A program made the position numbers and the translations under genes. Below the pieces are notes generated by a model, which was not told where the DNA came from, did no database searches, and worked only from the letters and a program-made list of their open reading frames with translations. From assembly GCF_003086295.3 (NCBI RefSeq), contig NC_092039.1, positions 67,041,649 through 67,105,648 of the forward strand: DNA of 64,000 nucleotides, read 5' to 3'. The stretch comes from Arachis hypogaea. Taxonomy: Eukaryota; Streptophyta; Magnoliopsida; Fabales; Fabaceae. How positions within the stretch are numbered: the first letter of the stretch is position 1; each line of letters begins with the position of its first letter. Positions 1 to 64,000 of the stretch are shown here, piece after piece.

Positions 1-374
1 AGAATCTCACTAGAGATGGCAGACAAATCCATGAAACAGGCTTATGGACTTGTAGAGGATGTTTTAGTGAAGGTTGAAGGCCTTTACATCCCGTTGACTT
101 CATAATCCTAGACACTGAAAAGAATAAGGATGAATCCATCATCCTTGGCAGACCCTTCCTAGCCACAGCAAAAGCTGTGATTGATGTTGATAGATGAGAG
201 TTGGTCCTTCAAGTGAATGAGGACTACCTTATGTTTAAGGCTCAAGGATCTCCTTCTGTACACATGGAGAAGAAGCATGAAAAGCTTCTCTCAATACAGA
301 GTTAAAAAGAGCACCCACATTCAAACTCTAAGTTTGGTGTTGGGAGGCCACAACCATGCTCTGAGTATTTGTGA
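1..374 (+). pseudogene. gag-protease 3' fragment (retropepsin tail)
   Basis: The translation matches the C-terminal protease part of the E1 and E5 genes: a VEDVLVKVEG stretch, then IILGRPFLATA (flap/C-terminal strand of the retropepsin fold), then one NSKFGV repeat and the ending CSEYL with a TGA at 372-374. The catalytic Asp lies before the window. A frameshift near 95-100 (one base lost after ATCCC) and stops at about 195 and 303 break the frame. The family function is processing of the Gag polyprotein; this copy cannot do it. Confidence 0.8.
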
Positions 375-393
375 GGCTCCATGAGAGCTCACT

Positions 394-440
394 ATCAAGC
401 TATTGACATTAAAAAAGCGCTTATTGGGAGGCCACCCAAT
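394..440 (+). promoter_or_regulatory. Conserved post-gene hairpin module (E0)
   Basis: Twenty bases after the gag-protease stop lies ATCAAGCTATTGACATT, then AAAGCGCTT, then a stem-loop with arms ATTGGG and CCCAAT (423-440). The same module follows the last pol or gag gene in E1, E3, A, N and E5. Its function is unknown. Confidence 0.6.
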
Positions 441-568
441 TTTTACTTATCTATGTTAAATTTCCATTTTCCATTGTTATTTTATGTTTTCTTTAAGATG
501 ATAATCATGTGGAGTCACAAAAACAAAAGCAAAAATAAAAAACAGCATTAAAAACAACACACCCTGGA

Positions 569-812
569 GGATGAGCTTACTGGCGTTTAAGGGTAGCAGA
601 ATGGGTGTTAAACGCCCAGTCTGGCACCATTCTGGACGTTTAACGCTAGAAAAAGGCACCGGACAGGCGTTTAATGCCAGAAAAGGGCACCAAGCTGGCG
701 TTAGATGCCAGAAAGGGAAGAAAGGCTGGCGTTAAAAGACAGAAATGGGCAGCAACCTAGCGTTTAACGCCAGAATTGGCACTCAAAGAGGCGTTTACAT
801 GCCAAAATGGTG
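569..812 (+). repeat. GGCGTT..AACGCC palindrome cluster (E0)
   Basis: About seven imperfect copies of a short palindrome built on GGCGTTTAACGCC, spaced 25 to 45 bases and separated by purine-rich text such as AGAAAGGG. Many copies carry mutations that break one arm. E1, E3 and E5 hold an equivalent cluster at the same place between the post-gene hairpin and ORF2. Confidence 0.8.
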
Positions 813-1176
813 CAGGGATGACAAATCCTGGACACCTCAGGATCTATGGACCCCACAGGATCCCCACCTACCTCAACTCACTCTCTCTCTTATTCACACA
901 TCCCCATAACACCCTTCCCCAAATACCCCTCACCAATCACCTCTATTTCTCTTCTCCATCACCTCTTTACCACACACATCCACCCACTCTTCCCCAAAAA
1001 CCCCCACATACCTCACCATTCAAATTCAAATCTTTTTCCTCCCAAACATAACCTCTAATACACGAACCCTCTTGGCAAATTCACAAATCAAAAACACTTC
1101 TTCTCCCTCTTGGCAAAACCACTCACACCTCTCCATCTCCTCCACTTCTTCTTCTTCTCTATCCTTCTTTCTTTTT
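813..1176. other. C/T-rich spacer of E0
   Basis: Non-coding C- and T-rich sequence between the palindrome cluster and ORF2. It contains GGATCTATGG/GGATCCCC direct repeats that recur in E1 (10880-10910), E3 (26222-26245) and E5 (58825-58880). Short frames here are not conserved between copies. Confidence 0.6.
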
Positions 1177-1214
1177 TTGCTCGAGGACGAGAAAACCTTT
1201 TAAGTTTGGTGTGG
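1177..1214 (+). promoter_or_regulatory. Internal hairpin plus TAAGTTTGGTGT (E0)
   Basis: TTGCTCG-AGGA-CGAG followed by a short gap and TAAGTTTGGTGTGG, just upstream of ORF2. It resembles the module that abuts the 3' LTR at 3367-3402, so E0 carries the module twice. Confidence 0.6.
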
Positions 1215-1249
1215 AAAAAGCATTGCTTTTTGTGTTTCTATAACCATTT

Positions 1250-2317
1250 ATGGCACGTAAGGCCCGAGAAACCTCCAGAAAGAGGAAAGGAAAGGCAAAA
1301 GCTTCCACCTTCGAGTCATGGGAGATGGAGAGATTCATCTCAAAGATCCATTAAGACCACTTCTATGAAGTTATGGCCAAGAAGAAAGTAATTCCTGAGG
1401 TCCCTTTCATGCTCAAAAGGAATGAGTATCCGGAGATCTGACATGTGATTTGAAAAGAGGTTGGGAAGTTCTCACCAACCTCATTCAATAAGTCAGAATC
1501 TTAATGGTTCAAGAGTTCTATGCTAATGCGTGCATGGATCACCAAGAACCATGATCAAAGTGTGAACCCGAACTCAAGGAATTGGCTTATAATGGTTCGG
1601 GTGAAATACTTAGATTTCAGTTAGGAAAATGCAAGGTTGGCATTCAACTTGCCAATGATGCAAGGAGATGCACGCCCCTACACTAGAAGGGTTAACGTTG
1701 ATCAAAGGTTAGACCAAGTCCTCATGAACATATGTGTGGAAGGAGCTTAGTGGAAAAGAGACTCCAAAGGCAAGCCGGTTTAATTGAGAAGGCATGACCT
1801 TAAACCCGTGGCTAGTGGATGGTTGGAAGTAGAAGTTCATGAGGTCATATCTCTATAACTCTACAAAGTGGCTGAGAAAACCTCCACCTTGGCAAGGTTA
1901 GCCTTTCCTCATCTTATCTATCACCTATGCAATTTAGCTGGAGTTGTCATAGGAGAAGACATCCTCATTGAAAAAGACAAGCCCATCACTAAAAAGAGGA
2001 TGTAGCAAATAAGAGAGCCCACTCATGGACCTCAACAAGAGCATGAGAAAGTCCCTCATTAAGAAATCCCTGAGCTGCCTCAAGGGATGCATTTTCCTCC
2101 ACACAACTATTGGGAGCAACTCAACACCTCTTTAGGAAATTTGAGTTCCAATATGGAGCAACTAAGGATGGAGCAGCAAGAGCACTCCATTATTCTCCAT
2201 GAAATTAGAGAGGATCAAATAGCCATGAGGGAAGAGCAACAAAGGCAAGGAAGAGACATAGAGGAGCTCAAGCATTCCATTAGATCTTCAATTGGAAGAA
2301 CTAGCCGCCATCACTAA
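1250..2317 (+). pseudogene. ORF2 relic, 'putative plant transposon protein' type
   Basis: The frame opens at ATG 1250 with a basic KRKGKAKAS stretch and meets TAA at 1352-1354. The same stop occurs at the identical codon in E1. Homology resumes at ATG 1373 and runs, with many stops and frameshifts, to TAA 2315-2317. The readable end (2087-2317) is a hydrophilic, probably coiled-coil tail with the marks NYWEQLNTSL and HEIREDQ. It also lacks an internal piece present in E1 after GWLE (near 1830). I recall this protein type as an uncharacterised domain common in legume retrotransposons. Function unknown; it takes the place of the env-like gene in Athila elements. Confidence 0.75.
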
Positions 2318-3366
2318 GGTGGACCCATTCTTTGATTTTCTTGTTCTTATTTTTCTATTTTTCGATTTTTATGCTTCATGTTTTTACATGATAATTAGTA
2401 TTTAGAGTCTATGTCTTTAGGCTATGAATGTCCTATGAACCCTTCACCTTTCTTAAATGAAAAATGTGCCTAATTACAAAAGAATAATAATTACTTAAAT
2501 TTCGAAATTTATCTTGAAATTAGTTTGATTATTTTGATGTGGTGGCAATACTTTTTGTTTTCTGAACGAATGCTTGAACATTGCATATTTTTTATAGTGA
2601 AGTTTATGAATGTTAAATTTGTTGGATCTTGAAGGAATATTGAAAAAAAGAGAAATGTTATTGATGATCTGAAAAATCATAAAATTAATTCTTGAAGCAA
2701 GAAAAAGCAGTGAATAACAAAGCTTGCAAAAAAAAGTGGCAAAAAAAATAAGAGAAAAAAAAGAAAAAACAAGCAGAAAAAGCCAATAGCCCTTTAAACC
2801 AAAAGGCAAGGGTAAAAAGGGATCCAAGGCTTTGAGCATTAATGGATAGGAGGGCCCAAAGGAATAAAATCCTAGCCTAAGCGGCTAAATCAAGCTGTCC
2901 CTAACCACGTGCTTATGTCATGAAGGTCCAAGTGAAAAGCTTGAGACTGAGTGGTTAAAGTCGTGATCCAAAACAGAAAGAGTGTGCTTAAGAACTCTGG
3001 ACATCTTTAACTGGGGACTTTAACAAAGTTGAGTCACAATCTGAAATGGTTCACCCAGTTATTTGTTTGTGGCATTTATGTATCCGGTGGTAATACTGGA
3101 AAACAAAGTGCTTAGGGTCACGGCCAAGACTCATAAAGTAGCTATGTTCAAGAATCAACATACTGAACTAGGAGAATCAATAACACAATCTTAATTCTGA
3201 ATTCCTAAAATGCCAATCATTCTGAATTTCAAAGGATAAAGTGAGATGCCAAAACTGTTCAGAAGCAAAAAGCTACTAGTCCCGCTCATCCAATTTGAGC
3301 TAAGCTTTATTGATATTTTGGAATTCATTATATATTCTCTTCTTTTGATTCTATTTTGTTTTCTAT
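2318..3366 (+). other. 3' non-coding region of E0
   Basis: AT-rich region without a believable gene. It carries the block TGTGGCATTTATGTAT at 3068-3083, followed by CCGGTGGTAATACTGGAAAA, which is shared with E1, E3 and, in weaker form, N and A. Confidence 0.6.
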
Positions 3367-3402
3367 TGCTTGGGGACAACCAACAATTTAAGTTTGGTGT
3401 TG
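3367..3402 (+). promoter_or_regulatory. LTR-adjacent hairpin and TAAGTTTGGTGTTG motif (E0)
   Basis: TTGCTTG-GGGA-CAACCAA (stem partly decayed) followed by TAAGTTTGGTGTTG at 3389-3402, directly against the LTR start TGATGAGC. This is where an LTR element has its polypurine tract, the primer for plus-strand DNA. The motif is not purine-only. The assignment rests on position and on conservation across families. Confidence 0.65.
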
Positions 3403-5077
3403 TGATGAGCGGATAATTTATACACTTTTTGGCATTGTTTTTAGGTAATTTTTAGTATTGATTTAGTTAGTTTTTAGTATATAATTATTAGTTTTTCTAC
3501 AAAAATCACATTTCTGGACTTTACTATGAGTTTGTGTGTTTTTTTGTGATTTCAGGTATTTTCTGGCTGAAATTGAGGGACCTGAGCAAAAATCTGATTC
3601 AGAGGCTAAAAAAGGACTGCAAATGCTATTGGATTCTGACCTTCCTACACTCAAAATGAATTTTCCGGAGCTATAGAAGCCCAATTAGCGCGTAGTCGAT
3701 TGCGTTGAAAAGTAGACATCTTGGGCTTTCCAGCAATTTATAATAGTCCATAATTTTCCCAAGTTTTGATAATGCAAACTGGCGTTTAAACGCCAACTTT
3801 CTACCATTTTTTGGAGTTAAACGCCAGAACTGGCATAAAAGCTGGAGTTAAACGCCCAAACTGGCACCAGAGCTGGCATTTAACTCCAAGAAAAGGCTAT
3901 GCACATGAAAGCTTCAATGCTCAGCCCAAGCACACACCAAGTTGGCCCCGAAAGTAGATTTCTGCATCATTTACTTATATTTGTAAACCCTAGGTTACTT
4001 GTCATTATAAATAGGACTTTTTACTATTGTATTTTCATTGGGAGATCTTTAGATCATTTTTGAAACTATCTTTGTATCACTGTTGATCTCTTGATCACGT
4101 TTAGGAGGCTAGCCATTCGGCCATGCGTGGACCTTCATCACTTATGTATTTTCAATGGTGGAGTTTCTACACCTCATAGATTAAGGTGTGGAGCTCTGCT
4201 GTTCCTCATGAATTAATGCAATTACTACTATTTTCTATTCAATTCAAGCTTATTCTTGTTCTAAGATATTCATTCGCACTTCAACATGATGAATGTGATG
4301 ATCAAGTGACACTCATCACTATTCTCACTTATGAACGCGTGCCTGACAACCACTTCCGTTCTACCTGAAAACAAGCTTGAATGTATATTTCTTGGCCTCT
4401 TGGTCCATGATGCATGGTTGCCTCTTCTGACAACAGAGCCTTCTATTCCGTGAGATCAGAGTCTTCGTGGTATAAGCTAGAATCAATTGGCAGCATTCTT
4501 GAGATCCAGAAAGTCTAAACCTTGTTTGTGGTATTTCGAGTAGGATCTGGGATGGGATGACTGTGACGAGCTTTAAACTCATGATTGTTGGGCGCAGTGA
4601 CAGTTTGCAAAAGGATCATTGGATCTCACTGAGAACAGACAGATGATTAGCCCTATGTAACCCATAGCCGGACCATTTTCACTGAGAGGACGAACGGTAG
4701 CCATTTACAACGGTGATCCCCCAACATACAGCTTGCCATGGAAAGGAGTACACATGATTGGATGAAGGCAGTAGGAAAGCAGGGATTCAAAAGGAACAAA
4801 GCATCTCCATACGCTTATCTGAAATTTCTACCAATGAATTACATAAGTATCTCTATCCTATTTTATGTTTTATCTGTCTTTTAATTATCAAAATCCCATA
4901 ACCATTTGAATCTGCCTAACTGAGATTTACAAGATGACCATAGCTTGCTTTAAGCCGACAATCTCCGTGGGATCGACCTTTACTCACGTAAGGTATTACT
5001 TGGACGACCCAGTGCACTTGCTGGTCAGCTACGCGGAGTTGTCAAGAAAGTGTGTGAGATCACGATTTCGTGTACCA
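3403..5077 (+). repeat. 3' LTR of E0 (1675 bp)
   Basis: Starts TGATGAGCGG and ends in GTACCA, colinear with the E1 LTRs on the opposite strand. It contains GGCGTT/AACGCC palindromes (3780-3890), a TATA box (4005-4016), and near its end the U5 block with TGGGATCGACC, a TTACTC..GTAA hairpin and GTGCACTTGCTGG. Confidence 0.9.
4005..4016 (+). promoter_or_regulatory. LTR TATA box (E0)
   Basis: TTATAAATAGGA. The same TATAAATAGGA string is found in the LTR of element A, and a one-base variant in E1. It probably sets the start of the genomic RNA. Confidence 0.6.
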
Positions 5078-6681
5078 ATATGCATATCTAATTTCTTTTT
5101 TTAAAAATTTATTTATTGACTAATTATTTGTGAATTTTATGGGATTTACATCCTACCCATCTAATTAAGAATTTTGCCCTCAAAATTCAGATTTAGTTAC
5201 CTAAAAAAAGGTGTAGGTAGTTTTTCTGCCTATCCGATCAGAGTTTCGAAGTGTGTCATTCAATCTCAACCTGATTCCTAACAACCTTTATTATCGATAC
5301 TACTCTTCCGCCTAGTTGCTTACACTGGTATTATCAACCTCAACCGAAGTTACTCAATACGTCAAATCTCCTCTTCATTTAGATTAACTCAGACAGTAAA
5401 ATGTGGTTTATCTCAGAGGCATACTGCCAGCATGGTGGAATGTGGATATGTCGTGCAGGTTCAAAAGATACAGTGGGAAGGCTGCTGGATACCTCACCAG
5501 CCCCTAATCTGTCTTAATACTTGAAGCAGTTTAATACACCTCGGTTTTAATTCCTTAGTTTTAATGGCTCACCGATTCTAGGTTGTTGAAGTAACTCTTA
5601 AGAATGCGTAACTTGTTTGTGGGCTTTGTACAATTATAATCTCAACTCAATTTCACTAAATCTTTTCTTCGTTGCCTCGGCTCTCAACTTGGGACTCAGA
5701 ATACCTAATACTCTCAGGTTATTATAGCATAAGGGTGATCAATGCACCACACAATCTTACAAATTTCTTTGATAAATTAGTCTCCTCTGATAGGCAAAAA
5801 GTAGGTGAACTCGTTTTTCAATTCATGATTACCTAATGGCATTACATCCTTTGATCATTACTCGGAGTTTTTTCTAGCGAGGCATTGTCACGCTGTCATG
5901 ATGTCGATTCGCTCACATCCTAAGCCCTTGGATAGTGTATGCGTAGAATTTCCAATTAGTTCTTTAGATTCAAGTGTCATGAATATTGGTACAGAGGTTA
6001 CCCTTTCTCTTAAGCTTTGAAAACTCATTGCACTCCGACATCTAATCAAACGGTGTATCCTGACGCGTTGATTTAATCACAGACATTGTGGCCAATAAGA
6101 ATTAAAGTTCTATAACTCTTATCGAGGCTGCATCATTACGCGCTCCTTCTTCTTTGTCCAGGCATTTTGCTTTAAGGAACTAGCATCTTGGTGGTTATAT
6201 CTAGGAATAGAACGAGGTGCTAACCAAGTTTAGGTTGATGTTTCGAAAAGATACTAAGCATAAAGGTGATCAGACTATTCAAATAGTGTTTGCTAATAGA
6301 TAAAAGGAGGATTGGTATGATGATTGGACCAAGACCCTAAAAAATAGAAAAATGCACAAGAAGAAGAATTAAGGTACACACCAAAGAAGAAATTTTGAAG
6401 TCAAGCCCTAATAGGAAGAGAACAAAGCGCATCGAATCAAATACATGCCAGATGAAATCCAAGAAATGCAAGTTTGTGAAAGAGAGCAACTCCATCCGTA
6501 TTGAGCACCAACGTTTCAAGATTATACCAAAATAAGTTCAGGCTCATCCAGAAGAAATGAGATTCATGCCAGTAAGAATAGAATTGGAAAGGTGACCAAC
6601 TCAGAATTCAAGATGAAAATCCCAATGTGAGTCACAAAAGAAAGGCTAAGTTGACTTGCGAAGGATTGTTGATGCGCTCTC
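5078..6681 (-). mobile_element. T: 3' end of a degenerate chromovirus (Tekay/Del-like)
   Basis: On the minus strand, TTTTGAGGGCAAAATTCTT is followed by a decayed polypurine tract and, at 5150, the LTR start TGTAAATCCC. That arrangement is, from family knowledge, the end of pol and the 3' LTR junction of Tekay/Del chromoviruses. Only about 70 bases of this LTR remain before E0 interrupts it. From 5190 to 6681 I find no readable RT or integrase; the stretch is old, unassigned sequence. It is continuous with 17164-18701 across the E1 insertion, as shown by the CTCTC duplication. Confidence 0.55.
6677..6681. repeat. Target-site duplication CTCTC of E1 (left copy)
   Basis: CTCTC here and CTCTC at 17164-17168 flank E1 exactly, defining a single insertion event into T. 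Confidence 0.92.
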
Positions 6682-8435
6682 TGGTGCGCGAAATTGTGAA
6701 CAATACTTTTTCACAACTCTCATAATCCCCGGTCATGAACCCCAAAAACTTGGTAGCTCAATACCATGGCATTACACAACTTCGCACAACTAACCAGCGA
6801 GTGCACTGGGTCGTCCAAGTAATAAACCTTACGCGAGTAAGGGTCGATCCCACGGAGATTGTTAGTATTGAAGCAAGCTATGGTCATCTTGTAAATCTTA
6901 GTCAGGCAAACTCAAATGGTAATGGTGATGAACGAAAATAACACAAAGGTAAAGATAGAGATACTTATGTAATTCATTGGTAGGAACTTCAGATAAGCGC
7001 ATGAAGATGCCTTCCCTTCCGTCTCTCTGCTTTCCTACTGTCTTCATCCAATCCTTCTTACTCCTTTCCATGGCAAGCTTAAGCAAGGGTTTCACCGTTG
7101 TCAGTGGCTACCTCCCATCCTCTCAGTGAAAGCGATTGCATATGCTCTGTCACAGCATAGCGGAATTCATCTGTCGGTTCTCAATCAGGCCGGAATAGAA
7201 TCCAGTGATTCTTTTGCGTCTGTCACTAACGCCCCGCCTTCAGGAGTTTGAAGCACGTCACAGTCATTCAATCATTGAATCCTACTCAGAATACCACAGA
7301 CAAGGTTAGACCTTCCGGATTCTCTTGAATGCCGCCATCAGTTCTCGCCTATACCACGAAGACTCTGATCTCACGGAATGGTTGGCTCGTTTGTCAGACG
7401 AGCACTCGGTTGTCAGGCGATCAACCATGCATCGTGCAATCAGGAATCCAAGAGATATTCACTAGAGCCTTGATCGCTTGTAGAACAAGAGTGGTTGTCA
7501 GTCACCTTGTTCATGGGTGAGAATGATGATGAGTGTCACGGATCATCACATTCATCAAGTTGAAGAACAAGTGATATCTTAGAACAAGAACAAGCGGAAT
7601 TGAATGGAAGAACAATAGTAATTGCATTAATACTCGAGGTACAGCAGAGCTCCACACCTTAATCTATGGTGTGTAGAAACTCCACCGTTGAAAATACATA
7701 AGCATAAGGTCTAGGCATGGCCGAATGGCCAGCCTCCCAATGATCTAAGAACTAGATGTCCAAAGATGATCAAAGGATCTAAAAACAATCCAAAGATCGA
7801 AAGACTCTCTAATACAATAGTCAAAGGTCCTACTTATAGAAAACTAGTAGCCTAAGGTGTACAGAAATGAGTAAATGACATAAAAATCCACTTCCGGGCC
7901 CACTTGGTGTGTGCTTGGGCTGAGCAATGAAGCATTTTCGTGCAGAGACTCTTCTTGGAGTTAAACGCCAGCTTTAGTGCCAGTTTGGGCGTTTAACTCC
8001 CATTTGGGTGCCAGTTCCAGCGTTTAACGCTGGGATTCCTGAGGGTGACTTTGAACGCCGGTTTGGGCCATCAAATCTTGGGCAAAGTATGGACTATCAT
8101 ATATTGCTAGAAAGCCCAGGATGTCTACTTTCTAACGCCGTTGAGATCGCGCCAATTGGGCTTCTGTAGCTCCAGAAAATCCACTTCGAATGCAGGGAGG
8201 TCAGAATCCAACAGCATCTGCAGTCCTTTTCAGTCTCTGAATCAGATTTTTGCTCAGGTCCCTCAATTTCAGCCAGAAAATACCTGAAATCACAGAAAAA
8301 CACACAAACTCATAGTAAAGTCCAAAAAAGTGAATTTTAACTAAAAACTAATAAAAACATACTAAAAACTAACTATATCATACCAAAAACATACTAAAAA
8401 CAATGCCAAAAAGCATACAAATTATCCGCTCATCA
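6682..8435 (-). repeat. 3' LTR of E1
   Basis: Plus-strand ends are TGGTGCGCG and CCGCTCATCA, the inverse of TGATGAGCGG...CGCGCACCA. Colinear with 15410-17163 at a fixed offset of 8728 without indels. Short frames inside it occur identically in both LTRs and are not genes. Confidence 0.95.
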
Positions 8436-8474
8436 CAACACCAAACTTAAATTGTTGCTTGTCCTCAAGCAACT
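8436..8474 (-). promoter_or_regulatory. LTR-adjacent hairpin and TAAGTTTGGTGTTG motif (E1)
   Basis: On the minus strand GTTGCTTG-AGGA-CAAGCAAC (8454-8473), a short gap, then TAAGTTTGGTGTTG ending one base before the LTR. It lies at the polypurine-tract position. Confidence 0.68.
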
Positions 8475-9353
8475 GAAAATCAAATAAGATAAAAAGAAGA
8501 GAATATGCAATGAATCTCAAAAACATCTATGAAGATCAGTATTAATTAGATGAGCGGGGCTTTTAGCTTTTTGCCTCTGAACAGTTTTGGCATCTCACTC
8601 TATCCTTTGAAATTCAGAATGGTTGGCTTCTTTAGGAACTAGAATCCGGATAGTGTTAATGATTCTCCTAGTAAAGTATGATGATTCTTGAACAAAGCTA
8701 CTTATTGAGTCTTGGCTGTGGCCCAAAGCACTCTGTCTTCCAGTATTACCACCGGATACATACATGCCACAGACACATAATTGGGTGAACCTTTTCAGAT
8801 TGTGACTCAGCTTTGCCAAAGTCCCCAATTAGAGGTGTCCAGGGTTCTTAAGCACACTCTTATTGCCTTGGATCACAACTTTATTTCTTTCTTTTCTCTC
8901 CCTTTTTTTTTCGTTTACTTTTCTTTTTGTCTCTTTTTTTTTCGGTTTTTTTTTTAATAGAAATGCTTTTTCTTGCTTCAAGAATCATTTTATTGATTTT
9001 TCAGATCCTCAGTAACATGTCTCCTTTTTCATCATTCTTTCAAGAGCCAACATTCATGAACCACAAATTCAAGATACATATGCACTGTTCAAGCATACAT
9101 TCAGAAAACAAAAATATTGCCACCACATCAAAATAATTAAACTGTTATAAAATTCAAAATTCATGCAATTCTTTCTTTTATCAATTAAGCACGTTTTTAT
9201 TCAAGAAAGGTGATGGATTCATAGGACATTCATAACTTTAAGGCATAGACACTAAGACACTAATGATCACAAGACACAAACATGGATAAACATAAGCATA
9301 AAATCCGAAAAACAGAAGAATAAAGAACAAGGAAATCAAGGAACGGGTCCACC
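8475..9353 (-). other. 3' non-coding region of E1
   Basis: AT-rich spacer between ORF2 and the 3' LTR with no supported gene. The shared block is present as ATACATACATGCCACA at 8756-8771 (minus strand TGTGGCATGTATGTAT). Confidence 0.65.
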
Positions 9354-10478
9354 TTAGTGATGGCGGCTCTTCCTTGCTCTTGAAGATCCTATGGAGTGCT
9401 TGAGCTCCTCAATGTCTCTTCCTTGTCTTTGTTGCTCCTCCCTCATGATTCTTTGATCTTCTCTAATTTCATGGAGGATGATGGAGTGTTCTTGATGCTC
9501 CACCCTTAGTTGTCCCATATTGGAACTCAATTCTCCTAGGGAGGTGTTTAATTGCTCCCAATAGTCTTGTGGAGGAAAGTGCATCCCTTGAGGAATCTCA
9601 GGGATCTCATGATGAGTGGGATCTCTTGTGTGCTCCATCCTCTTCTTAGTGATGGGCTTGTCCTCATCAATGGGGGTGTCTCCCTCTATGTCAACTCCCA
9701 CTGAATAACAGAGGTGACAAATGAGATGAGGAAAGGCTAACCTTGCCAAGGTAGAGGACTTGTCCACCACCTTATAGAGTTCTTGGGCTATAACCTCATG
9801 AACCTCTATTTCTTCTCCAATCATGATGCTATGGATCATGATAGCCCGGTCTATGGTAACTTTGGACCGGTTGCTAGTGGGAATGATTGAGCGTTGGATG
9901 AACTCCAACCATCCTCTAGCCACGGGTTTGAGGTCATGCCTTCTCAATTGAACCGGCTTTCCTCTTGAATCTCTCTTCCATTGGGCGCCCTCTTCACATA
10001 TGACTGTGAGGACTTGGTCCAACCTTTGATCAAAGTTGACCCTTCTAGTGTAAGGATGTTCATCTCCTTGCATCATAGACAAGTTGAACGCCACCCTCAC
10101 ACTTTCCGGACTAAAATCCAAGTATTTCCCCCGAACCATAGTAAGATAATTCTTTGAATTCGGGTTCACACTTTGGTCATGGTTCTTGGTGATCCATGCA
10201 TTGGCATAGAACTCTTGAACCATCAAGATTCCGACTTGTTGAATGGGGTTGGTGAGAACTTCCCAACCTCTTCTTCGGATCTCATGTCGGATCTCCGGAT
10301 ATTCACCCTTTTTGAGTGAAAAAGGGACCTCGGGGATCACCTTCTTCAAGGCCACAACTTCATAGAAATGGTCTTAATGCACCCTTGAGATGAATCTCTC
10401 CATCTCCCATGACTCGGAGGTGGAAGCTTTTGCCTTCCCTTTCCTCTTTCTAGAGGTTTCTCCGGCCTTGGATGCCAT
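9354..10478 (-). pseudogene. ORF2, 'putative plant transposon protein' type, one stop
   Basis: From ATG at 10478 the frame encodes a basic lead (SRKRKGKAKAS), then TAA at 10374-10376, then 333 open codons to 9354. The open part begins at a GTG codon; the homologous codon in E0 is ATG, so this copy lacks a normal restart. The core has WEVLTNPIQQVGILMVQEFY and a HSIMIGEEIEVHEVIAQELY stretch. The last 80 residues are Gln/Glu/Arg-rich and look coiled-coil. There is no membrane segment, protease or nucleic-acid motif I recognise. I recall the core as a plant-specific transposon-associated domain of unknown function. It may once have been translated by stop readthrough or from the downstream ATG. 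Confidence 0.72.
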
Positions 10479-10514
10479 AAATGGTTATGGAAAAACAAAA
10501 AGCAATGCTTTTAC

Positions 10515-10552
10515 CACACCAAACTTAAAATGTTTGCTTGTCCTCGAGCAAA
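10515..10552 (-). promoter_or_regulatory. Internal hairpin plus TAAGTTTGGTGT (E1)
   Basis: Minus strand TTTGCTCGAGGACAAGCAAA, gap, TAAGTTTGGTGTGG, about 35 bases upstream of the ORF2 start. It is a second copy of the module at 8436-8474. Confidence 0.6.
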
Positions 10553-10963
10553 AGAAGAAAGAAGAGAGTAGAAGAAGAAGAAATGGAGGAGATGGAGAGG
10601 GCTTTGTGTTCGGCCAAAAGGGAGAAGAAGTAGTGTTTAAGGTGTGTGAAAATGAAGGAGTGAAGGAGGGTTTATATAGGAGAGGGGGAGAGAGAGGTTC
10701 GGCCATTTGAGGGTAGGTTTGGGTGGGGAAGTGGTTTGAATTTGAATGGTGAGGTAGGTGGGGTTTTATGAAGGATGGATGTGAGTGGTGAAGAGAAAGA
10801 TAGGATTTGATAGGTGAGGGGTTTTTGGGGAAGAGGTGTTGAGGTGATTGGTGAAGAAGAGAGAGAGTGGTAGGGTAGGTGGGGATCCTGTGGGGTCCAC
10901 AGATCCTGAGGTGTCAAGGAAAAGTCATCCCTGCACCAAATGGCATTCAAAATCACGTTTTGT
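10553..10963. other. Purine-rich spacer of E1
   Basis: Non-coding G/A-rich (plus strand) spacer between the palindrome cluster and ORF2. Contains GGATCCTGTGGGGTCC and ACAGATCCTGAGGTGTC, shared with E3 and E5. Frames here are low-complexity. Confidence 0.55.
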
Positions 10964-11146
10964 GCCATTTCTGGCGTTAAACGCCGGGCTGGTGCCCATT
11001 TCTGGCGTTTAACGCCAGCATCTTGCCCCTTTCTGGCGTTTAACGCCAGTCTGGTGCCCCTTTCTGGCGTTAAACGCCCAGAATGGTGCCAGACTGGGCG
11101 TTAAACGCCCACCAGCTAACCTCACTGGCGTTTAAACGCCAGTGGG
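10964..11146. repeat. GGCGTT..AACGCC palindrome cluster (E1)
   Basis: Six near-perfect palindromes in 180 bases, most with core GGCGTTTAACGCC. The last, 11123-11144, is a perfect 22-base palindrome of arms CACTGGCGTTT and AAACGCCAGTG. Intervening text repeats TGGTGCCCCTTTCT, so the unit is a tandem repeat of about 32 bases. Confidence 0.9.
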
Positions 11147-11283
11147 TGCGTCCTCCAGGGTGTGCTGTTTTTCTTCCTGTTTTTCATTCTGTTTTTGCTT
11201 TTTTCATGGATTTTGTGACTTTTTATGATCATCAACCTACAAAAGACATAAAATGACAAAAGAAAATAGTTAATTATAAAACA

Positions 11284-11329
11284 TTGGGTTGCCTCCCAAC
11301 AAGCGCTTCTTTATTGTCACTAGCTTGAC
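11284..11329 (-). promoter_or_regulatory. Conserved post-gene hairpin module (E1)
   Basis: Minus strand GTCAAGCTAGTGACAATAAA, GAAGCGCTTGT, then TTGGGAGGCAACCCAA as stem-loop (11284-11299). It starts 20 bases after the gag-protease stop. Confidence 0.65.
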
Positions 11330-11348
11330 AGAGGACTCTCATGGAGCC

Positions 11349-13673
11349 TCACAGATACTCAGAACCGTGTTGGAACCACCCAACACCAAACTTAGAGTTT
11401 GAATGTGGGGGTTCAACACCAAACTTAGAGTTTGGTTGTGGCCTCCCAACACCAAACTTAGAGTTTGACTGTGGGGGCTCTGTTTGGCTCTGTTTTGAGA
11501 GAAGCTCTTCGTGCTTCCTCTCCATGATGACAGAGGGATACCCTTGGGCCTTAAACACCAAGGATTCTTCATTCACTTGAATGATCAACTCTCCTCTATC
11601 AACATCAATCACAGCCCTTGCTGTGGCTAGGAAGGGTCTGCCAAGGATGATGGATTCATCCATGCACTTCCCAGTCTCTAGGACTATGAAATCAGTAGGG
11701 ATGTAATGGTCTTCAACTTTAACCAGAACATCCTCTACAAGTCCATAGGCTTGTTTTCTTGAGTTGTCTGCCATCTCTAGTGAGATTTTTGCAGCTTGCA
11801 CCTCAGAGATTCCTAACTTCTCCATTACAGAGAGGGGCATGAGGTTTATACTTGACCCTAAGTCACACAAGGCCTTCTTGAAGGTCATGGTGCCTATGGT
11901 ACAAGGTATAGAAAACTTCCCAGGATCTTGCCTCTTTTGAGGTAGTTTCTGCCTAGACAAGTCATCCAGTTCCTTGGTGAGCAAAGGGGGTTCATCCTCC
12001 CAAGTCTCATTTCCAAATAACTTGTCATTTAGCTTCATGATTGCTCCAAGGTATTTAGCAACTTGCTCTTCAGTGACATACTCATCCTCTTCAGAGGAAG
12101 AATACTCATCAGAGCTCATGAATGGCAGAAGTAAGTCCAATGGAATCTCTATGGTCTCATTTTGAGCCTCAGATTCCCATGGTTCCTCATTGGAGGCCAG
12201 TGGACGTCCAGTGAGGTCTTCCTCAATGGCGTTCACTGCCTCTTCTTCCTCCCAGAATTTGGCCTTGTTGATGGCCTTGCACTCTCCTTTTGGATTTTCT
12301 TCAGTATTGCTTGGAAGAGTACTAGGAGGGAGTTCAGTAATTTTCTTGCTCAGCTGACCCACTTGTCCTTCCAAATTTCTGATGGAGGACCTTGTTTCAG
12401 TCATGAAACTTTGAGTGGTTTTGATTAGATCAGAGACCATGGTAGCTAAGTCAGAGGTATTCTGCTTAGAGCTCTCTGTCTGTTGCTGAGAAGATGATGG
12501 AAAAGGTTTGCTATTGCTAAACCTGTTTCTTCCACCATTATTGTTATTGAAACCTTGTTGAGGTCTCTGTTGATCCTTCCATGAAAGATTTGGATGATTC
12601 CTCCATGAAGGATTGTAGGTGTTTCCATAGGATTCTCCCATGTAATTCACCTCTTCCATTGAAGGGTTCTCAGGATCATAGGCTTCTTCCTCAGATGAAG
12701 CTTCCTTGGTACTGCTTGGTACATTTTGCATTCCAGACAGACTTTGAGAAATCAAATTGACTTGTTGAGTCAATATTTTGTTCTGAGCCAATATGGCATT
12801 CAGGGTGTCAATCTCAAGAACTCATTTCTTCTGACTAGTCCCATTGTTCACAGGAATTCGTTCAGAAGTGTACATGAAGTGGTTATTTGCAACCATTTCA
12901 ATCAGTTCTTGAGCCTCAGTAGGCGTCTTCTTTAGATGAAGAGATCCTCTAGAAGAGCTATCCAAGGACATCTTGGACAGTTCAGAGAGACCATCATAGA
13001 AAATACCTATGATGCTCCATTCAGAAAGCATGTCAGTGGGACACTTTCTGATTAATTGTTTGTATCTTTCCCAAGCTTCATAGAGGGATTCTCCTTCCTT
13101 CTGTCTGAAGGTTTGGACTTCCACTCTAAGCTTACTCAATTTTTGAGGTGGAAAGAACTTTGCCAAGAAGGCATTGACTAGCTTTTCCCAAGAGTCCAGG
13201 CTTTCTTTAGGTTGAGAGTCCAACCATGTTCTAGCTCTGTCTCTTACAGCAAAAGGGAATAGCATAAGTCTGTAGACCTCAGGGTCAACCCCATTAGTCC
13301 TGACAGTGTCACAGATTTGCAAGAATTCAGCTAAAAACTGATGAGGATCTTCCAATGGAAGTCCATGGAACTTGCAATTCTGTTGCATTAGAGAAACTAA
13401 TTGAGGCTTAAGCTCAAAGTTGTTTGCTCCAATGGCAGGGATAGAGATGCTTCTCCCATAGAAGTCGGGAGTAGGTGCAGTAAAGTCACCCAGCACCTTC
13501 CTTGCATTGTTGGCATTGTTGTTTTCGGCTGCCATGTGTTCTTCTTCTTTGAAGAATTCGGTCAGGTGCTCTAAAGAGAGTTGTGCTTTGGCTTCTCTTA
13601 GCTCTCTCTTCAAGGTCCTTTCAGGTTCAGGATCAGCCTCAACAAAAATGCCTTTGTCTTTGCTCCTGCTCAT
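11349..13673 (-). pseudogene. gag-protease polyprotein, one nonsense codon
   Basis: 774 codons from ATG at 13673. The N-terminus (SRSKDKGIFVEADPEPERTL) matches G and E5. A plant retrotransposon gag (capsid) domain lies at about residues 85-215, with RTWLDSQPKESLDSWEKLV and ESLYEAWERYKQLI. There is no CCHC knuckle. A TGA at 12822-12824 (residue 284) replaces the Gly codon seen in G and E5. The protease has catalytic CDLGSS (Asp about 604) and ILGRPFLATA. The C-terminus has three NSKFGV repeats. Gag forms the particle and the protease cuts it. No RT follows. Same length as the intact E5 gene, so the single stop is the only visible lesion. Confidence 0.88.
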
Positions 13674-15385
13674 AAGAAAGAGAAGAGAGCAAGAAAATGT
13701 GGAATCCTCTATGTCACAGTATAGAGATTCCTTTAGGTGTCAGAGGAAAAGAAGAGTAGAAGACAGAAGTAGAAAATTCGAACTTATCAAAGGAGATGGA
13801 GTTCGAATTTTGCATTAAGGGATAGTGTTAGTCCATAAATAGAAGGATGTGAGAAGGAGGGAAGTAATTTTCGAAAATTAAGTGAAAAATTTTGAAAACA
13901 TTTTTGAAAAACATTACTTAATTTTCGAAAATGAAAATGGAAAAGAAATCAAGTGATTTTTGAAAAAGATTTTGAAATTAGAAATCAACAAGATTTGATT
14001 GAAAACTATTTTGAAAAAGATGTGGTTAAGAAGATTTGATTGAAAAGTTATGGTTTTAAAAGGATATGATTGAGAAGATATGATTTGAAAGCAATTTTAA
14101 AAAGATTTGATTTGAAAATTAAAAACTTGACTAACAAGAAAAGATATGATTCAAACATTAAACCTTTCTCAACAGAAAAGGCAACATACTTGAAATGTTG
14201 AATCAAATCATTAATTGATAGTAAGTATCTTTAAAAAATAGAAAGAAATTGATTTTGAAAAAGATTTGATTGAAAAATTGATTTGAAAAAGATTTGATTT
14301 TGAAAAGATTTTGAAAACTTAGAAAAAAATTGATTTGAAAACAAAATCTTCCCCTCTAGCCATCCTGGCGTTAAACGCCCAGAATGGTGCACATTCTGGC
14401 GTTTAACGCCCAAAATACTACCCTTTTGGGCGTTAAACGCCCAACCAGGTATCCTGGCTGGCGTTTAAATGCCAGTCTGTCCTTCTTCACTGGGCGTTTT
14501 GAACGCCCAGCTTTTTCTGTGCAATTCCTCTGCTGTATGTTCTGAATCTTCAATTCTCTGTATTATTGACTTGAGAAGACACAAATTAAAAATATTTTTG
14601 GATTTTTAATAATAAGGAAAAATCAAAATGCAACAAGAATCAAATAACAATGCATGCAAGACACCAAACTTAGCAGTTTGTATACTACTGACATTAACAA
14701 AATGAAAATGCAAATGAGACACACAAAACACTCAAGTCAATAGAATTTAAAGATCAGAGCAAGTAAATCATCAAGAACATCTTGAAGATCACTAAGACAT
14801 ATGAATGAATGCATGCAATTGACACCAAACTTAAGATGAGACACTAGACTCAAACAAGAAACATGCAATATTTTTGGTTTTTATGATTTTGTAATTTTTT
14901 TTTGTGTTTTTCGAAAATTGAGTGGAAAAAGGTATCAAAATTCTTAATGAGAATTCCAGGAATCAGTGCAATGCTAGTCTAAGACTCCGGTCCAGGAACT
15001 AGACATGGCTTCACAGCCAGCCAAGCTTTCAAAGAAAGCTTCGGTCCAAAACACTAGACATGGCCAGAGGCCAGCCAAGCCTTAGCAGATCATTGCTCCA
15101 AAAGCAAGATTGATAAAAATCAACAAGCTTTTGTGGTGATAAGTTGAAACCTCGGTCCAATGAAATTAGACATGGCTTCTCAGCCAGCCAGATTTCAACA
15201 AATCATCATGAAACTCTAGAATTCATCTTCAAGAATTTCGAAAAAAATAAATACCTAATCTAAGCAACAAGATGAACCGTCAGTTGTCCAAACTAGAACA
15301 ATCCCGGGCAATAACGCCACTAACTTGGTGTTGTTGCCGGATCTTGGCACTGATGTTACCAAAAGCTTGCTCAAAACTTGAACAG
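13674..15385 (-). other. Leader of E1
   Basis: About 1.7 kb of untranslated leader, A-rich with runs of TTTTCGAAAA type. Holds five GGCGTT/AACGCC palindromes (14365-14513), sense-strand copies of the AAGTTTGGTGT motif near 14663 and 14822, and three copies of a repeat around ACTAGACATGGC..CAGCCAGCC (14995-15195). Decayed primer-site-like copies lie at 15300-15360. Confidence 0.7.
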
Positions 15386-15403
15386 TCCCCGGCAACGGCG
15401 CCA
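15386..15403 (-). promoter_or_regulatory. Primer-binding site, tRNA-Asp (E1)
   Basis: TGGCGCCGTTGCCGGGGA on the minus strand, a perfect complement of the 3' end of plant tRNA-Asp including CCA, six bases inside the 5' LTR. It primes minus-strand DNA synthesis. Confidence 0.92.
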
Positions 15404-15409
15404 AAAACT

Positions 15410-17163
15410 TGGTGCGCGAAATTGTGAACAATACTTTTTCACAACTCTCATAATCCCCGGTCATGAACCCCAAAAACTTGGTAGCTCAATACCATGGCAT
15501 TACACAACTTCGCACAACTAACCAGCAAGTGCACTGGGTCGTCCAAGTAATAAACCTTACGCGAGTAAGGGTCGATCCCACGGAGATTGTTAGTATTGAA
15601 GCAAGCTATGGTCATCTTGTAAATCTTAGTCAGGCAAACTCAAATGGTAATGGTGATGAACGAAAATAACACAAAGGTAAAGATAGAGATACTTATGTAA
15701 TTCATTGGTAGGAACTTCAGATAAGCGCATGAAGATGCCTTCCCTTCCGTCTCTCTGCTTTCCTACTGTCTTCATCCAATCCTTCTTACTCCTTTCCATG
15801 GCAAGCTTAAGCAAGGGTTTCACCGTTGTCAGTGGCTACCTCCCATCCTCTCAGTGAAAGCGATTGCATATGCTCTGTCACAGCATAGCGGAATTCATCT
15901 GTCGGTTCTCAATCAGGCCGGAATAGAATCCAGTGATTCTTTTACGTCTGTCACTAACGCCCCGCCTTCAGGAGTTTGAAGCACGTCACAGTCATTCAAT
16001 CATTGAATCCTACTCAGAATACCACAGACAAGGTTAGACCTTCCGGATTCTCTTGAATGCCGCCATCAGTTCTCGCCTATACCACGAAGACTCTGATCTC
16101 ACGGAATGGTTGGCTCGTTTGTCAGACGAGCACTCGGTTGTCAGGCGATCAACCATGCATCGTGCAATCAGGAATCCAAGAGATATTCACTAGAGCCTTG
16201 ATCGCTTGTAGAACAAGAGTGGTTGTCAGTCACCTTGTTCATGGGTGAGAATGATGATGAGTGTCACGGATCATCACATTCATCAAGTTGAAGAACAAGT
16301 GATATCTTAGAACAAGAACAAGCGGAATTGAATGGAAGAACAATAGTAATTGCATTAATACTCGAGGTACAGCAGAGCTCCACACCTTAATCTATGGTGT
16401 GTAGAAACTCCACCGTTGAAAATACATAAGCATAAGGTCTAGGCATGGCCGAATGGCCAGCCTCCCAATGATCTAAGAACTAGATGTCCAAAGATGATCA
16501 AAGGATCTAAAAACAATCCAAAGATCGAAAGACTCTCTAATACAATAGTCAAAGGTCCTACTTATAGAAAACTAGTAGCCTAAGGTGTACAGAAATGAGT
16601 AAATGACATAAAAATCCACTTCCGGGCCCACTTGGTGTGTGCTTGGGCTGAGCAATGAAACATTTTCGTGCAGAGACTCTTCTTGGAGTTAAATGCCAGC
16701 TTTAGTGCCAGTTTGGGCGTTTAACTCCCATTTGGGTGCCAGTTCCAGCGTTTAACGCTGGGATTCCTGAGGGTGACTTTGAACGCCGGTTTGGGCCATC
16801 AAATCTTGGGCAAAGTATGGACTATCATATATTGCTGGAAAGCTCAGGATGTCTACTTTCCAACGCCGTTGAGAGCGCGCCAATTGGGCTTCTGTAGCTC
16901 CAGAAAATCCACTTCGAATGCAGGGAGGTCAGAATCCAACAGCATCTGCAGTCCTTTTCAGTCTCTGAATCAGATTTTTGCTCAGGTCCCTCAATTTCAG
17001 CCAGAAAATACCTGAAATCACAGAAAAACACACAAACTCATAGTAAAGTCCAGAAAAGTGAATTTTAACTAAAAACTAATAAAAACATACTAAAAACTAA
17101 CTATATCATACCAAAAACATACTAAAAACAATGCCAAAAAGCATACAAATTATCCGCTCATCA
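15410..17163 (-). repeat. 5' LTR of E1
   Basis: 1754 bp, the partner of 6682-8435. The U5 block lies near 15535-15600. Palindromic AACGCC/GGCGTT motifs lie at 16684-16795 (U3 side). Confidence 0.95.
16557..16568 (-). promoter_or_regulatory. LTR TATA box (E1)
   Basis: Minus strand CTATAAGTAGGA, aligned with TTATAAATAGGA of E0. Confidence 0.5.
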
Positions 17164-18701
17164 CTCTCGCTCGTATAAACCATCCTGTTGTTATTTTACT
17201 TCTCCTCCAACATAATCGGTGCTTCTAACCGGGAACACGTAATTAAACGGAGTTTATTTCTATCGCTCACTTTTTCTAACTCCTAAGTTCTACCAATCCT
17301 AACATTGTCTTCGTACATAAGGTAAAAAAAAATGATTTGTTCTTTAGCACTAACTCTATTGCCACTTACTCCCTCTCTCGACACCTAACCGATTAGCAGT
17401 TAATGGTTAAATTTGCGTCATATCTCATCCTCGTAGTCCACCATGACTGAGTTCTAAACAATAGTCTCACACAACTCTCAACTTACTCCTGCTGAATTAC
17501 TCAGATTTCATTTATCCCGAAGAGTTCATTCATTTGCTCGATGTTACCTATTAGCTTCTTTAAGCTTCACAAGCTCTAACGGTATTACCCCATACGGCGC
17601 AATCTAGGTTTAGTCTTAAGTTTTGACATGTTAATACTATTTCATCATTTCCATTTTTAACTATGCATGAGTGCAGCATTTTAATGTTATATAAGGCATT
17701 TAGGATTTAACTACCAATTTCACAGTTACCTCCACCTCGTTGGGGCCATCTAGCATCCTAAGTCTCCTTACGTGGACTGTTCCAGGACATATTCCCAGGA
17801 TGACTGCACTTATAGCATAAGCCAGAACCAAAATGACACGGCCTATTCGGGTGATAGCTTCCACATCTCTGACAACTCTAATCATTTAAAGCAGTCGCTG
17901 GCTGTTTTTCTTTTCTCTTGAATTCTTGGCCCCTTGGTGCGAAGTTCTGATTATGTTCCCTTCGGTGAACTTCCTGGCTATCATTCCTTTCCATTGCAAC
18001 CTTCTTTAAACATTCTTTCAAGACCTTGCTCTTGTTCACCAAGTCTAACAAAATTCTGATCTCCATCGGGCCCACTGAACTCAGAATATCACTCCGGAGT
18101 CCTCCTTCATATTTTATGCACTTCCATTCCTCAAAGTCTCCCGGAGCACCCTGACAAATCTTGGAAAATCAACATAATTCTTCAAACTTGTTTATGTATT
18201 TGGCTACAGACATTTGACCCTATTTCAATTGCAACAATTCAGTTCCTTAGCTATCCTGACTGAATTGGGGAAGTACTTCTTATAGAATTCCAACAGAAAG
18301 GCATCCCAAGGTATCACAACTTTGTCTTGCTGCAGCAAGCGTCGCGTACCCTGCCGCCAATACTGGGCTTCACCCATTAACTAATAAGTTACAAACTCAA
18401 CACGTTGATTTTCATGGACTTGTTGTGCTTGTAACGCCCGTTCCATCACTTGAAACCAGTTATCTGCCTCTGTGGGGTCCATCGTCCCTCTAAAGATGGG
18501 CGGGTTTACCTTCAGGAAGGTTTCTAAGGTCATTGGCCCATTTTCTCTGTCATCGCCATTCCCATTTTCTCCACGACAGTCATAAAGTTTGCAGGATTAT
18601 TTTCAGTCATCTCAGGTTCCGTGTTACTAGCCCTATCTCTTCCTCGATCGCGACCGCATCTGATGACCAGAATTCACTTACTACATAATGAATCCATTCT
18701 T
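17164..18701 (-). pseudogene. T: degenerate chromovirus gag
   Basis: Minus-strand translation in shifting frames gives a classic Tekay/Del gag: a short Arg-rich start near 18661, TEPEMTENNPANFM, WDAFLLEFYKKYFPNSVR, ELLQLKQGQMSVAKYINKFE, FAPRGQEFKRKEKQPATAL, then a zinc knuckle region CYKCSHPGNM near 17800. In the knuckle the His is Asn and the last Cys is Ser, so it is dead. Several stops and frameshifts are present. Downstream (17164-17700) nothing is readable. The 5' flank meets L at 18702 in place of its own LTR. Confidence 0.78.
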
Positions 18702-19884
18702 TGGCAAGCGCACCAAATTATCGTAATGTAATAACCCACAATAGAGTGGGGTCGAATCCCACAGAGATTGATTAATTGAACAATTTTAGTTAATGGGTAA
18801 TTTTAGTCAAACTAATCGATAGAGATTCTTAAGTGCAGAATTTTAAATAACAAAAATGTAAATGACTTAAAAGTAAGAGAAAGCAATAAAGTGCAAAAAA
18901 GTAAATGACAAGAATTTAAAGTGCTGGAACATAAATGACTGAATTGTAAATGGGGATTGGGTAATAGCAGAAATTAAAGGAAAGTTATAAAGAATAGGAA
19001 AGATAAGAATAGGGGGAATTCATTGGGATTTAGGAGATGTTTCTCTCTTTGGATTAAATTAAGCTCATCTCATCTTCAATCATGCAACTCATTGACCTCT
19101 TGGCAATCATGATTGATTGAACCCCAATCCCTTGGTGATTCAATCTTTCAAATCTTTATACTCAGCCAATTCCTTGGTCTAATTGCTCATGAAGAGAGAT
19201 ATGCTTGGTTCCTGATTATACCACACATCCTCAAAGATCCAAATAATGCGTGGATTTCATGTCACCATATCCAATCCCAAAACCCAGTTCTACTCAAGTG
19301 TGAGAAGAGATTTCAAGCATGGCTTCATGTTTTCTTTTCCATGGTTCCCATGAAACCCATTTTGCATTAAACCTCTTTTCCAAGATGATTGAACACTAAG
19401 CATGAAGAACAAAATTCCTTCTAGCAAATCAAAGAAAAGATGAAAAAAAGAAGAAATCCACTATCATTAATCCATCAAGTACAACAGAGCTCCCTCTCCC
19501 AATGAGAGTGAGTTTAGCTACTCAGAGCTTAGAAAAAAGTATAAGAGATGGAAGAAGATGAAGTGAAGTGTAAAATTAAAAGTAAAACTAACTCTCAATC
19601 CAACATTCTAACCCCTCTAACTAACCCCTTTTTCAGTACCCTTAGGGGTTATATATACTACTCCTATCACTAAAAAGTAAAAATTACAAAAAAAAAGGTG
19701 AATAAAATTACAATTGAAAATTAAAAGAAAACTCTAGTAAAATGAACCATGTACCTGGCGTGTGAGTGGCGCGCCACGCCCAGCTCCTCAGCTTGGCTTG
19801 GCGTGCCACGCCTGGCTTCCAAGTGGCATGCCCTTCTCATGCAGCAAGCCTAGCGTGCCATGTCTTCGAGCTCAAGTGGCACGC
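18702..19884 (-). repeat. L: LTR fragment of another tRNA-Asp-type family
   Basis: The plus-strand start TGGCAAGCGCACC is the inverse of an LTR end. Just inside is GTCGAATCCCACAGAGATTG, the U5 block. A TATA-like TTATATATAC is at 19649-19658. At its far end is a family-specific palindrome set based on GGCGTGCCACGCC. The rest is lost where X interrupts it, so neither partner LTR nor target duplication can be checked. Frames here (for example 19113-19370) are not gene-like. Confidence 0.65.
19766..19880. repeat. GGCGTGCCACGCC palindromes (L)
   Basis: GTGGCGCGCCAC (19766-19777, perfect), GGCGTGCCACGCC (19800-19812) and decayed copies to 19880. Sequence-unrelated to the GGCGTTTAACGCC palindromes but in a similar U3 place. 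Confidence 0.6.
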
Positions 19885-20148
19885 TGGTACACGAAATCGG
19901 GATTCACACTTTTCACAACTCCGTGCAGCTGACCAGCAAGTGCACTGGGTCGTCCAAGTAATACCTTACGTGAGTAAGGGTCGATCCCACAGAGATTGTC
20001 GGCTTGAAGCAAGCTATGGTCATCTTGTAAATCTCAGTCAGGCGGATTCAAATGGTTATGAAGCTTTGATAATTAAAAGATAAATAAACATAAAATAAAG
20101 ATAGAGATACTTATGTAATTCATTGGTGGGAATTTCAGATAAGCGTAT
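19885..20148 (-). repeat. X: 3' end of an E-type LTR
   Basis: Plus-strand start TGGTACACGAAATCGGG and then the E-type U5 block (GTGCACTGGGTCGTCCAAGT, hairpin, GGGTCGATCCCACAGAGATTG). Colinear with E1 15410-15720 until P interrupts it after AGCGTAT. The rest of X is not seen in the window. Confidence 0.75.
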
Positions 20149-21576
20149 TGATAAACCACTATTTTATGATTTATCTTGTGCTCAATTGAATGATTTTATC
20201 AATTTTTCATCCACTTATTCATATGAATTTGCATGGTTTTACAATTCCTTCCTTGTGATATGACATATAAGAAAACATGTTTCCTATGCTTTAAAAATAT
20301 TAAATTTAATTATCCTTTATTACCATTCGATGTCGTGATTTGTGTGCTGAGTACTTTCAGGTTTTATAGGGCAGGAATGACTTAAAGGATGGAAAGAAAA
20401 CATACAAAAATGGAAGGAAAGCACAAAATGGAGTTCCTGAAGAAACTGGCAGCGACGCGAACGCGTGCTTTGTGAAAAGTGACATCTGCGTGAATGGGTG
20501 CATGACGCGAACGCGTGGCCCATGCGAAACACAGATGACGCGAATGCATGACTGACACGACCGCGTGGAAGAGAAAAACTCCAGATGACGCGCCCGCGTA
20601 ACCCACGCGGACGCATGACTTGAGCGATCTGCAAAAATTACAGAATACGCTGAAGATTATTTTGGGCTGCGTTTTGATCCAGATCCAAGCCGAGAGAACA
20701 CAAATTAAAGGCTATAAATTGGGGAATCCATCCATTCATAGCATACTTCATACAACATTAATTCATACATAATTTTAGGATTAGATGTAGTTTTCAGAGA
20801 GAGAGGTTCTCTCCTCTCTCTTAGGATTAGGATTAGGATTAGGATTTCATCTTCTTCAATCACATGTTCAATGTTCCTTTTATTTATTTTCTCAATTTAG
20901 TTTATGGACTCTTTATTTTTATATTAATTTTCTATTTAAATACAATTTGAGGTATTTCAGACTTATGATTGCTTTCTTTAATTTATGTTATTGATGCTTT
21001 CGCTTTATCCAAATTATTTTCATTCGAGTAGATTTCTTCCCTTTTGGCTTTGGTTAATTAATTGGTAACACCTGAGTTATCAAACTCAGCAGTGGTTGAA
21101 ATTGGCAATTGCTAATTGATTTGGGTCACTCTAAAAGTTGACTAGGACTTGAGGATCAATTTAATTAGTCTACTTGACTTTCCTTTATTTAATAAGGGAT
21201 AACTAAGTGGGATTAAAACCCAATTCTCATCACACCTGATAAGGATAACTAGGATAGGAATTCTAGTTCTCGTACCTTGCCAAGAGTTTTCTTAATTATT
21301 AATTTATTAATTCTTGTTATTTAAATTACTTGTTCCTTATTTCAAAAAAAAACCCAAAACTATATCTTTTTCCATAACCAATAATAAATCATACTTTCCT
21401 GCAATTCCTTGAGAAGACGACCCGATGTTTGAATACTTCGGTTTATAAATTTTATTGGGTTTGTTACTTGTGACAACCAAACGTTTGTACAAAAGGATTT
21501 TCTGTTGGTTTAGAAGCTGTACTTACAACGCGATTATATTTGTGAATTTCTTTACCGACAGGAAAGCCGATCGTCA
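20149..21576 (+). repeat. 5' LTR of P (about 1428 bp)
   Basis: Starts TGATAAACCACTATTTTATG and ends near GATCGTCA, four bases before the primer site. Contains ACGCGNNCGCGT palindromes (20450-20620), a TATA box TATAAATT at 20713-20720, a short GGATTA repeat at 20822-20848, and a distant form of the U5 block (CAATTCCTTGAGAAGACGAC, near 21400). Confidence 0.8.
20450..20620. repeat. ACGCGNNCGCGT palindromes (P LTR)
   Basis: GACGCGAACGCGTGC, then further copies such as CACGACCGCGTGG and CACGCGGACGCATGA, several decayed. A second cluster of the same motif lies in P at 53131-53330. Confidence 0.65.
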
Positions 21577-21579
21577 AAA

Positions 21580-21597
21580 TGGCGCCGTTGCCGGGGA
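21580..21597 (+). promoter_or_regulatory. Primer-binding site, tRNA-Asp (P)
   Basis: TGGCGCCGTTGCCGGGGA, perfect. Confidence 0.92.
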
Positions 21598-21639
21598 ATT
21601 GCAAACGTGTGCCTTATTATTGGTTATTGTAAATATTTT

Positions 21640-21890
21640 TCAGAAAAAAAAAGAGAAAGAATTTTTCAGATTTTTATTTTAAAATTTTTATCTTATCTTA
21701 TCTTAGTTTTAAATTTCAAAAATCATTTTTTTTTTCAAAAATCATCTTTTTCAAAATCTTATCTTATCTTTTTCAAAATCTTATCTTATCCTTTTTCAAA
21801 AAAAAAATCATCATATCTTTTTCAAAATCTTATCTTATCTTTTTTTTCAAAAAATCATATCTTTTTCAAAATATTTTCTTTTTGTTAGTT
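21640..21890 (+). repeat. T-rich low-complexity leader of P
   Basis: Repeats of TTTTTCAAAATCTTATCTTATC type. Not coding. Confidence 0.7.
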
Positions 21891-21915
21891 TTTGTTTTTA
21901 TTTTCTCCTACTACT

Positions 21916-23031
21916 ATGAACTCTCACCCCTTTGGCTATGAGTCTGGTTACAACTATGTTGCAGAAAGAGGAGATTACAATGAGAACATACATCAAGAAT
22001 GGAACAATCAAAGATGGGAGGAGCCACAAGGATTTGATCAACCCTCATGGCAACAACCACCTCCAATGGACTATCAACAACCATTCTGTGATGCATACCA
22101 AGATGACGGCTATGGTGAGCACTCTTTTGATTATCAACAACCACCACCATATGCCTATGAACCCCCTCCTCAACATGACTTTGGACCACCATACTCACAA
22201 GCCCCTTTCCACCATTCACCTCCATATGACCCTAATCCTGATCCACCATACCAACCACCATATGAGCCATACTTAGAACTACCACCACAATATACACTAT
22301 CTCCATATCATTATCAAGATGAACCACCTTCCTACCATAAACCCTTTCTCCAAAATAATGAACCTTCCTATCCACCCCAAACCCCCATGGAGAACACACT
22401 TACCTCTCTCATTGGTCTCGCCTCTAAACTCCAAAATCTTATATCCCGCATGGACCAACCCTCTACCTTCAACAATCAACCCTCAAGCTCTACTGCACTT
22501 CCTTCTCAATCACAAAATAATCTCTCTATCCCATCACCACCATCCATGGAAGAGCACCCACATCCATCAATCCAAGAGCAACATGATCCCAATGATGCTA
22601 TTTACATGGAACAAGAGAGAAGGGATCATCTTGCGAATCCATACTTCATAAGGAGCTAGAGGAGGCACTAAAGGTAAAGGTAGAAGAGACCTTTGCATAT
22701 GAAGGAGTAGTTGAAGGGAGTTGTCATAGAAAAGAAATCATCAAGGAGGAGTACGATTTTATACTTAAACAACTGGACAAAGCAGCAATTATTGAAAAGG
22801 AAAAAGTGGTTAAAGACTTAGGAGATGCTGAACCTCCATGGAAAGTCAAGTCATAGAGCCTCCTTCCAAGGTGTTTGATGTTGATGTTGAGGATGGTGTA
22901 CAACCTCCAAGGCATATCATAGTTGAAGATCTGGAAGAGGTTGATCAAAGTTGGAGATTCAAGAAGAAGAGGCACAAGCTCCCATGCCCTTGGTGAGCAA
23001 TGAAAAAGAGATTGAATTGGAAGAAAGCTAC
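21916..23031 (+). pseudogene. P orphan gene, first part (Pro/Gln/Tyr-rich)
   Basis: From ATG 21916 (a second ATG lies at 21892) the frame encodes a strongly Pro/Tyr/Gln/His-rich protein with repeated YQQPPP- and YEPPPQ-like units over about residues 50-150, then MENTLTSLIGLASKLQNLI and a Ser/Pro stretch. It stops at 22657-22659. The next frame goes on without pause (ELEEALKVKVEE), so a frameshift lies just before the stop. Further frame changes occur near 22850 and 22950. The last codons before the E3 insertion are in frame with 52339 onward. No Gag, protease or enzyme motif is visible. Function unknown; it may stand in for a structural protein. It resembles the N orphan gene in composition. 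Confidence 0.7.
23027..23031. repeat. Target-site duplication GCTAC of E3 (left copy)
   Basis: GCTAC here and at 52334-52338. Confidence 0.93.
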
Positions 23032-24573
23032 TGGTGCATGAAATTGTGTATGCCAATATTAATGGACTATTTCTCACAGCTTCGCACAACTAACCAGCAA
23101 GTGCACTGGGTCGTCCAAGTAATACCTTACGTGAGTAAGGGTCGAATCCCACGGAGATTGTTGGTTTGAAGCAAGCTATGGTTATCTTATTAGTCTTAGT
23201 CAGGATACCAATAGGATTCTTTAGCCTCGATTGTAAAAGATAAATAAATGGGTGTAAAAGGAGTAATTGTTACGCAGTAATGGAGAATATGTTGGAGTTT
23301 TGGAGATGCTTTGTCTTCAGAATTCCTGCAACATAATGCTTTCTCACTTTCATAAATGCAAGGTTCCTTCCATGACAAGCTGTATGTAGGGCATCACCAT
23401 TGTCAATGGCTACTTCCCATCCTCTCAATGAAAATGGTCCAAATGCTCTGTCACAGCACGGCTAATCATCTGTCGGTTCTCGATCATGTCGGAATAAGAT
23501 CTATTGATCCTTTTGCGTCTATCACTACGCCCATCACTCATGAATTTTAAGCTCGTCACAGTCATCCAATCTCAGAATCCTACTCGGAATACAAGGTTTA
23601 GACTTTCCGAATTCTCAAGGATGCTGCCAATGGATTCTAGCTTATAATACGAAGATTTTGAATAATGAATCTAAGAGATACTCATTCAATCTAATGTAGA
23701 ACGGAGGTGGTTGTCAGGCACACGTTCATGGATTGAGGAAGGTGATGAGTGTCACGGATCATCACCTTCTTCATAGTGAAGCGCGAATGAACATCTTAAA
23801 TAGGAACAAGCGTGTTTGAATGGAAAACAGAAATAATTGCATTAATTCATTGAGATGCTACAGAGCTCCTCACCCCCAACAATGGAGTTTAGAGACTCAT
23901 GCCATCAAAAAGTACAAAATTCAGATCTAAAAATGTCATGAGATGTAAAATAAGTCTCTAAAAGTTGTTTAAATAGTAAACTAGTACCCGAGGTTTACAG
24001 AAAATGAGTAAACAAAGATGGATAGTGCAAAAATCTACTTCTGGGGCCCACTTGGTGTGTGCTGGGGCTGAGACTTAAGCTTCTCACGTTTCTGGAGTCG
24101 AACGCCAGGTTGTAACCTATTTCTGGTGTTGAACTCCAACTTGCAACCTGTTTCTGGCGCTGAACGCCAGACTGCAACATGGAACTAGCGTTGAACGCTA
24201 GTTTACGTCATCTATCTTCGTGCAAAGTATGGAATATTATATATTGCTGGAAAGCCCTAGATGTCTACGTTCCAACCCAATTGAGAGCGCGCCAATTGGA
24301 TTTTTGTAGCTCCAGAAAATCCATTCCGAGTGTAGGGAGGTCAGAATCCAACAGCATTCGCAATCCTTTTTCAGCCTGAATCAGATTTTTGCTCAGCTCC
24401 CTCAATTTCAGCCAGAAAATACCTGAATCACAAAAAAACATACAAACTCATAGTAAAGTCCAAAAATATGAATTTTTCCTAAAAACTAATAAAAATATAC
24501 TAAAAAGTAGCTAGAACCTACTAAAAACTACCTAAAAACAATGCCATAAAGCGTATAAATTATCCGCTCATCA
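23032..24573 (-). repeat. 3' LTR of E3
   Basis: Plus-strand ends TGGTGCATG and CCGCTCATCA. U5 block near 23100-23160, GGCGTT-type palindromes at 24090-24205. Confidence 0.92.
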
Positions 24574-24611
24574 CAACACCAAACTTAAATTGTTGCTTGT
24601 CCCCAAGCAAC
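24574..24611 (-). promoter_or_regulatory. LTR-adjacent hairpin and TAAGTTTGGTGTTG motif (E3)
   Basis: Perfect stem GTTGCTTG-GGGA-CAAGCAAC (24592-24611) followed by TAAGTTTGGTGTTG (24574-24587) against the LTR. Confidence 0.7.
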
Positions 24612-25680
24612 TAAGAATCAAATAGGATAAAAAGAATAGAATATACTATAAATTCCAAAATATCAATGAATATTAGTTCTAATTAGATGAGCGGGACTTG
24701 TAGCTTTTTGATTCTGAACAGTTTTGGCATCTCACTTTATCCCTTGAAGTTTAGAATGATTGGCATTCATAGGAACTCAGAGTTCAAATAGTGTTGTTGA
24801 TTCTCCTAGTTAAGTATGTTAATTCTTGAACACAGCTACTTTATGAGTCTTGGCCGTGGCCCTAAGCACTTTGTTTTCCAGTATTACCATCGGATACATA
24901 AATGCCACAGACACATGACTGGGTGAACCTTTTCAGATTGTGACTCAGCTTTGCTAAAGTCCCCAGTTAGAGGTGTCCAGAGCTCTTAAGCACACTTATT
25001 TTTGCTTTGGATCATGACTTTAACCACTCAGTCTCAAGCTTTTCACTTGGACTTGCATGCCACAAGCACATAGTTAGGGACATCTTGATTTAGCCGCTTA
25101 GGCCTGGATTTTATTTCCTTGGGCCCTCCTATCCATTGATGCTCAAAGCCTTGGATCCTTTTTACCCTTGCCTTTTGGTTTTAAGGGCTATTGGCTTTTT
25201 CTGCTTGCTTTTTCTTTTTCTTTCTCTATTTTCTATTTTTTTTGCCAATTTTTTTTCGCAAGCTTTGTTCTTCACTGCTTTTTCTTGCTTCAAGAATCAA
25301 TTTTTTGATTTTTCAGATCATCAATAACATTTCTCTTTTTCATCATTCTTTCAAGAGCTAACAATTTTAACATTCATAAACAACAAGATCAAAATTATGC
25401 ACTGTTCAAGCGTTCATTCAGTAAACAAAAAGTATTGTCACCACATCAATATAATTAAACTAATTTCAAGGATGAATTTGAACTCATGTACTTCTTGTTC
25501 TTTTGTATTAAAACATTTTTCATTTAAGAAAGGTGAAGGATTCATGGAATTATTCATAGCCGTAAGACATAGTTACTAAACACTAATGATCATGTAATAA
25601 AGACACAAACATGGACAAACATGAAGCTCAAAAACCGAAAATAGAAAAATAAGAGCAAGGAGATTAAGGAATGAGTCCTG
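24612..25680 (-). other. 3' non-coding region of E3
   Basis: AT-rich, no supported gene. Shared block ATACATAAATGCCACA at 24894-24909 (minus-strand TGTGGCATTTATGTAT). Confidence 0.6.
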
Positions 25681-25689
25681 CTTAGTGAG

Positions 25690-26038
25690 GGTGGCGTCTT
25701 CCTCTTGAAGAACCAATGGTGCTCTTTGAGCACCTCTATGTCTCTTCCTTGCCTCTGTTGCTTGATCCCTAGTGATTTTGGTGCTCCTATCCTTAGTTGC
25801 TTCCAATAGTTGTGTGGAGGAAAATATATTCCTTGAGGTATCTCAGGGATTTCTTGATGAGGGAATTCATCATGCTCTTGTTGAGGTCCATGAGTGGGCT
25901 CTCTTGATGTGCAGTCAAATGCTCTATTACTGAGCTATGGACCCTTGAGATGAATCTCTCCATCTCCCATGACTCGGAGGTGGAAGCTTCTATCTTTCCT
26001 TTCCTCTTTCTAGAGGTTTCTCCGGCCTTAGGTGCCAT
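25690..26038 (-). pseudogene. ORF2 relic with internal deletion (E3)
   Basis: Starts at ATG 26038 with the same basic lead as E1 (SRKRKGKIEASTSES, WEMERFISRVH). Right there, about 700 bases of the ORF2 core are missing and 44 bases of tRNA-Cys sequence (25901-25944) stand in their place. The ORF2 tail (ending in RHRGAQ..) then follows in a shifted frame with further deletions. Not functional as a full ORF2; a chimeric 81-codon frame is open to 25793. Confidence 0.75.
25901..25944 (-). pseudogene. Captured 5' part of tRNA-Cys(GCA)
   Basis: The minus strand reads GGGTCCATAGCTCAG, then a D-loop, GAGC, TTTGACTGCACATCAAG. The D-stem GCTC/GAGC pairs, and the anticodon stem TTTGA/TCAAG pairs around a loop holding the GCA anticodon. 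It matches, from memory, nuclear plant tRNA-Cys from base 1 to about base 45. The T-arm and 3' acceptor strand are missing. The D-loop (AGTAATA) has changed from the expected AGTGGTA. Transcription as a tRNA is impossible without a B box. Confidence 0.75.
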
Positions 26039-26075
26039 AAATGGTTATGGAAAAACAAAAAAGCTATGCTTTTGC

Positions 26076-26111
26076 CACACCAAACTTAGAATATTGCTCG
26101 CCCTCGAGCAA
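26076..26111 (-). promoter_or_regulatory. Internal hairpin plus TAAGTTTGGTGT (E3)
   Basis: Minus strand TTGCTCG-AGGG-CGAGCAA (26094-26111), gap, CTAAGTTTGGTGTGG, upstream of ORF2. Two stem positions are changed together relative to the LTR-adjacent copy. Confidence 0.62.
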
Positions 26112-26284
26112 AAGAAGAAGAATAGATGAAGAAGAAGATATGGAGGAGAGGGAGAGGGATGTGTATTCGTCTATTTAGGGTGGGTTTGGGTGGGAAAGAG
26201 ATCTTGAATTTGAAGGTAGGTGGGGATCTTGTAGGGTCCACAGATCCTGAGGTGTCAAAGATTTACATCCCTGCACCAATGAGG

Positions 26285-26556
26285 CGTGTAAAATGCCCTC
26301 TGCATGCAATCCTGGCATTTAACGCCAGATTGATGCTTGTTTCTGGCGTTAAACGCTAGCTCTATGCTTGTTTTGGGCGTTCAACGCTAGTCTGCAGCAT
26401 GTTTTTGGCATTGAACGCCAGCTTTTCTCAGTGTGCAATCCTGGCGTTTAAACGCCAGATTGCTGCATATTTCTGGCATTTAACGCCAGATCCATGCTCT
26501 GTTCTGGCGTTGAATGCCAGCAAGATGCTCCTTACTGGCATTCAAATGCCAGTAAG
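26285..26556. repeat. GGCGTT..AACGCC palindrome cluster (E3)
   Basis: Seven imperfect palindromes, such as CTGGCGTTTAAACGCCAG near 26440, in unit spacing of about 38 bases. Several have decayed to GGCATT or AATGCC. Confidence 0.85.
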
Positions 26557-26700
26557 CTCTTCCTCCAGGGTGTGCTGTTTCTTCTGCTGTTTTTGATTCT
26601 GTTTTTAATTTTTGTATTTGTTTTGTGAATCCACTTGATCATGAACCTTATAAAATATAAAAGAACAATAGAAATAAAAATAGAATTAGATAAATAAGAA

Positions 26701-26747
26701 TTGGGTTGCCTCCCAATAAGCGCTTCTTTGTTGTCTTTAGCTGGACT
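26701..26747 (-). promoter_or_regulatory. Conserved post-gene hairpin module (E3)
   Basis: Minus strand AAAGAAGCGCTTATTGGGA, GGCAACCCAAT, hairpin at 26701-26718, 12 bases after the pol stop. Confidence 0.6.
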
Positions 26748-26758
26748 ATTACTGAGCT

Positions 26759-27685
26759 TTAATTAAGTCTCAGTTTTGAGCATTCTTGCTCAAAATTGCC
26801 TTCAAGATAATGCTTGACTCTTTGCCCATTAACAATGAACTTTTTGTCAGAGTCACTATCATGAAGCTCTGCAAACCATGGTGCTTTCTGAATGGCAAAA
26901 AGTTGCTCATCCGAAAATGTTTCAGAGATCTCAGTAAGAGGGAGGGACGTCCCTTTTACTGGTTCTATTCGGGACAGGTGATCTGCTACTTGATTCTCTG
27001 TCCCTTTTCTGTCTCTTATTTCTATATCAAATTCTTGCAGAAGTAACACCCATCTTATGTGCCTGGGTTTTGAATCCTGCTTTGTGAGTAGATATTTAAG
27101 AGCAGCATGGTCTGTGTACACAATCACTTTTGATCCTACTAAATAGGATCTGAACTTGTCAATGGCATAAACCACTGCAAGCAATTCCTTTTCTGTGGTT
27201 GTATAGTTCTTCTACGCATCATTTAAAACACGGCTGGCATAATAAATGATGTGCAGAAGCTTGTCATGCCTCTATCCCTACACTGCACCAATGCCATGAT
27301 CATTGGCATCACACATTAATTCAAATGGTAATGTCCAATCTGGTGTAGAGATGACTGGTGCTGTGACCAGCTTAGCTTTCAGAGTCTCAAACGCCTGCAA
27401 ACACTCCTTATCAATGATAAATGGCGTGTCAGCAGCTAGCAGATTACTCAGAGGTTTTGCAATTTTTGAAAAATCTTTTATAAACCTCCTATAAAATCCT
27501 GCATGCACCAGAAAGGTTCTGATTGCCTTAACATTAGTAGGTGGTGGTAATTTTTCAATTACCTCTACCTTGGCTTGATCCACCTCTATTCCCTTGTTCG
27601 AAATTTTGTGCCCAAGGACAATTCCTTCGATTACCATAAAGTGACATTTCTCCCAGTTTAAAACCAGGTTAGTCTCTTGGCACCT
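26759..27685 (-). pseudogene. pol 3' half of E3: RT end, RNase H, integrase tail
   Basis: Continues the E3 RT from 46775 after removal of [29 protein letters not shown] VHAGFYRRF, then RNase H with [21 protein letters not shown] and [10 protein letters not shown]. After PWFAEL the text jumps to [12 protein letters not shown], which is the extreme C-terminus of integrase. The zinc finger, DDE core and most of the C-terminal domain are deleted (about 1.2 kb compared with A). Two in-frame stops lie near 27210-27280. Stop of the frame at 26759. Confidence 0.85.
27681..27685. repeat. Target-site duplication CACCT of A (left copy)
   Basis: CACCT here and at 46770-46774. Removing A and one copy restores the E3 RT reading frame. 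Confidence 0.95.
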
Positions 27686-27994
27686 TGATGCCAAGGCATC
27701 TTAGGCTAGTTTCACTAGCATTTTTCTGTTAGTTTTAGTTGTTTTATGCATTTTCTTGAGCCTAAAGTAACCAAGAATGGTTAAATGAACAACAAAGTAA
27801 TGAATCATCCAAACAGTGTAATTTTGATGCAAATTCCATGAGTTTTTAGTTATATTACTTGAATGCTATGAATGGAAGATTTCTCATGAAATTTTGCAAG
27901 ACTTTGATGCAATTGTGTGGATGATTTCAGGGAAGAAGAGGCTAGGCAAGGAAGCAACAAAATCAATAAAGGAAGCTTGAAGATCACATGTGGA

Positions 27995-28743
27995 GTTTAA
28001 GTTCCAGTTTAAGCTTAAACTGGAACTTAAACTACCAAGCCATATAATGCTGAAAGTGGCGTTTAACCTCCAGTTTAACCTTAAACTGGAAGTTAAACGC
28101 CAGAATAAGAAATGCACCAAAGCTGAAAGTGGCGTTTAACCTTCAGTTTAAGGTTAAACTGAAGGTTAAACGCCAGAATCATGAAAGCTGAGAAAAGAGG
28201 AAACTGGCGTTTAACCTCCAGTTTAACCTTAAACTGAAGGTTAAACGCCAGAATGAGAATGGCACCAAGGAAGCATTTCCACGTTTAACCTCCAGTTTAA
28301 CCTTAAACTGGAGGTTAAACGTGTTCGAACCATATTATGCACCAGGAAGCCATTTCCACGTTTAAGCTCCAGTTTGACCTCAAACTGGAGCTTAAACGTG
28401 TTCGACATTCACACTCCTGGGCTACCTTCTTCATTCCCACGTTTAAGCTCCAGTTTAAGGTTAAACTGGAGCTTAAACGTGTTCGGCGTTTTGGCTACTC
28501 TAGGGTTGCCTTCTCATTTCCACGTTTAAGCTCCAGTTTAACCTTAAACTGGAGCTTAAACGTGTTCGACCAGAATTGCCTCCAGGGGTTGCAATCTTCA
28601 TTTCCACGTTTAAGCTTCAGTTTAACCTTAAACTGAAGCTTAAACGTGTTCGATTAATTACCCTCCTGGGTTGCTTTCTTTCATTTCCACGTTTAAGTTT
28701 CCGTTTAACCTTAAACTGAAACTTAAACTTCAACTTAAACGCC
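27995..28743 (+). repeat. Ten tandem 38-55 bp palindromes in the A LTR
   Basis: The first (27995-28032) is a perfect 38-base palindrome. The others are about 44 bases: arms GGCGTTTAACCTCCAGTTTAA or CACGTTTAAGCTCCAGTTTA and their complements, with a two-base centre CC or GG. The sequence between arms is unique text. Arm changes between units are matched by complementary changes in the opposite arm (CTCC with GGAG, CTTC with GAAG). The array is repeated in the 3' LTR at 37511-38259. Confidence 0.95.
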
Positions 28744-29064
28744 ACTTTTTGAAAGGGTTTCTGGGCCAAATATATTGAAGTTTAAGTTAGCATTTGAGCA
28801 CAAACATTAACTTAAACGTATTATGGTATGAAACCCAATTGAATATCATGGTTTATGGGATTGGGCCTGAAGAATTTATGAGTCTGGAACTTCAATTTGT
28901 TGAGCATTGTGTCATTACTTGTTTATCACTAAGTTTGCTCAATGAATGTTACAGAATTGGATCACAGCCTCATCAGGATTATGGACCATAAACCCAAAGC
29001 AAAAGGAAATCAAGGAAAGGCCTCAAAGCCCAAGAAACACAACAGAAGCTCAATTTAGAAAGTG

Positions 29065-29075
29065 TATAAATAGGA
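29065..29075 (+). promoter_or_regulatory. LTR TATA box (A)
   Basis: TATAAATAGGA, with the same string at 38581-38591 in the 3' LTR. Confidence 0.7.
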
Positions 29076-29977
29076 TAGAATTGAAGTTAGTTAGCACTTT
29101 TTGACACTTTGGAATTTTCATACTTTTGTAATTGAATTCAGAGCTATGATTCACTAAACCCCTTTCATTGGGTTAGGGAGCTCTATTGTAATTCAATGAA
29201 TCAATAATAGTTTTATCTTCTTCTTCAATCTTTTCTCTTGAATTTTGTTAGAAAGCTTCTCGATCTAATTCCATTGGGTAGTTGTCTTGGGAAAGAAACT
29301 ATCCATAATTGGAATCCTTCGGAACCTTGGGAAAGGAATGGAGGATTCATGCTAGAGAAGCTTTCTCACAGTGAATTGGATTGGGGTTTGGATGGATATT
29401 GTGACATGTAATCCTACCAAATTGTGGTTCATGAAACTGTGTGGTATAATCAGTGATCGAGCATCATCTCTTCTTATGAACATTTAAACCAAGGGATTGG
29501 GAATTTGTTTGTTTTTAGAGAGAATTGGTGAGCCAAGGAATTGGGATCCAATCATATAAGATTGCCAAGCAAGATTCAATGAATGCATTGGTTGAGGAAG
29601 AGATGAAAATGTTTGATTCGGAGATTTCAATATCTCCTGACCCCAATGAACCTCTCTCTCTGATCTATCCCTTTCTATTTACATTCTGCAATTTCAATTC
29701 TTGCAATCACCCCCGTCCCTTTTTAATTTCAGCAATTTAGCTTCTTGCTCTTTAATTCATGCAAATTTTACATTCCGCTCATCTAAATCTTGATTCCGCT
29801 CAACTAGAACATACTTTTAATTCGAATTGCTCATTCAACCAATCCTTGTGGGATTCGACCTCACTCTATTGTGAGTTTTTACTTGACGATAACCGGTGCA
29901 CTTGCCGGAAGGAATTTTTGCCGATTGTGCAATTTCCTAAATCGTAGCATATCAAGTTTATGCTAGTATCAAGTTTA

Positions 29978-29995
29978 TGGCGCCGTTGCGGGGGA
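29978..29995 (+). promoter_or_regulatory. Primer-binding site, tRNA-Asp (A)
   Basis: TGGCGCCGTTGCGGGGGA, one mismatch to the tRNA-Asp complement, six bases after the LTR. Confidence 0.88.
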
Positions 29996-30253
29996 TTGGT
30001 TTTCGATTGACAATTCTCAAATTGGAAGTTAACTAGATTGAACATTTTTCTTGTTTTGTTAATTTAGTCCAAGTTACTTGTTGAATTTAATTTCTGCACT
30101 CTGTTATTTGCTTTTTTTTTCTTATGCCTTTCATTTCAAGCAACTAACTCACTGACCCACTAACTATTTGAATTAATTCCTCAACTGCTCTAACCATACT
30201 CTTCCATTAACCAAGAGTATTCAACTTGTTTGTTGCTTGTGGTGTGTTCTTGT

Positions 30254-33046
30254 ATGACAGGTAGGAGAGGAGAGACAACAACTCCTCCATATACCGAACC
30301 AGAGAGGACCCTTCATAGACTTAGAAGGGAAGCAAGAGAGAAGAGAGTACTGAGAGAAGAAGAATCTGAAGGAGAGTCTGAGGACAACTTTGAGGAAGCT
30401 CTAGATCTCAACATGGATAGAGAAGTTCACAACCATGAGAGGGCTGATGGTAACAATGCCATTCCTGAGAGGAGGGTTCTTGGTTCATACATAAACCCAA
30501 CTTCTGGGAATTGTGGTAGCAGCATCCAGAAACCACCCATTCAGGCCAACAATTTTGAACTCAAACCACAGCTAATATCATTGGTGGAGGATCATTGTTC
30601 ATTTGGTGGAAGTGCTAATGAAGACCCAAACCAACATCTCACAAAATTCCTGAGAATTTGCGACACTGTAAAATCCAATGGAGTCCAGGAAGATGCCTAT
30701 AAACTGCTCTTGTTCCCATTTTCACTTAGGGACAAGGCAGCTAAGTGGCTGGAATCATTCCCAAGGGGGAGCCTAACAACCTGGGATGAGGTGGAAAGCA
30801 AGTTTCTGGCACACTTCTACCCTCCACAAAAGGTCAATAGGCTTCGACCTGAGGTTCAGACTTTTAGACAACAAGATGGTGAGACACTCTACGAGGCATG
30901 GGAGAGGTTCAAAGAATTGACAAGGAAATGCCCACCAGACATGTTCCATGACTGGGTGCAATTGCATATTTTCTATGATGGACTTTCTTATGAATCAAGG
31001 AAGGCTGTAGACCATTCATCAGGAGGTTCATTGAACAGGAAAAAGACTGTGGAAGAAGCCATTGAAGTGATTGAGACAGTGGCTGAGAATGAATACTACT
31101 ATGCTTCAGAGAGGCACAACACTAAGGGAGTCATGGAGCTGAACCATGTTGATACAATTCTAGCCCAAAACAAGGTGTTTGCCAAGCAACTAGCAGAGCT
31201 CACCAGGAAATTAGACACAAAGCAAGTGGCTGCACTACACACACAAGATCAAGAGGAAGTAAGCATTGAAGGAGGTGATTGGGAAGAAGCCAACTATGTG
31301 GGAAATCAACAAAGGCAACCATATGATCCACATTCCAACACTTACAACCCAGGATGGAAAAACCACCCAAACTTTGGGTGGGGAAACCAGCAAAGCCAAC
31401 CACAAAACCACAAACCTTACAACCACAACCTACATAACAATTCCACATACCAAAACTCCAACCAAAGATCATACCAAGCCACACAAAACACTTACTCCCA
31501 ACCACCATATCATGGCCAAAATAATCAACCTGCCCAACCTAATCCAAACCAACAATTTCAAGATCAATTAAACAGGATAGAAGGAATGCTTGCAACCATG
31601 AGTCAAGACATAACCGAATTGAAAGCTTTTAAGGAAGAAGTAAATTCTAACTTGCAAAACCAAGGAGCTGCCATCCAGAAGCTAGAAAATCAAATTGTGT
31701 ATTTGTCTAAGCAAACCCTTGGGCCAAGCGTTTCTCATGCTGCCAAGGCTATTGCAAGGGAAGAATGTAAGGCCATAACCCTCAGAAGTGGAAAGAAGCT
31801 AAAGGAGGTCTCAAACGAAACCACAGAGGATGAAGCAAAGGATAATGTGAGAGACAAGGAACAAGGACAATCTTTTACACCGTCTGCAACAAAAGAAAAA
31901 GAAAAAGAGGTCCTGAAGCCTTATACACCCAAAGCACCATATCCTCAACGTTTGATGAAAAGTGAAAAGGATGGCCAATTCTCCAGATTCTTGGAGATTT
32001 TCAAGAAGCTTCAAATCAACATTCCTTTTGCTGAGGCAATAGAGCAAATGCCACTCTATGCAAAATTCTTGAAGGAATTAATGACTAAGAAGAGGAGCTG
32101 GAGAAATGAGGAAACTGTGTTATTAACTGAAGAATGCAGTGCCATCATTCAACACAAATTGCCTCAGAAATTGAAGGATCCAGGCAGTTTCCAAATCCCC
32201 TGCATCATAGGAGAAGTCATGGTGGAGAAGGCCTTGTGTGACTTAGGGGCCAGTATCAATTTGATGTCTCTAACCATGATGAGAAGAATAAAGATTGAAG
32301 AAGCCAAACCAACAAGAATGGCCCTCCAATTGGCAGATCGAACTTTTAAATTCCCTCATGGGATAGTTGAGGATTTGTTGGTGAAAGTGGGAGATTTTAT
32401 ATTTCCTGCCGATTTTGTGGTGTTAGATATGGAGGAAGAAGCTAAAGCTTCGATAATTCTGGGAAGACCCTTCCTGGCTACTGCTGGAGCCATCATAGAT
32501 GTCCAAAAGGGTGAACTCACTCTTAGACTGCATGATGAGAAATTGGTATTTAACGTATTCAAGGCAATGAGCTATCCATCAGAATCACTAAAGGAATGCA
32601 TGAGGGTGGATGTAGTGGATATTGCAATACAAGAAACCCTTGAGGAAACAACAAAGGAAGTGGCAGAGGAGGAGTTCACCAAGGATATTGAAGTTAGTGA
32701 CATCAAGGCTGCTGAGACAACCATGCCAAGCATGCCTGAGAGAGTGAAAGAAGAGAAGGAAGCACCAAAACCTGAGCTCAAAGCATTGCCCCCTAATCTC
32801 AAGTATGCATACTTGGGTAGTGATGAGAGCCATCCTGTTATCATTAGCTCTGCCTTGAGCCAAGAACAGGAAGAAGAATTGATCAAGGTGCTACAAACTC
32901 ATCAAGATGCCATTGGGTGGACCCTAGCTGATTTGAAGGGGATAAGTTCATCCATATGCATGCACAAAATCTTGTTAGAAGAGGATGCTAGACCCTCCAT
33001 TCAAGCTCAGAGAAGATTGAATCCCATCATGAAAGAAGTGGTATAA
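30254..33046 (+). CDS. gag-protease and start of pol (element A)
   Basis: From ATG 30254 (an upstream ATG at 30230 is less likely, since MTGRRGE..TEPERTL aligns with other gag starts). Gag domain at about residues 90-260 (KWLESFPRGSLTTW, ETLYEAWERFKEL), then an Asn/Gln/His/Tyr-rich linker with no CCHC knuckle, a coiled-coil stretch, and a retropepsin with CDLGAS (Asp 663) and ILGRPFLATA. After an acidic linker the pol N-terminus begins (DLKGISSSICMHKILLEED). The frame ends at TAA 33044-33046, codon 931, in place of the Gln codon found in E3. The next frame (33056-35659) is in the same phase, so this is one gag-pol gene cut by one point mutation. Confidence 0.92.
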   Translation: MTGRRGETTTPPYTEPERTLHRLRREAREKRVLREEESEGESEDNFEEALDLNMDREVHNHERADGNNAIPERRVLGSYINPTSGNCGSSIQKPPIQANNFELKPQLISLVEDHCSFGGSANEDPNQHLTKFLRICDTVKSNGVQEDAYKLLLFPFSLRDKAAKWLESFPRGSLTTWDEVESKFLAHFYPPQKVNRLRPEVQTFRQQDGETLYEAWERFKELTRKCPPDMFHDWVQLHIFYDGLSYESRKAVDHSSGGSLNRKKTVEEAIEVIETVAENEYYYASERHNTKGVMELNHVDTILAQNKVFAKQLAELTRKLDTKQVAALHTQDQEEVSIEGGDWEEANYVGNQQRQPYDPHSNTYNPGWKNHPNFGWGNQQSQPQNHKPYNHNLHNNSTYQNSNQRSYQATQNTYSQPPYHGQNNQPAQPNPNQQFQDQLNRIEGMLATMSQDITELKAFKEEVNSNLQNQGAAIQKLENQIVYLSKQTLGPSVSHAAKAIAREECKAITLRSGKKLKEVSNETTEDEAKDNVRDKEQGQSFTPSATKEKEKEVLKPYTPKAPYPQRLMKSEKDGQFSRFLEIFKKLQINIPFAEAIEQMPLYAKFLKELMTKKRSWRNEETVLLTEECSAIIQHKLPQKLKDPGSFQIPCIIGEVMVEKALCDLGASINLMSLTMMRRIKIEEAKPTRMALQLADRTFKFPHGIVEDLLVKVGDFIFPADFVVLDMEEEAKASIILGRPFLATAGAIIDVQKGELTLRLHDEKLVFNVFKAMSYPSESLKECMRVDVVDIAIQETLEETTKEVAEEEFTKDIEVSDIKAAETTMPSMPERVKEEKEAPKPELKALPPNLKYAYLGSDESHPVIISSALSQEQEEELIKVLQTHQDAIGWTLADLKGISSSICMHKILLEEDARPSIQAQRRLNPIMKEVV

Positions 33047-33055
33047 AAGGAGGTC

Positions 33056-35659
33056 ATGAAGTTATGGCAGGCAGGGGTAATCTACCCCATTTCTGATAGC
33101 CCATGGGTTAGTCCCATCCATGTAGTTCCCAAGAAAGGTGGCATAACTGTGGTGCCAAATGAGAGGAACGAACTCATACCCACAAGAACTGTCACTGGGT
33201 GGAGGATGTGCATAGACTATAGGAAGCTCAATGAAGCCACCAGAAAAGATCATTTCCCACTCCCATTCATGGATCAGATGCTTGAAAGGCTTGCAGGACA
33301 TGCTTACTATTGCTTTTTGGATGGATACTCAGGCTATAATCAGATAGTAGTTGATCCAAGAGATCAAGAGAAAACATCATTTGTTTGTCCATATGGAGTT
33401 TTTGCTTATAGACGCATGCCCTTTGGATTGTGCAATGCACCTGCCACTTTCCAAAGGTGCATGCTGTCCATCTTTTCGGACATGATCGAAAAGTTTATTG
33501 AAGTTTTCATGGATGATTTTTCTGTGTTTGGAGATTCTTTTCCTAGCTGCCTACACCACCTTACCTTGGTGCTTAAGAGATGCCAAGAGACCAACCTAGT
33601 ATTAAACTGGGAAAAGTGTCATTTCATGGTCACAGAAGGAATAGTCCTTGGCCACAAAATCTCAAATAGAGGCATTGAGGTGGACAGAGCTAAGGTGGAA
33701 CTCATTGAAAAACTACCTCCACCAAGTAATGTCAAGGCAGTTAGGAGTTTTTTGGGACACGCTGGCTTTTACAGAAGGTTTATTAGAGACTTTTCTAAAA
33801 TAGCCAAACCTTTGAGTAACTTGCTTGTCTCTGATACACCCTTTGTATTTGATAAAAACTGCATGCTAGCCTATGAACTTTTGAAGCAAAAACTTTCCTC
33901 TGCACCTATCATTGCCTCACCTGATTGGAACTTACCTTTTAAACTGATGTGTGATGCATCAGACCTTGCTATTGGGGCAGTGTTAGGACAAAGGAAAGAC
34001 AATTTGGTACATGTGATTTATTATGCCAGTAAGGTCTTGAATGATAACCAAAGGAATTACACAACCACTGAAAAAGAACTCTTGGCAATAGTCTTTGCAT
34101 TTGACAAATTTAGATCCTATCTCATTGGGTCTAAAGTCATTGTTTTCACTGATCACTCAGCTTTAAAATACTTACTTGCTAAACAAGAATCCAAACCAAG
34201 ACTTATTAGATGGGTTCTTTTGTTGCAGGAATTTGACATTGAAATCAAAGACAAGAAGGGTGTAGAGAACAAAGTGGCAGACCATTTATCAAGGATACCA
34301 TGTGAAGAAGGAAGCACACAAAGCACACATATAAATGAGTGCTTCCCTGATGAACAACTCATGGTAATTCACAAAGCACCCTGGTTTGCAGACATATCAA
34401 ATTTCAAGGCCACTGGGAATTTGCCGTTGGAATTTAACAAGCATCAAAAGAAGAAATTAGTAAATGATGCCAAATACTTCATCTGGGATGAACCATACTT
34501 GTTCAAAAAATGTTCAGATGGCATACTCAGAAGGTGCATATCAGAGGAAGAAGGAAGGGAAGTCTTATGGGACTGCCATGGCTCCACTTATGGAGGACAT
34601 TTTGCAGGAGAAAGAACAGTAGCCAAGGTGTTGCAGTGTGGTTTTTATTGGCCCACTATCTTCAAAGATGCAAAGGAACTAGTGAAGCACTGCCATGAAT
34701 GCCAGAAAGCGGGGAACCTGCCAAGAAGAAATGAGATGCCACAACAATTCATTCTGGAACTTGAATTGTTTGATGTATGGGGGATAGATTTCATGGGACC
34801 CTTTCCCACCTCATACTCAAATAATTACATTCTTGTGGCAGTAGACTATGTCTCCAAATGGGTTGAAGCAATAGCAACTCCAACCAATGATAATAAGGTA
34901 GTCATGAACTTCCTCAGAAAACACATTTTTTGCCGTTTTGGGGTTCCAAGAGCAATCATCAGTGATGGAGGAAGCCACTTCTGCAACAAACCATTAGAGG
35001 CATTGCTTCTAAAATATGGAGTCAAACACAAGGTAGCCACACCATACCATCCACAGACAAGTGGGCAAGCAGAAATATCTAATAGGGAACTCAAAAGAAT
35101 CCTGGAAAAGACTGTGGGAACTTCAAGGAAGGACTGGTCGATTAAGCTAGATGATGCTCTTTGGGCATATAGGACAGCTTTCAAAACACCAATTGGAATG
35201 TCTCCTTACCAACTAGTATATGGAAAAGCTTGCCATTTGCCACTGGAATTAGAGCACAAAGCATTTTGGGCCTTGAAACTCTTGAACTTGGATAGCAAGG
35301 CTGCTGGAGAAAGAAGGATGTTGCAAATTCAAGAGTTGGAAGAATTCAGAGCTGAAGCTTATGAGAATGCCAAAATTTACAAAGAAAGAGCAAAGAAGAA
35401 GCATGACAGCAACATAGCCCCAAGGAAATTTGAAGAGGGACAAAAAGTATTGCTCTACAATTCTAGGCTGAAGCTATTTCCAGGGAAGCTAAAATCAAGG
35501 TGGTCTGGACCATTCCTTGTCACCAAGGTCTCCCAATATGGACAAGTAGAAATCATGGAAGAAAAGTCACAACGAACCTTCACTGTGAATGGTCAAAGAC
35601 TTAAACACTACTTGGGAGATGTGGAGGAGAAGGACAAGGTTAAATATCACCTCAACTGA
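33056..35659 (+). CDS. RT, RNase H and integrase (element A)
   Basis: Continues the gag-pol frame after the stop at 33044. Its own ATG is internal to the gene. [36 protein letters not shown], and the active site as FMDD (33506-33517, a common form in this lineage). RNase [31 protein letters not shown]. Integrase: HHCC finger ([12 protein letters not shown]), and the catalytic triad Asp in WGIDFMGP (34787), Asp in ISDGGSHF (34964) and Glu in GQAEISN (35072), which gives D-58-D-35-E. A GPF-type module ([12 protein letters not shown]) and the lineage tail [13 protein letters not shown] close the protein. No chromodomain. Together these make the DNA copy and insert it. All motifs look intact. Confidence 0.95.
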
Positions 35660-35670
35660 GGAAGACAACC

Positions 35671-35717
35671 GTCAAGCTAGTGATGTTAAAGAAGCGCTTG
35701 TTGGGAGGCAACCCAAC
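35671..35717 (+). promoter_or_regulatory. Conserved post-gene hairpin module (A)
   Basis: GTCAAGCTAGTGATGTTAAA, GAAGCGCTT, then stem-loop GTTGGGAGGCAACCCAAC (35700-35717), 12 bases after the pol stop. Confidence 0.68.
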
Positions 35718-37163
35718 CTGAGGTAATACTCTTTTGCTGTTTCTTTTATTTGTTTCAATAAAAAGGTGAAGTAGTTTCTGTGCATTGCAAAGAATTAAGT
35801 TTGGTGTTTCACACCAAACAATGAATTCGTGATCAATAATTCAAGGGGGAATGTGTGACTCTAAGTTTGGTGTTCCACCATACAAATCAACTGCACACAA
35901 CAACCTTTGAATTATATGAAAGGAACAACCATTCTAAGCAATCACAGAAATGCTTAAAATCCTTAGCAGCAACTTCATTCCAAGGAGAATTCAAGAATTC
36001 AAAGAGCAGAGGAGTAAGTAGGAGACTAAGTTTGGTGTTCACACACCAACTTAAGACTCAGACACTGGCCCATACATAATTGAGCTAACAACTCAAGTGC
36101 TTGAGAAGCAAGCAACTTCATCACTCTTTGCAGGAAAAGAAACAAGGATCTTAGAAAGAACATGAAGCAACAACTAGGAGAAGAAGGAGAAATCAAATTG
36201 TTTCCTGGCAACAAAGAGAAAAACAAGAAATTTCACAAGGTGGTATTGTTTCTTGAACATTCTTTAAAAGGCAAACAAAAGCATGCTTGTTCTGGTTTAA
36301 ACTGTAATTGTTGAATCTTTCTGGAATATGAAGTTTCTAGTATGATTGTTTGTTTATTGCTTTGAATAAAGTGAATGCCTAGATGTTTGGATATAACTTC
36401 ACCTTCTTAAACAAATGCTTGCCATGCTTGTTCTGTTTCCAAAAATAAAAGAAAAGTTTGAGTGTAGAATTATCATTTTTGTAGAAGTTGAGTACTGTCT
36501 ATGGATTTTGATAAATAAATGTCTTTGGCCATGAAAAAGAAAGAAAAAGAAGAAGAAAAAGCCACTGAAAAGGGGCAACCAAAAAGCAAAAAAATTGAGA
36601 AAATAAGCTAGGCACCAATGGTTTGAACTTCTGAGACAAATGCCTGTGGTGTTTATGTATTAAGGATATGCTTGGATGAATAGGTTCTGAGGAGTGTTTC
36701 AACACTTGGTAACTTGGGTTAACTAACCCGGGATTATCGACAAAAAATCCATTATCAAGAGCAACCTAAATACAAAACATTTAGTCACACAAAGAGGTGT
36801 TGGGCACCAATGTCTCAAGAAGAAATGTGAACTAAAATGCCTGTAGTGGATATGTGTAATGCACTGATAAGAAAAAGAAAATGCCAAAGGCTTGTGCAAC
36901 ACATGACACTGAGCAAACAAGGAGCAAAGGAGCTCTAAGAAAAAGAAAAACAAAGAAGGGAAAAGTGCCAAAGACATAAGAATAACAAGAGGCCATAGCA
37001 GTGTTTAATGGATGCAATGAAAAAGTGATAATCCTACCTGATAAGAATGAAAAAGTGATGCTGCAACTTTCTGCATAAAACCCTTCTGATGAACTTCAAA
37101 TGCTTGCTAATATAGCCAAGGTAATTGCTTTTTGTTTCATACTTTCTTCTCAAATAACTCAGG
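35718..37163 (+). other. 3' non-coding region of A
   Basis: About 1.45 kb with no supported gene; an env-like frame is absent. It holds AAGTTTGGTGT at about 35798, 35862 and 36029, two of them inside small hairpins with ACACCAAA or ACACCAACTT, and the shared block TGTGGTGTTTATGTAT at 36645-36660. Confidence 0.65.
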
Positions 37164-37201
37164 ACTTGCTTAGGGACAAGCAAGTATTAAGTTTGGTGTT
37201 G
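37164..37201 (+). promoter_or_regulatory. LTR-adjacent hairpin and TAAGTTTGGTGTTG motif (A)
   Basis: Stem ACTTGCTT / AAGCAAGT around AGGGAC (37164-37185), then TAAGTTTGGTGTTG (37188-37201) directly against the 3' LTR. Confidence 0.72.
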
Positions 37202-37510
37202 TGATGCCAAGGCATCTTAGGCTAGTTTCACTAGCATTTTTCTGTTAGTTTTAGTTGTTTTATGCATTTTCTTGAGCTTAAAGTAACCAAGAATGGTTAA
37301 ATGAACAACAAAGTAATGAATCATCCAAACAGTGTAATTTTGATGCAAATTCCATGAGTTTTTAGTTATATTACTTGAATGCTATGAATGGAAGATTTCT
37401 CATGAAATTTTGCAAGACTTTGATGCAATTGTGTGGATGATTTCAGGGAAGAAGAGGCTAGGAAAGGAAGCAACAAAATCAATAAAGGAAGCTTGAAGAT
37501 CACATGTGGA

Positions 37511-38259
37511 GTTTAAGTTCCAGTTTAAGCTTAAACTGGAACTTAAACTACCAAGCCATATAATGCTGAAAGTGGCGTTTAACCTCCAGTTTAACCTTAA
37601 ACTGGAAGTTAAACGCCAGAATAAGAAATGCACCAAAGCTGAAAGTGGCGTTTAACCTTCAGTTTAAGGTTAAACTGAAGGTTAAACGCCAGAATCATGA
37701 AAGCTGAGAAAAGAGGAAACTGGCGTTTAACCTCCAGTTTAACCTTAAACTGAAGGTTAAACGCCAGAATGAGAATGGCACCAAGGAAGCATTTCCACGT
37801 TTAACCTCCAGTTTAACCTTAAACTGGAGGTTAAACGTGTTCAAACCATATTATGCACCAGGAAGCCATTTCCACGTTTAAGCTCCAGTTTGACCTCAAA
37901 CTGGAGCTTAAACGTGTTCGACATTCACACTCCTGGGCTACCTTCTTCATTCCCACGTTTAAGCTCCAGTTTAAGGTTAAACTGGAGCTTAAACGTGTTC
38001 GGCGTTTTTGCTACTCCAGGGTTGCCTTCTCATTTCCACGTTTAAGCTCCAGTTTAACCTTAAACTGGAGCTTAAACGTGTTCGACCAGAATTGCCTCCA
38101 GGGGTTGCAATCTTCATTTCCACGTTTAAGCTTCAGTTTAACCTTAAACTGAAGCTTAAACATGTTCGATTAATTACCCTCCTGGGTTGCTTTCTTTCAT
38201 TTCCACGTTTAAGTTTCCGTTTAACCTTAAACTGAAACTTAAACTTCAACTTAAACGCC
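37511..38259 (+). repeat. Ten tandem palindromes, 3' LTR copy
   Basis: Same array as 27995-28743 with a handful of single-base differences, one of which (CATG for CGTG near 38161) breaks an arm. Confidence 0.95.
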
Positions 38260-39096
38260 ACTTTTTGAAAGGGTTTCTGGGCCAAATATATTGAAGTTTA
38301 AGTTAGCATTTGAGCACAAACATTAACTTAAACGTATTATGGTATGAAACCCAATTGAATATCATGGTTTATGGGATTGGGCCTGAAGAATTGATGAGTC
38401 TGGAACTTCAATTTGTTGAGCATTGTGTCATTACTTGTTTATCACTAAGTTTGCTCAATGAATGTTACAGAATTGGATCACAGCCTCATCAGGATTATGG
38501 ACCATAAACCCAAAGCAAAAGGAAATCAAGGAAAGGCCTCAAAGCCCAAGAAACACAACAGAAGCTCAATTTAGAAAGTGTATAAATAGGATAGAATTGA
38601 AGTTAGTTAGCACTTTTTGACACTTTGGAATTTTCATACTTTTGTAATTGAATTCAGAGCTATGATTCACTAAACCCCTTTCATTGGGTTAGGGAGCTCT
38701 ATTGTAATTCAATGAATCAATAATAGTTTTATCTTCTTCTTCAATCTTTTCTCTTGAATTTTGTTAGAAAGCTTCTCGATCTAATTCCATTGGGTAGTTG
38801 TCTTAGGAAAGAAACTATCCATAATTGGAATCCTTCGGAACCTTGGGAAAGGAATGGAGGATTCATGCTAGAGAAGCTTTCTCACAGTGAATTGGATTGG
38901 GGTTTGGATAGATATTGTGACATGTAATCCTACCAAATTGTGGTTCATGAAACTGTGTGGTATAATCAGTGATCGAGCATTATCTCTTCTTATGAAGATT
39001 TAAACCAAGGGATTGGGAATTTGTTTGTTTTTAGATAGAATTGGTGAGCCAAGGAATTGGGATCCAATCATATAAGATTGCCAAGCAAGATTCAAT

Positions 39097-39101
39097 GAAT
39101 G
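39097..39101. repeat. Target-site duplication GAATG of N (left copy)
   Basis: GAATG here and at 46379-46383. Confidence 0.95.
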
Positions 39102-41209
39102 TGATGGTGTTTTTGTGGAAAAATGAATTTCCAACACACATATCCAACCGGCAAGTGTACCGGGTCGCATCAAGTAATAATAACTCACAAGAGTGAGGTC
39201 GATCCCACAGGGATTGATGGATCAAGCAACTTTAGTGGGTGATTAGTTTAGTCAAGCTAACATTTAAGTGAGAATTATGGCAGCAAAATGTAAATAGCAA
39301 TGAACTTAAAGTGCAGAATGTAAATAGGCAGGAAGCTTAAAGAACAAGCAATGTAAATTGCAGAAACTTAAATTGCAAGAATTGTAAATTGCAAGAATCT
39401 TAAATGACAAGAAATGTAAATTGCATTAAATGTAAAGGGGATTGGGTGCAGGAAATTTAAAGGAAAGCAATAAGCAGCACTTAGACTAATTGCAGAATAA
39501 TTAAATTGCATAAAAATAAAAGGACTTGGATGCTGGGAATTAAAATTCAACAAGAGAATGTAAGGAGCAATCAAGCAGAAGAGTTACTTGCAATAAATCT
39601 TAAACAGAAAGTAGAATTGCTTGAAGAAGCAAACAGAAATTAAATTCAGTTTAATTGCCAAATGAGATTGAAGATCTCAGGAAATCAAAGAGACTAGAGA
39701 ACAAGTCTAGATCTCAATTCCTTCCTTGATCCAACCAAGAACAATTGCAGAAGGAATGAAGATAAATGAATTGCAGAATTAAAAGAGAAGATGAAGCAGT
39801 ATGTGAATTTCAATTATGCAGAAAAAGTAACCAAGAGATCTCAAGGTGAGAATGAAACAGAATTCCTCCAATCTCACTCAAGATTTAAAACAGAAAAGAA
39901 AACTAAAGGAGAGAGCTATCTATTCCTAATGGAGCCGGCCTCCTTTCAAAGATGGAAATGATGCCTTATATAGGCTTTACAAAATAAAATGAAAATGAAA
40001 TTAAAACAAATTACAAAAATGAAAATCCTAAATTACTTGATCCATGTGCCTTTGAGTGATGATTTGGGCTTTGCTTGCTTTGGATTTAAGGAGAAATGGG
40101 TTTGGTTGGCCTTGATTCAATTTGGAGAGGAATTGAATTTAAATGAAAATTTGGTTGAATTTTGGCCCATGTTGCTCCCAGGAGGCTGCCCTGCCCTTAT
40201 GGAGGGCAGGGCAGGATTTGGTGCGTTGTGGTGCGGCCTTGGTGCGTGAAATGCTGCCCTGCCCGCGCCAAGGGCAGGGCAGAAAAAGTTGGTGCGCCAG
40301 AACGTGCCACGGTGCTGCCAGAATCAAGAATTGGTGCGCCAGACTCAGAAATTGGTGTGCCAGAAATTTTCCTTGGTGCATGGGATGCTGCCCTGCCCTC
40401 GCGGAGGGCAGGGCAGAAAAATATGGTGCTGCCAGGATTGAGTTGCGATGTACGCTGGTGCTGCCAGGAGAGAATTGGTGCGCCAGATTTGTGTGTGGTG
40501 CGCCAGATTTGTGCACCAATCCAAATGCTGCCCTGCCCTCGCAGAGGGCAGGGCAGTGTTTTCACTTTGATGTCCCAAGTTCGAACCATGGCCGAAACAC
40601 ACGCTACTTAATTTCCTTGGCTTTCTTGGCACCAAAGTAAGGCCTAGTTTCTTGCTTTCTCATGGCCCTTAAAGATGCCTTTCGTTCCTGCCGCAATTTT
40701 GTGCCAAATATGGATTGCTATATATCGTTGGAAAGCTCTGAATGTCAGCTTTCCAACGCAACTAGAAGCACATCAATTGGACGTCTGTAGCTCAAGTTAT
40801 AGCCCTTTGAAGTAGGCATGGTCATGCTGTGTGCGGCCAGATTTTAACTTAGCGAAAATTCTTGCTTCCAACCACACTTTGCATCACGATTCTGCCCTGC
40901 CCTTGGCAAGGGCAGGGCAGTGTGCGTGCTGGCTGCTTCCTTCCTTGATTTGGTCATGGGCCACACTTTTAAAAGCGTGGCCTAAGGCTCCAAAGTGTAC
41001 CCAACTTCAAAATGTACCCCAAAGCTCTTTTTTTCTCCTTTTTTTGTACTTCTTTGCTTCTTTTTCTTCTTATTTCCTACAAGATTTATAAAATTAAAAT
41101 ATCAAGAAAATATATCATTTAAGTACAAAAGCATTCAATATTTAAGCACAAATCATCAATTTCTTGTATGAAAAGCATAGAAAAATAGGTATATGATGAC
41201 ATGTCATCA
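39102..41209 (-). repeat. 3' LTR of N (2108 bp)
   Basis: Partner of 44290-46378. The extra 20 bases near 40480-40510 are a second copy of a GGTGCGCCAGATTTGTG unit. Confidence 0.95.
40186..40920. repeat. CTGCCCTGCCC hairpins in the N LTR
   Basis: Five stem-loops with arms CTGCCCTGCCCT and AGGGCAGGGCAG around five or six variable bases (40186, 40253, 40388, 40528, 40892), interspersed with TTGGTGCGCCAG repeats. The same five occur in the other LTR at 45375-46089. The region is GC-rich, unlike the rest of the element. Confidence 0.92.
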
Positions 41210-41246
41210 CAACACCAAACTTAAACCTTGCTTGTCCCCAAGCAAG
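41210..41246 (-). promoter_or_regulatory. LTR-adjacent hairpin and TAAGTTTGGTGTTG motif (N)
   Basis: Minus strand CTTGCTTG-GGGA-CAAGCAAG (41227-41246), then TTTAAGTTTGGTGTTG against the LTR start TGATGACATG. Confidence 0.72.
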
Positions 41247-42978
41247 AAAAGAATCATGCAATAGAAATTGACAATCCAAGGTAAGAAGAGTAGCAAGTTA
41301 ATGTTCATGGCAAGCTAGTTTTCTATGCATGCTACAATTACAAAAGAGATGTAAATGATTGATGCTTCTATCTAGCTTATTTTATGAAATCTTTTTCTTA
41401 TAATTCTTCCTTGAAACAAGCTTTTGATTTTTTTTTTCTCCTTTTGGGTGCTTTGCCCCATGAGTTAATAACAAAGCTACGACTTCTAAATGCTTTGTTT
41501 TCAAGTATTACCACTTGATACATAAGCACCACAAGCATTTAATTAGAGGACTTCATTAAGCTCATTTTTTTCTTTTCTTTTCTTGACTCTCTAATCATTG
41601 ATGCTCAGAACCTTGAGCTTTGAGGGAGTGCTTTTGCACTTGAGCCTAGCCTTGACTTCTAAGTGTTTTGTTTTCAAGCATTTGGCTTGATACATAAACA
41701 CCACAAGCACTTAGCAAATAAATAGCCATTGGTACTCAGAGCCTTTAGCTTTCTCATTCCTTCCCTTTTTCTTTTCTTGCTTTAATTGTATTTGCTTCTT
41801 CAAGGTTTTCATGATTTTAAAAGATTTCACAAAATGTACTAGATGAAAAACTTCAATTAAATAAAATCCAATGCAATTGAGCAACAATCAATCATACTAG
41901 CTTTCCAATACTTGTATGCACATGCTAAGTTCTTCTTTAATGCCTTGTTTGTTTATGATCATGATACTTTATTGCTTTTGAACTCACAGGATTCAAGTTG
42001 GTAGTCATAATGGTATAGCACCATATTATAATTCAAAATTCAAGCTATGCTTTATTCATACACGTGTAAACAGAAAAGATGAAGACAATCATGCAATTTA
42101 AGTGCCGGAAACAAAGGAGAGGAAAAGGAACTTTACAACCTTGTAGTTCATCTTCATTATTGTTGTCCTTTTTCTCCAATTCTTCCGTTTCCCTTGCCAA
42201 CTTAGAGTGCTTGCTCATCCTCAAGCAATAATTAGAACAATGGCTATGGGGCTTAAGATGGATCATGAATGTCTTACACAATGCAATGTTAGTAGCACAT
42301 GTGTTTTAAGCAAGCAAAATGAAAGATAACAATCAAGGCACAAGAGACATAGACATTTTGATTGCATAGATAAGAAGGTGTGCACAATACATTGCATAAA
42401 AGATAAGTGGCACACCAAACTTAGTGTGACACTTTCACTTGGAATTAATGCAAGTGCCTTGCAAGAATTAGAATAAAATTTTGTTGCATAGCAACACCAA
42501 ACTTAGAATGCGACCATATGTCAATTTATTTGAATTAAAACTAAACAAAAGAAACTGTTATATGTTAAATACAATCACCAAGCCAAGAATCTGTCATTAA
42601 TAAAGCTCTCTTGGTAATGTATTAACAAACACAGTAAATAAGCAAACTAAAATAAAAGCATTAAAAACAAAGAATTAACTAAAGTAAACAGAATAACAAA
42701 ATATCAAACCAAAAGAAAATTAAAACACTGCAAAGACATTATGGTTATGCAGACAAGTGGTGTTGCTGAATGATTTGCATAGAAAAATAGGTGGCACACC
42801 AAACTTAGAATCTTGGTGTGTCACTTTCATTTTTTTGATTTGATGCAATCATCCAAAAAGATTGAAAACAATGTGTTGCATGGCAACACCAAACTTAGAA
42901 TGTAACCATATGCCCATTTATTGAATTTAAACAAAGTAAAGAAAGAAAACAAAGCAGAGAAGAGAAATTATACCTACG
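41247..42978 (-). other. 3' non-coding region of N
   Basis: No gene supported. Two copies of the shared block (minus-strand TGTGGTG.TTATGTAT, at 41518-41533 and 41690-41705), an internal hairpin TTGCTTG-AGGA-TGAGCAA near 42213-42230, and a duplicated segment with two AAGTTTGGTGT motifs (42410-42545 and 42785-42925). Confidence 0.65.
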
Positions 42979-43024
42979 GTTGGGTTACCTCCCAACAAGT
43001 GCTCTTTTAGTGTCATTAGCTTGA
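42979..43024 (-). promoter_or_regulatory. Conserved post-gene hairpin module (N)
   Basis: Minus strand GTCAAGCTAATGACACTAAA, AGAGCACTTGTTGGG, hairpin GTTGGGAGGTAACCCAAC (42979-42996), overlapping the end of the orphan gene. Confidence 0.65.
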
Positions 43025-44089
43025 CATGTTGCTCTTCACTTTCTTCCTCTTCTTCCAGTTTGTTAAGAGGAATGACCTCAAAGAGGGAGAAGATTCAGCT
43101 AGTGTCCCTTGTCTTGGCCTTTTCTCAGCAAGCTTCCTTTTGCAAATGGCTTGATTGATCTTGCTTGCTGGATTAGGGACAGAATTGGTGCTTTTGTTAG
43201 TTGCCTTCACTTCTTAGATGTCAAGACATGGTTGCTGTGTGATTTTCGGAGTTTGATCTTCATCCAGAGCCTTTTGAATTGGTGGTTCCATGAATCCTTC
43301 TTCTATGCAACTCTCTGCTTCAATTGAGGGTGACTTTTCTTGAGTGTCTTCCTCACTTTCTTGATCCTCCACTTCTTCCCTAGTCACCTCAAGTGCAGTT
43401 TCATTTTCAACCACCTCATTCTTCATTGAAAGTTCACTTGATGCAGTGGCCTCCTTATCTTGCTCTTCCACTTTCTCCTTCACATCTATCAATTGACCTT
43501 CATTTTCCTTGCTCAGTGGTTCTACGCTCCTCCTTGTTTACTCTAAGGGGCCATTCATCTTATTGAAAATGATTTCTTTCCAGGATTGGGGTTGTGTGTA
43601 TCTTTCCACGAGTTTTCTATGTATTTCAATGGCTTGAAGGTAATCCTCATCTGGTGGTTCAAGAGATGAAGGTTGAGAGTAATTTTGGTAACGTGGATAT
43701 GTTGTGGTGAAGTTGTGTTGAGGGGTGTGGAATGAGTTGTGTGATTGATGGGATGACTTGTATGGATTTTGGAGGAAACCTTGTGTTGAGGCATAATTAA
43801 GTGATGAAGAACTTTCAAATGAGAAACTGGGACGTGATGGTGGATGCTCTTTCATTCCTTGGTGATACTCCCATCCACCATGAGGATAATGGTATGAATC
43901 ATTTTGTGGTGGTGAGAAATATCCCATATGATTATCTTGTTCATCTTGTGACTTTGAAGTGCATCTCCATGGATTGGAGTGCTTAGAATCTGTAAATTCT
44001 TGGTGATATTCCCAACCACCATTAGAGATTTGTGATGGTGGGTGATATCCCAGAAAATTTGTTTGATCACAATATGAGTTGAACTCCAT
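43016..44089 (-). pseudogene. N orphan gene, low-complexity aromatic protein, two stops
   Basis: One reading frame of about 357 codons from ATG 44089, cut by TAA at 43538-43540 and TAA at 43214-43216. The first 183 residues are rich in Ser, Tyr, His, Gln and Pro and repeat GGWEYHQ twice, with GYHPPSQ and GYFSPPQ as further related units. The middle (about 43214-43530) is strongly acidic (EEVEDQESEEDTQEK). The end is basic (KRKLAEKRPR, NWKKRKKVK). No known domain, signal peptide or membrane segment. It sits where gag-protease lies in E1, directly before the post-gene hairpin. The composition suggests a disordered, perhaps nucleic-acid-binding protein, but this is a guess. Confidence 0.72.
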
Positions 44090-44265
44090 TTGAATTTTTT
44101 AAAACACAACACCAATGAAAATTGGAATTACTCATATCAGAAATGAGTTTTGCTTAGTGAGGCAAAAACACAAACACCTTGGTTTCAACTTAGAACAGAG
44201 AACAAAAAAGAAAAAAATGCTTGATCTAGACTTCTCACCCACTTAATCATTGTTGATCTAATCAA
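44090..44265 (-). other. Short leader of N
   Basis: About 180 bases of leader, much shorter than the 1.0-1.7 kb leaders of the E-type elements. Nothing else seen. Confidence 0.6.
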
Positions 44266-44283
44266 TCCCCGGCAACGGCGCCA
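44266..44283 (-). promoter_or_regulatory. Primer-binding site, tRNA-Asp (N)
   Basis: TGGCGCCGTTGCCGGGGA on the minus strand, perfect. Confidence 0.92.
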
Positions 44284-44289
44284 AAAACT

Positions 44290-46378
44290 TGATGGTGTTT
44301 TTGTGGAAAAATGAATTTCCAACACACATATCCAACCGGCAAGTGTACCGGGTCGCATCAAGTAATAATAACTCACAAGAGTGAGGTCGATCCCACAGGG
44401 ATTGATGGATCAAGCAACTTTAGTGGGTGATTAGTTTAGTCAAGCTAACATTTAAGTGAGAATTATGGCAGCAAAATGTAAATAGCAATGAACTTAAAGT
44501 GCAGAATGTAAATAGGCAGGAAGCTTAAAGAACAAGCAATGTAAATTGCAGAAACTTAAATTGCAAGAATTGTAAATTGCAAGAATCTTAAATGACAAGA
44601 AATGTAAATTACATTAAATGTAAAGGGGATTGGGTGCAGGAAATTTAAAGGAAAGCAATAAGCAGCACTTAGACTAATTGCAGAATAATTAAATTGCATA
44701 AAAAGTAAAAGGACTTGGATGCTGGGAATTAAAATTCAACAAGAGAATGTAAGAAGCAATCAAGCAGAAGAGTTACTTGCAATAAATCTTAAACAGAAAG
44801 TAGAATTGCTTGAAGAAGCAAACAGAAATTAAATTCAGTTTAATTGCCAAATGAGATTGAAGATCTCAGGAAATCAAAGAGACTAGAGAACAAGTCTAGA
44901 TCTCAATTCCTTCCTTGATCCAACCAAGAACAATTGCAGAAGGAATGAAGATAAATGAATTGCAGAATTAAAAGAGAAGATGAAGCAGTATGTGAATTTC
45001 AATTATGCAGAAAAAGTAACCAAGAGATCTCAAGGTGAGAATGAAACAGAATTCCTCCAATCTCACTCAAGATTTAAAACAGAAAAGAAAACTAAAGGAG
45101 AGAGCTATCTATTCCTAATGGAGCCGGCCTCCTTTCAAAGATGGAAATGATGCCTTATATAGGCTTTACAAAATAAAATGAAAATGAAATTAAAACAAAT
45201 TACAAAAATGAAAATCCTAAATTACTTGATCCATGTGCCTTTGAGTGATGATTTGGGCTTTGCTTGCTTTGGATTTAAGGAGAAATGGGTTTGGTTGGCC
45301 TTGATTCAATTTGGAGAGGAATTGAATTTAAATGAAAATTTGGTTGAATTTTGGCCCATGTTGCTCCCAGGAGGCTGCCCTGCCCTTATGGAGGGCAGGG
45401 CAGGATTTGGTGCGTTGTGGTGCGGCCTTGGTGCGTGAAATGCTGCCCTGCCCGCGCCAAGGGCAGGGCAGGAAAAGTTGGTGCGCCAGAACGTGCCACG
45501 GTGCTGCCAGAATCAAGAATTGGTGCGCCAGACTCAGAAATTGGTGCGCCAGAAATTTTCCTTGGTGCATGGGATGCTGCCCTGCCCTCGCGGAGGGCAG
45601 GGCAGAAAAATATGATGCTGCCAGGATTGAGTTGCGATGCACGCTGGTGCTGCCAGGAGAGAATTGGTGCGCCAGATTTGTGCACCAATCCAAATGCTGC
45701 CCTGCCCTCGCGGAGGGCAGGGCAGTGTTTTCACTTTGATGTCCCAAGTTCGAACCATGGCCGAAACACACGCTACTTAATTTCCTTGGCTTTCTTGGCA
45801 CCAAAGTAAGGCCTAGTTTCTTGCTTTCTCATGGCCCTTAAAGATGCCTTTTGTTCCTGCCTCAATTTTGTGCCAAATATGGATTTCTATATATCGTTGG
45901 AAAGCTCTGAATGTCAGCTTTCCAACGCAACTGGAAGCACATCAATTGGACGTCTGTAGCTCAAGTTATAGCCCTTTGAAGTAGGCATGGTCATGCTGTG
46001 TGCGGCCAGATTTTAACTTAGCGAAAATTCTTGCTTCCAACCACACTTTGCATCACGATTCTGCCCTGCCCTTGGCAAGGGCAGGGCAGTGTGCGTGCTG
46101 GCTGCTTCCTTCCTTGATTTGGTCATGGGCCACGCTTTTAAAAGCGTGGCCTAAGGCTCCAAAGTGTACCCAACTTCAAAATGTACCCCAAAGCTCTTTT
46201 TTTCTCCTTTTTTTGTGCTTCTTTGCTTCTTTTTCTTCTTATTTCCTACAAGATTTATAAAATTAAAATAACAAGAAAATATATCATTTAAGTACAAAAG
46301 CATTCAATATTTAAGCACAAATCATCAATTTCTTGTATGAAAAGCATAGAAAAATAGGTATATGATGACATGTCATCA
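44290..46378 (-). repeat. 5' LTR of N (2089 bp)
   Basis: Partner of 39102-41209. A TATA-like CCTATATAAGG (minus strand) is at 45153-45163. Long frames on both strands through 45330-45810 run through GC-rich hairpins and are not genes. Confidence 0.95.
45153..45163 (-). promoter_or_regulatory. LTR TATA box (N)
   Basis: CCTATATAAGG on the minus strand. Confidence 0.6.
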
Positions 46379-46383
46379 GAATG

Positions 46384-46769
46384 CATTGGTTGAGGAAGAG
46401 AGGAAAATGTTTGATTCGGAGATTTCAATATCTCCTGACCCCAATGAACCTCTCTCTCTGATCTATCCCTTTCTATTTACATTCTGCAATTTCAATTCAT
46501 GCAATCACCCCCGTCCCTTTTTAATTTCAGCAATTTAGCTTCTTGCTCTTTAATTCATGCAAATTTTACATTCCGCTCATCTAAATCTTGATTCCGCTCA
46601 ACTAGAACATACTTTTAATTCGAATTGCTCATTCAACCAATCCTTGTGGGATTCGACCTCACTCTATTGTGAGTTTTTACTTGACGATAACCAGTGTACT
46701 TGCCGGAAGGAATTTTTGCCGATTGTGCAATTTCCTAAATCGTAGCATATCAAGTTTATGCTAGTATCA
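46384..46769 (+). repeat. 3' LTR of A, last part
   Basis: 386 bases matching 29586-29971, including the U5 block. Followed by CACCT (46770-46774). Confidence 0.95.
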
Positions 46770-46774
46770 CACCT

Positions 46775-49724
46775 CTTTAGAACAAGTGCTAGATGGTCAA
46801 GACAGGAGCTGAATGAGTCTCCAAATACTGAAAAGTCATCCATGAAGATTTCCAGAAATTTTTCCACCATATCAGAGAAAGTAGAGAGCATGCACCATTG
46901 AAAGGTTGCAGGTGCATTGCACAGGCTAAATGGCATCCTTCTGTATGTAAATACTCCAGATGGACATGTGAATGCTGTTTTCTCTTGATCCTGGGGATCT
47001 ACTGCAATCTGGTTGTAACCTGAATAGCCATCCAAAAATCAGTAGTAATCATGACCTGCTAATCTTTCTAGCATCTGGTCTATGAATGGTAAAGGAAAAT
47101 GATCCTTTCTGGTCGCTGTATTGAGTCTTCTGTAGTCGATACACATACGCCAACCTGTAACTATTCTTGTAGGAACCAGTTCATTCTTTTCATTATGAAC
47201 CACTGTCATGCCTCCCTTTTTGGGGACGACTTGGACAGGGCTTACCCAGGGGCTATCAAAAATAGGATAAATAATGCCAGCCTCTAGTAATTTAGTGACC
47301 TCCTTCTGCACCACCTCCTTCATGGCTGGATTCAGCCGCCTCAGTGGTTGAACCACTGGCTTAGCATCACCCTCCAATAGGATCTTGTGCATGCATCTGG
47401 CTGGGCTAATGCCCTTAAGATCACTGATGGACCACCCAAGAGCTGTCTTGTGTGTCCTTAGCACTTGAATTAGTGCTTCCTCTTCCTGTGGCTCTAAGGT
47501 AGAGGTTATGATTACAGGGAAGGTATCACCTTCTCCCAGAAATGCATATTTCAGGGATGGTGGTAATGGTTTGAGCTCGGGTTTGGGAGATTTTTCCTCT
47601 TCCTGAGGGATTTTCAGAGGTTTTATTATTCTCTCTGGTTCCTCCAGATCAGGCTGAGTATCTTTAAAGATATCATCTAGCTTTGATTCGAGGCTCTCAG
47701 TCATATTGACCTCTTTTACCAGAGAGTCAATAATATCAATGCTTATGCAGTTGTCTGGGGTGTCTGACAACATTCAACTTAAACTCATTCTCATTGACTC
47801 TTAGGGTTAATTCCCCTTTTTGGACGTCAATGAGGGTTTGTCCAGTTTTTAGGAAAGGTCTTCCTAGAATGAGAGTTGCACTTTTGTGCTCCTCCATTTC
47901 CAGCACCACAAAGTCAATGGGAAAGGCAAATGGCCCAACCTTGACAATCATGTCATGAATCACGCCTGATTGGTATTTAATGGAGCCATCAGCAAGTTGG
48001 AGACATATCTGGGTTGGTTTGACTTCTTCAGTCAAACCAAGCTTTCTGATAGTAGATGCAGGTATTAGGTTGATACTTGCCTCAAGGTCACATAGAGCTT
48101 GCTTGGTACAAGTACCCTGTAATGTGGATGGTATTATCAAGCTTCCGGGATCTTTAAGCTTTTCTGAGAAGCTTTTCAGAATGACTGCACTGCATTCTTC
48201 AGTGAGAAAAACTTTTTCAGTTTCTCTCCAGTCCTTCTTATGAGTTAAGATTTCTTTCATGAACTTAACATAAGAGGGTATTTGCTCAAGTGCCTCTACA
48301 AATGAAATCTTTATTTCAAGACTCCTGAGATAGTCTGCAAAGCGGGCAAATTGCTTATCCTGTTCTGCTTGGCAAAGTTTCTAAGGATAAGGCATTTTGG
48401 CTTTGTATTCCTCAACCTTAGTTGCTGCAGGTTTATTACCTACAGATGTGGGTTGAGAAGCCTTTTTAGAGGGGTTGCTATCAGCACTTGTATGTGTCTG
48501 ATCTCCCACTGGCGTTTGAATGCCAGGGGTGGAAGCTAGAGTGGTGTTAGACGCCAACTCCTTACCTGTTTCTGGTGTCTGAACGCCAGAACTGTGCTTA
48601 CTTTGGGTGTTCAACGCCAATTCCTTGCTTGTTTCTGGCGTTGAATGCCAGGACTGAGCATGGGTTGGGCGTTCAACGCCAGCTCTCCACCCCTTTTCTG
48701 GCGTTTGAGCGCCAGAATTATTCCTCTCTGGGCTCTGACTGTCCTCAGAGGGATTTTGGATAGCAGTTTGTTCATTTCTTGGCTTCCTGCTTCCTTGAAG
48801 TGAGGTATTTAATGTTTTTCCACTTCTTAATTGAGCTGCTTGGCACTCTTCTGTTATTTATTTTGACAATTACTGTTCTGTTTGCTTCAACTGTACTTCC
48901 ATATTCATATTAGCCATTCTTGTTTCTTGTAATATCTCATTGAATTCAGCTAGCTATTTTCTTAGAAAATCTAATTGCTTATTGAATTCAGTAACTTGCT
49001 CTACAGAACTTAGTCCAGCAGTTACTGTTTTAGCCTCTTCTTTCATGGAAGGTTCACTGTTTAGATACAGATGCTGATTTCTGGCAACTGTATCAATGAG
49101 CTCTTGAGCTTCTTCTATTGTCTTTCTCATATGTATAGATCCACCAGATGAGTGGTCTAGAGAAATCTGAGCTTTCTCTGTAAGCCCATAATAAAAGATG
49201 TCTAACTTCACCCACTCTGAAAATACTTCTGAGGGGCATTTTCTTAGCATCTCTCTGTATCTTTCCCAGGCATCATAAAGGGATTCATTATCTCATTGTT
49301 TGAAGCCTTGGATGCTCAGCCTTAGCTGTGTCATCCGTTTTGGAGGAAAATAGTGATTCAGGAATTTTTCTAACAGCTGTTTCCATGTCTTTATGCTGTC
49401 CTTAGGTTGGTTATTTAACCACCTCTTAGCTTGGTCTTTTACAGCAAATGAAAACAGTAATAATCTGTAAACATCATGATCTACTTCCTTATCATGTACT
49501 GTGTCAGCAATTTGTAAAAACTGTGCCAGAAACTCTGTAGGTTCTTCCTGTGGAAGACCGAAATACTGGCAACTTTACTGTACCATAATAATGAGCTGAG
49601 GATTCAACTTAAAACTACTGACTCCGATAGAGGGTATACAGATACTACTCCCATATGAAGCAGTAGTGGGGTTAGCATATGACTCCAGAGTCCTTCTGGA
49701 CTGTTCATTTCCACTTAGGTCCAT
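46775..49724 (-). pseudogene. gag, protease and RT 5' half of E3
   Basis: From ATG 49724: gag with RWLNNQPKDSIKTWKQL and ESLYDAWERYREML, several stops (near 49575, 49293, 48953, 48870). A linker follows that contains GGCGTT palindromes translated in frame (48505-48715). The protease has CDLEAS in place of CDLGAS near 48090, a likely inactivating Gly-to-Glu change, and ILGRPFLKTG. A frame change near 47760 leads to the RT with WVSPVQVVPKKGG and MCIDYRRLNTAT. TGA at 47039-47041 replaces a Trp codon. RT goes on to [12 protein letters not shown] and stops where A inserted; it continues at 27685. Confidence 0.85.
48505..48715. repeat. GGCGTT palindromes inside the E3 gag-protease linker
   Basis: Six units of CTGGCGTT..AACGCCAG type within coding sequence, giving protein repeats such as GVQTPETGKELA and related forms. 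Confidence 0.8.
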
Positions 49725-50747
49725 GATCAAGAAAGGGAGATAATTTTGATTTATTTTATTTATTTTATTATATAAAAAAATTATTTTCGAAATAATAAAA
49801 TAAAATAAAATAAAATAAAATAAAATAAAATAAAAATAAAAAGAAAAATTTGAAAATGTTTTGTGAAGATTTTCGAAAAAAATGAGGAGAGAGAAAGTGG
49901 TTATGATATTTTTGAAAAAGATATAATTTAAAAAATTTTGACCAAGTCAACCCAAGTAATACGAAAATTATGAGAAATTAAAGGAGAAGGTATTTTTTTT
50001 TTGAATTTTACTATGAAAGAGAGAAACACACAAAAGACACAAGACCTAAAATTTTTTGATCTAATGCTCCTTGTTTTCGAACATTTTGGAGGGAAAACAC
50101 CAAGGAACACCAAACTTAAAAATTTTAAGATCAAAACACAAGGAAGACTCAAGAACACTTTCAAGAATCACAAGAACAACAAGAACAAAAGAAAGAACAC
50201 CAAACTTAAAATTTTTAGAAAACCAAAATAAATTTTCGTAAATTAAAGAAAATTAACAAGAAAACACCAAACTTAAAGTTTGGCACAAGATTCAATCAAA
50301 GAAAATTATTTTTGGAAAAGATTTTAAAAAGAAGATACCCAATCACCAAGAACATAAACTAACGGTCTAGCCAATTGAGCTATAAATGTAATGTGTTTTA
50401 AAGAGGTATTTTTTTAATAAATAAAAATAATTTTTTTTTTGAAAACTAATATTTTAAAATTGCATAAGGAAACATGAAAAATACAGAAAATAGGAAAAAC
50501 CAAAGATCAAACAAGAAAAATTGACAAGAACAGTTTGAAGATCAAGGAAAAATAAAGAACATGCAATTGACACCAAACATAAAACAAGACACTAAACTCA
50601 CGAAAAAAATAAAAATTAATAAAGAAAAATAATATTTTTGAAAAATTTTTTTAGGAGGGATAATAAAAGATGCAATTCTAGTAAAAAAGATAAATTTTTC
50701 CTAATCTAAGCAACAAGATTCACCGTCAGTTGTTCAAACTCAAACAA
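49725..50747 (-). other. Leader of E3
   Basis: AT-rich leader. Includes an AAAAT pentanucleotide repeat at 49788-49845, at least four ACACCAAACTT copies (sense-strand AAGTTTGGTGT; 50098-50275), and an A-box-like TAGCTCAATTGG on the minus strand near 50370-50385. Confidence 0.6.
49788..49845. repeat. (AAAAT)n microsatellite
   Basis: About ten repeats of AAAAT, partly imperfect at both ends. Confidence 0.85.
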
Positions 50748-50765
50748 TCCCTGGCAACAGTGCCA
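50748..50765 (-). promoter_or_regulatory. Primer-binding site, tRNA-Asp, decayed (E3)
   Basis: Minus strand TGGCACTGTTGCCAGGGA, three mismatches to the tRNA-Asp complement. Confidence 0.85.
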
Positions 50766-50771
50766 AAAACT

Positions 50772-52333
50772 TGGTGCACGAAATTGTGTATGCCAATATT
50801 AATGGACTATTTCTCACAGCTTCGCACAACTACCCAGCAAGTGCACTGGGTCGTCCAAGTAATACCTTACGTGAGTAAGGGTCGAATCCCACGGAGATTG
50901 TTGGTTTGAAGCAAGCTATGGTTATCTTATTAATCTTAGTCAGGATACCAATATGATTCTTTAGCCTCAATTGTAAAAGATAAATAAAAGGGTGTAAAAG
51001 GAGTAATTGTTACGCAGTAATGGAGAATATGTTGGAGTTTTGGAGATGCTTTGTCTTCTGAATTCCTGCAACATAATGCTTTCTCACTTTCATAAATGCA
51101 AGGTTCCTTCCATGGCAAGCTGTATGTAGGGTATCACTGTTATTAATGGCTACTTCCCATCCTCTCAGTGAAAATGGTCCAAATGCTCTGTCACAGCACG
51201 GCTAATCATCTGTCGGTTCTCGATCACGTCGGAATAAGATCCATTGATCCTTTTGCGTCTGTCACTACGCCCAACACTCGCGAGTTTTAAGCTCGTCACA
51301 GTCATCCAATCCCAGAATCCTACTCGGAATAACACAGACAAGGTTTAGACTTTCCGGATTCTCAAGGATGCTGCCAACAGATTCTAGCTTATACCACGAA
51401 GATTCTGATTAAGGAATCTAATAGATACTCAATCAATCCAATGTAGAACGGAGGTGGTTGTCAGGCACACGTTCATGGATTGAGGAAGGTGATGAGTGTC
51501 ACAGATCATCACCTTCTTCATAGTGAAGCGTGAATGAACATCTTAGATAGGAACAAGCGTGTTTGAATGGAAAACAGAAATAATTGCATCAATTCATTGA
51601 GATGTTGTAGAGCTCCTCACCCCCCAACAATGGAGTTTAGAGATTCATGCCATCAAAAAGTATAAAATTCAGATCTAAAAATGTCATTAGATGTAAAATA
51701 AGTCTCTAAAAGTTGTTTAAATAGTAAACTAGTACCCTAGGTTTATAGAAAATGAGTAAACTAAGATGGATAGTGTAGAAATCCACTTCTGGGGCCCACT
51801 TGGTGTGTGCTAGGGCTGAGACTTAAGATTCTCACGTGCCTGGACTGTTTCTGGAGTCGAACGCCATGTTGTAACCTGTTTCTGGCGTTGAACTCCAACT
51901 TGCAACCTGTTTCTGGCGCTGAACGCCAGACTGCAACATGGAACTGGCGTTGAACGCCAGTTTACATTGTCTATCTTCATGAAAAGTATAGACTATTATA
52001 TATTGCTGGAAAGTACTGGATGTCTACTTTCCAACTCAATTGAGATCGCGCCAATTGAACTTCTGAAGCTCCAAAAAATCTATTCCGAGTGCAGGGAGGT
52101 CAGAATCCAACAGCATTCGCAGTCCTTTTTCTGCTTGAATTAGATTTTTGCTCAGCTCCCTCAATTTCAGCCAGAAAATACCTAAAATCACAGAAAAACA
52201 CACAAACTCATTGTAAAGTCTAGAAATATGAATTTTGCCTAAAAACTAATAAAAATATACTAAAACGTAGCTATAACCTACTAAAAACTACCTAAAAACA
52301 ATGCCAAAAAGCGTATAAATTATCCGCTCATCA
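50772..52333 (-). repeat. 5' LTR of E3 (1562 bp)
   Basis: Partner of 23032-24573. Palindromes at 51860-51963. A weak TATTTAAA (minus strand) at 51717-51724 may be the TATA box. Confidence 0.92.
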
Positions 52334-52338
52334 GCTAC

Positions 52339-52923
52339 CAAGAGAAAGAGGTTGAAATTGAGGAAGCTTACGAAGAGATTGAAGAATTCAAGGAAGAGCA
52401 CAAGGGAGTGGAGCTTGCAAGTTCATTAGAAACACCTCTCCCAAGGCCATCATCCTTCACAACATTCAAGTGGGTAAAATTCATATCCCTTAGCTTTCTA
52501 ATTCCACTTGAATATGGGCTACTGGAGACGGATGGTCAACTTAGAGCTCTTTGTGGTATTAAGAGTAAGAGGAAGATTGTCAGTGGTAAGAATTGTCCTG
52601 CAAGGTTCATTATGGTTGGAAGCTTTAAGTTTAAACACAAAGGTTGGTGTAGAGCTCAATTGAATGGGTCTAGGAAGTTGTTTGGACTCTTCAGTGAGAA
52701 TTCTAAGGCTAAACCACCTGGATGGAATCATGATAATCAACTTGAAAACGGGTGTAGAAATAAGATTTGGGATCCGGGAATATATAAGGATCAATTTTGG
52801 GAGCACAAAGCTTGTGGAGAACTTCATCAATGCTTGGTGAATTTATTTGGAGATGTTGAAGCTTATTTGAAGTCCAAGCGCTGGTGGCAATTTCAAGATA
52901 AGTTCAAGTACAAGCCACCATGA
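52339..52923 (+). pseudogene. P orphan gene, last part
   Basis: 194 open codons that follow in phase from the frame ending at 23031. The start is acidic (Glu/Lys-rich, EIEEAYEEIEEF). Then comes a distinct, basic, Trp/Gly/Lys-rich C-terminal region (about 52460-52923) with PARFIMVGSFKFKHKGW, PPGWNHDNQ and WWQFQDKFKYKPP. This region has no stop, so it is better preserved than the N-terminal half. I do not recognise it; it has no retroviral motif. Function unknown. Confidence 0.7.
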
Positions 52924-53381
52924 CAAGGAACTCGCCAAATGTCCAACTTAAGGACTTTAACTAAAGGTGCTAGGTGGGAGACAACCTAGCATGGTATGAT
53001 TGTTCCTTTTTCAGTTTTAATTCTAGTCTGTTTTGTTTGTTTTTGAGTTTTGATTTGACCTGGAATCATGCATAACATTCATATTAGCATTGCATTCTGC
53101 ATACTGCATTATTACAAAAAAAATGGCACGTGATGCGACGGCATCGCCAACGCGTCCGTGTCATATGTGCCTCAAGGAAGAAAAGAAACTTCACAGAAAG
53201 TCATGTGAAAGCGTGGCTGGAGGCGTGCCTTTGGCACAAATGGAGCCACGCGACCGCGTCGCTGACGCATTCGCGTCATTTGCGAAAAATGCCTCCCACG
53301 CGTCCGCGTCACCCACGCGAATGCGTGACCTTAAAATCAGCATAAAAAAGGGTGTATGGCAGCAAGTTGTGATGGAGTGGG
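52924..53381 (+). other. Non-coding region of P after the orphan gene
   Basis: A hairpin GCTAGGT-GGGAGACA-ACCTAGC (about 52970-52991) sits where other elements have TTGGGAGGCAACCCAA. Then AT-rich text and, at 53131-53330, decayed CACGCG..CGCGTC palindromes. Confidence 0.6.
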
Positions 53382-55037
53382 TGATGAGCGGATAATTTAT
53401 ACGCTTTTTGGCATTGTTTTTAGTATGTTTTTAGTATGTTTTAGTTAGTTTTTATTATATTTTTTATTAATTTTTATTTAAAATTCACTTTTCTGGACTT
53501 TACTATGAGTTTGTGTGTTTTTCTGTGATTTTAGGTATTTTCTGGCTGAAATTGAGGGACCTGAGCAAAAATCTGATTCAGAGGCTGAAAAAGGACTGCA
53601 GATGCTGTTGGATTCTGACCTCCCTGCACTCAAAGTGGATTTTTTGGAGCTACAGAGACCCAATTGGCCCGCTCTCAATTTCGTTGGAAAGTACACATCC
53701 TGGGATTTCCTGCAATATATAATAGTCCATACTTTGCCCGAGATTTGATGGCCCAAACCGGCGTTCCAAATCAGCTCAAGAATTTTGGCGTTAAACGCCG
53801 GAACTGGCACAAGAATGGGAGTTAAACGCCCAAACTGGCACAAAAGCTGGCGTTTAACTACAAGAAAAGTCTCTACACATGAAAGCTTCAATGCTCAGCC
53901 CAGGCACACACCAAGTGGGCCCGGAAGTGGATTTTTATGTCATTTACTCATCTTTGTAAACCCTAAGCTACTAGTTCTCTACAAATAGGACCGTTTGCTA
54001 TTGTATTAGACATCTTTTGATCACTTTAGATCTTAGAATCATCTTTGGACGTCTAGTTCTTAGATTATGGGAGGCTGGCCATTCGGCCAAGCATAGACCT
54101 TGTTCTTATGTATTTTCAACGGTGGAGTTTCTACACACCATAGATTAAGGTGTAGAGCTCTGCTGTACCTCGAGTATTAATGCAATTACTATTGTTTTTC
54201 TATTCAATTCAGCTTATTCTTATTCTAAGATATCACTTGTTCCTCAACTTGATGAATGTGATGATCCGTGACACTCATCATCATTCTCACCTATGAACGT
54301 GTGCCTGACAACTACCTCCGTTCTACCTTAGATTGAGTAGATATCTCTTGGATTCCTTAATCAGAATCTTCGTGGTATAAGCTAGAATTGATGGCGGCAT
54401 TCTTGAGAATCCAGAAGGTCTAAACCTTGTCTGTGGTATTCTGAGTAGGATTCAAGGATTGAATGACTGTGATGAGCTTCAAACTCGTGATTGTGGGGCG
54501 TTAGTGACAGACGCAAAAGAATCACTGGATTCTATTTCCGACATGATCGAGAACCGACAGATGAATAGCCTTGCTGTGACAGAGCGCGTTGAACATTTTC
54601 ACTGAGAGGACGGGACTGTAGCCATTGACACCGGTGATGCCCAACACACAGTTTTCCGTGGAAAGGAGTAAGAATGATTGGATGAAGACAGTAGGAAAGC
54701 AGAGAGACCGAAGGGACAAAGCATCTCCATACGCTTATCTGAAATTCTCACCAATGAATTACATAAGTATCTCTATCTTTATTTTATGTTTTATTCTTCT
54801 TTTAATCATTAATCCTCCATAACCATTTGAATCTGCCTGACTGAGATTTACAAGATGACCATAGCTTGCTTCATACCAACAATCTCCATGGGATCGACCC
54901 TTACTCGTGTAAGGTTTATTACTTGGACGACCCAGTGCACTTGCTGGTTAGTTGTGTGAAGTTATGATAAAGAGTTGAAATTACAATTGAGCGTACCATG
55001 TTGATGGCGCCATTGATGGTCACAATTTCATGCACCA
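53382..55037 (+). repeat. 5' LTR of G (1656 bp)
   Basis: Starts TGATGAGCGGATAATTTATA and ends ATGCACCA. GGCGTT/AACGCC motifs at 53759-53860. The TATA position reads CTACAAATAGGA (53976-53987), a decayed form of the E0 box. U5 block at 54885-54955. Confidence 0.88.
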
Positions 55038-55043
55038 AGTTTT

Positions 55044-55061
55044 TGGCGCCGTTGTCGGGGA
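55044..55061 (+). promoter_or_regulatory. Primer-binding site, tRNA-Asp (G)
   Basis: TGGCGCCGTTGTCGGGGA, one mismatch, six bases after the LTR. A second copy lies at 55145-55162. Confidence 0.85.
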
Positions 55062-56632
55062 ATTAAATGTCCTAACTACAGTTTCGCATTTGTTCCCTGC
55101 AATAACAGTGCCAAGTTTTGATCCGGCAACAACACCAAGTTTTTGGCGCCGTTGCCAGGGATTGCTTGAGTTTGGACAACTGACGGTTCATCTTGTTGCT
55201 TAGATTAGGTATTCTTCTTCAGAATTTTTAAGAATGAATTCTAGAGTTTCAAGGTGATGTTCTTATCATCACCAAAGCTGATTGATTTTCATCAGTTTAG
55301 CTCTTGAATGTAATGTCCTGCGGAAGCTTGGCTAGCCATGTCTAATCTCTTTAGACTAAAGCTTTAGACTAACATTGCATGATTCTTGGAATTCTTATTA
55401 AAAATTTTGAATCTCTTTATTTTCTTTTCCACTCAATTTTCGAAAAAAGCACAAAAAAAATTTAAAATCTTAAAATCAAAAATATTTTTATGTTTCTTGT
55501 TTGAGTCTAGTGTCTAATTTTAAGTTTGGTGTCAATTGCATGTCTTTATTCTTCTAATTTTCGAAAAATTACATGCATTATGTTCTTCATTGATCTTCAA
55601 GTTGTTGTTGATGATTTCCTTGCTCTGATCTTTAAATTCTCTTGTCTTGAGTGTTTTGTTGTTTCTCATATGCATTCTCAATTTGTTAGTGTCAATAGTA
55701 TACAAACTTCTAAGTTTGGTGTCTTGCATGCATTGTTTATTTGATCTTAGTGGCATTTTGATTAATCCTCATCATTAAAAATCCAAAAAATTTTTAAAGT
55801 GTGTCTTTCCAAGTCAATAATATAAAGAATTGAAGATTCAGAATATACAGCAGAGGAATTACACAGAAAAAGCTGGGCGTTCAAAACGCCCAGTGAGGAA
55901 GGAAAACTAGCGTTTAAACGCCAGCCAGGGTACCTGGCTGGGCGTTTAATGCCCAAAAGGGTAGCATTTTGGGCATTAAACGCCAGAATGGATACCATTC
56001 TAGGCGTTTAACGCCAGGATGGCACAAGAGGGAAGATTTTGTTTTTAATTCAGATTTTTTTTTAAGTTTTCATAATTTTTCAAAATCAAATCTTTTTCAA
56101 ACCATATCTTTTCAATCATATATTTTCAAAATCAATTTCTTTCCATTTTTCAAAAATACTTGCTAACAATTAATGATTTGATTCAACATTTCAAGTATGT
56201 TGCCTTTTCTGTTGAGAAAGGTTTAATGTCTGAATCATATCTTTTAAATTTCTTGTTAGCCAAGTCATTAATTTTAAAAATCAAATCTTTTTAAATAGTT
56301 TTCAATCATATCTTTTTAATTTCTAATTTCAAAATCTTTTTCAAATTTTACTTAATTTCTTTCCCAATCTTAGTTTTCGAAAATCAATTACCATTTTCCA
56401 AAATTTCTTTTAATTAATTCACTTTAATTTTCGAAAATTTCTTTCCCTCTTCTCACATCCTTCTATTTATGGACTAACACTCCTCCTCAATGCACAATTC
56501 GAACTCTATCCCTCTTGATAAGTTCGAATTCTTCTACCTCCTCCTTCTATTCTTCTTTTCCTCTGACACATCAAGGAATCTCTATACTGTGACATAGAGG
56601 ATTCCATACTTTCTTGTTCTCTTCTCTTTCAT
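55062..56632 (+). other. Leader of G
   Basis: Contains a second primer-site-like TGGCGCCGTTGCCAGGGA (55145-55162), AAGTTTGGTGTC at 55523 and 55712, four GGCGTT palindromes (55872-56022) and AT-rich TTTTCAAATC runs. No gene. Confidence 0.65.
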
Positions 56633-57923
56633 ATGAGCAGGAGCAAAGACAAAGGCATTCTTGTTGAAGCTGACCCTGAACCTGAAAGGACCTTGAAGCG
56701 AAAGCTAAGAGAAGCTAAAGCACAATTCTTTGTAGAGGACCTAACAGAAATCTTCAAACAAGAAGACATGGCAGCCAAAAACAACAACAATGCCAACAAT
56801 GCAAGGAAGGTGCTGGGTGACTTTACTGCACCTACTCCCGACTTCTATGGGAGAAGCATCTCTATCCCTGCCATTGGAGCAAACAACTTTGAGCTTAAAC
56901 CTCAATTAGTTTCTCTAATGCAACAGAATTGCAAGTTCCATGGACTTCCATTGGAAGATCCTCATCAGTTTTTAGTTGAGTTCTTGCAAATCTGTGACAC
57001 TGTCAAGACCAATAGGGTTGACCGTGAGGTCTACAGACTTATGCTATTCCCTTTTGCTGTAAGAGACAGAGCTAGGATATGGTTGGATTCACAACCTAAA
57101 GAAAGCCTGAACTCTTGGGAAAAGCTAGTCAATGCCTTCTTGGCAAAGTTCTTTCCACCTCAAAAATTGAGTAAGCTTAGAGTGGAAGCCCAAACCTTCA
57201 GACAGAAGGAAGGTGAATCCCTCTATGAAGCTTGGGAAAGATACAAACAATTGATCAGAAAGTGTCCGTCTGACATGCTTTCTGAATGGAGAATCATAGG
57301 TATCTTCTATGATGGTCTGTCTGAACTGTCCAAGATGTCATTGGATAGCTCTGCTGGAGGATCTCTTCATCTGAAGAAGACGCCTGCAGAAGCTCAATAA
57401 CTCATTGAAATGGTTGCAAATAACCAATTCATGTACACTTCTGAAAGGAATCCTGTGAACAATGGGACGAATCAGAAGAAAGGAGTTCTTGAGATTGATA
57501 CCCTGAATGCCATATTGGCTCAGAACAAAATATTGACTCAGCAAGTCAATATGATTTCTCAAAGTCTGTCTAGAATGCAAGCTGCACCAGACAGTACTAA
57601 GGACGCTTCATCTGAAGAAGAAGCTTATGATCCTGAGAACCCTTCAATGGAAGAGGTGAATTACATGGGAGAACCCTATGGAAACACCTATAATCCTTCA
57701 TGGAGAAATCATCCAAATCTCTCATGGAAGGATCAACAGAGACCTCAACAAGGTTTCAACAACAATAATGGTTGAAGAAATAGGTTTAGCAATGGTAAGC
57801 CTTTTCCATCATCTTCTCAGCAACAGATGGAGAATTCTAAGCAGAGCCACTCTGACTTAGCAACCATGGTCTCTGATCTAATCAAAACCACTCAAAGTTT
57901 CATGACTGAAACAAGGTCCTCCA
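56633..57923 (+). pseudogene. gag 5' part (element G)
   Basis: From ATG 56633, SRSKDKGILVEADPEPERTL as in E1. Gag domain with RIWLDSQPKESLNSWEKLV and ESLYEAWERYKQLI. TAA at 57398-57400 replaces a Glu codon and TGA at 57773-57775 replaces a Gly codon. Homology continues through SQSFMTETRSS-type text and ends at 57923, before the protease. Confidence 0.87.
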
Positions 57924-57935
57924 CTCAAAGTTTCA
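57888..57935. repeat. 15-base direct repeat at the G/E5 junction
   Basis: CCACTCAAAGTTTCA occurs at 57888-57902 and again at 57921-57935. The second copy spans the breakpoint and holds seven bases (57924-57930) found in neither parent at that place. Confidence 0.8.
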
Positions 57936-58240
57936 AGAGCCAACAATTTTAACACTCATAAACAACAAGATCAAAAATATGCACTGTTCAAGCATTCATT
58001 CAGAAAACAAAAATTATTGCCACCACATCAATATAATTAAATTAAATTCACTAATAATTTCAAAAATTATGTACTTCTTGTTCTTTTGAATTAAAACATT
58101 TTTCATTTAAGAGAGGTGAAAGATTAATGGATTTTATTCATAGCTTTAAGGCATGGTTACATACTAATGATCATGAAGTAGAGACACAAAACATAGATAA
58201 ACACAATAATTAAAAACGAAAACAGAAAGAAATAAAGAGC
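57931..58240 (-). other. Partial 3' non-coding region of E5
   Basis: Matches E3 25335-25680 (TTTCAAGAGC..CAACAATTTTAAC..). No gene. Confidence 0.6.
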
Positions 58241-58244
58241 AAGG

Positions 58245-58544
58245 AATGAATCCACCTGAGTGAGGGTGGCGCCTTCTTGAAGGTCCAATGGTGCTTTTTG
58301 AGCTTCTTTATGTCTCTTCCTTGCTTCTGTTGAATGATTCCTAGTGATTCTGGTACTCCTATCCATAGTTGCTCCCAATAGTTGTGTGGAGGACCATTTA
58401 TTCCCTGAGGTATCTCAGGGATTTCTTGATTTGCAGTCAAATGTTCTACCCCTGAGCTATGACGGCTTATATTTTCCATCTCCCAAGACTCAGAGGTGGA
58501 AGCTTTTGTCTTCCCTTTGAGGTTTCTCTGGCCTTGGGTGCCAT
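58245..58544 (-). pseudogene. ORF2 relic, strongly deleted (E5)
   Basis: ATG 58544, a shortened lead, a tRNA-Cys piece (58425-58463), then EIPEIPQGI, NYWEQLWIGVPES and a short tail in shifted frames. The core domain is absent. An 89-codon chimeric frame is open from 58479 to 58210. Confidence 0.7.
58425..58463 (-). pseudogene. Captured tRNA-Cys piece, second copy
   Basis: Minus strand GTCATAGCTCAGGGGTAGAA, CATTTGACTGCAAATCAAG. D-stem and anticodon arm with GCA remain recognisable; the first bases of the tRNA have changed. Its position between the ORF2 lead and tail is as in E3. Confidence 0.7.
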
Positions 58545-58582
58545 TAATGGTAATGGAAAAGCAAAAAAAGCTATGCTTTTAC

Positions 58583-58619
58583 CACACCAAACTTAAAATA
58601 TTGCTCGCCCTCGAGCAAG
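58583..58619 (-). promoter_or_regulatory. Internal hairpin plus TAAGTTTGGTGT (E5)
   Basis: Minus strand TTGCTCG-AGGG-CGAGCAA (58601-58618), gap, TTTTAAGTTTGGTGTGG. Confidence 0.62.
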
Positions 58620-58937
58620 AAAAGAAAGAAGAGAAGAAGAAGAAGAAGATAATGGAGGTGAGTGAGGGGAGATGGATTCGGCTATATGGGTGGGATCGGG
58701 TGGGAAAGAGAAGTTAAATTGTAAAGGTAGGTGGGGTGTATGGGGTAGAATGGGTAGCAGCAGGTGGTGAATGAAAAACAGAAGGGATGATCATGAATGG
58801 AAAGAGAGAGGGCGAGGTAGGTGGGGATCCTGTGAGGTCCACAGATCCTGAGGTGTCCTGTGGGATCCACAGATCCTGAGGTGAAAAGAAATACCATTCC
58901 TTCACCATATAGGCATGTAAAATGCCTTCATGCATCA

Positions 58938-59184
58938 TTCTGGCGTTCAAACGCCCATTGGTGCATGTTCTGGGCGTTCAACGCCCATGTGATGCATGTT
59001 TCTGGCGTTGAACGCCAGTTTCATGCTTGTTCCTGGCGTTCAGCGCCAGTTTGTCCTCTCTGTGCACCATCCTGGCGTTTAACGCCAGGTTGTTGCTTGT
59101 TTTGGGCGTTCAGCGCCAGAATGGTGCTCTGTTCTGGCGTTAAACGCCGGCCAGATGCACCTTCTGGGCGTTGAACGCCAGCCC
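58938..59184. repeat. GGCGTT..AACGCC palindrome cluster (E5)
   Basis: Seven units in 250 bases, spaced about 38 bases. Cores include CTGGCGTTTAACGCCAG (perfect, near 59071) and GGGCGTTCAACGCCC. Confidence 0.9.
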
Positions 59185-59333
59185 GTGCATCCTCCAGGGT
59201 GAAAAATTTTTTTCTTCTGTTTTTGACTCTGTTTTTAATTCTTTTGATTTTTTCGTGACTCCTCATGATCATGTACCTAATTCAACACAAAAATAACACT
59301 AAAACAAAATAAAATAAAATTAGATAAATTAAA

Positions 59334-59379
59334 TTGGGTTGCCTCCCAACAAGCGCTTCTTTAATGTCAATAGCTTGAC
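59334..59379 (-). promoter_or_regulatory. Conserved post-gene hairpin module (E5)
   Basis: GTCAAGCTATTGACATTAAA, GAAGCGCTTGT, TTGGGAGGCAACCCAA on the minus strand, about 30 bases after the gag-protease stop. Confidence 0.65.
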
Positions 59380-59411
59380 AGTGGCTCTCATGGAGCTAAA
59401 AGGTGATCAGG

Positions 59412-61736
59412 TCAATTTAAGTGTGTAGTCCCAACACCAAACTTAGAGTTTGGATATGGGGTTTGAACACCAAACTTAGAGTTTGGTTGTGGCCTCACAA
59501 CACCAAACTTAGAGTTTGACTGTGTGGGCTCTTCTTGACCTTGAACTGAGAGAAGCTCTTCATGCTTACTCTCTTTTGTCACAGAGGGATGGCCATGTGC
59601 CTTAAACACAAGGTAGTCCCCATTTAATTGAAGGACTAACTCTCCTCTGTTGACATCTATCACAGCTTCTGCTGTGGCTAGGAAAGGTCTTCCTAGGATG
59701 ATGCATTCATCATCTTCCTTCCTAGTGTCTAGGATTATGAAATCAGCAGGGATGTAAAGGCCTTCAACCTTTACTAAAACGTCCTCTACCATTCCACAAG
59801 CTTGTCTTATGGATTTGTCTGCCAATTGTAATGAGAACAAGGCAGGTTGTACCTCAATGATCCCCAGTTTCTCCATTACAGAGAGTGGCATCAGATTTAT
59901 CTCTGACCCAATATCACATAGAGCTTTTTCAAAGCTCATGGTGCCAATGGTGCAAGGTATTAAGAACTTGCCAGGATCTTGTTTCTTTTGAGGTAGAGTT
60001 TTCTGAATCCAAGTATCCAGTTCACTAATGAGCAAGGGAGGTTCACTTTCCCAAGTCTCATTACCAAACAACTTGGCATTCAGCTTCATGATAGCTCCTA
60101 AGTATTGAGCAACTTGCTCTCCAGTCACATCTTCATCCTCTTCAGAGGATGAATAGTCTTCAGGGCTCATGAATGGCAGAAGGAGATGTAATGGAATCTC
60201 TATGGTCTCTAGATGAGCCTCAGATTCCTCTGGATCCTTAATAGGAAACTCCTTCTTGCTTGAAGGACGTCCCAGGAGGTCTTCCTCACTAGGATTTTCG
60301 TCCTCCTCCTCCCCTATGCATTCGGCCACTTTGATTAAATCAATGGCCTTGCACTCTCCTTTTGGATTCTCTTCTGTATTGCTTGGGAGAATATTGGGAG
60401 GAGTTTCAATGACTTTCTTACTCAGCTGACCCACTTGTGCCTCCAAATTTCTAATGGAGGATCTGGTTTCATTCATGAAACTGAAAGTGGCCTTTGACAG
60501 ATCAGAGACTATATTGGCTAAATTAGAATTATTTTGATCAGAGTTCTCTGTCTGTTGCTGAGAAGATGATGGATATGGCTTACTATTATTCAGCCTATTG
60601 CGTCCACCATTGTTAAAGCCTTGTTGAGGCTTTTGTTGATCCTTCCAGGAGAAATTTGGATGATTTCTCCATGATGGGTTATAGGTGTTTCCATAAGGTT
60701 CACCCAGATAATTAACGTCTGCCATGGCAGGGTTCTCAGGATCATAAGCTTCTTCAGAAGCTGCCTCTCTAGTACTGTTGGCTGCATGTTGCAATCCATT
60801 CAGATTTTGAGAGATTATGTGGACCTGTTGGGTCAACATTTTGTTCTGAGCCAATATGGCATTCAGAGCATCAATTTCAAGAACTCCTTTCTTTTGAGGT
60901 ATCCCATTATTCACAGAATTCCTTTCAGAGGTGTACATGAACTGGTTGTTTGCAACCATGTCAATGAGTTCTTGAGCCTCTTCAGGCGTTTTCTTCAGGT
61001 GAATAGATCCACCTGCAGAATGGTCCAGTGACATTTTCGAAAATTCAGAGAGACCATAATAGAATATATCTAACATGGTCCATTCTGAAAACATGTCAGA
61101 TGGACATCTTTTGGTCAGCTGCTTATATCTTTCCCAAGCTTCATAGAGGGATTCACCATCTTTTTGCTTGAAGGTTTGAACATCCACTCTCAGCTTGCTC
61201 AGCTTTTGAGGAGGGAAGAACTTATCTAAGAAAGCAATGACCAGCTTATCCCAGGAGTCCAGGCTATCCTTAGGTTGTGAATCCAACCATATTCTAGCTC
61301 TGTCTCTTACAGCAAAAGGGAAAAGCATGAGTCTGTAGACTTCAGGATCAACTCCATTCGTCTTTACAGTCTCACAGATCTGCAAGAATTCAGTTAAGAA
61401 CTGATAAGGATCTTCATATGGAAGTCCATAAAACTTGCAGTTTTGTTGCATTAATGCAACTAGTTGAGGCTTAAGCTCAAAGTTATTGGCTCCAATGGCA
61501 GGAATGGAGATGCTTCTTCCATCAAACTTGGACGTTGGCTTTGTGAAGTCTCCAAGCATTCTCCTTGCATTATTATTATTATTATTTTCGGCTGCCATGT
61601 CCTTCTCTTGTTCGAAAATTTCTGAAAGGTTGTTTCTGGATTGTTGTAATTTAGCTTCTCTTAATTTTTTCTTCAGAGTCCTTTCAGGTTCTGGATCAAT
61701 TTCAACAAGAGTGCCTTTTTCCCTGTTCCTTCTCAT
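59412..61736 (-). CDS. Intact gag-protease polyprotein (element E5)
   Basis: 774 residues from ATG 61736. An upstream in-frame ATG at 61850 would add 38 residues, but MRRNREKG..DPEPERTL aligns with the E1 and G starts, so 61736 is chosen. Gag domain at about residues 85-215 (RIWLDSQPKDSLDSWDKL, ESLYEAWERYKQL); a coiled-coil MLTQQVHIISQNL; an Asn/Gln-rich NPSWRNHPNFSWKDQQ linker without a CCHC knuckle; a second helix MNETRSSIRNLEAQVGQL; an acidic Ser-rich patch (DYSSSEEDEDV); then a retropepsin with CDIGSE (Asp 608) and ILGRPFLATA. Three NSKFGV repeats end it. The protease site reads D-I-G where D-L-G or D-T-G is usual, and the following Ala/Ser is normal Ser then Glu. No RT or integrase follows. 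It would build and process particles. Confidence 0.93.
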   Translation of the reverse strand: MRRNREKGTLVEIDPEPERTLKKKLREAKLQQSRNNLSEIFEQEKDMAAENNNNNNARRMLGDFTKPTSKFDGRSISIPAIGANNFELKPQLVALMQQNCKFYGLPYEDPYQFLTEFLQICETVKTNGVDPEVYRLMLFPFAVRDRARIWLDSQPKDSLDSWDKLVIAFLDKFFPPQKLSKLRVDVQTFKQKDGESLYEAWERYKQLTKRCPSDMFSEWTMLDIFYYGLSEFSKMSLDHSAGGSIHLKKTPEEAQELIDMVANNQFMYTSERNSVNNGIPQKKGVLEIDALNAILAQNKMLTQQVHIISQNLNGLQHAANSTREAASEEAYDPENPAMADVNYLGEPYGNTYNPSWRNHPNFSWKDQQKPQQGFNNGGRNRLNNSKPYPSSSQQQTENSDQNNSNLANIVSDLSKATFSFMNETRSSIRNLEAQVGQLSKKVIETPPNILPSNTEENPKGECKAIDLIKVAECIGEEEDENPSEEDLLGRPSSKKEFPIKDPEESEAHLETIEIPLHLLLPFMSPEDYSSSEEDEDVTGEQVAQYLGAIMKLNAKLFGNETWESEPPLLISELDTWIQKTLPQKKQDPGKFLIPCTIGTMSFEKALCDIGSEINLMPLSVMEKLGIIEVQPALFSLQLADKSIRQACGMVEDVLVKVEGLYIPADFIILDTRKEDDECIILGRPFLATAEAVIDVNRGELVLQLNGDYLVFKAHGHPSVTKESKHEELLSVQGQEEPTQSNSKFGVVRPQPNSKFGVQTPYPNSKFGVGTTHLN

Positions 61737-63280
61737 ATGAAAGAGAAGAAAACAAGAAAAGAAAAAGGAATCCTCTATGTCACAGTATAGAGATTCCTTT
61801 ATGTTAGTAGAAGAAGAAAGGGGTAGAAGAAGAGTGGAAAAGAAACACAACTGTGAGGATGGCAGAGATGTGAGATGAGATGTTAGGATATGAATGAAGA
61901 GAGGTGAAGAGAAGTGTTAGTAATTAAAAAATTAAATAGAAGAAGAAAAGAGAAAATTCGAAAATAATTTTTTTGAAAAAGAGTTAGTGATTTTCGAAAA
62001 TTAGAGATAAAATATAATTAAAATTAAAATTTAAAACAAAAAGAATTTTTGAAAAAGAGAGGGAGAATTTTCGAAAATTAGAGAGGGAAAAGTAGTTAGG
62101 TGGTTTTGAAAAAGATAAGAAACAAACAAAAAGTTAGTTAGTTGATTGAAAAAGATTTGAAATCAAATTTTGAAAAAGATAAGAAGATGAGAAGTTAGAT
62201 AAGATATTTTGAAATCAAATTTTGAAAAAGATAAAACTTTTGAAAAAGATAAGATAAAAGATAAAAAGATAAATTTGGACAAGATATTTTGAAAAAGATT
62301 TAATTTTAAAATTGACTTAACTAACAAGAAACTACAAGATAAGATTCTAGAACTTAAAGATTGAACCTTTCTTAACAAGAAAGTAACAAACTTCAAATTT
62401 TTGAACCAATCACATTAATTGTTAGCTAATTTTCGAAAATTAGATAAAAAGATAAGATAAAGATTTTGAAAATATTTTGAAAAATAATTTTTGAAATTTT
62501 CGAAATTTATAAAGAAAATGAAAAAGATATGATTTTTGAAAAAGATTTTGAAAAGATAAGATTTTTAAAATTGAAATTTTGATTTGACTTGTAAGGAATA
62601 ACTAATTTTGAAAATTTTTGACCAAGTCAATCCCAAAGTTTCAAAATTTTGGAGGGAAATAAGGAAAAGATATTTTTTTTGAAATCAAATTTTGAATGAA
62701 AAACACAAAAATGACCCAAAACATGAAAATTTTGGATCAACACACAAGATGCATGCAAGAATGCTATGAATGTCAAGATGAACACCAAGAACACTTTGAA
62801 GATCATGATGAACATCAAAAACATTTTTTTGAAAAATTTTTGATGCAAAGAAAACATGCAAGACACCAAACTTAGAAATTTTTAATGCATGGAAAATATG
62901 AATGCAAAAATGCACATGAAAAACAACAAAAGACACAAAACAAGAAATCATCAAGATAAAACAAGAAGACTTGTCAAGAACAACTTGAAGATCATGAAGA
63001 ACACTATGAATGCATGAGATTTTCGAAAAATGCAAGAAAAAATTTTAAAAACATACAATTGACACCAAACTTAAAAATTAACACAAGACTCAAACAAGAA
63101 ACACAAAATATTTTTGATTTTTATGATTTTCTAATTTTTTTTGTATTTTTATTAATTTTTTCGAAAATAAAGTTTGCAAAAACGAAAAATAAAAGAAAAA
63201 ATTTTTTGAAAAAGTTTTTGAAAAGAAAATTACCTAATCTGAGCAACAAGATGAACCGTCAGTTGTCCATACTCGAACAA
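61737..63280 (-). other. Leader of E5
   Basis: About 1.5 kb of A-rich leader with GAAAAAGAT and TTTTCGAAAA repeats and ACACCAAACTT (sense AAGTTTGGTGT) near 62862 and 63063. Unlike the E1 and G leaders it has no GGCGTT palindromes. No gene. Confidence 0.65.
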
Positions 63281-63298
63281 TCCCCGGCAACGGCGCCA
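63281..63298 (-). promoter_or_regulatory. Primer-binding site, tRNA-Asp (E5)
   Basis: TGGCGCCGTTGCCGGGGA on the minus strand, perfect. Confidence 0.92.
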
Positions 63299-63304
63299 AA
63301 AACT

Positions 63305-64000
63305 TGGTGGACGAAATTGTGATTCCTATTTTGTGCCTTTTGGTATCATTGTAAAATTATGGCATTTAAGAAATTGGCATGAGTGGACACAACTCCGTTC
63401 AACTAACCAGCAAGTGTACTGGGTCGTCCAAGTAATAAACCTTACGTGAGTAAGGGTCGAATCCACAGAGATTGTTGGTATGAAGCAAGCTATGGTCACC
63501 TTGCAAATCTCAGTTAGGCAGATTAAAAATGGTTTATGGGTTTTCGAATAATTAATAATAAAAAGAAGAAATAATAAAAGGGATAGAACACTTATGCAGA
63601 TTCATTGGTGGGAATTTCAGATAAGCGGATGGAGATGCTGTAGAGCTCTTGGACGCCTGCTCTCCTACTCCTTCTACTCAGTCCTTCTTACTCCTTTCCA
63701 TGGCAAGCTTTGTATAGGGGTTCACTATCAACTGTGGCTACTTTCATTCCTCACGGGGAAATAACCTGTGCGGCTGTCACTCGCACAGCTAACCAGTCTG
63801 GAGGCATCACCCATGGCTGATGGCTACATCCCATCCTCGCAGTGAAAACTATGCTAACGCACTCTGTCACAGTACGGCTAATCACCGGTTGGTTCCCGCT
63901 CCTACTGGAATAGAATCCCTCTTTTGCGTCTGTCACCAACGCCCAGCAGGTTAAAGTTTGAAGCACGTCACGGTCACTCATTACCGGAATCCTACTCGGA
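63305..64000 (-). repeat. 5' LTR of E5, 3' portion
   Basis: Plus-strand start TGGTGGACGAAATTGTG, then the U5 block (GTACTGGGTCGTCCAAGT, CCTTACGTGAGTAAGG, GGGTCGAATCCACAGAGATT). The LTR runs past the window end. Confidence 0.88.

Follow-up and report, generated by a model that had tools for sequence, protein, structure and literature searches.

A covarying hairpin and a T-containing 14-mer at the 3' LTR edge of unrelated LTR families: a candidate plus-strand origin lacking a polypurine tract

Elements of the window and the 14-mer at their 3' LTRs

The window, as we call the whole 64-kb stretch analysed here (G000:C4:67041649-67105648, from the 2.56-Gb assembly of 440 contigs used for the genome counts), is a nest of LTR elements comprising E1, E3, A and N plus the partial elements E0, F and G. 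Element A lies on the plus strand, with LTRs at 27686-29971 and 37202-39101, the second continued at 46379-46769, and the TSD CACCT; its gag, protease, RT, RNase H and integrase are all present. Nested within its 3' LTR is element N (about 39102-46378, minus strand, TSD CATTC), which had no Pfam match in the single frame tested. E1 (LTRs 6682-8435 and 15410-17163, minus strand, TSD GAGAG) has gag and PF20167 and, in the three frames tested, no pol, while E3 (LTRs 23032-24573 and 50772-52333, minus strand, TSD GTAGC) retains a piece of RNase H. The first-pass annotation of this DNA had described the LTR bodies of A, N and the E group as unrelated, and we agree: blastn (E ≤ 1e-8) found no mutual chained match among them of at least 200 aligned bases.

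Element A has one RNase H region as well as integrase, and its PBS has one mismatch to the 17-mer used as query, a word that fits tRNA-Asp. The criteria that PMC6317226 gives for the Athila lineage are the lack of a second (archaeal-type) RNase H and a tRNA-Asp-type PBS. Despite the unrelated LTRs, a 6-nt spacer AGTTTT/AGTTTA separates LTR and PBS in A (29972-29977), N (44284-44289), E1 (15404-15409) and E3 (just before its PBS), and it resembles the AAGTTTGG core of the 12-mer described below. Paired primer-binding sites about 90-100 bp apart were seen at 55044 and 55144 of the window and at 8088 and 8177 of locus L026, the sequence preceding the second site of each pair resembling an inverted site. 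A further element at 21580 (+) has the exact 17-base primer-binding word and a different LTR end (CGTCAAAA before the word); its 3' end was not found within the window. An Rfam match to snoR71 at 30839-30942 (-), antisense to the gag frame of A, scored 42.6 bits (gathering threshold 40) and is probably a chance match.

Each of the five 3' LTRs for which the first-pass annotation had reported the 14-mer TAAGTTTGGTGTTG is indeed preceded by it with no base in between: at 37188..37201 (+) in A, 41210..41223 (-) in N, where it adjoins the LTR at 39102-41209, 24574..24587 (-) in E3, 8436..8449 (-) in E1, where it adjoins the LTR at 6682-8435, and, together with a broken hairpin, at 3365..3402 (+) in E0, whose LTR occupies 3403-5077. 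The 5-bp TSDs of A, N, E1 and E3 give independent evidence of where their LTRs end, so the abutment is not a matter of annotation choice. The window holds 32 matches to the 14-mer with up to two mismatches, against 1.0 expected, and the genome has 150,756 exact copies, against 84 of the reversed word used as a control. Followed by TGATG and then C, G or T, the 14-mer occurs 8,368 times in the genome (control 0), and such copies among the fetched loci belong mostly to families besides E and N; followed by TG and then C, G or T it occurs only 379 times (control 3). When we located E-type LTR starts by LTR sequence alone, 30 were found in the 279 kb of window and loci; the exact 14-mer preceded 20 of them, and the other 10 were preceded by sequence with at least nine mismatches to it. 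Since the 14-mer was itself the basis on which the loci were chosen, this shows a fixed register and not a frequency. Two A-like copies (L063 and L067) have an extra TG between the 14-mer and the LTR start.

These data come from one genome and from sequence only, with loci mostly chosen by the word itself: the selection of L003-L030 required the exact 14-mer, and that of L031-L070 also required TGATGB or TGB after it. Exactness outside the window is therefore a biased estimate; within it there are 32 exact copies of the 12-mer that forms the first 12 bases of the 14-mer and one with a single mismatch. The counts exclude L001 and L002, as well as L004-L006, which overlap L030.

The hairpin and the purine content upstream of the 3' LTR

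Upstream of the 14-mer lies a hairpin, which in A reads ACTTGCTT-AGGGAC-AAGCAAGT (37164..37185, +), in N CTTGCTTG-GGGA-CAAGCAAG (41227..41246, -), in E3 GTTGCTTG-GGGA-CAAGCAAC (24592..24611, -) and in E1 GTTGCTTG-AGGA-CAAGCAAC (8454..8473, -). The arms had been correctly reported for these four elements; the hairpin of E0 is broken (CAACCAAC). We examined 48 sites at which the 14-mer is followed by a TGATG start. At 40 of them a stem without mismatches (counting G-U as a pair) ends 16-19 nt before the LTR, seven have no stem, being either decayed (E0, L031, L034, L047, L067) or split by LTR insertions (L014, L041), and one (L032) has a spurious stem.

The first-pass annotation had also proposed that the arms change together, and this was borne out over 44 distinct units, in which 322 of 352 cells (pairs 1-8) held standard pairs, compared with a mean of 297.6 and a maximum of 308 in 2,000 shuffles of the 3' letters. 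As this control ignores relatedness, the kind of pair change matters more than the count. The outermost pair is T-A in 13, C-G in 11 and G-C in 9 of the 44 units; at the second position T-A occurs in 33 units, among them every one of the 31 labelled 3', and C-G in 10 units labelled internal; the fourth is A-T once (L061). Counting against pairing, the outermost position is A-C in another 9 units, mostly of A-like families. A regex had yielded 45 distinct units from 79 sites, one false match (window 36000) being left out, and pairs were counted in the register of the loop, with three short loops set by hand. The 3' and internal labels were assigned by the analyst and are less certain where there is no TGATG start (L003, L052, L053, L061, L064, L068-L070). 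With these labels, the distance from loop to 12-mer is 11-12 nt in 31/31 3' units and 12-13 nt in 13/13 internal units. Folding energies of single hairpins were modest (z from -2.6 to +0.2 in the ten folded); the folds of E0 and of the internal unit of E1 were weak, the stem of L061 differed from the minimum-energy fold, and the mean z at the 33 window 12-mer sites was -1.1 vs -0.7 (sd 1.5) at 130 control positions. Covariation is thus better evidence for the hairpin than folding energy, which alone is weak.

As a separate observation, two E-type LTRs interrupt 3' hairpins of two families, both at an identical position. One insertion is seen in L014 (about 9550-9577) with L015 (1285), where the TSD is ACAAG, and the similar one in L041, in the other family, is flanked by CTTGT/ACAAG. 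It is possible that the hairpin loop is an insertion hotspot.

Although the 14-mer occupies the position of a plus-strand primer, it is no purine tract, as the first-pass annotation had also recognized: seven of its 14 bases are T. We measured purine runs in the final 40 nt ahead of the LTR at 41 distinct sites. The longest was five in 37, four in two and three in two, and it lay nearly always within the hairpin loop. The mean T fraction upstream was 0.52 (41 sites, no control computed). The purine form TTTAAGTTTGGGGG was not enriched genome-wide, with 37 copies vs 143 of its reversed control, so this G-rich form is not common in the genome. With neither a long purine run nor an enriched purine form, what we have is the plus-strand-primer position without a polypurine tract (PPT); by position the hairpin and 14-mer are a PPT, yet by sequence they fail its defining feature.

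Related elements elsewhere carry AAGTTTGGGGG at the position of the 14-mer. The PPT of Ty1 contains T. Single pyrimidines are reported within the HIV-2 and Mason-Pfizer tracts (PMC3185511), and AGGGG is reported in 19/19 plant LTR clones, which had been amplified with a PPT primer (PMC4032725). As to context, upstream T-rich boxes are described as important in Ty1 and several retroviruses (PMC10085805), and the Ty3 PPT is described as lying, in a structured context, within a paired region of lower probability (PMC11381356). In full-text searches of the literature, none of the papers among the listed hits, judged by titles and abstract openings, described the hairpin or the word. Two scans of viral contigs returned one match each (L001 and L002), which we took to be chance rather than viral relatives; L001 had no second copy of the core word, and long repeats were absent from both.

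The 12-mer inside the elements

The word is not confined to the edge of the 3' LTR, since its first 12 bases also occur in the 5' leader, at the gag end and in a second internal hairpin unit, with further sites after pol in A and in the inner part of N. By our hand-made element map, all 33 window copies are in the sense orientation of their own element, with four in A, five in N, six in E3 (one with a mismatch) and seven in E1; each of six loci spanning the E1-type inner part likewise has seven. Over the window and 25 loci there were 140 exact copies and seven with one mismatch, and none of the 140 fell in LTR-like DNA, which makes up 22.8 percent of the bases (copies within a family are not independent). 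The next commonest complex 12-mers in window and loci were the palindrome-like GGCGTTTAACGCC and GCGTTAAACGCC, at about 104-106 copies each.

Leader copies are found in E3 (50107..50581, -; first bases 50581, with the mismatch, 50275, 50208 and 50118), E1 (14661..14833, -; first bases 14833 and 14672), F (55521..55722, +; starts 55521 and 55711) and G (62863..63073, -; first bases 63073 and 62874). Three in-frame copies at 33-nt spacing end the gag-side ORF of E1 (11383..11460, -), three at the same spacing end the gag ORF of G (59434..59511, -), and E0 has one in the gag-side position (329..340, +). N has four internal copies (42412..42897, -; first bases 42897, 42807, 42505 and 42423), and A has three after pol (35796..36038, +; starts 35796, 35862 and 36027), with no RGGR hairpin. 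These last three are spaced 66 and 165 apart, both multiples of 33 nt, the period seen in the gag array, and for two of them there is a complement downstream with which they can pair (p 0.010 and 0.045).

The hairpin accompanies the copy at the 3' LTR and the second internal unit, and not the remaining 12-mers. The top of the second unit reads CTCG-RGGR-CGAG or CTTG-AGGA-CAAG. In the window it is found in E3 (TTGCTCG-AGGG-CGAGCAA, 26077..26111, -), E1 (TTTGCTCG-AGGA-CAAGCAAA with one C-A mismatch, 10516..10552, -), G (58584..58618, -) and, with a decayed stem, E0 (1176..1212, +). In most E-type loci, and in L013 and L030, it precedes the 3' copy by 1.1 to 2.2 kb, and in L021 by 3.9 kb; there is none in L028, A or N.

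In 19 aligned gag ends the three copies are in frame (SKFGV), and diversity at their 12 third codon positions was 0.0000 vs 0.135 at 145 other third positions; none of 389 other 12-bp gag blocks was as uniform as the least uniform motif block. A constraint on the peptide alone would have left most of these positions free, so selection acts on the nucleotides. Outside the hairpin units, 12-mers fell into 25 flank clusters, some of them related or remnants of units, and the word is invariant across about two dozen flanks; self-hairpins at these internal copies (p<0.05 in 3/25 clusters, p<0.2 in 12/25) are at most tentative. A word present four to seven times per element, always in sense and constrained as nucleotides in gag, makes any account of the 3' copy alone incomplete.

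That the internal copies hardly vary at all seems to point to specific recognition more than to resistance against RNase H. On one alternative, the 12-mer is mainly a genomic-RNA recognition site through which Gag selects RNA for packaging or as a dimer, repeated for avidity, with the RGGR-loop hairpin belonging to the signal and the primer being a tolerated neighbouring G/T stretch. GGUG- and GGAG-type loops bind nucleocapsid in HIV-1 and may offer a parallel. Such a packaging signal would account for the several invariant sense copies per element and for the sharing of the word between elements with and without pol or other genes, but it leaves the exact end of the 14-mer at the LTR in each family, and the absence of the word from LTRs, unexplained, and the five gag/pol frames searched contained no CCHC zinc knuckle; we consider it a possible but minority explanation. 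The word might instead be read by the host (for RNA export, stability or DNA binding) and kept for expression, its position at the LTR being incidental, which the very high copy number would suit, as would the complement, which presumably contains something like a plant MYB site. A reader of double-stranded DNA is difficult to reconcile with 33/33 copies in sense, a transcription signal with absence from the LTRs, and either with the exact register at the LTR edge, and we find a host signal unlikely.

A candidate plus-strand origin and its known relatives

From the place of the signal at the LTR edge, its sequence, the lack of a purine tract, the covarying stem, the RGGR-type loop, the spacing and the nucleotide constraint, all of which are observed, we infer a mechanism. 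We put at about even the chance that in a group of Ty3/gypsy elements the hairpin and 14-mer act as the plus-strand origin, doing the job of a PPT without being one. RT copying the genomic RNA from the U3 side would meet the stem just past the 14-mer and pause; its RNase H, trailing 16-19 bases behind, would cut at the edge between 14-mer and U3, so that the 14-mer RNA would be left to prime from an exactly defined 3' end. The 12-mer core would be the sequence-specific part. The other sense 12-mers could be extra plus-strand starts, which would account for their orientation and their absence from LTRs, or binding sites for a shared element protein. Elements lacking pol may depend for their copying on an autonomous relative such as A, and for this reason keep their 12-mers. 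Against the plus-strand-origin account count the lack of an RGGR hairpin at most 12-mers, the invariance of the internal copies, the seven sites with no perfect stem, the absence of a second unit from A and N, and the weak or differing folds of E0, the E1 internal unit and L061. The first-pass annotation had offered two candidates, an unusual T-containing primer set by the hairpin and the GGGA loop. On the second reading the purine loop (RGGR plus the purine-rich 3' arm) would prime and the 14-mer would be a mere spacer; the longest purine run does sit in the loop at nearly all sites, the loop-to-LTR distance hardly varies and integrase trimming could hide an extension, but the roughly 25 intervening bases predicted at the left LTR end are absent from all four TSD-bounded ends (A, N, E1, E3) and the sole candidate junction is an LTR insertion, making this reading very improbable. 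That candidate, L014 450 with L015 8715, is a single solo LTR inserted in a hairpin (TSD ACAAG), and among the 30 E-type LTR starts none but that of L014 follows a hairpin reduced to its 3' half.

Returning to the plus-strand origin, the stem-to-LTR spacing of 16-19 nt may help to set the RNase H cut. HIV-type enzymes cut 17-18 nt behind the polymerase site. In Ty3 RT the active sites are given as about 13 bp apart (PMC5371799), against 16-19 here, so the fit of the spacing depends on the enzyme of these elements. A fuller version, which we advance tentatively and rate well below the origin itself, is that structure sets the origin: the hairpin would stall RT one enzyme length from the LTR and so place the RNase H cut, while the 12-base word would prime, recur as multiple starts, be kept from LTRs since a start there would be harmful, and be common to every element copied by a single autonomous family. 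Together, the hairpin, the fixed T-containing word and the internal core repeats suggest an unusual shared replication signal.

The choice of a primer out of a whole RNA has been attributed to the unusual shape that purine-only hybrids adopt. A putative natural primer in which every second base on average is T, and which has a covarying hairpin next to it at near-constant distance, offers a clean test case for RNA structure setting the start. The 12-base word could also be used to trace the autonomous element on which each non-autonomous one relies, in a genome where the 14-base form is present about 150,000 times.

Among known systems, the closest by position is the PPT of retroviruses and LTR retrotransposons, which likewise lies directly upstream of the 3' LTR, at the same position across several families, and with which T-rich sequence farther upstream may be a further likeness; here, in contrast, half of the 14 bases are T, and RNase H resistance and priming are putative. 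The second unit resembles, in its sequence, a duplicated origin like the central PPT, which PMC5371799 describes for Ty1 and retroviruses, with none given as known in Ty3. The likeness is that E-type elements, L013 and L030 appear to repeat the 3' origin internally, whereas the unit here carries a hairpin, is lacking in A and N, and would initiate plus strands only putatively. Non-autonomous grass pararetroviruses offer another likeness, being coding-deficient elements described as keeping the cis signals of their partner (PMC5491270); whole intergenic regions are reported as homogenised there (PMC5491270), whereas what the elements have in common here is the primer-binding region, a pattern of hairpins and a word of 12 bases.
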